From: Nocardiopsaceae bacterium
Lineage (GTDB): Bacteria; Actinomycetota; Actinomycetes; Streptosporangiales; Streptosporangiaceae
Direction of reading: 5' to 3'
Length of the DNA: 35,967 nucleotides
Assembly: GCA_017354375.1 (NCBI GenBank)
Contig: JAFMRC010000013.1
Coordinates: forward strand, 1-35,967
Shown: one piece after another, positions 1-35,967 of the stretch
How positions within the stretch are numbered: position 1 is the stretch's first letter
Layout: every line of letters starts with the position of its first letter
Translations under genes and position numbers: made by a program
Notes under the pieces: generated by a model
The model's database searches: none
The model's input: the letters and a program-made list of their open reading frames with translations, nothing else
What the model was told of the DNA's origin: nothing

Positions 1-160
1 AACCCATCCTGGCACGGAAGTCACGCACCAAACCGGACAAGCGCAAATAAATAAACGACGAGTCCCCGCGCTCACATATCCTCCACGCGGAGCCCTTCCA
101 GCCCAGCGCGCCCCGCACAGCGCGCCCCCGCGACCCGGATATACCACCACAGAACCTGAC

Positions 161-481
161 ATGAGCCCCGCCCCCGAAACCTGCATACCCCCAGCATCTA
201 CACCCCCCGCCGAGGCGATCGACCGGCTGCTCGACGAGGGGCCATCCCTCGGGAGGCCGCTGGCCGACCGGATCGCCGGGTCCCGGCTGCATAACCTGAA
301 GGAGCTGAGGCCGGGGTCGAGTGGCGCGAGCGAGGTGCGGATCTTGTTCATCTTCGACCCGGTCCGCAATGCGGTGCTGCTCGTCGCGGGCGACAAGTCC
401 GGGCGGTGGAAGGAATAGTACGCCGAGGCCATCCCGGCGGCGGAAGCGCTGTACGAGGCATACCTGGAGGGACAGCGATGA
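161..481 (+). pseudogene. RelE/HigB-like (Gp49 family) toxin, broken
   Basis: The frame reads a clear core of the phage-derived Gp49-like/HigB toxin family: GPSLGRPLADRIAGSRLHN, then KELRPGSSG, RILFIFDP and LLVAGDKSGRWKE. It is broken in two ways. First, TAG at 416-418 interrupts the frame exactly where the family has the W of a 'W-K-x-W-Y' block; beyond it the same frame continues YAEAIPAAEALYEAYLEGQR to a TGA at 479-481. Second, the first ~18 residues are proline-rich and unrelated, so the N-terminal strand and helix of the fold are missing. Restoring the amber codon to TGG would give a 106-codon frame whose TGA overlaps the antitoxin ATG (ATGA), the usual toxin-antitoxin coupling. I infer that the toxin is inactive. 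Positions 1-160 hold no gene that I can recognise. Confidence 0.75.
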
Positions 482-804
482 GCGAGGAGCCTGAGTTCTT
501 CTCCTACACCCGCGAGGAGTTCCTGGACGAGTTCGTCCACCCCGACGACCGCCCCGCCCTGGAGGAGGCACACCACAAGCGGGTCCTGGCGATCCGCGCC
601 GAGTACCTGACCGAGATGCGCAGGCGAGCCGACCTCACCCAGGCCGAGGTCGCCGAGGCCATGGGCGTGTCCCAGCAGCGCGTCTCCGCCATCGAGAACG
701 GCTCCGTCGCCGAGCTGTCCACCCTGGCCGACTACATCCGCTCCCTCGGCGGCGAGCTCAAGGTCATCGCCGACTTCGGCGACACCTGGCAGCGCGTCGC
801 CTGA
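478..804 (+). CDS. XRE-family HTH antitoxin (HigA-like)
   Basis: A 108-residue protein. The C-terminal half is a Cro/C1-type helix-turn-helix: LTQAEVAEAMGVSQQRVSAI is the two-helix DNA-binding unit (about residues 51-70), followed by ENG and then ELSTLADYIRSLGGELKV, the usual end of actinobacterial HigA-like antitoxins. The N-terminal ~40 residues are acidic and would be the toxin-neutralising part. The ATG at 478 overlaps the TGA of the toxin frame as ATGA, so this start is preferred over an in-frame ATG at 406, which lies inside the toxin gene. In family terms it would bind its own operator and the toxin. Because the upstream toxin is broken, it is now an orphan antitoxin or a plain transcriptional regulator. 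Confidence 0.85.
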   Translation: MSEEPEFFSYTREEFLDEFVHPDDRPALEEAHHKRVLAIRAEYLTEMRRRADLTQAEVAEAMGVSQQRVSAIENGSVAELSTLADYIRSLGGELKVIADFGDTWQRVA

Positions 805-825
805 CCGGCGCGCAGACCTGAAGAC

Positions 826-978
826 ATGGCCCGACGAGCGGGGAAGTTAAGGTCATCCGGCGCGCTGCTGGATGCGGTCGCCCGGATCCGGCCGGAGATA
901 ACCGCCTTCTTCGGCTGCCTGTACTATGCCGCGCTCCGCCCGGAGGAAGCCGTCGTGCTGGCCAGGCCAAAGACATGA
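826..978 (+). pseudogene. Tyrosine recombinase (phage integrase) fragment
   Basis: Fifty codons from ATG 826 to TGA 976-978. Residues 12-43 match the stretch of actinomycete integrases around the first catalytic arginine: LLDAVARIRPEITAFFGCLY, then YAALRPEEAVVL, where 'LRPEEA' carries the catalytic Arg. Everything after this, including the HxxR box and the tyrosine nucleophile, is missing, and most of the N-terminal core-binding domain is absent as well. It starts 22 bases after the antitoxin stop and lies about 140 bases from tRNA-Tyr, a typical integration target. I read it as the leftover of an integrative element. From 979 to 1113 I see nothing codable. Confidence 0.6.
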
Positions 979-1113
979 TCGGCGACGAATGAAACTTCAC
1001 CACGTATTCGCCGCCACCAGCCGTAGAGAGCTGGTCATCACCGGGCACAGCCGGGCATCCAAGCGAAGACCCCTCGACCACATACAAGCTGGTCAAGGGA
1101 CCGTTTGGGCTGG

Positions 1114-1198
1114 TGGTGGCAGGTCCAGGGTTCGAACCTGGGTAGGCGAAGCCGACGGTTTTACAGACCGCTCCCTTTGGCCACTCGGGCAACCTGCC
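1114..1198 (-). tRNA. tRNA-Tyr (anticodon GTA)
   Basis: On the minus strand the 5' end (ggcaggt, 1198-1192) pairs with acctgcc (1124-1118). The anticodon loop is CTGTAAA with anticodon GTA. There is a long variable arm (cggcttcgcc), as expected for a class II tRNA, and a perfect T arm CCAGG-TTCGAAC-CCTGG. Discriminator A and an encoded CCA follow (1117-1114). The total is 85 nt. The plus-strand copy of the T arm (1125-1141) has been the source of spurious short reading frames. Confidence 0.95.
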
Positions 1199-1340
1199 AA
1201 GTCGCTGCCGTGAAGGGCAGCAGAGAGAAGAATAGCGGACATCGCGACCAGTTGCGACGCGGACGGGCCAGCAAGTCCGCTCGCCCCGTGCGAGGTGCCT
1301 TACGGGCGCGGGCGCCCTCCGGCGCCTTACGCCACATCCG

Positions 1341-1378
1341 GTGCGACGGAAGGCACCATACCCGTCTAGTCTTGGCCC
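1341..1378 (+). promoter_or_regulatory. Candidate leaderless promoter of yajQ
   Basis: TAGTCT at 1367-1372 fits the actinobacterial -10 pattern TANNNT and ends six bases before the ATG of yajQ at 1379. That geometry puts the transcription start on or next to the start codon, and no Shine-Dalgarno sequence lies between. The -35 is weak; GACGGA at 1345-1350 is 16 bases upstream. Confidence 0.4.
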
Positions 1379-1873
1379 ATGCCTGCCGAGTCCAGTTTTG
1401 ACATTGTGAGCAAGATCGACCGCCAGGAGGCGGACAACGCGCTTAACCAGGCGGCCAAGGAGATCGGGAACCGGTTTGACTTCCGCGGCACCGGCGCGTC
1501 CATCGCATGGTCGGGCGAGAGCGGCGTGGAGATCCGCGCCAACAGCGAGGAGCGCGCGAAAGCCGTCCTGGACGTCTTCAAGGAGAGGCTCGTCAAGCGC
1601 GGCGTCTCTCTCAAGCACCTAGACGTGCCCGACCCCAAGCCGTCGGGCAAGGAATACCGAATCCCCGTCGCGCTGAAAGAGGGCATTTCCCAGGAGAACG
1701 CGAAGAAGGTCTCAAAGATCATTCGCGACGAGGGGCCAAAGGGCGTCAGGGCGCAAGTCCAGGGTGAGGAACTCCGGGTGTCGTCCAAGAAGAAGGACGA
1801 CCTGCAGGCCGTGATCAGCCTGCTGAAGTCGAAGGACTTCGACTTCGCGCTGCAGTTCACCAACTACAGGTGA
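1379..1873 (+). CDS. yajQ: YajQ-family nucleotide-binding protein
   Basis: A 164-residue cytosolic protein of the UPF0234/YajQ family, full length for the family (~163). It begins with the family signature [20 protein letters not shown], has the central [10 protein letters not shown] strand and [20 protein letters not shown] near the C-terminus, and ends with LQFTNYR, as most family members do. It folds as two RNP-like domains. Family members have been reported to bind nucleotides, including cyclic di-GMP in some proteobacteria; whether this one binds c-di-GMP cannot be read from the sequence. The start is the ATG just after a TANNNT box, probably leaderless. It stands alone between tRNA-Tyr (opposite strand) and the lipoprotein gene (opposite strand, convergent). 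Confidence 0.93.
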
Positions 1874-1932
1874 CGGGCCCGGGCACCCAGCCCCAACTCT
1901 GGACACCCAGCCCTGACACCCGATCTACTGCG

Positions 1933-2100
1933 TTAGTAGCCGTTCGGCTCCTTCTTGCTGTGCGAGTGGCTGTTGTTGTTCGAGCCCGAATGGCTCGGTC
2001 CGCACCCGGTCGCGGCCAGCGCCGCGGCGGCCAGCGCGACGACGGCGAGAGCCTTCCGGGACCAGGCCGCCGCCGACCGGGAGTGGATGGTGGAACGCAT
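1933..2100 (-). CDS. Short secreted lipoprotein, 55 residues
   Basis: A small gene of unknown function. Reading down from ATG 2100-2098 to TAA 1935-1933 gives a signal peptide with a basic n-region (R2, H6, R8, R15, K16), a hydrophobic stretch ALAVVALAAAALAA (about residues 17-30) and a lipobox AATG-C with the lipidated cysteine at residue 32. The mature part is only about 24 residues and polar: Ser/Asn/His-rich (SGSNNNSHSHS), then KKEPNGY. A strong Shine-Dalgarno AAAGGAG lies seven bases before the ATG, which decides the start. It converges with yajQ and lies downstream of the MFS-arylsulfotransferase gene on the same strand, 102 bases away. The rest of 1874-2202 shows no other gene. The His/Ser-rich tail could bind metal, but that is a guess. 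Confidence 0.65.
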   Translation of the reverse strand: MRSTIHSRSAAAWSRKALAVVALAAAALAATGCGPSHSGSNNNSHSHSKKEPNGY

Positions 2101-2202
2101 TGTCGTGCTCCTTTCTGGGGATCAGCTCTGCTGGGGTCACAGCCAGGCTAGGGTGCCGCAGGCAGGCTCACCCGCGGCGCCCTAGCCGGTCGCGTGACGA
2201 GG

Positions 2203-5178
2203 CTACGTGGCCGGGAAGACCTTCGAGGTCCCGATCACGTGCCCCTTCGCGTCCAGCGCCTGCAGCCGGAAGTCCTGGTAGCTCTTCCCCACCGGAATGG
2301 CCGTCTCGAAGCCTGACTTAGCCGTGGTCTTCACCGCGGCGAGATGGCTCGCGTCCGGCCCGGCCAGGACCCGCCAGGAGGCGACCTGGGTGGCGCCGTT
2401 CCAGCTCGCGTACACAGTAGCCGAACTCCCGTGCCGCCGGGCCGCCCCGCTGGGCGGGGTCAGCGGCAGCCCGGTCCAGTGACTGATCTGGATCGCCCGG
2501 TAGCTCTGATTCGACCCCGGGAGGATGCCGTCCATGAGCAGCTTGCCCGACTTGCTGTACTCCGAGAAGTACGGCGTGGAGCCCCAGCCGACGAACTCGT
2601 TGCCGTTCGGCAGGTGCTCGTCGCTGCCCATGTAGGCGGCTTCGACACCGTCGTGCTTGACCTGGCTTTCCAGGGAAGCGGTGCCGCTGGCCCGGTTGAG
2701 GTGCAGGGTCAATCCCCGGGAGGTCCCGTTCGGGGGAAGGAACGTGTCCGAGCCGACGATCTGGCAGCATGCGTCGTCGAACATGCTGATCCGGTTACCG
2801 GGCAGCATCGACACGTCATGCTGCCACTCGAACGACGCTCCCTTCCCGAACTTGAACGTGGAGTGCTTGCCGCCGAGGGTCCACTGGATCGCGCCGGTCT
2901 TGGTGTTGATCAGGTAGGCGGCCCAGGTGTTGCGCATCGACACGAGGAGGGTGTTCGGGCCGACCACGTCGATGGAGTTGACGTGGTAGACGTCCCACGG
3001 GAAGCCGTTGGACGGCGGGTTCGCGTAGGAGTCGGTGACCGGGATGTGCTTGAGCGCGTCCCATGTATGCAGCAGCTTGCCGCTGCGTAGGTCGTACTCC
3101 TGCACCGCCGAGTCGGTGATCGCGCCGTCTACCGAGCCGCCGTAGCGGGCCAGGTTCATCGGCATGTCCTTGTTCGCGGTCACCCACGCGTCGTGACCCT
3201 TGATCACCAGCGTGTGCATCGTCGGGATCCAGCCGTCGGCGCCCTTCAGGGTCGCGATCGTCTGGTAGTGCTGGTTGACGATGACGAACTCACCGCTGTT
3301 GGTCGCGCCGGTCCTGGTGACGACCCCCTGCCACCAGGACAGGGCGGGCTTCCCCTCATAGGTCTGCTCGGCCAGGTCCGAGGCGACGACGTTCTTCGGG
3401 ACCGGCCGGAACCAGACCGGCTGCATGTCGTTGCCGATCATCAGCGGGCCGCTCTGCCCGACGATCGGCGGCTTGCCCAGGTCATAGAAGTTCGACAGCA
3501 GGATGTCGCCGGGCGCCAGTTCCGACTTGCTGCCCTTCATGTCCGCGTGGATCTTGGGCGGGTGCAGCCCGGGCGCCGAGACGAAGCTGTAGGCGCCCTT
3601 GGTGGTGAAGGCGCCGATCGGGGCGCCGGAGCCACCGGCGAAGCCGAAGTCGATGCCGACGAAGGCCGCGATCACTACCAGCACCGCGGCCGGCAGCCGG
3701 AGCCGGACCCAGGCCGACTTGCCCGGCCCGGCCCCCGGTGGCAGCAGCGTGAACGTGCCCACGGCGGCCAGCAGGGCGAGGCCCGCGGCGATGAGGAACG
3801 AGACCCGGAACCCCTGGGTCAGCGCCACGGGAGTCGGCACGTTCCGCCCGATCTGGCGGCTGCTGTACCAGGTGGCGACCGAGGCGAGCACCGCGAGGCC
3901 AAGCGCGCCGCCTACCTGCCGGGAGGTGTTCACCAGGCCGGAGGCGAGGCCTGCCTGCTGGTGCCCGGCAAGCTGGGTGGCGGCGATCGTGGACGGCACG
4001 ACCGAAAGGCCGATGCCGGCCGTGACGAGCAGGCCGGGCAGGATCACGAACCCGACCGCGCTTCCGCTGGGGCCGATCCTGGCCAGCAGCAGCAGCCCCG
4101 CGCCCAGCATGACCAGGCCTCCGCCGAGTACCGGCCGGACCCCGAACTTGCCGACGAGCCGGCCGGCCTGCGAGGCCGAGAGCATGAGCACCAGCGCCAT
4201 CGGGAAGAACGCCAGCCCGGCGTTCAGCGGAGTGAGGCCCAGCACCTGCTGCATGTACAGCGAGCTGATGTACCACATCCCGAACAGCGAGGCGCTGAAC
4301 ACCAGCACGACCAGGTTGGCGGAGCGGAACGCGCCGGTGACCTCCTTCAGCGGCACCAGCGGATCCTTCGCTCGCGCCTCCACCACCGGGAACAAGCCGG
4401 TCAGGACGATGCCGCCGATGATCGGGCCGAAGGCCAGCGCGGTGGTCAGGCCATAGGTGCTGGCGTTCACGATCCCGTACGCGGTCAGCATCAGCCCGGC
4501 GGTCAGCACCAGCGCGCCGAGGAGGTCGAACCGCGCGCCGACCTTGGTCGGGCGGTCGGCGATCACCAGGATGGCGATGACGGCGGCGACGATCCCGATC
4601 GGCGGGTTGATCAGCAGCACCCAGCGCCAGCCGATCTCATAGGTGATGATCCCGCCGAACAGCGCGCCGGCCGCGCCGCCGACGCCGTTCATCGCGCCCC
4701 ACAACCCGATCGCCCGGTGACGGGCGGGTCCTGGCGGGAACGACGAGGTGATGGCCGCGAGCGATCCGGCCGCCATCAGGGCCCCGCTCAGGCCCTGGAC
4801 CGCGCGCGCGATCACCAGCATTCCCTGGCTTGCCGACATGCCGCCAGCCAGGGAGGCGATCGCGAACAGGACGAGGCCCGCCGCCAGCGTGCGCCGCTGG
4901 CCGAGCTGGTCGGCCGCGCGCCCGCCCAGCATCAGGAAGCCGGCGAACACGATCGCGTAGGCGATGACCACCCACTGCAGGTTGGCCGACGAGAACCCGA
5001 GGCTGCCCTGGATCGAGGGCAGGGCCACGTTGACGATGGTCAGGTCGAGGATGACCATGAACTGCGCGACGCAGCACACGGCCAGCAGCCACCTCTGGCG
5101 TGCGTCACGGGTTCCCTCGGCTGGGCCCTGCTCACGGTCTTCGGTCCGGCGCCTGATCGCGCCGCCAAGAAAATTCAT
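2203..5178 (-). CDS. MFS (DHA2) exporter fused to arylsulfotransferase
   Basis: A 991-residue two-part protein. Residues ~28-480 form a 14-helix DHA2-type MFS drug/H+ antiporter: LDLTIVNVALP (44-54, motif D) and GGRAADQLGQRR (85-96, motif A). The antiporter motif C region reads GGAAGALFGG, with the usual proline replaced by alanine. A 15th hydrophobic helix follows (~495-514). Residues ~520-930 match the actinobacterial arylsulfotransferase (ASST) beta-propeller family: GAFTTKGAYSFVSAPGLHPP, PVWFRPVP, YHVNSI, SMRNTWAAYL, LGGKHS, WQHDV and FDDACC. A short beta-rich tail (~940-991) resembles an Fn3 module. With 14 helices both MFS ends lie inside, so helix 15 would place the ASST domain outside the membrane. 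ASST enzymes move sulfate between phenolic compounds without PAPS; substrates here are unknown. A sulfotransferase gene lies upstream. SD is weak (GGAAG, 12 bases). Confidence 0.88.
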   Translation of the reverse strand: MNFLGGAIRRRTEDREQGPAEGTRDARQRWLLAVCCVAQFMVILDLTIVNVALPSIQGSLGFSSANLQWVVIAYAIVFAGFLMLGGRAADQLGQRRTLAAGLVLFAIASLAGGMSASQGMLVIARAVQGLSGALMAAGSLAAITSSFPPGPARHRAIGLWGAMNGVGGAAGALFGGIITYEIGWRWVLLINPPIGIVAAVIAILVIADRPTKVGARFDLLGALVLTAGLMLTAYGIVNASTYGLTTALAFGPIIGGIVLTGLFPVVEARAKDPLVPLKEVTGAFRSANLVVLVFSASLFGMWYISSLYMQQVLGLTPLNAGLAFFPMALVLMLSASQAGRLVGKFGVRPVLGGGLVMLGAGLLLLARIGPSGSAVGFVILPGLLVTAGIGLSVVPSTIAATQLAGHQQAGLASGLVNTSRQVGGALGLAVLASVATWYSSRQIGRNVPTPVALTQGFRVSFLIAAGLALLAAVGTFTLLPPGAGPGKSAWVRLRLPAAVLVVIAAFVGIDFGFAGGSGAPIGAFTTKGAYSFVSAPGLHPPKIHADMKGSKSELAPGDILLSNFYDLGKPPIVGQSGPLMIGNDMQPVWFRPVPKNVVASDLAEQTYEGKPALSWWQGVVTRTGATNSGEFVIVNQHYQTIATLKGADGWIPTMHTLVIKGHDAWVTANKDMPMNLARYGGSVDGAITDSAVQEYDLRSGKLLHTWDALKHIPVTDSYANPPSNGFPWDVYHVNSIDVVGPNTLLVSMRNTWAAYLINTKTGAIQWTLGGKHSTFKFGKGASFEWQHDVSMLPGNRISMFDDACCQIVGSDTFLPPNGTSRGLTLHLNRASGTASLESQVKHDGVEAAYMGSDEHLPNGNEFVGWGSTPYFSEYSKSGKLLMDGILPGSNQSYRAIQISHWTGLPLTPPSGAARRHGSSATVYASWNGATQVASWRVLAGPDASHLAAVKTTAKSGFETAIPVGKSYQDFRLQALDAKGHVIGTSKVFPAT

Positions 5179-5241
5179 CGTAAATGGCTACTTCCGGCGT
5201 GGCTCAGCTAGTGGCTCAGCTAGAGGTTTGGCTCAGCTAAC

Positions 5242-5276
5242 AGTCACTGGCTCAGCCAGAGGCTCAGCCAGTGACT
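5242..5276. repeat. 11-bp perfect inverted repeat between two genes
   Basis: AGTCACTGGCT (5242-5252) and AGCCAGTGACT (5266-5276) are perfect 11-base inverted arms around a 13-base centre. The region 5199-5290 also carries five to six degenerate copies of GGCTCAGC(T/C)AG. It fills the 111-base gap between the sulfotransferase stop and the start of the MFS-arylsulfotransferase gene. No T-run follows on the transcribed (minus) strand, so it is not a classic intrinsic terminator. It could be an RNA hairpin or an operator. Confidence 0.6.
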
Positions 5277-5289
5277 CGAATCCAGGGAC

Positions 5290-5997
5290 TCAGCTAGCAG
5301 CGGGCGTTTCCCGGCGCTGCTCCTGCCAGCTGACCAGGGTCGCGATGGCGGCGTCGTTCAGCAGGTCGGCGAACATCGCCGAGTCGTTCACGTGCGGCAC
5401 CGGCTCCGATGGCACCGGGGTCTGCAGGAACTCGCACAGCGGCCCCCAGCCGTCGGCCGGCGACCACACTAGCAGCCGCTCCGGCGGGACGGTCCGGCGG
5501 ACCTCGTCGTTGTAGTGCTCCATACCCGCGATCAGCGAGCTCTCGTCGTGGTAGCTGGACGGGCCGAGCAGGCCGCTCTTCTCCCACATCGCGGTCAGCA
5601 GGTTGCAGTAGAGAGCCCAGTCCGGGTCGAGCCGGCCCCGGGCCGAGGACAGGTCGTGCATCAGGTTGTCGCCGTAGAGCGTGGCCCAGATCGTGTCGCG
5701 CATGCTGCGCGCCCAGGACTCGCCGCTACGCACGCTGAGCAGGACCTTGGCGTCCGGGTAGACGTCCATCAGCTCCCGGTAGAAGTAGGCCCCTGGCCAG
5801 TCGACTATCGACTGGTGGCCGTCGAGGAGCCGGTCCCAGTCGGCGTTTCCCTCGAAGGCATCGGACCACAGCCGTATCGTGCTGAGGTCGGCGAAGATGT
5901 TGGCCATGTGGTAACAGGGCCCGACTCCGAGCATCTCCAGCGCTATCTTCTGCGTGAGCGTGGCCGTGCGGGGCAGGCCTGCTCCGATGAGCCTCAT
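5290..5997 (-). CDS. Sulfotransferase family protein (PAPS-type)
   Basis: A 235-residue cytosolic protein of the bacterial sulfotransferase family related to PF17784. The N-terminus IGAGLPRTATLTQKIALEML is the 5'-phosphosulfate-binding loop (usual form G-x-x-R-T-G-T-x-S-L; here R-T-A-T-L-T). It is followed by GPCYHM, DWPGAYFYREL and YPDAKVLLSVRSGESWARSM, the last matching the 3'-phosphate-binding 'LxxRxPxxWxxS' segment. Family members transfer sulfuryl groups from PAPS to hydroxyls; the acceptor here is unknown. The start is supported by a good Shine-Dalgarno (GGGAAGGGGAG) four bases before the ATG. It lies upstream of the MFS-arylsulfotransferase gene on the same strand, so the two could form a sulfation/export unit, although a repeat-rich 111-base gap separates them. 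Confidence 0.85.
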   Translation of the reverse strand: MRLIGAGLPRTATLTQKIALEMLGVGPCYHMANIFADLSTIRLWSDAFEGNADWDRLLDGHQSIVDWPGAYFYRELMDVYPDAKVLLSVRSGESWARSMRDTIWATLYGDNLMHDLSSARGRLDPDWALYCNLLTAMWEKSGLLGPSSYHDESSLIAGMEHYNDEVRRTVPPERLLVWSPADGWGPLCEFLQTPVPSEPVPHVNDSAMFADLLNDAAIATLVSWQEQRRETPAAS

Positions 5998-6023
5998 CCG
6001 GCTCCCCTTCCCGTTGCTTCTTG

Positions 6024-6139
6024 ATACTTCGCTAGCATGGGCTAAAGTATGCTCTGCCCGGAGCCTTGTCCCGCCGGGATTCCGCAGGATTGATGCAGAT
6101 TGTTACAGTGGCCTCTTAACATTTGTTACGGCAGTGGCC
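6024..6139. promoter_or_regulatory. Candidate regulatory region of the sulfotransferase gene
   Basis: Two signals lie upstream of the sulfotransferase start (5997, minus). An inverted repeat ATACTT (6024-6029)/AAGTAT (6045-6050) has an inner pair TAGC/GCTA. Farther upstream is a direct repeat, TTGTTAC-AG-TGGCC (6100-6113) and TTGTTAC-GGCAG-TGGCC (6123-6139). The first could be a repressor operator and the second a pair of activator sites. No regulator gene lies nearby. The call rests only on symmetry and position. Confidence 0.3.
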
Positions 6140-6228
6140 CCTTTACGTACCCTGTCGCGCACTGACAGTAACAGGTCGCCCCGACGGAGCCCGATAGAAA
6201 ACGGAAACAAGCCTCCCTCGGCCCTCCC

Positions 6229-7005
6229 TCAGCGCCGGGCCTGGCCGGCCAGGGATTCCAGCCGCCGGACGCGCTCGCCCGTCGGCGGGTGGGTGGGGAA
6301 CAGCCGCCCGAAGCCCTCGATCGAGAACGGATGGGCGATCATCAGGTGGCCGGCCGCGCCCACCAGGCCGCGGGCTGGCAGCGGCAGGTCCGTGGCCGAC
6401 TCCGAGATCTTCCGCAGCGCGCTCGCCAGGGCCATCGGGTCGCCGGCCAGCAGCGCGCCGTCGAAGTCCGCCCTGAATTCACGCCCTGAGGGCGTGATCA
6501 CCGCCACCAGCAGCGCCACCGCCGGCACCGGCAAGAACGAGACCAGCGCCGCCAGCCCCGCCGACCACGACGACACCAGCGTGTCCCGCCGGGACACGTG
6601 CGCCAGCTCGTGCGCCAGCACGGCCCGCAGCTCGGCCAGCGAGAGCGAGCGCAGCAACCCCTCGGTGCAGCAGACCGCGGCGGTGCGCGAACTGCAGCAC
6701 ACGGTCAGGATGTTCGGCTGCTGGGCAGGAGCCACGAACAGCCGCGGCACCGGCAGCCGGGCATCCCGGCATAGCTCCCGGACCAGCCCGAACAGCGCCG
6801 GATTCTCCACCTCGCTCACGGGACGGGCGCGCAGGGCAGTCAGCACCATCCGTTCGGACTGAAAATAGATAAGCCATCCGAATGCGAAGAGCAGGGCGCT
6901 GGCCAGGGCAAGTCCGGCGAGCCCGAGCCACGCGAAGCCAGCGAGCAAGACCAGGCCGCACAGCACCCCGGCCAGCGCCAATGCCCGAATACCGTAGCCG
7001 CGCAC
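6229..7005 (-). CDS. htpX: HtpX-like M48 membrane metalloprotease
   Basis: A 258-residue M48-family zinc protease, slightly shorter than typical HtpX (~280-290). Two N-terminal membrane helices (about 8-48) are followed by the zinc site HELAH (132-136), a further hydrophobic segment (about 147-171) and the third zinc ligand in REFRAD (E176). The family tail FPTHPPTGERVRRLESLA closes the protein. HtpX enzymes cleave misfolded membrane proteins at the cytoplasmic face. The GTG start at 7005 has GGGAGGGG seven bases upstream. One oddity: the strand region before the active site reads TVCCSSRTAAVCC, with two Cys-Cys pairs where family members usually have a single or no cysteine. It appears monocistronic, and no stress operator is recognisable. 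Confidence 0.9.
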   Translation of the reverse strand: MRGYGIRALALAGVLCGLVLLAGFAWLGLAGLALASALLFAFGWLIYFQSERMVLTALRARPVSEVENPALFGLVRELCRDARLPVPRLFVAPAQQPNILTVCCSSRTAAVCCTEGLLRSLSLAELRAVLAHELAHVSRRDTLVSSWSAGLAALVSFLPVPAVALLVAVITPSGREFRADFDGALLAGDPMALASALRKISESATDLPLPARGLVGAAGHLMIAHPFSIEGFGRLFPTHPPTGERVRRLESLAGQARR

Positions 7006-7444
7006 GGCCGAACCCCTCCCTCACGCATCGGCCGCGGCCGCCGGGAGCCGGAGAGAACGTCAGGCTCCAGCGGAATGCGAACCGCAGCTAGCCGGTTAAC
7101 GACCATGTAGGGACGCGCGTTCCGCGGCTAGCGTGACGCTCGTTGGGGCTAGGGTTAAGGATCGCTGAGGATATCGGCGCATCAGAACCTGTCCCGCGCC
7201 TGTCCTGCTCATGCGGCCGGGCGGTTGTTACGGCCAGATAACGTGGCGGGCACCACACGCGGGACTAAGGCAACTGAATACCCTCTCGACATAGAATCAA
7301 AACGTGTCCTGCCACCTGAGGAAACCGAGGAACCCGAGGAACCCGAGGGACCGAAGGAACCCAAGGACCCGACCAACGACCCGCCCGTAGGGAAGGGGTG
7401 CTGTGCGGGGGCACCCAGCCGCGTGCGGAGGAGGCTTCAACGCT
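7006..7444. other. Intergenic region, divergent htpX/korA, with 9-bp tandem repeat
   Basis: 439 bases between divergent htpX and korA. It holds six imperfect copies of a 9-base purine-rich unit (consensus aacccgagg) at 7313-7366, a short inverted repeat GTTA-(8)-TAAC around 7226-7241, and a possible -10 TAGAAT at 7292-7297 for korA. An open frame from TTG 7225 covers the repeats (reading as Glu-Pro units), but it has no Shine-Dalgarno and runs into korA out of frame, so I do not call it a gene. Confidence 0.5.
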
Positions 7445-9310
7445 GTGACCAAGCAGGTCCAGGAGCTAGATCACGTCATTATTCGCTTCGCGGGGGACTC
7501 CGGTGACGGGATGCAGCTCACCGGGGACAGGTTCACCCAGGAGACCGCGATCTTCGGGAACGACCTGTCGACCCTCCCGAATTTCCCGGCCGAGATCCGC
7601 GCGCCCGCCGGCACGCTCCCGGGTGTCAGCAGCTTCCAGCTCCACTTCGCGGACCACGACATCCTCACCCCGGGCGACGCACCGGACGTGCTGGTCGCGA
7701 TGAACCCCGCGGCGCTGGCGGCCAACCTCAAGGACCTGCCGCGCGGCGCCGACCTGATCGTCAACACCGACGAGTTCACCAAGCGCAACCTGTCGAAGGC
7801 CGGCTACGACGCGAACCCGCTCGACGACGACTCGATCGCGCAGGCCTACAGCCTGCACCCGGTGCCGCTGACCTCGCTGACCGTCAAGGCCCTCGAGGAC
7901 ATCGACATCACCCGGAAGGACGCCGAGCGCGCCAAGAACATGTTCGCCCTCGGACTGCTGTCCTGGCTGTACGGCCGGCCCGCCGAGGGAACGCTGGCGT
8001 TCCTCGAAGCCAAGTTCGGCAAGAAGCCAGAGGTCTACAAGGCGAACGTGACCGCCTTCCAGGCCGGCTGGAGCTACGGCGAGACTACCGAGGATTTCTC
8101 GGTCCGGTACGAGGTGAAGGCGGCCTCCCTCGCCCGGGGGAAATATCGCAATATAACGGGAAATACGGCACTTTCGTACGGCCTTATCGCCGCGTCGAAG
8201 CTGTCGAAGCTGCCGTTGTTCCTCGGCTCCTACCCGATCACCCCGGCCTCCGACGTGCTGCACGAACTCGCCAAGCACAAGCGGTTCGGCGTGCGGACGT
8301 TCCAGGCCGAGGACGAGATCGCGGCGGTCGGGTCGGCGCTGGGGGCCGCGTTCGGCGGATCCCTCGCCGTTACCACCACGAGTGGCCCCGGCATGGTGCT
8401 CAAGGCGGAGACGGTGGGCCTGGCCGTGTCGGTCGAATTGCCGCTGATCGTCTGCGACATCCAGCGGGCCGGGCCGTCCACCGGCATGCCGACGAAGACG
8501 GAGCAGGCCGACCTGCTGATGGCGCTCTTCGGCCGCAACGGGGAGTCCCCGGTACCGGTGGTCGCCGCGGCGTCGCCGTCGGACTGCTTCCACGCGGCCA
8601 TCGAGGCGGCGCGGATCGCGGTCACCTACCGGACGCCGGTCGTGCTGCTGTCCGACGGGTACCTGGCAAACGGCTCCGAACCATGGCGCATTCCGGAAAT
8701 TTCCTCTTTGCCGGATCTGTCGGCCGAGTTCGCCTTCACGACATCCCCCAACCCGGCGGACAACGGCGGCGGCTTCCAGCCGTTCCGCCGCGATCCGGCC
8801 ACGCTCGCCCGGCCGTGGGCGATCCCCGGCACCCCGGGCCTGGAGCACCGGATCGGCGGCATCGAGAAGGCCGACGGCGCCGGGTCGATCTCCTATGACC
8901 CGGTCAACCACGACCTGATGGTCCGGACCCGCCAGGCGAAGATCGACGGCATCGCCGCGTCCATCCCCGACCTGGAGGTGGACGACCCGGACGGCGACGC
9001 CCGCGTGCTGGTGCTCGGCTGGGGCTCCACCTACGGCTCGATCGGCGCCGCGGCCCGCCGGGTCCGCCGCGCCGGGCACCCGGTCGCCCAGGCGCACCTG
9101 CGGCACCTGAACCCGTTCCCGGCCAACCTGGGCGACGTGCTCCGCCGCTACGACAAGATCCTGGTTCCCGAGATCAACCTCGGCCAGCTCGCGCTGCTGC
9201 TGCGCGGCAAGTTCCTGGTCGACGTGATCTCCTACAACCGGGTGCGCGGGCTTCCGTTCCGCGCCGCGGAGCTCGCCGAGGCAATCGAGGAAGTCATAAC
9301 CCATGCCTAA
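7445..9310 (+). CDS. korA: 2-oxoacid:ferredoxin oxidoreductase, alpha subunit (gamma-alpha fusion)
   Basis: A 621-residue subunit of 2-oxoglutarate (or other 2-oxoacid):ferredoxin oxidoreductase, which oxidatively decarboxylates the oxoacid to acyl-CoA with ferredoxin as acceptor. The N-terminal ~190 residues are the gamma domain (FAGDSGDGMQLTGDRFT near the start). The rest is the alpha/pyrimidine domain with the YPITP motif, TTSGPG and QRAGPSTGMPTKTEQADLL. I chose the GTG at 7445 (VTKQVQELD), matching the family's usual N-terminus, with AGGAGG ten bases upstream; an ATG at 7403 would add 14 non-conserved residues. The stop overlaps korB by eight bases. In actinomycetes this enzyme can work beside or in place of 2-oxoglutarate dehydrogenase. 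Substrate preference is inferred from the family. Confidence 0.93.
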   Translation: MTKQVQELDHVIIRFAGDSGDGMQLTGDRFTQETAIFGNDLSTLPNFPAEIRAPAGTLPGVSSFQLHFADHDILTPGDAPDVLVAMNPAALAANLKDLPRGADLIVNTDEFTKRNLSKAGYDANPLDDDSIAQAYSLHPVPLTSLTVKALEDIDITRKDAERAKNMFALGLLSWLYGRPAEGTLAFLEAKFGKKPEVYKANVTAFQAGWSYGETTEDFSVRYEVKAASLARGKYRNITGNTALSYGLIAASKLSKLPLFLGSYPITPASDVLHELAKHKRFGVRTFQAEDEIAAVGSALGAAFGGSLAVTTTSGPGMVLKAETVGLAVSVELPLIVCDIQRAGPSTGMPTKTEQADLLMALFGRNGESPVPVVAAASPSDCFHAAIEAARIAVTYRTPVVLLSDGYLANGSEPWRIPEISSLPDLSAEFAFTTSPNPADNGGGFQPFRRDPATLARPWAIPGTPGLEHRIGGIEKADGAGSISYDPVNHDLMVRTRQAKIDGIAASIPDLEVDDPDGDARVLVLGWGSTYGSIGAAARRVRRAGHPVAQAHLRHLNPFPANLGDVLRRYDKILVPEINLGQLALLLRGKFLVDVISYNRVRGLPFRAAELAEAIEEVITHA

Positions 9311-10388
9311 CACCGATATACCGAACGGATCGTCGCGACTGCGCTCGCTCACCCTGGTCCCCCACGAGTCAGGGCTGGCGACCAGGGACTTCAAGTCCGA
9401 CCAGGAGGTTCGCTGGTGCCCCGGTTGCGGGGACTACGCGATCCTGGCGGCCTTCCAGTCGTTCCTGCCCTCCCTGGAGGTACCGCGGGAGAACATCGTG
9501 GTGGTCTCCGGCATCGGCTGCTCATCGCGGCTGCCGTACTACGTGAACTCCTACGGGATGCACTCCATCCACGGGCGTGCCCCCGCGATCGCGTCCGGCC
9601 TGGCCGCGTCCAGGCGGGACCTGTCGGTGTGGGTGATCACCGGCGACGGGGACGCGCTGTCGATCGGCGGCAACCACCTGATCCACGCGCTGCGCCGCAA
9701 CGTGAACATCAAGATCCTGCTGTTCAACAACCGGATCTACGGGCTGACCAAGGGCCAGTACTCCCCCACCTCCGAGCGGGGCAAGGTCACGAAGTCGACG
9801 CCGTTCGGCTCGCTGGACGAGCCGTTCAACCCGGTGTCGCTGGCGCTGGGCGCCGGGGCGTCGTTCGTGGCGCGGTCGGTGGACTCCGACCGCAAGCACC
9901 TGCAGTCGGTGCTGCGGGCGGCGGCGGACCACGAGGGCGCGGCCTTCATCGAGGTCTTCCAGAACTGCCCGATCTTCAACGACGACGCGTTCGCGGGGGT
10001 GAAGCAGCCGAGCGCGCCGGGGCTGATCCGGTTGTCGCACGGCTCGCCGATCCGCTTCGGGCCGGAGGAGTCCATGGGCCTGACGCTCGGCGCCTACGGA
10101 GCGCTGGAAGCGGTGCCGGCCTCGTCGGTGCCGTCGTCGTCGCTGGTCACGCACGACGAGACGCTGGAGGATCCGTCGTACGCGTTCGCGCTGTCCCGGC
10201 TGGACAACGGCGATTTCTCGCACACCCCGATCGGCGTGTTCCGGTCGGTCGAGCGGCCATCGTACGACTCGCTGATGGCATCCCAGATCTCGGAGGCGCA
10301 AGCCGCGTCGAGCCACACCGATGGCGATGGCGACGTGGATGCCCTGGCCGCCCTCATCGCCGGCAACGACACCTGGGAAGTCGCCTAA
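9303..10388 (+). CDS. korB: 2-oxoacid:ferredoxin oxidoreductase, beta subunit
   Basis: A 361-residue thiamine-diphosphate and [4Fe-4S]-binding subunit paired with korA. WCPGCGDY gives the first two cluster cysteines, GIGCSS the third and FQNCPIFND the fourth. GDGDALSIGGNHLIHALRRN and the following Asn-rich segment (LLFNNRIYGLTKGQYSPTS) form the ThDP/Mg site. The ATG at 9303 lies inside the end of korA, so the two are translationally coupled. The last ~100 residues are more variable. The gene ends at 10388 tail to tail with the phosphotransferase gene, whose open frame continues antisense through most of korB. No ferredoxin gene is adjacent. Confidence 0.95.
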   Translation: MPNTDIPNGSSRLRSLTLVPHESGLATRDFKSDQEVRWCPGCGDYAILAAFQSFLPSLEVPRENIVVVSGIGCSSRLPYYVNSYGMHSIHGRAPAIASGLAASRRDLSVWVITGDGDALSIGGNHLIHALRRNVNIKILLFNNRIYGLTKGQYSPTSERGKVTKSTPFGSLDEPFNPVSLALGAGASFVARSVDSDRKHLQSVLRAAADHEGAAFIEVFQNCPIFNDDAFAGVKQPSAPGLIRLSHGSPIRFGPEESMGLTLGAYGALEAVPASSVPSSSLVTHDETLEDPSYAFALSRLDNGDFSHTPIGVFRSVERPSYDSLMASQISEAQAASSHTDGDGDVDALAALIAGNDTWEVA

Positions 10389-11228
10389 CCGATCGCCTCC
10401 CGACAGCAGCGCCGACCGGAGAGCCGTCGCGTCGCGTTCGAGCGTGGCAAGGCGCCGGTTGATCACGTCGCCGACGCCCTCGTCCCACATCCGCTGCCAG
10501 CCCCCGCCGTGAGACTCGGCGCGGTGCTTCATCAGGTGCCAGGAGCGACGGGTTCGCATGATCGCGACGTCGATGAGCCGCTCCCGGTCTGCCCGTGACA
10601 TCCCGTACGCGTCGGCGAGCAGCCGGCAGCGCCGTGGCACGTCCACGTCCCGCAGCAGCGGATCGGCGTCGGCGGGGTCGCCGAGCGGCGCCCACCACAT
10701 CATCATGTTGAAGACCTCATCGGCCCGGGTCGCCCATCTCGCCAGGTCGAAGTCGATCAGCGCGACCGCTTCACCGTCGCGGAAAACCACGTTCTCCGGG
10801 GTGATATCGACGTGCCCGATGAGCTCTGGCGGATAGGGCGGCGCGGGCGGTATGCCCGGCGGTTCCAGTGCTCCCGGATCATGCGCCGCACCCGGAGGCG
10901 GCACGAAGCCAGCCGCCGCGTCGTCGTAGGCGCGCACCAGCCGGGCGACCGACACCAGCCGGTCCTCGTCGGCGATCCACGCCGGGCGCGGACGCCCGGC
11001 TACCTCACCCTCGATGAAGGTGAGTACCTCGCGCCCGCGGTCATCGATTCCCAGGAACCGTGGCGCGCCGTCGAAGCCGACGCCCTCAAGGTGCTTCAGC
11101 AGCGCGTGCACCAGCGGCGAGTTCTCTCCCGCCGGCCGTCGCACGGTGTCCCCCACCCGGACGACGCCCTCGGTCACGTCCCCGCCGGGCAACGGCACCT
11201 CAAGCTCACCGCCATCGTCAGCCCACAT
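9522..11228 (-). CDS. Aminoglycoside phosphotransferase-family kinase, native stop lost
   Basis: The conserved part is about 10389-11228 (~280 residues), a phosphotransferase of the APH/choline-kinase fold (PF01636). It has an N-terminal VVRVGDTVRRPAG lobe, GREVLTFIEGEV, the Brenner catalytic loop HVDITPENVVF and the Mg-binding IDFDLARWA. The substrate is unknown; family members phosphorylate antibiotics, sugars or small alcohols. The start is ATG 11228 (MWADDGGELEVPLPGG) with GGAGGGG three bases upstream; an in-frame ATG at 11258 has no such site. The kinase domain ends at residue ~280, almost exactly where convergent korB ends, but there is no stop. The frame stays open for another ~288 codons antisense to korB until 9522. 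That tail is composition-driven and probably meaningless, so the gene may be a decayed or run-on form. Confidence 0.7.
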   Translation of the reverse strand: MWADDGGELEVPLPGGDVTEGVVRVGDTVRRPAGENSPLVHALLKHLEGVGFDGAPRFLGIDDRGREVLTFIEGEVAGRPRPAWIADEDRLVSVARLVRAYDDAAAGFVPPPGAAHDPGALEPPGIPPAPPYPPELIGHVDITPENVVFRDGEAVALIDFDLARWATRADEVFNMMMWWAPLGDPADADPLLRDVDVPRRCRLLADAYGMSRADRERLIDVAIMRTRRSWHLMKHRAESHGGGWQRMWDEGVGDVINRRLATLERDATALRSALLSGGDRLGDFPGVVAGDEGGQGIHVAIAIGVARRGLRLRDLGCHQRVVRWPLDRPEHADRGVREIAVVQPGQRERVRRILQRLVVRDQRRRRHRRGRHRFQRSVGAERQAHGLLRPEADRRAVRQPDQPRRARLLHPRERVVVEDRAVLEDLDEGRALVVRRRPQHRLQVLAVGVHRPRHERRPGAQRQRHRVERLVQRAERRRLRDLAPLGGGGVLALGQPVDPVVEQQDLDVHVAAQRVDQVVAADRQRVPVAGDHPHRQVPPGRGQAGRDRGGTPVDGVHPVGVHVVRQPR

Positions 11229-11270
11229 AACCCCTCCGCGCGCCCGTTTGCGGCCCATTATTCAATCGGC

Positions 11271-11309
11271 GTGGAGTTTTCTTGCACTATACGTACTAAA
11301 AAACTCCAC
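11271..11309. promoter_or_regulatory. 39-bp palindrome with candidate -10, upstream of the kinase gene
   Basis: GTGGAGTTTT (11271-11280) and AAAACTCCAC (11300-11309) are perfect 10-base inverted arms around 19 bases. On the minus strand the centre contains TATAGT (11291-11286), a good -10, placed about 58 bases before the kinase start. It lies 24-62 bases beyond the msrA stop. Two readings are possible: an operator overlapping the kinase promoter, or a hairpin ending msrA transcription. No T-run follows it. Confidence 0.5.
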
Positions 11310-11332
11310 ATTATGCCCGATGCCGTCCGTTT

Positions 11333-11992
11333 TCAGCCGAGGTTCAGGCCGACCGGGCACGACACGCCGGTCGAATGATTCGGGCAGTAGCCGCCCGGCA
11401 CCTTTTCCAGGTACTGCTGGTGGTAGTCCTCGGCGTAGTAAAAGCCGGAAGCCGGGACGATCTCCGTGGTGATCTCCCCGTACCCGGCGGCGGACAGCTT
11501 CTTGCCGAACTCCGCCGCCGACTTCTCCGCCGCCGCCTTCTGGGCGTCGCCGTGGTAGAAGATCGCCGACCGGTACTGGGTGCCGACGTCGTTGCCCTGG
11601 CGCATGCCCTGGGTCGGGTCGTGCGACTCCCAGAACACCTTCAGCAACTCCGGGTACGACACCTTAGCGGGGTCGAACACCACCCGGACGGTCTCCGCGT
11701 GCCCGGTCCGCCCGGTACAGACCTCCTCGTAGGTCGGGTTCGGCGTGAAGCCCCCCTCATAACCCACCGCCGTGGTGTACACGCCCGGGACCTGCCAGAA
11801 CGCCTTCTCCTCACCCCAGAAGCAGCCTAGGGCGAACTCAGCCACCTCGGATCGTTCGGGATAAGGGGGTTTAAGGGGTGTACCCAGGACCGCGTGTGTC
11901 TCGGGAACGGGCATCTGCTCGTCCCGCCCCGGCAGCGCGCTGTCCGCGTCCACCATCCGCGACTTGCCAGCCCCGGCGCCAAAAAGCCCCAT
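11333..11992 (-). CDS. msrA: Peptide-methionine (S)-S-oxide reductase MsrA
   Basis: A 219-residue cytosolic repair enzyme that reduces methionine-S-sulfoxide in proteins and free. The catalytic motif GCFWGEE places the active cysteine at residue 57. Further family blocks are [53 protein letters not shown] and AEDYHQQYL. Two resolving cysteines near the end (C203 and C212 in [16 protein letters not shown]) indicate regeneration by thioredoxin. The N-terminal ~45 residues are the extension found in many actinobacterial MsrA proteins. The ATG at 11992 has a strong AGGAGG five bases upstream. It is divergent from the toxin-antitoxin pair across a 214-base gap that contains a palindromic repeat. 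Confidence 0.96.
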
Positions 11993-12106
11993 CAGGCCTC
12001 CTCATCCGATCCCTGTGTACCGCGTGAACCACCCGCGTCAACCACGATACGCGGCCCCCTGTTCCGCCCCCGCCCCGCCGAGGTCGCCGACCGTCGGCGC
12101 ACGGCT

Positions 12107-12160
12107 GTGCCGAATGCGCGCTTGGGCTCGCTCTAGCTGGCCCGAATGCGCACCTGGCAC
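12107..12160. repeat. 54-bp composite palindromic element, copy A
   Basis: The element is symmetric end to end with paired blocks separated by short unpaired ones: GTGCC/GGCAC, GCGC/GCGC, GGGC/GCCC and GCT/AGC. The spacers have equal length on each side (4, 4 and 2 bases), with a two-base centre. The same element occurs at 16705-16758 and 16782-16835, and half of it at 35823-35852, all in the same orientation. A G-rich tail (gatggggcgggcggg, 12165-12179) follows. It lies in the gap between msrA and the RHH/MazF pair. Confidence 0.8.
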
Positions 12161-12194
12161 GTGCGATGGGGCGGGCGGGCACCATCCCTTGCCG

Positions 12195-12206
12195 TATACT
12201 TTCTGT
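12195..12206 (+). promoter_or_regulatory. Leaderless -10 promoter of the toxin-antitoxin pair
   Basis: TATACT at 12195-12200 is a near-consensus -10 and ends six bases before the antitoxin ATG (12207), with no Shine-Dalgarno. Transcription should start at or beside the A of the start codon. No good -35 is visible at the expected distance. Confidence 0.5.
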
Positions 12207-12440
12207 ATGGCGGATCCGATTACATTTCGCCCGACAGCCGAGGATGCGAAGAACCTCGCCATCCTCACGGCTGACGGCACCAGCCCCACCCATGCCCTCC
12301 GGCACGCGCTGGAACTCGCCGCGCACGAAAAGCGCCAAGCCGACCTGCGCGAGGACGCCGCGCGGCTGGCGGCCAACCCCGACTACCAAGCCGAGATCCG
12401 GGCGGTGCGCGAAGAACTGGACGAGCTTCGTGCGTGGTGA
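12207..12440 (+). CDS. RHH-type antitoxin of a MazEF-like pair
   Basis: A 77-residue protein. The N-terminus looks like a ribbon-helix-helix DNA-binding domain: strand ITFRPT, helix AEDAKNLAIL, the turn DGTSPT, then helix HALRHALELAAHEKRQ. The C-terminal half (about 45-77) is strongly charged and helical (NPDYQAEIRAVREELDELRAW), the usual toxin-wrapping tail. The ATG at 12207 follows a -10 box directly, so it is probably leaderless. Its TGA (12438-12440) lies inside the start of the toxin gene, giving an 11-base overlap. In family terms it neutralises the toxin and represses its own promoter. Confidence 0.82.
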   Translation: MADPITFRPTAEDAKNLAILTADGTSPTHALRHALELAAHEKRQADLREDAARLAANPDYQAEIRAVREELDELRAW

Positions 12441-12747
12441 CGTCTACCGCCTCAAGAAGCCACGGACCGCGCAAGGGCACGAGCAGCAGGGCCAGCGGTA
12501 CGCCGTCGTCGTCCAGGCCAGTGCCTACGATCACCTGTCCACCTGGCTCGTGGCCCCGACGACCACCAAGTCCTTCGGCTCCATGATCCACCCGACGATC
12601 GACCTCTTCGGCCAGGACGTACAGGTTCTCGTGGAGCAGACCACCGCCGTCGATCCCCAGCGCCTCGGCGACTTCGCCGACCGCCTTAACCCGGGGGAAC
12701 TCATGGAGGTTAACATCGCGCTCCGCGCCGTGCTCGACCTGGAATAG
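12430..12747 (+). CDS. MazF/PemK-like endoribonuclease toxin
   Basis: A 105-residue protein of the MazF/PemK/CcdB fold. The start RGDVYRLKKPR is the first beta strand; GQRYAVVVQASAYDHLSTWLVAPTT is the core with the family's '(R/Y)P/A-VVV' strand; VLVEQTTAVDPQRLGDF matches the conserved 'xxxDQ(x)xxxDxxRL' block; LMEVNIALRAVLDLE is the terminal helix. MazF toxins cleave mRNA at short sequence motifs. I chose GTG 12430, just before RGDVYR; it overlaps the antitoxin so that both are made from one transcript. The glutamate in VEQTT sits where many MazF proteins have DQ. Unlike the toxin at 161-481, this gene is intact. Confidence 0.88.
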   Translation: MRGDVYRLKKPRTAQGHEQQGQRYAVVVQASAYDHLSTWLVAPTTTKSFGSMIHPTIDLFGQDVQVLVEQTTAVDPQRLGDFADRLNPGELMEVNIALRAVLDLE

Positions 12748-12883
12748 AACCGTCGCCCTCCCCAGACGGCCAGCCGCTCTAACGGCCGCAGGCGGGCCGA
12801 TTTTACGGGAGGGGTCCCGAGGCTTGCTGGTATTAATCACCATCAAACGGTCAGCCCATGGCGGCACGCGGAAGCGGGTGAGT

Positions 12884-15049
12884 ATGGGGCGACTCTACGG
12901 GCGCGGTAAGGTCATCGACTTCGTTGAGGCAGCGCTGAAGTATGACCGCCCCCTCACCCGGCCAATGCCGATCCTGCTGCTGGTCGGTCCGAGGGGCAGT
13001 GGCGGGAGCGCGCTGCTGGCCGGGCTCTGGGAGGAATTCGGGTACGACGCCCCCTGCGCACGCCTTGACCTGGCCGACGCCGAAGAAGTGGCGGACGTCA
13101 TGCTGACCGCCATGCAGGGACTCCTCCGGCACGTCTGGGGAGTCCGGCAGCTTCGGTTCCCGCGGCTGAGGCTCGCGGTCAAGGCGCTGAGTTTCGACGA
13201 CGATGGCCACGGCCGAGTGGCCTTCGACAGGTACATGCGGGCAGGCGAGCGGACGGCCAAGACAAGGTCCACGCTGCAGGACTGGGTGGATAGGGTGTCG
13301 CGGCTGCTGCTTCGTTCCCCTGAACAGCAACTCATCGTCACGATCGTGGCACGGCTGCTCGGCTGGACGTTGCTGTCCGGCATCGATCGCCACCGTGACC
13401 GGATCATCCTGCGCTGGTTCACGGAGGAAAGCGACGTGGCGGGCGGGAGCGGCTTTGATCCGCTGTGGCGCCTGTACCGCTGGCAGCACGAGAATGATGA
13501 GGACAAGCGGTACAGGGCCGACAAGACGTTGTGCGACGCATTTCTCACGGATATGCGGACGGACTACAACGACGTCGGGATCTGGCACGACCGGCGGACC
13601 AGGAATCCGGCCCTGTACCTCGACAACACCGACAGTCGGATCGGGAGGCGCCTGCTCGGGCTCCTTGAGGAGTGTCGCAGGAAGGGGGGTGATCTGGACG
13701 GGAAGCCTGCCGACCCGCTGCTGGTGGCGGCTGTCCAGCATCGCCCGCCATCCCCCGAGGCGGGCACTCCCATCCGGGTCACCAAGGACGAGACCGAGGA
13801 GGAAAAGCTCAGCTTCACCGAGTGGCGCAGGACCGTCAACGCGGCCGGCCCTCTCATCCTCTGGTATCCGGTATACCTATCCGCCCTCGACGACAGCGAT
13901 GTCACCACGATGGTATCGAGCCGGAGGCTCGGCATCGGCGACGGCATGCACCGTGACGCGGACTTCGTCCGTGAGCTCGCCAGCGCGCACCCGGAGGCTA
14001 CCGCCCGGCTGGCCAGCCTCCTTCACAAGCTGAGTCCCTCCGCCGATCCGCGGCTGCTGCTGGACCAGCGCATCCCGCCAGTACTGCGGGATGAATGGCA
14101 GGCCCACAGGGCGAGCACCACGGTCGGGGACTACCTGCTCAAGCAGGCGTTCGCCGACGACCTGCGGATGTTGCCGGACGGCAGCATCGACGCGGACGGC
14201 AACGCGATGCTGGACGCGATGGCCGTTGTCGCGGCGACGCCGGGCTTCCGCCTTGGCGCATCCCAGGCCGCGCTCAACTTCCTCGAGTGGAACGCGGTCA
14301 CGGCCGTGGCCGCACGTGACCGGCTTACCCAGACGCTGTGGCTAGCTAGACCCGGCGAAACGATGTGGCTAGCCGAGCCCGAGTGGCGAGCCGAGCATGA
14401 CGACGATGAACCGCGCCTGCACCCGCTTGCCGCGTTGCTGCTTCGGCACTGGCTTGCGCGGAGCCCCGATAAGTGGACCGGCGCACATGAAGGCTACGTC
14501 GTGCACTACTCGGATCCGGATGAAGCTGCGCTGCGGCACCACCACAAGCTCGCGCTCGTCGTGCCGGATGCGCGCTGGACAGGCGCCATGCCGGGTGCGC
14601 GCGAGGCCGGCATCGAGCCGTCGCGGATGGATCAGCTGACCGACGTCATAACTTTCCTCGACCAGGAGCGGGAGTGCGGTCCCGACCGAGAACAGGGACC
14701 CGGTCGGGACCGGGATCGGGAGTCCGGCGATTCCCATACCCGAGACTGGCTGGACGTCCTGGACACGGTCGTCGCCGCACCGAACCGGTTGCGGACCACC
14801 CATCACCCGGAGGTGTTCGTCAGGGCGCTGGCCGGCCCAGAGGAACCCGGAAACCGCCGCCAGGTGATCGCCAGGCTGGCCGTCGCACGGTGGCTCTTCA
14901 ACGACAAGCTTTTTGATCCCACCTGCCAGCTCAAGCGGCTTATCGCCGATGAGTATCAGCACCTGGCCCAGTTGCCCGGTAGCGACGGTGACCTGCTCCT
15001 CGAAGAGGAAGCTAAGTACCGCGAGATTCAGCCTGATTGGGGAAATTGA
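12884..15049 (+). CDS. Large P-loop ATPase-like protein with degenerate Walker A
   Basis: A 721-residue protein of unknown function. Near the N-terminus PILLLVGPRGSGGSALLAGL is a P-loop in which the essential Walker A lysine is glycine (G35-P-R-G-S-G-G41-S42). ALYLDNTDSRIGRRLL (~243-258) has the shape of a Walker B strand (hydrophobics then D-N). No named domain is recognisable elsewhere. Around residues 600-615 there is an Arg/Asp/Glu-rich low-complexity stretch. There is no signal peptide; one hydrophobic segment (LIVTIVARLLGWTLL) is not clearly transmembrane. I chose ATG 12884 (MGRLYGRGKV) because the first 20 residues from an upstream start at 12824 look non-coding. The stop overlaps the next gene, so the two are coupled. 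Such ATP-binding/substrate-binding-like pairs occur in other actinomycetes as far as I recall, without an assigned role. Confidence 0.7.
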   Translation: MGRLYGRGKVIDFVEAALKYDRPLTRPMPILLLVGPRGSGGSALLAGLWEEFGYDAPCARLDLADAEEVADVMLTAMQGLLRHVWGVRQLRFPRLRLAVKALSFDDDGHGRVAFDRYMRAGERTAKTRSTLQDWVDRVSRLLLRSPEQQLIVTIVARLLGWTLLSGIDRHRDRIILRWFTEESDVAGGSGFDPLWRLYRWQHENDEDKRYRADKTLCDAFLTDMRTDYNDVGIWHDRRTRNPALYLDNTDSRIGRRLLGLLEECRRKGGDLDGKPADPLLVAAVQHRPPSPEAGTPIRVTKDETEEEKLSFTEWRRTVNAAGPLILWYPVYLSALDDSDVTTMVSSRRLGIGDGMHRDADFVRELASAHPEATARLASLLHKLSPSADPRLLLDQRIPPVLRDEWQAHRASTTVGDYLLKQAFADDLRMLPDGSIDADGNAMLDAMAVVAATPGFRLGASQAALNFLEWNAVTAVAARDRLTQTLWLARPGETMWLAEPEWRAEHDDDEPRLHPLAALLLRHWLARSPDKWTGAHEGYVVHYSDPDEAALRHHHKLALVVPDARWTGAMPGAREAGIEPSRMDQLTDVITFLDQERECGPDREQGPGRDRDRESGDSHTRDWLDVLDTVVAAPNRLRTTHHPEVFVRALAGPEEPGNRRQVIARLAVARWLFNDKLFDPTCQLKRLIADEYQHLAQLPGSDGDLLLEEEAKYREIQPDWGN

Positions 15050-16617
15050 GCTTGCCCGGAAATCGCAGTTTGCCCAGGAGGCTCTGGCAATTCCGCCAGC
15101 GACTGCCGAGGCGACCTAGGATCGTCATCAACTGCATGGGCGCGCTGCTGCTCGTCGCCGCCGTCTACGGCGGCTACAAAGCGATACCGCCCCTTCTCCC
15201 CTCCAGCACCTGCGCCAGCGGCCCGTCGACGTACCTGGTGCCCGCCGGGCCGACCGGCGACTGCGTTGGTTTCACCAGCGGCAGCTACGTCTTCGACCCG
15301 TCCCTCACGGCGGTCGAGCGCGACATCCAGCGGGAAGACCAGCGGGTCACCACCCAGCACCCGGGGGACTACGTGAGCGTCGTGATGCTGCTGCCCATCT
15401 CCGCCAAGGACGGCAGCATCATGTCGATGACTGACGTGCTCAACCACCTTCGCGGCGCGTACACCGCCCAGCACTACGCCAACCGGCACGATATCGACGG
15501 CATCAGCCCCTACATCCGGATCCTGATCGGCAACGCCGGGTACCAGGCCAACCAGTGGAAGGCGGCAACCGGCATCATCAAGGGGGCCATCGCCAGCCAG
15601 CGCATAGCCGCGGTGACCGGGCTCGCGGTGAGCCTCGCCACGACGCGGGACGCCGCCCTCGCGCTGACCAGGGCGGGGATTCCCGTGGTCGGCTCGACCG
15701 TATCGTCGGACTACTTCGACGACATCCGGAACATGATCAGGGTCTCGCCCAGCAACAGGGACGAGATCTCGGTCGCCGACGCATATGCCAGGGCACGCTT
15801 CAGCCGGGCCATCCTCGTCGAGGACGAGAACGACGGTGACATCTACGACTCCACCCTCGTCACCGGCTTCGAGAAGTTCCCCGACGCCACTCACCAGATC
15901 ATCGGTAAGGAACCCTACGACACCAGTTACCGTGACAGGCCGCATTCGGCCCAGGCCGAAGGGAGGGGTGATCAGGTTGTCCGGAACCGGATCAGCCAGA
16001 TGATCCCCGATATATGCCTCGCGCAGCCCGCCGTCGTGCTGTTCGCCGGGCGCGGCCGCGACCTGGCGGCACTCGTCGGCGATCTCGCCGACCGGCCGTG
16101 CCTCGGCAAGCCGATCACGGTCATCACCGGCGACGACGTCGTCAACATGACCTACTCCTCAAGGGTGCGCCAGGGCCTCGCCAGCGGTGTCACCATCGAC
16201 TACGCTGGCGTGGCCATCCCGGCCGAGTGGTCGGCGGGAACGGGCCGCGCGGTCACCGAGGGACGGCGGGGCTTCACCACCTTCAAGCACGCCTACCAGG
16301 GACTCTTCCCTGGCACCCCGCTCATCAGCGGAGACGGCATGCTGTCCTACGACGCGACCCTGACGGCCATCTCGGCGATCCGGCTCACCGATCTGCGGCA
16401 GCCCGCGCCGTCCGCGGTGGTCGCCGAGTTCCCCGCGCTGCAGGGGGCGCACACCGTGCTCGGCGCCAGCGGCCCGCTCGCGTTCACCGCGGACTCGCGG
16501 AGCCGGTTCGGCAGCAACCCGGTGGGAAAGGCGATCCCGATGCTGCGCGTCGGCCCGCACGGCAGTCCGAGGTTCCTCACGCTCAACTGGCCCAATGGCC
16601 AACCCCCGGCCTACTGA
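15037..16617 (+). CDS. Membrane-anchored type-1 periplasmic-binding-like protein
   Basis: Up to 526 residues. A basic N-terminus is followed by one membrane helix (about 31-48, IVINCMGALLLVAAVYGGYK) and then a large extracytoplasmic domain resembling LivK/Peripla_BP_6 receptors: SGSYVFDP, SVVMLLPIS, LRGAYTAQHYAN, AAVTGLAVS, GIPVVGSTVSSDYF, RVSPSNRDE, VVLFAGRGRDLAALVGDLA and GPLAFTADSRSRFGSNPVGK. There is no lipobox and no cleavage site, so it should stay anchored. Cysteines at TCASG and GDCVG may pair. No permease or ABC ATPase gene is nearby, which argues against ordinary transport and for ligand sensing coupled to the upstream P-loop protein. The start is uncertain: TTG 15037, TTG 15046 (TTGA overlap, GGGG just upstream) or TTG 15052. 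Confidence 0.78.
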   Translation: MGKLSLPGNRSLPRRLWQFRQRLPRRPRIVINCMGALLLVAAVYGGYKAIPPLLPSSTCASGPSTYLVPAGPTGDCVGFTSGSYVFDPSLTAVERDIQREDQRVTTQHPGDYVSVVMLLPISAKDGSIMSMTDVLNHLRGAYTAQHYANRHDIDGISPYIRILIGNAGYQANQWKAATGIIKGAIASQRIAAVTGLAVSLATTRDAALALTRAGIPVVGSTVSSDYFDDIRNMIRVSPSNRDEISVADAYARARFSRAILVEDENDGDIYDSTLVTGFEKFPDATHQIIGKEPYDTSYRDRPHSAQAEGRGDQVVRNRISQMIPDICLAQPAVVLFAGRGRDLAALVGDLADRPCLGKPITVITGDDVVNMTYSSRVRQGLASGVTIDYAGVAIPAEWSAGTGRAVTEGRRGFTTFKHAYQGLFPGTPLISGDGMLSYDATLTAISAIRLTDLRQPAPSAVVAEFPALQGAHTVLGASGPLAFTADSRSRFGSNPVGKAIPMLRVGPHGSPRFLTLNWPNGQPPAY

Positions 16618-16648
16618 CCCTCCTGAGCCTCATCCCGATGCCCCTCAC

Positions 16649-16710
16649 CCGATCACCCGAGCGTGCCGCCCGATCACCCGAGCGTGCCACCCGATCACCC
16701 GAGCGTGCCG
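16649..16710. repeat. 21-bp tandem repeat, three units
   Basis: Three copies of a 21-base unit, ccgatcacccgagcgtgcc plus two variable bases, start at 16649, 16670 and 16691. The last unit runs straight into the 5' arm (gtgcc) of the palindromic element at 16705. It lies downstream of the binding-protein gene (stop 16617). Confidence 0.85.
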
Positions 16711-16758
16711 AACGCGCACTTGGGCTCGCTCTAGCAGACCCGAACGCGCACCTGGCAC
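16705..16758. repeat. 54-bp composite palindromic element, copy B
   Basis: Same block layout as copy A at 12107-12160. Differences: both GAAT spacers have become GAAC, gctt is actt, and the right inner block is ACCC instead of GCCC, which costs one pair. A G-rich tail gatggggatggggg follows (16763-16776). Confidence 0.8.
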
Positions 16759-16781
16759 GTTAGATGGGGATGGGGGTGAGT

Positions 16782-16835
16782 GTGCCAAATGCGCGCTTGG
16801 GCTCGCTCTAGCTGGCCCGAATGCGCACCTGGCAC
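16782..16835. repeat. 54-bp composite palindromic element, copy C
   Basis: Almost identical to copy A; the main change is aaat for gaat in the first spacer. It begins exactly 77 bases after copy B, and both copies carry the same type of G-rich tail, so B and C look like a tandem duplication of a ~77-base unit (palindrome plus tail). Confidence 0.82.
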
Positions 16836-16848
16836 GCTAGGTGGCGAT

Positions 16849-16895
16849 GGGGGTGGGGGTGGGGGTGGCGATGGGGGGCGGGGGGCGGGGGGCGG
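16849..16895 (+). other. G-run tract, possible G-quadruplex
   Basis: Six or more runs of 5-6 G separated by single T or C bases lie between copy C and the stop of the minus-strand polyprenyl synthase gene (16899), in the convergent gap. The layout fits a very stable G-quadruplex on the plus DNA strand; the minus-strand transcript would be C-rich. It may mark the end of both convergent transcripts, but this is inference. Confidence 0.6.
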
Positions 16896-16898
16896 TAA

Positions 16899-17894
16899 CT
16901 AGCTGGCGCGGGTGGTGACGAAGTCGCAGAGGGCCTCGAAGGCCGCGCGGGCGGGCACGTCGGGGAGCTGGCCCACCAGGTCGCGGGCACCAGAGATCCA
17001 TTCCCGAACGGATGATCGCGCCTCTTCCAGCGCCGGCGACTGCCTCAGCAGGGCCAGGGCCTCCGCGTGGGACTCCGGATCGGTGAGGTCGGCCTGGGTC
17101 AGCAGGCTCCGCAGCCTGGCCTCGCCCGGGGCGTCGGAATGCAGCGCGTACAGGACCGGCAGCGACCGGACGCCCTGCTTCAGGTCAGTGCCCGGCGACT
17201 TCCCGGACTCGGCCGAGGAGGAGGAGACGTCCAGCACGTCGTCCGACAGCTGCCAGGCGATCCCGATGCGCATGCAGGCACCGGCGATCAGGTCGGTCAC
17301 GTCGGCGGGGGCGCCGGAGAACATCGCCCCGAACCGGCCGGCGGTCGCGATCAGCGACCCGGTCTTCCCGTCGATCACCCGCATGTAGTGGGCGAGGGAG
17401 TCCTCCCCCGGCTGGGGGCCGACGGTCTCCGCGAGCTGGCCGTCGCACAGGCGGCAGAACGTCTCGGCCTGGATCCTGATGGCCTCGGCCCCGAGGTCGG
17501 CGAGGATGCGGGAGGCGCGGGCGAACAGGTAGTCGCCGGCGAGGATCGCCACCGAGTTGCCGAACTGGGAATTGGCCGACGGGTGACCTCGCCGCATGAC
17601 GGCCTCGTCCATCACGTCGTCGTGGAACAGCGAGGCGAGGTGGGTGAGCTCGATGGCGACCGCGGCGGGCACGATCCGCTTGTCGCGGTAGTCACCGAAC
17701 CTGGCGGCCAGCAGCACCAGCATGGCGCGGAACCGCTTGCCTCCGGCCTCCATCATGTGCCGGGAGACCTCGCTGAACATCTCGTACCCGCCGGAGGGCA
17801 CGTCCCGCAGCGCGGCCTCCACGACGGTCAGGTCTTCCGCCACTTCCGCGGCGAGCGTCTCGTCGGGGAAATCGACGGGGACAGCGAAGCTCAC
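16899..17894 (-). CDS. Polyprenyl diphosphate synthase (menaquinone side chain)
   Basis: A 331-residue trans-isoprenyl diphosphate synthase. The first Asp-rich motif is in LFHDDVMDEAVMRRG (DDVMD at 92-96) and the second in QLSDDVLD (about residue 220), followed by GTDLKQGVRSLPVLYAL. GGKRFRAMLVLLAA carries the conserved GKR. It adds isopentenyl diphosphate units to make the long (hepta- to nona-prenyl) chain attached to menaquinone; chain length cannot be read reliably. GTG 17894 has GGAG five bases upstream. It is the last gene of the menG-menJ-nuo run, 50 bases after nuoN, which supports a respiratory-quinone role over carotenoid or other terpenoid roles. It corresponds in type to GrcC/HepT-like synthases. 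Confidence 0.92.
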   Translation of the reverse strand: MSFAVPVDFPDETLAAEVAEDLTVVEAALRDVPSGGYEMFSEVSRHMMEAGGKRFRAMLVLLAARFGDYRDKRIVPAAVAIELTHLASLFHDDVMDEAVMRRGHPSANSQFGNSVAILAGDYLFARASRILADLGAEAIRIQAETFCRLCDGQLAETVGPQPGEDSLAHYMRVIDGKTGSLIATAGRFGAMFSGAPADVTDLIAGACMRIGIAWQLSDDVLDVSSSSAESGKSPGTDLKQGVRSLPVLYALHSDAPGEARLRSLLTQADLTDPESHAEALALLRQSPALEEARSSVREWISGARDLVGQLPDVPARAAFEALCDFVTTRAS

Positions 17895-17944
17895 TCCGAC
17901 TCCATGTCATAGGCACAGCAGTGACCCACCAGCCTACCGGGTGG

Positions 17945-19534
17945 CTATCGCACGAAGAGCTGCGTGGCGGCGTGGTTCGCGAGGCTCAGCACAGGCTGGG
18001 GGACGATGCCGAGGACCACCGTGGCGAGCGTGCCGAGGGCCACCGCGGTGCCGGTGAACACGCTGGGCACCGCTACCTCGGGGCCGTCCTCCACCGGGTC
18101 GCTGAAGAACATCAGCACGATGATCCGGACGTAGAAGAACGCAGCGACGGCCGACGACACGACGCCGACGATCACCAGCGGCAGCGCGCCCCCGGCGATA
18201 GCCGCCTGGAACACGGCGAACTTCCCGGTGAACCCGCTGGTCAGCGGGATGCCCGCGAAGGTCAGCAGGAACAGCGCGAAGATCCCGGCCAGCACTGGCG
18301 AGCGCTTGCCGAGCCCGGCCCAGCGGGACAGGTGGTTGGCCTCGCCGGACGGGTCGCGCACCAGGGTGACCACGGCGAACGCGCCGACCGTGGTCAGGCC
18401 GTAGGAGGCCAGGTAGAACAGCGAGCTGGACAGCCCGCTCACGGACGCGGCCACGACCGCGGTCATGATGAACCCGGCGTGCGCGATCGAGGAGTAGGCC
18501 AGCAGCCGCTTGACGTCCCTCTGGGTGATGGCGATGACCGCGCCGACGACCATGGTCCCGATCGCGACCACCCACAGCACCGGCCGCCAGTCCCAGGTGA
18601 GGGTGCCGAACGCCACGTAGAACACGCGCAGCACCGCGCCGAACGCGGACACCACCGTGCAGGACGCCATCAGCGCGGTGACCGGGGTGGGCGCGCCCTG
18701 GTAGACATCCGGCTTCCAGTTGTGGAACGGCACCGCGCCGACCTTGAACAGCAGGCCGAGGCCGGTGAGGGCGAGGCCCGCGTACAGCAGCGTGTCGCGG
18801 CCGGAGTTCGTGCCGACCGCGGAGGCGATCGCGCCGAGCGACACCGATCCGGAGTAGCCGTACAGCATCGCCACGCCGAACAGGAAGAACGCCGACGAGA
18901 ACGACCCGAGCAGGAAGTACTTGACCGCCGCCTCGTGCGACAGCAGGCGACGGCGCCGGGCCAGGCCGCACAGCAGGTACAGCGGCAGCGACAGCACCTC
19001 GAGCGCGACGAACATCGTCAGCAGGTCGTCGGACGCCGGGAACAGCAGCATGCCGCCGACCGAGAACAGCGCCAGCGGGTAGATCTCGGTGTGCACGAGC
19101 CCGGCTAGCAGGCCCGTGCGCTCCTCCGCGGAGCCGGGCGTGGCCGCGGCCTGGCCGGCGAACGCCGACACGTCGGAGGACTGGTCGGCGATCAGCAGCA
19201 CGCTCGCGATCGCCATCACCAGGATCGTGCCCTGGATGAACAGCGTGGGCCGGTCCACCGCGACCGCGCCCATCGCCGCGACGTGGCCGGCCGACCCCTT
19301 GGCGAACAGCGAGGAGGTCGCGGCGATCACGCAGGTCCACACGAACGCGGTGACCAGGCTGGCGAACGTCAGCACCAGGTGCACCGGGCGGCGCATGCCC
19401 CTGGGCACGAACGCCTCGACGAGCACGCCGACCACCGCCGCCCCGAACACGACCAGCATCGGCGCGATCTGGCTGTACTCGATGCTCGGCGCCGGGATCG
19501 TCCCCGGCGCCGCCGCCGAAACCGCAAGGCTCAC
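17945..19534 (-). CDS. nuoN: NADH-quinone oxidoreductase subunit N
   Basis: A 529-residue antiporter-like membrane subunit of complex I, about 14 helices, one of three proton-pumping modules. Visible marks: MFVALEVLSLPLYLL (the TM5 glutamate), FHNWKPDVYQGAPTPVTALM (TM7-8 region with the channel lysine) and DVKRLLAYSSIAHAGFI. GTG 19534 overlaps the nuoM stop by four bases (GTGA). The N-terminus is Ala/Pro-rich and ahead of the first helix. It is the last nuo gene; the polyprenyl synthase follows. Confidence 0.97.
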   Translation of the reverse strand: MSLAVSAAAPGTIPAPSIEYSQIAPMLVVFGAAVVGVLVEAFVPRGMRRPVHLVLTFASLVTAFVWTCVIAATSSLFAKGSAGHVAAMGAVAVDRPTLFIQGTILVMAIASVLLIADQSSDVSAFAGQAAATPGSAEERTGLLAGLVHTEIYPLALFSVGGMLLFPASDDLLTMFVALEVLSLPLYLLCGLARRRRLLSHEAAVKYFLLGSFSSAFFLFGVAMLYGYSGSVSLGAIASAVGTNSGRDTLLYAGLALTGLGLLFKVGAVPFHNWKPDVYQGAPTPVTALMASCTVVSAFGAVLRVFYVAFGTLTWDWRPVLWVVAIGTMVVGAVIAITQRDVKRLLAYSSIAHAGFIMTAVVAASVSGLSSSLFYLASYGLTTVGAFAVVTLVRDPSGEANHLSRWAGLGKRSPVLAGIFALFLLTFAGIPLTSGFTGKFAVFQAAIAGGALPLVIVGVVSSAVAAFFYVRIIVLMFFSDPVEDGPEVAVPSVFTGTAVALGTLATVVLGIVPQPVLSLANHAATQLFVR

Positions 19535-21159
19535 GGCTGGTTTCCCTTCAGATGCGATGAATTGGCCCCCGGTGCATGGGCCGCGTTAGCGGCGGGAGCC
19601 GGGTGCGCCGGCACCGGGTTGGTAACGTGCACCTGCGACATCGTCGCCTTGACCGCCGGGTTGATGACGTCGAGCACCGGCTTGGGGTAGACGCCCATCG
19701 CGACGATCAGCGCGATCAGCGGCATCACCGCCCACAGCTCCCGGGCTCGCAGGTCCCTGAACGAGGCCACGGACTCCGACACCGGTCCGTGCGTGGTGCG
19801 CTGCACCATCCACAGGATGTAGATGGCCGCGAGGATGATGCCGACGACGGCGAACGAGCCGGCCACCTTGTACCGGGAGAACGTGCCCGCGAGCACCAGG
19901 AACTCCGACACGAAGGTCGACAGGCCCGGCATCGCCAGCCCGGCGAGGCCGGAGACGAGGAACAGGCCGGCGAGCATCGGGGCGACCTTCTGCACCCCGC
20001 CGTAGTCCTCGATGCGGTCCGAGCCACGCCGGACGATCAGGAACCCGGCCAGGATGAACAGCGCGCCGGTGGCGAACCCGTGGTTCACCATGTACAGCGT
20101 CGCGCCGGCCTGGCCCTGCGAGGTCAGCGCGAAGATGCCCAGGACGATGAAGCCGAAGTGCGAGACCGACGTGTAGCCGATCAGCCGCTTCATCGACTTC
20201 TGCCCGATGGCGACGACCGCGCCGTACAGGATGCTGATGACGGCCAGGGTGAGGATGAGCACCTTGAAGTACGACACGGCCGCCGGGAACAGTTCCAGGC
20301 AGTACCTGATCATCCCGAACGTGCCGACCTTGTCCATCACGCCGAGCATCAGCACCGCCGCGCCGGGCTGCGCGGAGGCCGCGGCGTCCGGCAGCCAGGT
20401 GTGGAACGGCCACAGCGGCGCCTTGATCGCGAACGCGAGGAAGAACCCGAGGAACAGCCACTTCTGCGCGGTCGGGCTCAGCGCGACGTGCACCAGCGAG
20501 GAGAGCAGGAACGTGCCGTGGTGCCCGGTGGCCGGCGAGTCGCCCGCGTACACGTACAGCGCGATGACCGCGACGAGCATCAGCAGGCCGCCGAACAGGC
20601 TGTAGAGCAGGAACTTGACGGCCGCGTACTGCCGCGGCCCCTCGCCGAAGGACCCGATCATGAAGTACATCGGGACCAGCATGGCCTCGAAGAACACGTA
20701 GAAGAGGAAGACGTCGGTGGCCTCGAAGACCCCGATCATCATCGTCTCCAGCAGCAGCATGAGGGCGAAGTAGGACTTCACCGACCTGCGGGTCGCGCCC
20801 CGGTCCGCGTCGTGCCAGGAGGCCAGGAGCACCACCGGCATCAGCACCGCGGTCATGCCGACCAGCACCAGGGCGATCCCGTCGACGCCGAGCGCGTAGT
20901 GCACGCCGAACTGCGGGATCCACGAGTACTGCTCGGTGAGCTGGTAGGTGGGGCCGCTCGTGCTGAACCGGGTCGCCATCACGATGACCCAGGCCAGCGT
21001 CGCCACCGAGAACGCGAGCGCGAGCACCTTGGCCAGCTTGTCGCGCGCCTCGACGTCCCCGGGCGCGCTGTTGGCCGGCACCGGAGGGATCAGCGTCAGC
21101 ACGATCGAGCCGAGCAGCGGCAGCGCGCCGGCGACGGTCAGCCAGGGAATGCCGTTCAT
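19531..21159 (-). CDS. nuoM: NADH-quinone oxidoreductase subunit M
   Basis: A 542-residue antiporter-like proton-pumping subunit of complex I, about 14 helices. FFEAMLVPMYFMIGSFG carries the TM5 glutamate; PFHTWLPDAAASAQPGAAVL and KSMKRLIGYTSVSHFGFIVL are the channel and broken-helix segments. The C-terminal ~30 residues (PVPAHPAPAANAAHAPGANS) are a polar Ala/Pro/His-rich tail, probably not conserved. ATG 21159 follows the nuoL stop with no gap, and it ends in a GTGA overlap with nuoN. Confidence 0.97.
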   Translation of the reverse strand: MNGIPWLTVAGALPLLGSIVLTLIPPVPANSAPGDVEARDKLAKVLALAFSVATLAWVIVMATRFSTSGPTYQLTEQYSWIPQFGVHYALGVDGIALVLVGMTAVLMPVVLLASWHDADRGATRRSVKSYFALMLLLETMMIGVFEATDVFLFYVFFEAMLVPMYFMIGSFGEGPRQYAAVKFLLYSLFGGLLMLVAVIALYVYAGDSPATGHHGTFLLSSLVHVALSPTAQKWLFLGFFLAFAIKAPLWPFHTWLPDAAASAQPGAAVLMLGVMDKVGTFGMIRYCLELFPAAVSYFKVLILTLAVISILYGAVVAIGQKSMKRLIGYTSVSHFGFIVLGIFALTSQGQAGATLYMVNHGFATGALFILAGFLIVRRGSDRIEDYGGVQKVAPMLAGLFLVSGLAGLAMPGLSTFVSEFLVLAGTFSRYKVAGSFAVVGIILAAIYILWMVQRTTHGPVSESVASFRDLRARELWAVMPLIALIVAMGVYPKPVLDVINPAVKATMSQVHVTNPVPAHPAPAANAAHAPGANSSHLKGNQP

Positions 21160-23112
21160 CTAGAGCCTCACCACCAGAAGGCCGGCCACCAGCAGCACGG
21201 CACCGAGGAGCATGGACAGCGCGTAGGAGCGCGCGTAGCCGGTCTGGATCCGCCGGAGCCGACCGGACGAACCCCCGACGAAGGCCGCCAGGCCGTTGAC
21301 CAGCCCGTCGATGCCCCGGCTGTCGAAGTACACCGACAGCCGGGTGAGCCACTGCCCGGGTCGCATCAGCACGGACTCGTTGAAGGCGTCGCCGTACAGG
21401 TCCTTGCGGGCGGCGGCGGTGAGGAACGAGCCGCGGGGCGCGATCGACGGCACCGGAACCCGCCCGTACATGAACCAGGCGATCCCGAGCCCGGCGACCA
21501 CCAGGACCAGGGCGATGATCCCCGGCTCGCTCCACACCCCATGCGGCGTGGCTGGCGCCCCGGTCACGGGCTTCAGGAAGTTCATGAACCGCTGCCCGAG
21601 CATCAGGAACGCGCCCGCCCCGACCGAGCCGATCGCGAGCAGGACCATCGGCCAGGTCATGACCGCCGGCGACTCGTGCGGATGGTAGGCCTTGCCCTCC
21701 GGGGCGCCCTCCGGCGCCTCCTCGCCCTCCCAGCGCCTGCGGCCGAACCAGGTCATGAACATCATCCGCGACATGTAGAACGCGGTGATGCCCGCGCCGA
21801 CGATCGCGCACGCGGCCAGGATGTAGCCGGTCGTGCCGCCCTTGTCCCAGGCGGCCTCGATGATGCCGTCCTTGGTCCAGAACCCGGAGAAGGGCGGGAT
21901 GCCGATGATCGCCAGGTAGCCGAGGCCGAACGTCACGAACGTCACCGGAAGGAAGCGGGCCAGCCCGCCGTACCGGCGCATGTTCACGTCGTCGTTCATG
22001 CCGTGCATGACCGACCCGGCGCCAAGGAACAGCCCGGCCTTGAAGAACCCGTGCACGAGCAGGTGCGCGATCGCGAACACGTACCCCGCGGGGCCGAGGC
22101 CAGCGCCGAGGGTCATGTAGCCGATCTGCGACATCGTGGACCCGGCGAGGGACTTCTTGATGTCGTCCTTGGCGCACCCGATGATCGCGCCGACCAGCAG
22201 GGTGACCGCGCCGACGATCGCCACGGCGAGCTGGGCGTCCGGCGACACGTTGAAGATCGGGTTGGACCGCACGATCAGGTAGACGCCCGCGGTGACCATG
22301 GTCGCGGCATGGATCAGCGCGGACACCGGGGTCGGGCCCTCCATCGCGTCGAGCAGCCAGGCCTGCAGCGGCACCTGGGCGGACTTACCGCAGGCGCCGA
22401 GCAGGAGGAGGAGCCCGATCGCGGTCGTGATCCCGGTCCCGCCGGACGTCGACCCGGAGAGCATCTGGTGGAAGACCGGGCCGAAGTTGAACGTCCCGAA
22501 CTCGGCGAACATCAGCATGATCGCCAGCGACAGGCCGGCGTCCCCGACGCGGTTGGCGATGAACGCCTTCTTCGCCGCGACGGCCGCCGAGGGCCGGTGC
22601 TGCCAGAACCCGATCAGCAGGTAGGACGCGAGGCCCACGCCCTCCCACCCGGCGTACAGGCCGAGGTAGTTGTCGCTCAGGACCAGCAGCAGCATCGCCG
22701 CGATGAACAGGTTCAGGTAGGCGAAGAACCGGCGCCGCTCGGTGTCGTGGGCCATGTAGCCGATCGAGTAGATGTGGATCAGCGAGCCGACCCCGGTGAT
22801 CAGCAGCACGAAGCTGATGGACAGCGGGTCGAGCAGGATCCCGATGTTCGCCTGGAATCCGTCGACCGGGATCCAGGAGAACATGTGCAGGTCCCGGCTC
22901 CGGTCCGCGGCCGGGTAGCCGAGCAGCGTGAAGAACGCGATCACGCCGTACGCGAACGACGCGAGGGACATCGCGCACCCGAGCAGGTGACCCCATTTGT
23001 CGGTGCGCCTGCCGCCGAGCAGCAGCACAGCCGTGCCGAACACGGGGAACGCGAGCAGCAGCCACGAGGCGTGAAGCACGCCGGTAGCGGCAAGCGTCGT
23101 CATCTCAGTCAA
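21160..23112 (-). CDS. nuoL: NADH-quinone oxidoreductase subunit L
   Basis: A 650-residue distal proton-pumping subunit of complex I with about 16 helices and the long C-terminal lateral helix. Marks: [40 protein letters not shown] (conserved Glu), [44 protein letters not shown] and [15 protein letters not shown]. The lateral helix/TM16 region is the ~120-residue tail ending [16 protein letters not shown]. It lies 5 bases after nuoK and abuts nuoM. Confidence 0.97.
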
Positions 23113-23117
23113 TCCCC

Positions 23118-23417
23118 TCAGTACTTGAGCAGGTTCGCGTCATCGACCGACGCGGACTTCCTGGCGCGGTAGATGGCCATCAGGATGGCCAGGCCGACCA
23201 CGACCTCGGCGGCGGCCACGACCATCACGAAGAAGGCCACTACCTGCCCGTCGAGGTTGCCGTTCATCCGCGCGAACGCGACGAACGCGAGGTTGCAGGC
23301 GTTGAGCATCAGCTCGATGCACATGAAGATCACGATCGCGTTGCGCCTGATCAGCACGCCGACCCCGCCGATGGCGAACAGCACGACGGCCAGGAACACG
23401 TAGTGCGCCGGGCTCAT
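23118..23417 (-). CDS. nuoK: NADH-quinone oxidoreductase subunit K
   Basis: A 99-residue three-helix membrane subunit of complex I. Both functional glutamates are present: [14 protein letters not shown] (TM2) and [11 protein letters not shown] (TM3). The length matches the family (~100). The ATG overlaps the nuoJ stop as ATGA (23417-23414). The C-terminus [15 protein letters not shown] has the usual D-x-x-x-L-K end. Confidence 0.97.
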
Positions 23418-24244
23418 TCGGACTCACCCCCGCCGGCACCCGCCTCGATCTGGACCCGCTTGGACGCCTCAAGATCTTCCGCGATCCGCTGGTGCGGGTC
23501 GCGACCGAGGTCGAGGTCGCGCTGGCTGACCGCCATAGGTACCGAACGGGTGGAGGCGCTTCCGTCGGGCAGCAACGCTGGCATATCGACGGCGTCATGC
23601 AAGGCGTAGACGCCCGCCGGCGGCTCCGGCGCGACCTGGCCGCTGGCGATCTTCTGGCGGGAAATATCCCGCTGAGACGGCTTCGGCGACGTCCGCTCGC
23701 GGTGCGCCAGCACCATCGCGCCGAGCGCGGCCGTGATCAGCAGGGCGCTGGTGATCTCAAACGGGTACACGTAGGTGGTGAAGATCAGCTTGGCCAGCCC
23801 CGTGAGGTTGCCGGACTGCTGGTGCGACAGCGTGGCGGGGGCGCTGCCGATGGCGGCGTGCCCGGTGCCGACGACGAGCAGGACCATGAACGCGACGCCG
23901 CCGATCGCGGCCCACGCTCGCTGGCCCGAGATCGTCTCCCGCAGCGAGTCCGCCGAGCTCACGCCGATCAGCATCATGACGAAGAGGAACAGCATGAGCA
24001 CGGCGCCGGTGTAGACGATGACCTGGACGAACGCCAGGAACGGCGCCGCCTGCATCGCGTACATCACGGCCAGGCAAAGCATCACCACGGCGAGCAGCAG
24101 CGCGCAGTGCACGGCCTGCCGGACGCAGATCATGGCGAGCGCCGCGCCGACCGCGAGGACGGCGAGCACCCAGAACGCGGCCTCGCCGAAGTCCGCGTCC
24201 AGGTTCGTGCCACCCCCGCCCGCGGCGAGCAGGTGAGTGATCAT
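23414..24244 (-). CDS. nuoJ: NADH-quinone oxidoreductase subunit J
   Basis: A 276-residue membrane subunit of complex I; five helices lie within the first ~185 residues, including [21 protein letters not shown], the pi-bulge TM3 with the conserved Y-x-G-A-V. The remaining ~90 residues (from [13 protein letters not shown]) form a hydrophilic tail with charged and proline-rich sequence, far longer than in E. coli NuoJ (184 residues) though long tails occur in actinobacteria. It overlaps nuoI and nuoK by four bases each. Confidence 0.96.
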
Positions 24245-24756
24245 TTCTCGCTCCCCACCACTCCGGCGCCGCCCAGCCGGTAGTAGTCCTTCTCGTCATC
24301 GCCGAGGCGCATCGGATGCGGCGGCGCCTCCATGTCCTCCCTCAGCGGCGCGAGCAGCTGCTCCTTGGTCCAGATCAGCTTTTCCCGGTCGTCGTCGGAG
24401 ATCTCGAAATCGTTGGTCATCGTCAGCGCCCGCGTGGGGCACGCCTCGATGCACAGCCCGCACAGGATGCAGCGCAGGTAGTTGATCTGGTAGACGTGGC
24501 CGTAGCGCTCGCCCGGCGAGTAGCGCTCGTCGGGCGTGTTGTCGCGGCCCTCGACGTAGATCGCGTCGGCCGGGCACGCCCAGGCGCACAGCTCGCAGCC
24601 GATGCATTTCTCCAGGCCGTCCGGCCACCGGTTGAGCTGGTGGTGGCCATGGAACCGGGGCGCGGTAGGCCGCTTCTCCTCCGGGTACATGACGGTGTCG
24701 ACCTTCCTGAAGATCTCGCGGAAGGTGACCCCGAACCCCTTCACGGAGTCAAGCAC
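24241..24756 (-). CDS. nuoI: NADH-quinone oxidoreductase subunit I
   Basis: A 171-residue peripheral-arm subunit carrying two [4Fe-4S] clusters, N6a and N6b: [12 protein letters not shown] and [12 protein letters not shown]. The GTG at 24756 ([12 protein letters not shown]) is chosen because AAGGAGG lies six bases upstream and the sequence matches family N-termini; an ATG ten codons earlier would add Arg-rich, non-conserved residues. The start lies inside the end of nuoH (8-base overlap). The last ~45 residues after the second ferredoxin motif are acidic and variable. Confidence 0.96.
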
Positions 24757-26083
24757 CGGTGACCTCCTTCTGGGACGCCGTGTCAAGCTCGGGGCCGGTC
24801 TCCGCCCCGATGCCGTGGTAGTGCGGCAGGTCCATCGGCGGCACCGGGAACCGGGCCGGGCTGCCTGTCTCGTCGGCGATCTCGGCCTGCGCCTCGGGGG
24901 TGACCGGCTCCTGCGGGCCGACCTCGGCGGCGCGCCTCTGCGCCGCGTTGTCCCAGAACGTGACCAGCAGCAGGACCAGCACCAGGACGAGGCCGCCGAT
25001 CACGTACGGAACCTTCGACCCGGGGTCGTCACGGTAGGCCCTGATCGTGGCGATCAGCAGGATCCACACGATCGACATCGGGATGAGGATCTTCCAGCCG
25101 AGCGCCATCAGCTGGTCATACCGGGTCCGCGGCAGCGTGCCGCGCAGCCAGACATAGCCGAACAGCAGGATGAAGACCTTGATCAGGAACCACAGGACCG
25201 GCCACCAGCCCTCGTTGACTCCCGGGCCGAGCAGGGTGATCGGCCACGGGGCGCGCCAGCCGCCGAGGAACAGCGTGGTGGCGAGCGCGGAGACCGTGGT
25301 CATGTTGACGTACTCGGCGAGGAAGAACATGGTGAACTTCATCGAGGAGTACTCGGTCATGTGCCCGGCCACGATCTCGCCCTCGCCCTCGGGCAGGTCG
25401 AACGGGACCCGGTTGGTCTCGCCGACCATCGTGACCAGGTAGACCAGGAACGACGGGAGCAGCAGCCAGGCGTACCAGAAGTGCTGCTGGGCGGAGACGA
25501 TGGCGCTGGTGGACAGCGACCCGGCGTACAGGAAGACCGCCACGAACGACAGGCCCATCGCGATCTCATAGCTGATCACCTGGGCGGTGGAGCGGAGCGC
25601 GCCGAGGATCGCGTACGGCGAGCGGGACGCCCAGCCGGCGAGCACGATGCCGTAGACGCCCATCGAGCTCATCGCCAGCACCAGCAGCACCGCGACCGGC
25701 AGGTCGGCGACCTGGAGCGGCGTCCAGTGGTGGAAGATCGAGACCTTCGGGCCCCACGGGATGACCGCGAAGCTGATGAGGGACGGGGTGGCCGCGATGA
25801 CCGGTGCGACGACGAACACCAGCTTGTCGACGCCGGTGGGAACGATGTCCTCCTTCAGCGGCAGCTTGAGCGCGTCCGCGATCGGCTGCAGCAGCCCCCA
25901 CGGCCCGGCCCGGTTCGGGCCGGGCCGGTTCTGCATCCGGCCGATCAGCCGGCGCTCGAACCAGATCATGAAGGTGGTGGTGAGCAGCAGGAAGACGAAG
26001 ACGATGCCGACCTTCAGCAGGACCATCCACCAGATGACCTGGTTGAAGTCGCTCAGCGTCGAATCGACCGCGAGCGCGTGCAT
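24749..26083 (-). CDS. nuoH: NADH-quinone oxidoreductase subunit H
   Basis: A 444-residue membrane subunit that links the hydrophilic arm to the membrane arm and forms part of the quinone chamber. The loop motifs are intact: [19 protein letters not shown] and [20 protein letters not shown] followed by [10 protein letters not shown]. Eight helices are expected. A polar C-terminal extension of ~70 residues (from [20 protein letters not shown]) goes beyond the E. coli length (325) and is common in actinobacteria. ATG 26083 overlaps the nuoG stop by one base (TAATG). Confidence 0.97.
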
Positions 26084-28533
26084 TACTCGGCCCTCCTCAG
26101 GGTCACGCGGCTGCCATGGCCCGCACCCAGGTCAGCCCGAACAGCGCTCCCGGGGCTATTGGCAGGCAGCCACACTACGCCGTCCGCCATGTCCGTCACG
26201 TCGACGGGTACGGTAATCGAGCCGGCGGCGGTCGCCACGGTCACCTTGTCGCCGTCGGCGACCCCTGCCGCGCTCGCGGTGGCGGCCGACATCCTCGCCA
26301 CGACCGGCCGGGCGGTGGCGGCCAGGTATGGCTCGCCGTCCTGCATCCGGCCGGAGTCGAGCAGCTGGTGCCAGGTGACGAGCCGGGCGGCGACCCTCCC
26401 GTCCCGCGGGGTGGTGTCGGCCATCGGCGACAGCGGGGACGGCGGGGCGGGGCGGTCGCCCTTCCACCGGCCCAGCGAGGCTAGCTCGGCGCGGGCCGCG
26501 GCGGCGTCCGGCAGGCCCAGGTGGACGTCCATCTCGTCGGCGATCGCGCCGAGCACCTGCAGGTCGCTCCGCACGCCGGGCACCTGGAGGGCGGCGTCGA
26601 ACGTGCCCCCGCGGCCTTCCCAGTTCACGTACGTGCCGGCCTTCTCCGCGGTGGCGGCGACCGGGAACACCACGTCGGCGCGGTCGGTGACCGCGCTGGC
26701 CCGCAGTTCCAGGCTGACGATGAATGGCGTGGCCTCCAGGGCGCGCAGAACCGCGTCCGGGCCGGGCATGTCGGCGGGATCCACGCCGGCGATGAGCAGC
26801 GCGCCCAGCTCGCCGCGCTCGGCGGCGGACAGCATGGTGCTCGCGTCCCGGCCCGGCAGGGTCGGCAGCGTGGACTTGTTCCAGGCCCTGGCGACCTCGG
26901 CCCGGGCCTGCGGGTCGATGACCGGCCTGCCGACCGGGAGCAGCCCCGGCAGGGCGCCTGCCTCGATCGCGCTCCGCTCGCCGGCCCGCCGCGGGATCCA
27001 CGCGAGCCTCGCGCCGGTGGCATCGGCCAGCCGGACGGCGGCGCCCAGCGCGCCGGGCACCTCCGCGAGCCGCTCGCCGACGAGGACGATCGCGCCTGGC
27101 TCGGTCATGGCCTCGGCCGCCCGTTCCAGGTCGGCGTGCCCGGAGCCGCCGGCGGCGAGGGCGGTCATCACGCCCGGCTCGCCACCGGGGACGGCCTGCA
27201 GCAGCGTGCCGTTCGTCTTGGCCAGGCCCGGGGTGGACAGCGCGGCGATCGAGAAGACCCGCAGCCCCCGCTTCCGGGCGGCCTTGCGCAGCCGCAGGAA
27301 CACGATCGGGGACTCGTCCTCCGGCTCGAACCCCGCCAGCAGCACCGCGGGCGCGGCCTCCAGGTCGGCGTAGCTGACCTCGATCGGCCTGCCGGCCACC
27401 TTCGCGGTGAGGAACTGCTCCTCCTCCGGCGAGTGCGGCCGGGCCCGCATGTCGATGTCGTTGGTGTTCAGGGCGATGCGGGCGAACTTGGCGTAGGCGT
27501 AGCTGTCTTCCAGGGTGAGCCGGCCGCCGGTGAGCACCCCGGCGCCGCGCTGCCTCCCCTTGGCGTCGCGGGCCGCCGCGAGCCCGCTGGCGGCGGCGGC
27601 GAAGGCCTCGGTCCAGGAGGCGGGCCGCAGCACGCCGTCGGCGTCACGGACCAGCGGGGTGGTCAGCCGGTCGGGCTCGGTGGCGTAGTTGAACGCCCAC
27701 CGGCCCTTGTCGCAGTTCCACTCCTCGTTCACCTCGGGGGCGTCGCCGGCCAGCCGGCGCAGCACCTTGCCGCGCCGGTGGTCGGTGCGCTGCCTGCAGC
27801 CCGCCGCGCAGTGCTCGCACACGCTCGGCGTGGACACCAGGTCGAACGGGCGGGACCGGAACCGGTACTGCGCACCGGTGAGCGCCCCGACCGGGCAGAC
27901 CTGCACGGTGTTGCCGGAGAAGTAGGAGTCGAACGGCTTGCCGTCCGCCGTGCCGATGTACTGCGCGGGGCCGCGTTCGAGGAAGTCGATGAACGCGTCG
28001 CCCGCGATCTCCTCCGAGGCCCGCACGCACCGGGTGCAGGAGATGCACCGCTCCCGGTCCAGCAGCACCTCGGCCGAGATCGGCACCGGCTTGTCGAACT
28101 CGCGCTTGGCCTCGCGGAACCGGCTCTCGCCCCGGCCGTTGGACATGGCCTGGTTCTGCAGCGGGCACTCGCCGCCCTTGTCGCACATCGGGCAGTCGAG
28201 CGGGTGGTTGATCAGCAGCAGCTCCATCACTCCCTGCTGCGCCTTGTCGGCGACCGGGGAGGTGAGCTGCGTCTTGACCACCATGCCGTCGGTGCACACC
28301 GTGGTGCACGAGGCGAGCGGCTTGCGCTGCCCCTCGACCTCCACCAGGCACTGGCGGCAGGCGCCGATCGGGTCGAGCAGCGGGTGGTCGCAGAACCGGG
28401 GGATCTGCACGCCGATCAGCTCGGCGGCCCGGATGACCAGCGTGCCCTTGGGCACCTTGATCTCGTAGCCGTCGATGGTGACGGTCACGGTGTCCACGGG
28501 AGCCGTGTCGGTGGAAGTGGTCTGCGCAGTCAT
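26083..28533 (-). CDS. nuoG: NADH-quinone oxidoreductase subunit G
   Basis: An 816-residue peripheral-arm subunit with an N-terminal ferredoxin-like domain and a molybdopterin-oxidoreductase-like C-terminal domain. Cluster ligands: [2Fe-2S] N1b in [17 protein letters not shown] and ASC; N5 with His ligand in [15 protein letters not shown]4 in CISCTRC and VQVCPVGAL; and a fourth set VCEHCAAGC ... WNCDKGRW, the N7 cluster found only in some bacteria. I chose ATG 28533 (MTAQTTSTD): AGGTGAG lies eight bases upstream. A GTG three codons earlier abuts the nuoF stop and is the alternative. The C-terminal half is Ala-rich and variable, as usual. Confidence 0.96.
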
Positions 28534-28542
28534 GTAAGGCAC

Positions 28543-29856
28543 TCACCTATCCGCCACAGTGGTATCTGACCACAGAACAGAAGCGGCCGGGTCGAACGGG
28601 CAGCCGCCTTCCTTCTGGTGCTGGACGACCTCGTCGCGGAAGTGCTTGATGGCGGAGGTGATCGGCACCGGGGCGGCGTCGCCGAGGGCGCAGAACGCGC
28701 GGCCCACGATGTTGTCGCTGACATCGAGGATCGTTTCCAGGTCCTCGTCGGTGCCCTTGCCGTTCTCCAGTCGCTCGACGGCCCGCACCAGCCAGTAGGT
28801 GCCCTCCCGGCACGGCGTGCACTTGCCGCACGACTCGTGCTGGTAGAACTCCGTCCAGCGCAGCGCGGCCCGCACCACGCAGGTCGTCTCGTCGAAGATC
28901 TGCAGCGCCCGGGTGCCGAGCATGGACCCGGCGCCGCCGATCCCCTCGAAGTCCAGCGGGATGTCGAGGTGCTCGTCGGTGAGGATCGGCGTGGACGACC
29001 CGCCGGGCGTCCAGAACTTCAGCCGGTGACCGGGCCGCATGCCGCCCGCCAGCTCGATCAGCTCCCGCAGCGTGATGCCCAGCGGCGCCTCGAACTGGCC
29101 GGGATGGGCGACGTGCCCGGACAGCGAGAAGATCCCGTGGCCCTTGGATTTCTCGGTGCCCAGCCCGGAGAACCAGCCCGGGCCGTTCCGGATGATCCCC
29201 GGGACCGAGGCGATCGACTCGACGTTGTTGATCACCGTCGGGCAGGCGTACAGGCCCTCCACGGCGGGGAACGGCGGCCGGTTCCGCGGCAGCCCGCGGT
29301 ATCCCTCCAGGGAGGTGAGCAGCGCGGTCTCCTCACCGCAGATGTACGCGCCGGCGCCCGCGTGCACCACGACGTCCAGGTCGAACCCGGACCCGAGGAT
29401 GTCCTTGCCGAGGTAGCCCGCCTCGTACGCCTCCGCGACCGCCAGCTGCAGCCGCCGGATGGGGTGCAGCGCCTCGCCGCGGATGTAGATGAACGCGTGG
29501 CTGGCGCGGATCGCGTAGCAGGTGATGATGATGCCCTCGATGAGCGAGTGCGGGTTGGCCATCATCAGCGGGATGTCCTTGCACGTGCCCGGCTCGGACT
29601 CGTCGGCGTTCACCGTCAGGTAGTGCGGCTTGCCGTCGCCCTGCGGAATGAACGACCACTTCACGCCGGTCGGGAAGCCGGCTCCGCCTCGCCCGCGCAG
29701 GCCCGAGTCCTTCACCGCGGCGATCACGTCGTCCGGCCGCATCTTCAGCGCCTTCGGCACGGCCTGGTACCCGCCGCCGCGCCGGTAGCCGTCCATCCGG
29801 AAGGCGTCGGCCTGGTCCCAGTTCGCGGTCAGGACCGGGGTAAGGGTGTCTGTCAT
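28543..29856 (-). CDS. nuoF: NADH-quinone oxidoreductase subunit F (NADH/FMN site)
   Basis: A 437-residue subunit that oxidises NADH through FMN. GLRGRGGAGFPTGVKWSF is the FMN/NADH glycine-rich loop, GAGAYICGEETALL a further flavin-site segment, and ESCGKCTPCREGTYWL plus RAFCALGDAAP supply the four cysteines of cluster N3. ATG 29856 (MTDTLTPVL) overlaps the nuoE stop as ATGA. The upstream extension of the frame to 29991 lies inside nuoE and is not used. Confidence 0.97.
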   Translation of the reverse strand: MTDTLTPVLTANWDQADAFRMDGYRRGGGYQAVPKALKMRPDDVIAAVKDSGLRGRGGAGFPTGVKWSFIPQGDGKPHYLTVNADESEPGTCKDIPLMMANPHSLIEGIIITCYAIRASHAFIYIRGEALHPIRRLQLAVAEAYEAGYLGKDILGSGFDLDVVVHAGAGAYICGEETALLTSLEGYRGLPRNRPPFPAVEGLYACPTVINNVESIASVPGIIRNGPGWFSGLGTEKSKGHGIFSLSGHVAHPGQFEAPLGITLRELIELAGGMRPGHRLKFWTPGGSSTPILTDEHLDIPLDFEGIGGAGSMLGTRALQIFDETTCVVRAALRWTEFYQHESCGKCTPCREGTYWLVRAVERLENGKGTDEDLETILDVSDNIVGRAFCALGDAAPVPITSAIKHFRDEVVQHQKEGGCPFDPAASVLWSDTTVADR

Positions 29857-30542
29857 GATTCCGGCGCCTCCCATCCCCGCTCCTTCGCGATCTTCAGGCC
29901 GACCAGGCTGGCGGAACCCGCCGGGGGGCCGTCCGCGGCCTGGCCGTCGCCGAAGCCGGCCAGCACCCGGGAGGCTTCCTTCCAGGTGCACAGGCGCCCG
30001 GGGCCACGCTCCGGCCGCACGGGGACCCCGGCCCGCAGGTCATCGACCAGCTGCTTCGCGGTTTCCGGAGTCTGGTTGTCGAAGAACTCCCAGTTCACCA
30101 TGACCACCGGAGCGTAGTCACAGGCCGCGTTGCACTCGATGCGCTCCACCCCGACCTTGCCGTCCGGGGACGTGATCCCGCCGTGCCCGCCGCCAGCCTC
30201 GCTCGCACCGCCCTCTTCCGCTCCGAGGTGGCTGGCCAGCTCGGAGTAGATCTGGTCACCGCCCATGATGGCGCACAGCGTGTTGGTGCAGACGCCGACC
30301 TTGTAGTCCGGAGCCGGGCGGTCGGCGTACATGGTGTAGAACGTCGCGACGCCCTTGACCTCGGTCTCGGTGCACCCCAGAACCTCGGCGCAGAAGGCGA
30401 TGCCGTCACCGGAGACGTATCCCTCCTCCGACTGCACCAGGTGCAGCAGCGGCAGCAGCGCCGACCGTGCCTTCGGGTACCGGCCGACGATCTCGGCGGC
30501 GTCCGCGCGCAGCCGCGCCAGCGTCTCGTCACTGAACGCCAT
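29853..30542 (-). CDS. nuoE: NADH-quinone oxidoreductase subunit E
   Basis: A 229-residue thioredoxin-fold subunit with [2Fe-2S] cluster N1a bound by VCTNTLC (C85, C90) and ECNAACDY (C137, C141). Forty-six residues lie between the two cysteine pairs, about ten more than in well-studied homologues; the extra length is a Gly/Glu-rich loop (EEGGASEAGGGHGG). The C-terminal ~50 residues after RLCTWKEASRVLAGF are also variable. ATG 30542 overlaps the nuoD stop by one base (TAATG). Confidence 0.96.
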   Translation of the reverse strand: MAFSDETLARLRADAAEIVGRYPKARSALLPLLHLVQSEEGYVSGDGIAFCAEVLGCTETEVKGVATFYTMYADRPAPDYKVGVCTNTLCAIMGGDQIYSELASHLGAEEGGASEAGGGHGGITSPDGKVGVERIECNAACDYAPVVMVNWEFFDNQTPETAKQLVDDLRAGVPVRPERGPGRLCTWKEASRVLAGFGDGQAADGPPAGSASLVGLKIAKERGWEAPES

Positions 30543-31906
30543 TACCGGTCCACGCCTCCAATCACCGGGTCGATGGACGCGATCGCCGGGATCACGTCCG
30601 CGAGGAGCCCGCCCTCGCACAGCATGGAAACCGCCTGCATGTGGTGGAACGAGGGATCGCGCAGGTGCGCGCGGTAGGGCCGGGTGCCGCCATCGCTGAC
30701 CACGTGGCAGCCGAGTTCGCCCTTGGGCGACTCGATCGGCACGTAGGCCTGCCCGGCCGGCACCCGGAAGCCCTCGGTCACCAGCTTGAAGTGGTGGATC
30801 AGCCCCTCCATGGACTGGCCCATGATGTGCGCGATGTGCTCGGGCGATGGGCCCATGCCGTCCGGGCCGAGCGACAGCCGGGCGGGCCAGCCGATCTTCG
30901 CGTCGTTGATCATCCACGGATCGTCCGTGATGCTCGCGCGGTCGGCGAGGCGATCCACGCACTGCTCGATGATCTTCAGCGACTCCTCGATCTCGTTCAT
31001 CCGGACCATGTACCGGCCGTAGGTGTCGCAGGTGGTCTCGGTCGGCACGTTGAAGTCGAACGTCTCGTAGCCGAGGTACGGCTGGGACTTGCGCAGGTCC
31101 CAGGGCAGCCCGGCCGCGCGAAGCATCGGCCCGGTCACGCCGAGCGCCATGCACCCTTCCAGGTCCAGGTAGGCGATGCCCCGCGTCCGCGCGCGGAAGA
31201 TGGGGTTCGCGTCGACCAGCCCGCGCAGGTCATGCACCAGCCTGGGCGCCTCGCGGAGGAATCCGCGAATCGCCTCCAGCCCTCCCGGGGGCATGTCCTG
31301 CACCACGCCGCCGGGGCGGATGAACGCGTGGTTCATCCGCAGCCCCGTGATCAGCTCGTACAGGTCGAGGATCCTCTCCCGGAACCGCGTGCCCTGCAGG
31401 AAGATCGTGGTGGCTCCGAGCTCCATGCCGAACGGGCCGATGCCCCCCAGGTGCGAGGAAATCCGGTTGATCTCGAGCAGCAGCACCCGGATCAGCTGAG
31501 CGCGCTCCGGGATCTTGTCCTCGATGCCGAGCAGCCGCTCCACCGACAGCACGTAGGCCAGCTCGTTGTAGAACGGCATGAGGTAGTCCGCCCTGGTAAC
31601 GAAGGTGGTGCCCTGCGTCCAGGTGCGGTACTCCATGTTCTTCTCGATGCCGGTGTGCAGGTAGCCGATCGACGCCCTGACGTCGGAGACGGTCTCGCCC
31701 TCGAGGGTCAGGATCAGCCGCAGCACGCCGTGCGTCGACGGGTGCTGCGGCCCCATGTTGACGACGATCTTCTCGTTCTCCGAGCGGTCCTCGTCGCCCG
31801 CGCTGACGATCTTGTCCCAGTCCTCGCCGGCGACGTCGTAGATCCGCCCCTCGGCGGCCTCCTCCTCCGCGGCTGACGCCGCGCCGGTCACGTGCGGAGT
31901 GCTCAC
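30542..31906 (-). CDS. nuoD: NADH-quinone oxidoreductase subunit D
   Basis: A 454-residue 49-kDa-type subunit that, with NuoB, builds the quinone reduction site. [20 protein letters not shown] carries the quinone-site histidine loop; further family blocks are [34 protein letters not shown] and [11 protein letters not shown] at the end. The N-terminal ~45 residues are acidic and variable. GTG 31906 overlaps the nuoC stop (GTGA). Confidence 0.97.
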
Positions 31907-32628
31907 GAATACGACCTTCTTTCGTCCGGCGGCGGCACCTTCGTGCCCCGGTACTCCACCGGGATGCCGCCGAGCGGGTAGTCCTTGCGCTGCGGGTGGC
32001 CCAGCCAGTCGTCGGGCATCTCGATCCGGGTCAGCGCCGGGTGCCCGTCGAAGACGATGCCGAAGAAGTCCCAGGTCTCCCGCTCGTGCCAGTTGGCCGC
32101 CGGGTACACGCCGGTCACCGACGGGATGTGCGGGTCGGCGTCCGGCGCCCTGACCTCCAGCCGCAGCCGGCGGTTGTGCGTGATCGAGGCCAGGTGGTAG
32201 ACGGCGCTCAGCTCGCGGCCGGGCTCATCGGGATAGTGCACTCCGGAGACGCCGGAGAAGATCTCGAACCGCAGCGCCGGGTCGTGCAGCAGCCTCTCCA
32301 TCACCTGCACCAGGTTCTCGCGCCTGGTGTAGAAGGTCAGCTCACCGCGGTCCACCACGACCCGTTCCACCGCGTCGTCGAAGGACGATCCGTCGGCCTC
32401 CAGGGCGCTGCCGAGCGCGTCGGCGACCGCGTCGAAGTACCCGCCGTACGGCCGCGGGGTCGAGACCGGCAGCGGCTTGCGCACCTTGAGCCGGCCGTAC
32501 CCGGAGGTGTCCGGGGTGCCGTGCACGCCGAACAGGCCCTCCCGGACGACCGGTGCCTCCAGCCGCTCGGCGCCCAGCTTGGCGGGCAGGCCGCCGTTCT
32601 GCTCCGCGGGCGGCTCGCTGTCACTCAC
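31903..32628 (-). CDS. nuoC: NADH-quinone oxidoreductase subunit C
   Basis: A 241-residue 30-kDa-type structural subunit of the peripheral arm, separate from NuoD (these are fused in E. coli). The family signature is [20 protein letters not shown] followed by [21 protein letters not shown] 32628 overlaps the nuoB stop by four bases. The N-terminal ~60 residues are variable. Confidence 0.97.
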
Positions 32629-33194
32629 GGCTCACCTCCCGCGCCGTTGGCGCCGCTAGTCACGTGCAGCGGCAGCAGGCTCAGCCGGGCCTCTTCCAGC
32701 TCCGTGATCTCCCGGTCGCGGTTCGGGCCCAGCTTCATGTTCAGGATCTTGTCGTGCAGCTTGAGCACCGCGTCCATCAGCATCTCCGGGCGGGGCGGGC
32801 AGCCGGGCACGTAGACGTCCACCGGCACCACGTGGTCAACGCCCTGCACGATCGCGTAGTTGTTGAACATGCCACCGCTGGACGCGCAGACCCCCATCGA
32901 GATGACCCACTTGGGGTCCGGCATCTGGTCGTAGATCTGGCGCAGCACCGGGGCCATCTTCTGGCTCACCCGGCCCGCCACGATCATCAGGTCGGCCTCC
33001 CGCGGAGTGGACCCGGTCTTCTCCATGCCGAACCGGGCCTGGTCGTGCCGGGTGCCCGCCATCTGCATCATCTCGATCGCGCAGCAGGCCAGGCCGAACG
33101 TGGCCGGCCACACCGAGCGCGCCCGCGCCCAGCCGGCGAGCTTCTCGACGGTGGTCAGCGCCACGCCGCTTGGCAGCTTCTCCTCAATGCCCAT
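32625..33194 (-). CDS. nuoB: NADH-quinone oxidoreductase subunit B
   Basis: A 189-residue subunit binding [4Fe-4S] cluster N2, the direct donor to quinone. Ligands: the adjacent cysteines in [20 protein letters not shown] and PGCPPRPE. The ATG is four bases after the nuoA stop. The C-terminus after [11 protein letters not shown] is variable. Confidence 0.98.
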
Positions 33195-33198
33195 TTCG

Positions 33199-33558
33199 CT
33201 AATCCCAGTCCAGGCCGCCGCGCCGCCACACGTAGGCGTACGCGATCAGCACGGTCAGTACGAAGGCGACCATCTCGATGAGGCCGAACGGCCCCAGCTT
33301 GTTGAACATGACGGCCCACGGGTACAGGAAGACGATCTCGATGTCGAAGACGATGAACAGCATCGCGGTCAGGTAGTACTTGACCGGGATCCTGCCACCG
33401 CCCAGCGGCTGGGGAGTCGGCTCGATGCCGCACTCGTAGGACTCCAGCTTGGCCTTGTTCCAGCGCTTGGGACCCAGGTGGGAACCCATGAACACCGAGA
33501 AGCCCGCGAAGCCGAGCGAGAGCACGGCGAGCACGAGGATCGGTATGTAGAGCCTCAC
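33199..33558 (-). CDS. nuoA: NADH-quinone oxidoreductase subunit A
   Basis: A 119-residue three-helix membrane subunit. [11 protein letters not shown] is the conserved loop with the switch cysteine, followed by [20 protein letters not shown] with the acidic pair of TM2. The GTG start at 33558 forms a GTGA overlap with a small ORF upstream (33629-33555), which fits the coupling seen at the other nuo junctions. Confidence 0.97.
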
Positions 33559-33629
33559 CGCAAGTGCGCCCCCTCTCCCTGTTCATCAGAGGCGTGTTCT
33601 TCATAGGCGTCGTCTGTCATCTCAGGCAT
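33555..33629 (-). CDS. Putative 24-residue coupling ORF upstream of nuoA
   Basis: ATG 33629-33627 to TGA 33557-33555. The product is short and acidic (MPEMTDDAYEEHASDEQGEG then AHLR). AGGTGA lies four bases before the ATG, its start is four bases from the menJ stop, and its stop overlaps the nuoA GTG as GTGA, like most junctions of this operon. It fills almost the whole gap between menJ and nuoA. It may only carry ribosomes from menJ to nuoA. No known family is recognisable. Confidence 0.45.
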   Translation of the reverse strand: MPEMTDDAYEEHASDEQGEGAHLR

Positions 33630-33633
33630 CAGT

Positions 33634-34941
33634 TCACCTAGGGGTTGGGGCGAGTCGGGTCAGGCCGTTGATCACGCGGTCCGTGGCGTCGCCGCCGCTC
33701 GGATCGGTGAGGTTAGCCAGGAGCTTAAGGGCGAAGCGCATCAGCGCCGGCCTCGACATGCCGCGGGCGGTCGCGTAGTGCATCAGTTTCGGCCGCCCGA
33801 TCAGCTGCACGAACAGCCGGCCGAGCGTGTAGTACCCACCGTAGGCCTGCTGCAGCGCGACCGGGTACCCGCGCAGCACGCGCTCCCGCTCCGCGGCGGT
33901 CGGCCGGGCCATGGCCTGGGCGATGGTGCGGGCCAGGATCTCCCCCGACTCCATCGCGTACGCGATGCCCTCGCCGTTGAACGGGTTCACCATGCCCGCC
34001 GCGTCGCCCGCCAGCAGCAGGCCGCGATAGTAGTGCGGGGTCCGGTTGAAGCCCATCGGCAGCGCCGCGCCGCGCACCGGCTCGGTGCGGTTCTCCTCGA
34101 CGTAGCCCCACTCCTCGGGCATCGCCTTCAGCCAGCGGCGCAGCAGCGCCCGGTAGTCCGTGTTGCCGAACGCGGCGGAGGTGTTCAGCAGGCCCAGGCC
34201 CACGTTGGAGGTTCCGTCGCCCATGCCGAAGATCCAGCCGTAGCCCGGCAGCAGGCGACCCTGCCGGCCAGGTTCGGCGTCCCACAGGTCGAGCCACGAT
34301 TCCAGGTAGTCGTCGTCGTGCCGCGGCGAGGCGTAGTACGTCCGCACCGCGACCCCGAGCGGCCGGTCGTCCCGCTTGGCCAGGCCCATCGCGACCGCCA
34401 GCCGTGAGGAGTTCCCGTCGGCCGCGACGATGACGGAGGCGGCGTAAATCCGTTCGGCATCAAGGTCGTTGCCGTTACCGGAGCCCTCGCGGGCCCGCAC
34501 CCCGGTGATCACCCCGTTGTCGTCCAGCACCGGGCCGGTGACGGTCACGCCCTCGATGACCTTGGCCCCCGCGGCCTGCGCCCGGCGGATGAGGATCTCG
34601 TCCAGCGACGAGCGCGGGCGCACCAGGCCGTAGCCGGGGTAGGCGTCCAGTTCCGGCCACGGCAGCTCGAGGCGCATCCCGGCGCCGATGACCCGCAGGC
34701 CCTTGTTGCGCAGCCAGCCGGCCTCCGGGCTGACATCGACCCCCATGCCGATCAGCGCCTTCACCGCGCGCGGGGTCAGCCCGTCACCGCACACCTTGGC
34801 ACGCGGGAAGCGCGCCTTCTCCAGCACCAGGACGCTGAGTCCGGCCTGGGCGAGGTAATAGGCCGTGGCCGCGCCGGATGGGCCGGCGCCGACGACGATT
34901 ACATCCGCGTCGTCACCACGCGGGAGGACGTGCTCGGTCAC
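33634..34941 (-). CDS. menJ: Geranylgeranyl-reductase-family flavoprotein, likely menaquinone reductase MenJ
   Basis: A 435-residue FAD enzyme. DADVIVVGAGPSGAATAYYL (11-30) is the dinucleotide-binding fold, ARFPRAKVCGDGLTPRAVKA the family's second block, and LLLAGDAAGMVNPFNGEGIA the FAD phosphate/ring segment. The family reduces isoprenoid double bonds. In mycobacteria the homologue MenJ saturates one isoprene unit of menaquinone, and its gene lies close to menG and grcC, as here. That neighbourhood (menG upstream, nuo downstream) favours menaquinone over chlorophyll or archaeal lipid substrates. GTG 34941 is the start. A Rex-like operator lies 20 bases upstream, so this is probably the first gene of the Rex-controlled nuo transcript. 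Confidence 0.85.
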   Translation of the reverse strand: MTEHVLPRGDDADVIVVGAGPSGAATAYYLAQAGLSVLVLEKARFPRAKVCGDGLTPRAVKALIGMGVDVSPEAGWLRNKGLRVIGAGMRLELPWPELDAYPGYGLVRPRSSLDEILIRRAQAAGAKVIEGVTVTGPVLDDNGVITGVRAREGSGNGNDLDAERIYAASVIVAADGNSSRLAVAMGLAKRDDRPLGVAVRTYYASPRHDDDYLESWLDLWDAEPGRQGRLLPGYGWIFGMGDGTSNVGLGLLNTSAAFGNTDYRALLRRWLKAMPEEWGYVEENRTEPVRGAALPMGFNRTPHYYRGLLLAGDAAGMVNPFNGEGIAYAMESGEILARTIAQAMARPTAAERERVLRGYPVALQQAYGGYYTLGRLFVQLIGRPKLMHYATARGMSRPALMRFALKLLANLTDPSGGDATDRVINGLTRLAPTPR

Positions 34942-34960
34942 GTGTCCGATCCTGGGTTTC

Positions 34961-34978
34961 TTGTGAACCGCTTCACAA
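34961..34978. promoter_or_regulatory. Rex operator upstream of menJ-nuo
   Basis: TTGTGAA-CCGC-TTCACAA is a perfect 7-4-7 palindrome that matches the known binding consensus of Rex, the NADH/NAD+-sensing repressor. In Streptomyces coelicolor Rex controls nuoA-N and cydABCD, among others. The site lies in the 97-base gap between menG and menJ, 20 bases from the menJ start. High NADH would release Rex and raise expression of complex I. No rex gene is in the window. Confidence 0.85.
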
Positions 34979-35038
34979 ATTCTTTGCCGTCAGTTTAATC
35001 CCCCGGCCGTCCGGGCTCTTGCCCCGCCCCTTCCGTAG

Positions 35039-35764
35039 CTAGAGGTTACGGCCCACGTGCACCGCCACGACGCCGAGGGTCAGGTCGCGCCACCGTACCG
35101 CGGACCAGCCCGCGGACCGGATCAGGCCCGCCAGTTCTCGCTGCGCCGGCCAGTCGGTGATCGACTCGGCCAGGTAGTCGTATGCGACCGGGTTTTTGGC
35201 CACGACCTGGGCAATCCTAGGCAGGATCCCGGACAGGTAGCGCCGGTAAAGCATATCGAGGGGCGGAACCGTGATACGGCTGAACTCGCACACCACCAGG
35301 CGGCCTCCGGGACGGGTCACCCGGCGCATTTCCGCCAGCGCGTCACGTGTCCGCTGGACGTTACGCAACCCGAACGAAATCGTTACCGCATCGAAGGCGC
35401 CATCGGCGAACGGGAGGCGCAGCGCGTCGCCGGCGGCGAAGGCGACCCGGCCGCGCGTCCGCGCCTGCTCCGGGTCCGTGGCGAAGAGCCGCCCCTGGCC
35501 GACCCGCAGCATGCCAACCGAGAAGTCGCAAGCCACGGTGTCGGCGCCGTAGGTGGCGAAGGTCCGCGAGGACGTGCCGGTGCCGGCGGCCAGGTCCAGC
35601 ACCCGGTCGCCGGGCTCGGCCGCGACGATCTTCTGCACGCGCTTGCGCCACAGCCGGACCTGCCCGGCCGAGAGCACGTCGTTCATCAGGTCATAGCGCT
35701 CGGCCAGGTCGTCGAACATCCGCGCAACCTGCTCCGGCTGCTTATCGAGATCAGCCCGGGTCAT
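35039..35764 (-). CDS. menG: Demethylmenaquinone methyltransferase
   Basis: A 241-residue SAM-dependent UbiE/MenG methyltransferase that performs the last methylation of menaquinone synthesis. It begins with [20 protein letters not shown] (the family's first signature), has [13 protein letters not shown] as the SAM-binding motif, [20 protein letters not shown] followed by GLRNV (second signature), and VVCEFSR. I chose ATG 35764 ([13 protein letters not shown]); a frame extension to 35809 adds Gly-rich, non-conserved residues. TAGCGT (35777-35772, minus strand) lies seven bases before this ATG, so the gene may be leaderless. The next gene on the strand is menJ, 97 bases on. Confidence 0.94.
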
Positions 35765-35822
35765 GCCTGCCACGCTAGCGCAGCCGCCCCTCCCGCTGCG
35801 GCCACCCACCCCTCCCGCTTGC

Positions 35823-35852
35823 GGCCCGAATGCGCGTTTGGGCTCGCTCTAG
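35823..35852. repeat. Partial copy (D) of the palindromic element
   Basis: Shares cgaatgcgcg-t-ttgggctcgctctagc with the left half and centre of copies A-C, then diverges. It lies about 60 bases upstream of the menG start, outside any gene. Confidence 0.7.
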
Positions 35853-35897
35853 CCCAATGCCAGGAGTTTAAGGCGGCTGGTTTGCGGTGGCATTGGG
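35853..35897. repeat. 10-bp perfect inverted repeat near the right edge
   Basis: CCCAATGCCA (35853-35862) and TGGCATTGGG (35888-35897) are perfect inverted arms with a 25-base centre, directly beside the partial palindromic element. The rest up to 35967 is G-rich and shows no gene. Confidence 0.6.
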
Positions 35898-35967
35898 GCG
35901 TTCGGGCTGGTCATGGCTGGTTCGGGTGGTCGTGCCGGGCGGGGTGATGGTGATGGTGCATGCGGCG

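What the first reader, a model, noticed from the sequence alone, without database searches (positions are those of the whole stretch)
2203..5178. MFS exporter fused to an extracytoplasmic arylsulfotransferase through a 15th helix
A 14-helix DHA2 transporter leaves its C-terminus inside; the extra helix at ~495-514 flips the chain so the sulfotransferase domain is outside. The helix and domain look just like the N-terminal anchor of stand-alone actinobacterial arylsulfotransferases, as if two neighbouring genes had fused. Export and sulfate transfer would then be done by one protein.
Basis: partly seen in the sequence, partly recalled or inferred. Interest (0 to 1): 0.6.

Follow-up and report, generated by a model that had tools for sequence, protein, structure and literature searches.

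The report
Exporter fused to extracellular sulfate transferase
A soil bacterium makes one protein that is both a membrane exporter and, on the outside of the cell, a sulfate-transferring enzyme; relatives carry it beside the genes that make sulfated phenolic carriers, which suggests a relay for moving activated sulfate out of the cell.

Summary
Window 2203-5178 (-) encodes one 991-residue protein: a 14-helix MFS exporter, a 15th helix (495-513) and an outward-facing arylsulfotransferase (ASST). It is no assembly error: 34 of 36 loci from other assemblies carry it in one frame, and each half forms one clade. The closest structure to the ASST half is Cpz4 of caprazamycin biosynthesis (37% identity, 445 residues); the catalytic residues are invariant in 35 of 35.

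The gene follows a PAPS-type sulfotransferase (5290-5997), and the pair is an acquired island: six relatives have an empty site. In relatives the fusion keeps company with APS kinase, sulfotransferase, type III polyketide synthase (PKS) and more ASSTs. In 28 of 28 PKS-positive genomes the PKS lies beside a sulfotransferase; in seven the two are one protein. This is caprazamycin two-step sulfation logic with export welded to the last transferase. Best reading: the MFS half exports a sulfated phenolic carrier and the ASST passes its sulfate to an outside acceptor. Transport substrate and acceptor are inferred; the window's own genome lacks that PKS.

The parts
2203..5178 (-). MFS-ASST fusion gene, 991 aa
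3742..5088 (-). 14-helix MFS (DHA2-like) exporter half, residues 31-479
   Evidence: Pfam MFS_1; 14 hydropathy peaks; Foldseek EfpA TMt 0.78
3640..3696 (-). 15th helix, residues 495-513 (489-513 in the model)
2206..3600 (-). Extracytoplasmic ASST propeller, residues 527-991, Cpz4-like
2818..2820 (-). His787, aligned with the sulfated His436 of E. coli ASST (with H655, H732, N734, R749 the active-site set)
   Evidence: alignment; invariant in 35 of 35
5290..5997 (-). PAPS-type sulfotransferase (Sulfotransfer_4), upstream in the same direction, 111 nt from the fusion start
   Evidence: Pfam PF17784, 3.1e-59
1874..6228 (.). Inserted island (fusion + sulfotransferase) between the yajQ-like gene (1379-1873) and the M48 peptidase gene (6229-7005)
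   Evidence: the two flanking genes lie 12-251 nt apart in 6 relatives

Best explanation
The protein is the membrane step of a two-step sulfation relay. Shown (by sequence and prediction): one chain with an exporter half, a 15th helix that places the C-terminal domain outside, and a Cpz4-type PAPS-independent ASST with an intact active site, encoded next to a PAPS-type sulfotransferase and, in relatives, next to APS kinase, type III PKS and more ASSTs. Inferred: inside, PAPS is spent to sulfate a small phenol or pyrone; the MFS half exports this sulfated carrier, probably against protons as in the DHA2 family; outside, His787 takes the sulfate as a sulfohistidine and hands it to an acceptor of the cell envelope or a secreted product (Cpz4 itself favours a sugar hydroxyl). 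PAPS stays in the cell, so a carrier is needed, and joining exporter and transferase delivers it at the point of use.
For: Architecture and topology. Cpz4 (9kf6/9kf4) is the top structural match, Z 47.0, rmsd 1.9, 445 aligned, 37% identity. H252, H356, R374, H436 of E. coli ASST align with H655, H732, R749, H787; each of these and N734 (opposite N358) is invariant in 35 of 35; their roles are in PMC13426309 (passages). Sulfotransfer_4 gene in 12 of 36 fusion loci plus the window, in 8 of them directly upstream and co-directional; in 32 of 36 fusion genomes, 0 of 14 control genomes. L147: fusion, ASST, sulfotransferase, APS kinase in a row on one strand. PKS in 18 of 31 fusion-positive against 10 of 201 other genomes of one order (Fisher p 5e-12). 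PKS within about 350 nt of a sulfotransferase in 28 of 28 PKS genomes and one polypeptide with it in 7. Known precedent: Cpz6 PKS, Cpz8 sulfotransferase, Cpz4 ASST (passages in PMC4257720, PMC6731281, PMC4924298).
Against: No transport or enzyme assay. The window's own genome has only a distant type III PKS (26% to the L038 one) with no sulfotransferase found in the 18 kb read around it, and 19 of 36 fusion genomes lack the PKS at the cut-off, so the carrier is unknown there. The PKS-sulfotransferase pair also occurs without a detected fusion (10 of 28 PKS genomes; in one of them, G485, the fusion is cut by a contig end, and another, G625, has the unfused pair of L144), so it is not dedicated to it. 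The association p-value ignores shared ancestry. MFS exporters are promiscuous; the substrate cannot be read from sequence.
Confidence: 0.55

Rival explanations
1. The MFS half exports the acceptor (a secreted metabolite or glycolipid precursor), and the ASST sulfates it on emergence with a donor that reaches the outside by another route.
For: DHA2 exporters are common in metabolite clusters (general knowledge); extra ASSTs sit in 27 of 36 loci, so donor supply need not depend on the fusion.
Against: The neighbour clusters with a sulfur theme that recur are those of sulfate activation and donor making; no acceptor-making gene was seen to recur, though only about 5 kb per side was read and not every neighbour was searched.
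Confidence: 0.2
2. Helix 15 is an internal signal sequence that signal peptidase cuts, so one gene makes a free exporter and a free secreted ASST.
For: Sister stand-alone ASSTs carry AQA or ARA before the shared motif; 31 of 35 fusions keep small residues at -3 and -1.
Against: 0 of 35 fusions keep the AxA form; small residues are common in such linkers; the single-frame fusion is kept throughout the clade.
Confidence: 0.12
3. A detoxification device: phenols are sulfated inside, pumped out, and the ASST scrambles sulfate among extracellular phenols without a dedicated acceptor.
For: Bacterial ASSTs act on many phenols (PMC13426309, passages); the window carries only exporter-ASST and sulfotransferase, a minimal conjugate-and-export pair.
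Against: PKS next to or fused with the sulfotransferase points to a made-to-order carrier in many relatives.
Confidence: 0.12
4. Assembly or frameshift artefact joining two genes.
For: The window is from a fragmented genome (580 contigs).
Against: 34 of 36 loci from other assemblies have the join in one frame; uniform third-codon GC; AlphaFold model confident on both sides.
Confidence: 0.01

Closest known systems
Caprazamycin two-step sulfation (Cpz6 type III PKS, Cpz8 PAPS sulfotransferase, Cpz4 ASST; Tang et al. 2013, seen only through citing papers)
   Same: Cpz4 is the closest solved structure of the ASST half; the relatives' clusters combine a type III PKS and a PAPS-type sulfotransferase as in cpz.
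   Different: Here the ASST is fused to an MFS exporter, in a number of relatives the sulfotransferase is fused to the PKS, and no antibiotic genes were seen nearby; the window itself lacks the PKS.
E. coli CFT073 arylsulfate sulfotransferase (3ELQ)
   Same: His252, His356, Asn358, Arg374 and the sulfated His436 have counterparts.
   Different: Periplasmic dimer with an N-terminal beta-sandwich (PMC13426309 passage); the window scores far better with Arylsulfotran_2 than with Arylsulfotrans and is membrane-joined.
EfpA and EmrB-type 14-helix MFS exporters
   Same: Fold (EfpA TMt 0.78, 28-29% identity) and helix count.
   Different: No structure in the rows shown carries such an enzyme domain; TIGR00711 is just under its cut-off.
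Adipostatin sulfation cassette (adp: T3PKS, ST and PAPS genes; PMC12135136 passages)
   Same: Type III PKS with a sulfotransferase and APS kinase.
   Different: Separate proteins, no ASST or exporter named in the passages seen.

Membership tests
MFS, DHA2 (14-helix) exporters | MFS_1 profile above the curated cut-off | tested here: met
   188.5 bits against 33.4
MFS, DHA2 (14-helix) exporters | 14 transmembrane helices in the transporter half | tested here: met
   hydropathy and positive-inside pattern, helices in the model
MFS, DHA2 (14-helix) exporters | TIGR00711 EmrB subfamily cut-off | tested here: not met
   214.7 bits against 230.2; so not filed in that subfamily
Arylsulfotran_2 / Cpz4-type ASST | Pfam PF14269 above the curated cut-off | tested here: met
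   134.9 bits against 27
Arylsulfotran_2 / Cpz4-type ASST | Fold of Cpz4 | tested here: met
   9kf6 Z 47.0, rmsd 1.9, 445 residues aligned of a 453-residue chain
Arylsulfotran_2 / Cpz4-type ASST | Catalytic His plus sulfuryl-binding His, His, Asn, Arg | tested here: met
   H787, H655, H732, N734, R749; 35 of 35 each. The Thr501 counterpart was not tested; the profile alignment to the E. coli enzyme is weak for two of three stretches (-3.1 and 5.0 bits)
Arylsulfotran_2 / Cpz4-type ASST | Sulfate transfer from an aryl sulfate without PAPS | not testable with these tools
   needs an assay
Cpz-type two-step sulfation system | PAPS-dependent sulfotransferase in the cluster | tested here: met
   5290-5997, Sulfotransfer_4; PAPS dependence itself not tested, and the family of Cpz8 was not checked
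Cpz-type two-step sulfation system | Type III PKS that makes the carrier | tested here: inconclusive
   absent from the window; 17 of 36 fusion genomes have it; own genome, 87% complete, has only a 26% relative elsewhere
Cpz-type two-step sulfation system | Known acceptor and its biosynthetic genes | not tested
   no acceptor identified

The most novel reading that the evidence does not exclude
Many uncultured soil actinobacteria run a transmembrane sulfate relay built from joined enzymes: an inside PKS and sulfotransferase (in some one protein) that make and charge a polyketide sulfate carrier, and a membrane protein that exports the charged carrier and discharges it onto an envelope acceptor, a built-in group-transfer export step for sulfate.
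Probability: 0.4. Interest if true: 0.8.

Novelty: new variant of a known kind. Interest (0 to 1): 0.63.

Why it matters
PAPS is a cytosolic nucleotide (general knowledge), so extracellular sulfation needs a way to get activated sulfate out. The caprazamycin work showed a small-molecule carrier; how such a carrier crosses the membrane is not addressed in the passages I read. A protein that joins an exporter to a Cpz4-like transferase makes that step directly testable, and the PKS-sulfotransferase fusions name the likely carrier-making enzyme. It also gives a lead to unseen sulfated envelope components in Solirubrobacterales and relatives, and a candidate single-protein tool for whole-cell sulfation.

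Tried and rejected
Artefact or missed stop: rejected on 34 of 36 other loci in one frame and even codon composition.

Mis-binned contig: rejected; the nearby 635-aa protein (7403-9310) is 84-89% identical to its counterpart in the seven congeners, and the flanking genes are syntenic in 6 of 7 fetched relative regions (the seventh, L081, shows no yajQ-like hit in the stretch read).

Fusion as a general trait of the host family: rejected; no full-length match shown in 59 other relatives (at most 14 candidates scored per genome and not all matches listed) and 1 of 396 phylum genomes, which is the window's own (2 candidates scored in the rows listed).

Fused ASST as a copy of one of the host's own ASSTs: rejected; the six own ASSTs in the tree lie far from the fused clade.

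The phmmer hit to EccC5 and weak hits to tetrathionate hydrolase and others are chance-level. Small lipoprotein-like ORF at 1933-2100: only weak, low-complexity matches in other loci, so not counted as part of the system. Rfam found nothing in the window. Paper searches for the MFS-ASST fusion and for the sulfotransferase-PKS fusion listed no paper on either; only open PMC papers were searched (for, 15 of 333 were listed), and domain-architecture tables could not be checked. ORFs of the loci were picked by a home-made GC-based rule, so starts are rough; counts of neighbours were redone with tblastn.

Full report
What is there. Window 2203-5178 on the minus strand is a single frame of 991 codons. 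Pfam finds MFS_1 at 36-427 and Arylsulfotran_2 at 607-883. Loops predicted inside are richer in K/R than those predicted outside in 7 of 7 alternations, and the loop before helix 15 is positive (3.7 K/R, 0.5 D/E), so the chain leaves the membrane outward. AlphaFold2 with 44 rows gives pLDDT 87.0 and pTM 0.83: helices of a transporter, a helix at 489-513 (block means 82 and 89 over 491-510), then almost only strands.

It is not an artefact. A scan of genome contigs returned 49 loci; 36 are candidates for the fusion and 13 match one half only. In 34 of the 36 the matched stretch is one frame across the join; L059 has a break inside the MFS half and an intact join, L061 stops at a contig edge. 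The 36 record titles are of uncultured material (35 marked MAG; L061 reads as a genome-mining assembly), mostly Solirubrobacterales, with Acidimicrobiales and unplaced actinobacteria. Within the order of one carrier (G476), 31 of 232 genomes have a match at E <= 1e-220; 28 of these cover the whole model, G662 and G621 start inside the MFS half, and G628 shows only the ASST part from a contig start. In a spread of 396 genomes of the phylum only the window's own has it.

Origin. The 34 fused ASST domains in the tree (window included) form one clade (SH-aLRT 86), sister to five stand-alone ASSTs (98*) that occur in genomes which also have the fusion; the two together have support 100*. Four of those five begin with a signal-like helix and then the same motif as the fusion junction; the fifth is cut at its start. 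The fused MFS domains form one clade (99*), and the MFS of L144 is its sister (100*). In L144 that MFS is 57% identical to the window's, ends after helix 14 with a Pro/Ala-rich tail, and the next gene, overlapping it, is a separate lipoprotein-like ASST, followed by a sulfotransferase and a PKS. That ASST scores best with the other, more distant ASST type, so L144 shows the two-gene arrangement rather than the exact parent pair. The trees were made from chosen rows: L041's duplicate ASST fragment was dropped from the ASST tree, and seven MFS rows (five stand-alones, four of them long-branched or remote, one duplicate, one remote) from the second MFS tree. The first MFS tree labelled L054 stand-alone only because its contig ends; with that label the fusion group needs two changes there.

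In the window's genome the gene is an arrival. The flanking yajQ-like and M48 peptidase genes (first name by eye, second Pfam) lie 12 to 251 nt apart, by tblastn ends, in six relatives (G001, G003, G005, G006, G009, G018), while the window has 4.3 kb between them holding only the fusion, a Sulfotransfer_4 gene (5290-5997) and perhaps one tiny ORF. The genome has three further Sulfotransfer_4 genes, one APS kinase and seven other ASST matches.

What the ASST half is. The best structural matches are 9kf6 and 9kf4, Cpz4 from caprazamycin biosynthesis (Z 47.0 and 45.5; 37 and 36% identity); no other row shown matches that half. A profile of 20 ASSTs aligned to E. coli ASST puts His436, His356, Arg374 and His252 opposite H787, H732, R749 and H655 (the stretches with His356/Arg374 and with His252 score only 5.0 and -3.1 bits, so these rest on the shared motif HVNSI and on position). 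H655, H732, N734, R749 and H787 are each invariant in 35 of 35 fusions. A 2026 review describes transient sulfation of His436 and lists the other residues (PMC13426309, passages).

The company it keeps. In the 36 loci, stand-alone ASST genes number 41 in 27 loci. Sulfotransfer_4 is in 12 of 36, and in 8 it is directly upstream in the same direction, as in the window; APS kinase in 4, type III PKS in 4, sulfatase in 4, an inositol-phosphatase-family gene (possibly a PAP phosphatase, by recall) in 2. Locus L147 has fusion, ASST, sulfotransferase and APS kinase in a row on one strand. Genome-wide, 32 of 36 fusion genomes have Sulfotransfer_4 (0 of 14 controls) and 17 of 36 have the PKS. In the order of G476, the PKS is in 18 of 31 fusion-positive and 10 of 201 other genomes (Fisher p 4.9e-12; shared descent is not corrected for, and G485, whose fusion is cut, counts as negative). 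In all 28 PKS genomes a Sulfotransfer_4 gene lies within about 350 nt, 8 of them being genomes without a detected fusion in which PKS and sulfotransferase almost touch. In 7 of 28 the two are one polypeptide, sulfotransferase first (L030, L096, L097, L098, L099, L143, L145; Pfam).

How it probably works. Caprazamycin sulfation runs in two steps: Cpz6, a type III PKS, makes triketide pyrones (presulficidins); Cpz8 sulfates them with PAPS; Cpz4 passes the sulfate to the antibiotic (passages of PMC4257720, PMC6731281, PMC4924298, PMC6560455; the original paper was not read). The same three functions cluster here, with the Cpz4-like enzyme outside and welded to an exporter. The simplest reading is that the exporter carries the sulfated phenol or pyrone and the ASST unloads it. 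Shown: domains, topology by prediction, active site, gene company. Inferred: exported substrate, acceptor, direction of flow. In the window's genome no matching PKS was found, so there another phenol must be the carrier, or the PKS lies in the missing 13%.

Limits. Nothing was assayed; MAGs are incomplete; neighbourhoods were read to about 5 kb; the PKS-sulfotransferase pair exists without the fusion; cleavage after helix 15 is not excluded (31 of 35 fusions have residues signal peptidase could accept, none has AxA).

Noticed in passing
window 5199-5297: Short tandem and spaced repeats of TGGCTCAGC(T/C)AG in the gap between sulfotransferase and fusion, with a 16-nt inverted pair at 5242-5276; 4 matches in the window against 0.12 expected. 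Perhaps regulatory or a small repeat element.
   Followed up: partly
window 1933-2100 (-): Possible 55-aa lipoprotein-like ORF (signal helix, a cysteine, then a Ser/His/Asn-rich tail) inside the island, downstream of the fusion.
   Followed up: partly
L030:8895-10580, L096, L097, L098, L099, L143, L145: Sulfotransfer_4 domain fused to a type III polyketide synthase in one polypeptide in 7 genomes; no paper on it listed.
   Followed up: partly
L144:468-4256: Unfused sister of the fused MFS, with an overlapping separate ASST gene, next to sulfotransferase and PKS.
   Followed up: partly
L148, L149 (own genome contig C413): A second ASST, a Sulfotransfer_4 gene and an MFS gene on one contig of the window's genome, within about 27 kb.
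   Followed up: no
L031, L051, L052, L069: Sulfatase-family gene facing the ASST cluster, which could remove what the ASSTs add.
   Followed up: no
window 7403-10388 and about 16899-33558: Ordinary housekeeping genes, by eye a 2-oxoacid:ferredoxin oxidoreductase pair and a nuo-type operon (names recalled, not searched).
   Followed up: no

Follow-up and report, generated by a model that had tools for sequence, protein, structure and literature searches.

We found that two genes in the window (the whole stretch of 35,967 nucleotides that was analysed) very probably encode an undescribed type of bacterial receptor and not part of a transporter. Our reading, to which we give a probability of about 0.7, is that these adjacent genes form a two-component transmembrane receptor of filamentous actinobacteria, in which gene 2 would be the sensor and gene 1 its dedicated STAND-like inner partner. 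The features of the pair are as follows.

12884..15049, + strand: gene 1, a 721-residue STAND-like P-loop protein, the proposed inner partner (ORF call and homologues)
12986..13009, + strand: Walker A position of gene 1, GPRGSGGS, with lysine replaced by glycine (sequence)
13613..13627, + strand: Walker B-like strand LYLDN of gene 1, kept (family consensus LLLDN; homologue comparison)
15037..16617, + strand: gene 2, a 526-residue one-helix protein with a LivK-type outer domain (ORF call and homologues)
15121..15177, + strand: residues 29-47 of gene 2, a transmembrane helix whose N-terminal side is predicted inside by the positive-inside rule (hydropathy, sequence)
15184..16614, + strand: outer ligand-binding domain of gene 2, LivK/LivJ fold (AlphaFold, Foldseek, profile)

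The product of gene 2 carries a single hydrophobic helix after an Arg-rich N-terminus, and its sequence, read directly, has this one internal helix and no lipobox. The outer domain had been described as LivK-like, and both profile and fold agree: AlphaFold models it with a pLDDT of 85, Foldseek matched it to 4n0q, 4q6b and 3td9 with TM scores of 0.78-0.82 on the target, and the profile matches were to 4mlc (E 6e-12) and LIVBP (E 3e-5), so that the type I PBP fold of an ABC importer (LivKHMGF) is present. Profile alignment identified S199, S223, Y270 and D342 as counterparts of the amino-acid contacts of LIVBP, and these putative site residues are widely conserved in the homologues (S/T at 199 in 95%, S/T at 223 in 98%, an aromatic residue at 270 in 99% and D/E at 342 in 73%), as are the cysteines C76, C327 and C355. 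The ligand is probably amino-acid-like. Searching the SBP profile by degenerate patterns gave nothing usable, and eight SBP homologues have the ligand-binding outer domain with no recognised inner partner.

Gene 1 has a P-loop devoid of the Walker A lysine, as the preliminary description had stated along with the correct ORF coordinates and lengths: GPRGSGGS departs from the canonical GxxxxGK[ST], which is found in most sister pairs. Glycine occupies the lysine position in all 12 known pairs of the subfamily, including that of Streptantibioticus cattleyicolor pSCAT, which rules out decay or a sequencing error; among the homologues compared, the lysine-free P-loop is a fixed trait of this one subfamily. 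The STAND label of gene 1 comes from its homologues, because its own Pfam matches are weak (AAA_16, E 6e-4, below cut-off) and its predicted structure is middling (pLDDT 66), being mostly helical past residue 290 at low confidence. Foldseek with this model returned generic AAA+ cores only. Related pairs with an intact P-loop score weakly as STAND NTPases, homologue L027 matches NPHP3_N above the Pfam cut-off (E 8e-8), and homologue L168 matches AAA_16 at the cut-off together with weak NB-ARC/NACHT. Among the PADLOC defence profiles the pair matched only mad8 (E 0.046, on the P-loop region), no effector domain is visible in gene 1 or gene 2, and searching the genome contigs with gene 1 alone gave nothing usable. 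The start of gene 1 is an ATG, GTG at 12878 being a possible alternative. That the separate P-loop proteins insert a helix into the membrane, as residues 149-167 of the window protein might hint, was rejected for the group: a simple hydropathy threshold is passed in this region by 2 of 31 separate P-loop proteins, versus 36 of 52 fused proteins.

The two genes had been proposed to work as one unit, and their homologues are indeed neighbours as a rule. Of the 35 separate P-loop ORFs in the retrieved loci, 33 are followed on the same strand by an SBP domain, at a distance of 75-220 nt except for a few partial ORFs; of the remaining two, one lies at a contig end and the other is a Streptomyces locus lacking the SBP gene. 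Moreover, natural fusions (L030, L168) join an intact-Walker P-loop domain, a helix and the SBP within one ORF, and about 50 further fusions exist, most of which keep the AFLxDLR and DPLLVVA motifs in their N-terminal domain. A pair on a Streptantibioticus megaplasmid has the same gene order as the window pair, with identities of 43.5% (P-loop) and 50% (SBP), and this conservation indicates that the pairing in the window is more than chance. Across 29 pairs, the P-loop and SBP distances correlate with r = 0.74 against a best value of 0.20 in 1000 permutations, a comparison uncorrected for species phylogeny, and the two trees share 13 of 26 splits. The earlier argument that overlapping genes imply a fixed stoichiometry stands only as far as tight coupling goes; fixed stoichiometry is too strong, because three TTG codons are equally possible starts of gene 2 and the overlap of 13 nt obtains only from the first (15037), shrinking to 4 nt from 15046 and to none from 15052.

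In other actinobacteria this SBP occurs in fusions with TIR (L044, L146, L171), with TIR plus kinase (L103, L104), with kinase alone (L167), with EAD1 (L169, L175), and with DUF4062 (L152, L154, L159), a domain reported as a TIR-like NADase (PMC13174449). These fusions indicate that the outer SBP is the constant part and that the inner module is exchanged. Since the fusion partners of the sensor include TIR, kinase and further signalling domains, the receptor assignment is very probable. Ordinary transport, in which gene 2 would be an orphan SBP for a LivK importer, with an unusual ABC-like ATPase in gene 1, would agree with the LivK fold of gene 2 and with the RefSeq name of a 951-residue fused relative, 'ABC transporter substrate-binding protein', but it is very improbable: gene 1 has no ABC ATPase match above cut-off, no ABC permease or ATPase is found among the window genes, as had been observed before, or recurs among 86 neighbours of split pairs, and both the single-helix anchor and the fusions to TIR, kinase and STAND domains point elsewhere. 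With at least one fused relative filed under that name, the receptor class is easily overlooked. The outcomes named beforehand as grounds for giving up the idea of a coupled pair, homologues that are seldom adjacent or unrelated folds with a standard transport operon nearby in other genomes, did not turn up.

In the proposed receptor, the Venus-flytrap domain of gene 2, held outside on its single-helix anchor, would bind a small, probably amino-acid-like ligand, and gene 1 would take up the conformational signal on the inside of the membrane and could relay it by self-assembly or by joining an effector further down. Because the P-loop lysine is replaced by glycine in this subfamily, gene 1 is probably a nucleotide-independent or weakly nucleotide-binding scaffold, whereas sister pairs have a normal P-loop. 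The signal could instead flow in reverse, the inner (pseudo-)NTPase sensing, for example, the nucleic acid of an invader, with the one-helix protein serving only as its membrane anchor or output. Two studies can be read in this way: one proposes a nucleic-acid receptor role for inactive STAND domains (PMC8195603), and Kaur et al. place the PBP in a variable, effector-like position (PMC7159879). We consider reverse flow improbable, as the conserved pocket and cysteines of the outer domain would be senseless in a pure anchor, conservation in the subfamily is higher for the SBP (48-51%) than for the P-loop protein (39-44%), and it is the inner module that is swapped while the SBP stays.

A lineage-specific insertion holds the pair together with a toxin pair:

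11993..16898, no strand: 4.9-kb segment from msrA to the polyprenyl synthase gene (only 65-590 bp long in congeners)
12103..12179, + strand: first copy of a 77-nt dispersed repeat, at the left edge (repeat search)
12207..12440, + strand: small antitoxin-like ORF, same insertion, outside the receptor (ORF call)
12430..12747, + strand: MazF/PemK toxin gene, same insertion, outside the receptor (PemK_toxin)
16701..16854, + strand: two tandem copies of the 77-nt dispersed repeat, at the right edge (repeat search)

The site is empty in congeners. The 77-nt repeats were not accepted as proof of a mobile cassette, about 30 near-identical cores being present genome-wide. The MazF-like pair noted upstream of gene 1 is real (PemK_toxin E 4e-17), with an upstream antitoxin-like ORF of 77 residues that overlaps the toxin gene and has no antitoxin family match. 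One four-gene device made of the MazF pair, gene 1 and gene 2 would agree with their shared insertion, which has dispersed repeats at its edges, but it is scarcely credible, because none of the 11 orthologous loci of the closest relatives has a MazF or antitoxin homologue and PemK_toxin is not recurrent in the neighbourhood of split pairs. MazF was rejected as a receptor component for its absence at these loci, and the toxin pair is, as judged by comparison of the loci, incidental to the receptor pair.

As for the output, the earlier idea of an outer sensor with an inside partner acting as a signalling or defence device is compatible with the STAND-like partner and the signalling and effector domains of relatives, but its defence part is not supported: the pairs are not in defence islands, and many have stable housekeeping surroundings. 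A conflict device, in which an outer danger or kin signal leads through the STAND-like partner to arrest or altruistic death, is a serious possibility, if one short of even odds. TIR, DUF4062 and EAD1 are all conflict-type modules, the caspase proteins of System 4 in Kaur et al. 2020 (PMC7159879) include some with PBP domains behind a helix, the window pair shares its insertion with a toxin pair, and the genomes with strong matches all have about 4.8 Mb or more, which fits multicellular actinobacteria. On the other hand, no specific defence genes recur beside the pairs, a phage search gave no homologues, infection is not obviously signalled by amino acids, and conserved housekeeping genes surround many of the pairs and fusions. 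That these keep their places next to genes for citrate synthase, PNPOx and aminotransferase, or for cytochrome c assembly, together with the amino-acid-type binding site and the kinase fusions, suggests that the receptor is a physiological sensor, nutritional or developmental, and adjusts metabolism or differentiation, a role for which amino-acid signalling driven by a binding protein in GlnH-GlnX-PknG offers an actinobacterial precedent (PMC9769921). This too is possible and we hold it tentatively, as TIR, DUF4062 and EAD1 fusions are unusual in nutrient sensing and the distribution is patchy, with homologues in 99 of 395 genomes of the class and empty sites in congeners. The effector types favour defence or cell suicide, and the housekeeping neighbourhoods favour physiological signalling.

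In bacteria, STAND and TIR proteins have mostly been known to sense within the cell. It is possible, as a tentative generalisation, that the LivK domain senses an outer amino-acid-like signal for STAND, TIR, NADase-like or kinase outputs in widespread modular immune-type receptors, an outside-sensing counterpart of NLRs of which one subfamily has a lysine-free STAND. If true, a constant outer sensor with exchangeable STAND, TIR, kinase, DUF4062 or EAD1 modules would be a cell-surface receptor counterpart in multicellular actinobacteria, a small extracellular molecule would be predicted to control these outputs, and the fixed lysine-free subfamily would be a natural test of STAND signalling without nucleotide exchange.

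We found no description of a system of STAND, helix and LivK domain in the literature searched, including PMC7159879, PMC8195603 and PMC13174449, and known systems resemble the pair in part. Gene 2 shares with LivK/LivJ (type I PBP, Peripla_BP_6/ANF_receptor) the fold, the ligand-site residues and the profile match, but it has an apparently uncleaved helix anchor, extra conserved cysteines and an AGR motif, and the pair has neither permease nor ABC ATPase. Like STAND NTPases (NACHT, NB-ARC, NPHP3_N, nSTAND), gene 1 has a P-loop, an LLDN strand and a long C-terminal part that is modelled, at low confidence, as helical, and one sister protein matches NPHP3_N above the cut-off; unlike them, it is without the Walker A lysine, and its sensor would be a separate membrane protein instead of C-terminal repeats. 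The mGluR, CaSR and natriuretic peptide receptors also combine a type I PBP fold outside with an effector inside, and Foldseek matched the outer domain of gene 2 to mGluR5 and CaSR as well, with weak ANF_receptor profile matches among homologues; the pair, however, is bacterial and has one helix, with STAND, TIR, kinase, DUF4062 or EAD1 inside in place of a GPCR or cyclase domain. GlnH-GlnX-PknG of Corynebacterium is likewise an actinobacterial system for amino-acid signalling with an outer binding protein and a cytoplasmic regulator, but as described (PMC9769921) the binding protein and membrane protein are separate, the output is a kinase and there is no STAND-like partner. System 4 (EACC1/caspase) of Kaur et al. 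2020 (PMC7159879) is like the pair in being actinobacterial, membrane-associated and made of two genes, some of its caspase proteins have a periplasmic-binding domain on the outside together with a TM helix, and it has EAD1 in common with some of the SBP fusions found here. The pair differs from System 4 in that neither gene matches EACC1, caspase or cyclase in Pfam, a STAND-like P-loop protein takes the place of the inner partner, and it is the SBP that stays constant.

The genes in question lie in a portion of an actinobacterial draft genome, with the following features:

12884-15049: gene 1, a P-loop protein of 721 residues with GPRGSGGS at the expected Walker A site
15037-16617: gene 2, at most 526 residues, a single hydrophobic helix at residues 29-47 behind an arginine-rich N-terminus
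12103-12179, 16701-16854 and 35833: copies of a 77-nt repeat with core CGCNCTTGGGCTCGCTCTAGC

Gene 1 has almost no Pfam match other than AAA_16 (E 6e-4), and gene 2 has none. The overlap of the two genes, reported in the preliminary description, is 13 nt long when gene 2 begins at its first TTG, but a start at either of two further TTG codons, 15046 or 15052, is equally plausible. The remaining neighbours tested in the window match ordinary chromosomal families. At 2203-5178 (minus strand) a 991-residue protein combines two domains, one of an MFS transporter and one of an arylsulfotransferase (ASST), and a sulfotransferase gene adjoins it.

The P-loop gene and the gene for the LivK-type protein (SBP) form a unit. 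Of 395 genomes searched in the class, 99 match the SBP profile and 31 the P-loop profile, and no genome below about 4.8 Mb has a strong match; among 296 genomes of the phylum, none from outside the class scored at E 1e-20, and no phage record matched gene 1. The Streptomyces-type sensor occurs in 56 named loci. In the fetched loci, 35 P-loop ORFs stand as separate genes, and 33 of them have an SBP domain behind them in the same orientation, nearly always 75-220 nt after the P-loop stop, the exceptions being a contig end and a Streptomyces locus lacking the SBP gene. Trees of 29 pairs correlate at r 0.74 vs 0.20 for the best of 1000 permutations, a statistic that ignores species relationship. 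Two loci (L030, L168) encode intact P-loop domain, helix and SBP in one protein, and in about 50 further fusions the SBP is joined by an N-domain which comes from the same cluster in shortened form, with Walker A lost and extra helices often gained. This Walker-less fused form, often with two extra helices, is seen in L035, L036, L037, L039, L040, L043 and others. At the Streptomyces locus L179 the SBP gene is gone and the P-loop gene kept in otherwise intact synteny, a natural loss; at L094 the SBP gene is duplicated in tandem (5565-7118 and 7456-9012) behind a single P-loop gene.

Relatives of gene 1 share the motifs FPRL, AFLxDLR, LLLDN and DPLLVVA. About two thirds of the separate P-loop genes keep GxxGxGK[ST]; in the others glycine, alanine or arginine replaces the lysine, or glycine the following residue. 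Sister proteins match NPHP3_N, a STAND-type family, above cut-off (L027, E 8e-8), or reach the cut-off for AAA_16 and match NB-ARC and NACHT weakly (L168). We call gene 1 STAND-like from these family members, because its own model is of moderate quality (pLDDT 66) and retrieves generic AAA+ cores in Foldseek. The absence of the Walker A lysine, noted from the start, is a fixed trait of the subfamily. An orthologous pair on the S. cattleyicolor megaplasmid pSCAT (43.5% identical for the P-loop protein, 50% for the SBP) has the same GPRGSGGS and a 13-nt ORF overlap, and ten more Streptomycetaceae pairs, not counting L284, whose sequence shows it to be the S. cattleyicolor pair again, all have glycine there (G[PS]RGSGG[ST] in nine, APLGGGGS in one). 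Lysine 100, invariant in the subfamily (L274-L284 and the window) and absent from the canonical sister proteins compared, may possibly compensate for the lost lysine. Because the window alone carries the subfamily among 347 genomes of its order, acquisition from outside is suggested, at a divergence too great to name the donor.

The outer domain of gene 2, modelled with AlphaFold on a 17-sequence alignment (A1; pLDDT 84.8, pTM 0.89), agrees with the original reading of a one-helix protein with a LivK-like exterior. Its top PDB matches are the Leu/Ile/Val-binding proteins 4n0q, 4q6b and 3td9 (target TM 0.78-0.82); calcium-sensing and metabotropic glutamate receptors come next. Its profile alone gives E 6e-12 for 4mlc and 3e-5 for LIVBP. 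The amino-acid contacts of LIVBP (Ser79, Thr102, Tyr150, Glu226) align by profile with S199, S223, Y270 and D342; in 116 relatives the first position holds S or T in 95%, the second S or T in 98%, the third an aromatic residue in 99% and the fourth D or E in 73%. Since these contacts are conserved, the ligand is probably amino-acid-like. C327 never varies, and C76 and C355 hardly do, in keeping with a domain outside the cytoplasm.

The sensor stays the same and the receiver varies, since the helix and SBP are preceded in different proteins by different inner domains recognised by Pfam: TIR (L044, L146, L171, L172), TIR plus kinase (L103, L104), kinase (L167), DUF4062 (L152, L154, L159) and EAD1 (L169, L175). 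On a FastTree phylogeny of 109 SBPs the window's clade holds 40, most of them belonging to split pairs, and the TIR-kinase fusions branch from within this clade; the TIR/kinase label needs five changes, an approximate count as long branches meet in places. L103 (3540-7037, plus strand) and L104 (2665-5601, minus strand) each encode a single protein of TIR, protein kinase, transmembrane helix and LivK-like outer domain. An 863-residue protein at L182 (1524-4115, minus strand) combines TPR with a LivK-type domain, and its C-terminus matches the membrane region of neurotransmitter-gated channels. DUF4062 is reported to be a TIR-like NADase (PMC13174449), and the three DUF4062 loci could possibly encode an NADase receptor controlled by an external ligand.

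The 86 neighbours of split pairs show no recurrent ABC ATPase, permease, PemK toxin or specific defence family, in line with the lack of transport genes seen beside the pair in the window; the pair is very probably not a transporter. What recurs are cytochrome c assembly, AHSA1, deaminase and dioxygenase genes, and in the window's family the fused copies, including the Walker-less ones listed above, hold a conserved position with citrate synthase/PNPOx genes on one side and aminotransferase genes on the other. In seven genomes of the main Streptomycetaceae genus that has the subfamily (L274-L278, L281, L283), the pair is directly followed by two DUF4139/DUF4140 genes, and in five it has an SBP_bac_1 gene in front; these may be additional components or simply reflect synteny. 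The MazF-like toxin pair described upstream of gene 1 is present (PemK_toxin E 4e-17, beside a small antitoxin-like ORF). The 11 orthologous pairs all lack a MazF homologue nearby and PemK does not recur, so that a joint toxin module is very unlikely. The MazF pair and the receptor pair share one lineage-specific 4.9-kb insertion, because the genes flanking this segment are 65-590 bp apart in four congeneric genomes. Copies of the 77-nt repeat bound the insertion, but the repeat is a dispersed intergenic element, its core having about 30 copies in the genome (0-1 mismatch) and none in a reversed control.

We propose as most likely that a small amino-acid-like molecule outside would close the LivK domain, that the single helix would pass on the change, probably by dimerisation as in other receptors of the same fold, and that the STAND-like protein would act as dedicated receiver and scaffold, in the window's subfamily probably without the usual nucleotide switch. 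The output may be conflict or cell-death signalling, given the effector types in the fusions, or, with about equal weight, nutrient or developmental signalling, to which the housekeeping neighbourhoods, kinase fusions and amino-acid-type pocket point.

In the literature searched, mostly outside subscription journals, we did not find the STAND-like pair and its TIR, kinase, DUF4062 and EAD1 fusions described as one receptor family, which does not prove novelty. The nearest published statement found, in Kaur et al. 2020 (PMC7159879), concerns the actinobacterial 'System 4', which consists of two genes and in which some caspase proteins have a helix together with a periplasmic-binding domain on the outside; neither EACC1 nor a caspase was recognised in the window's pair.
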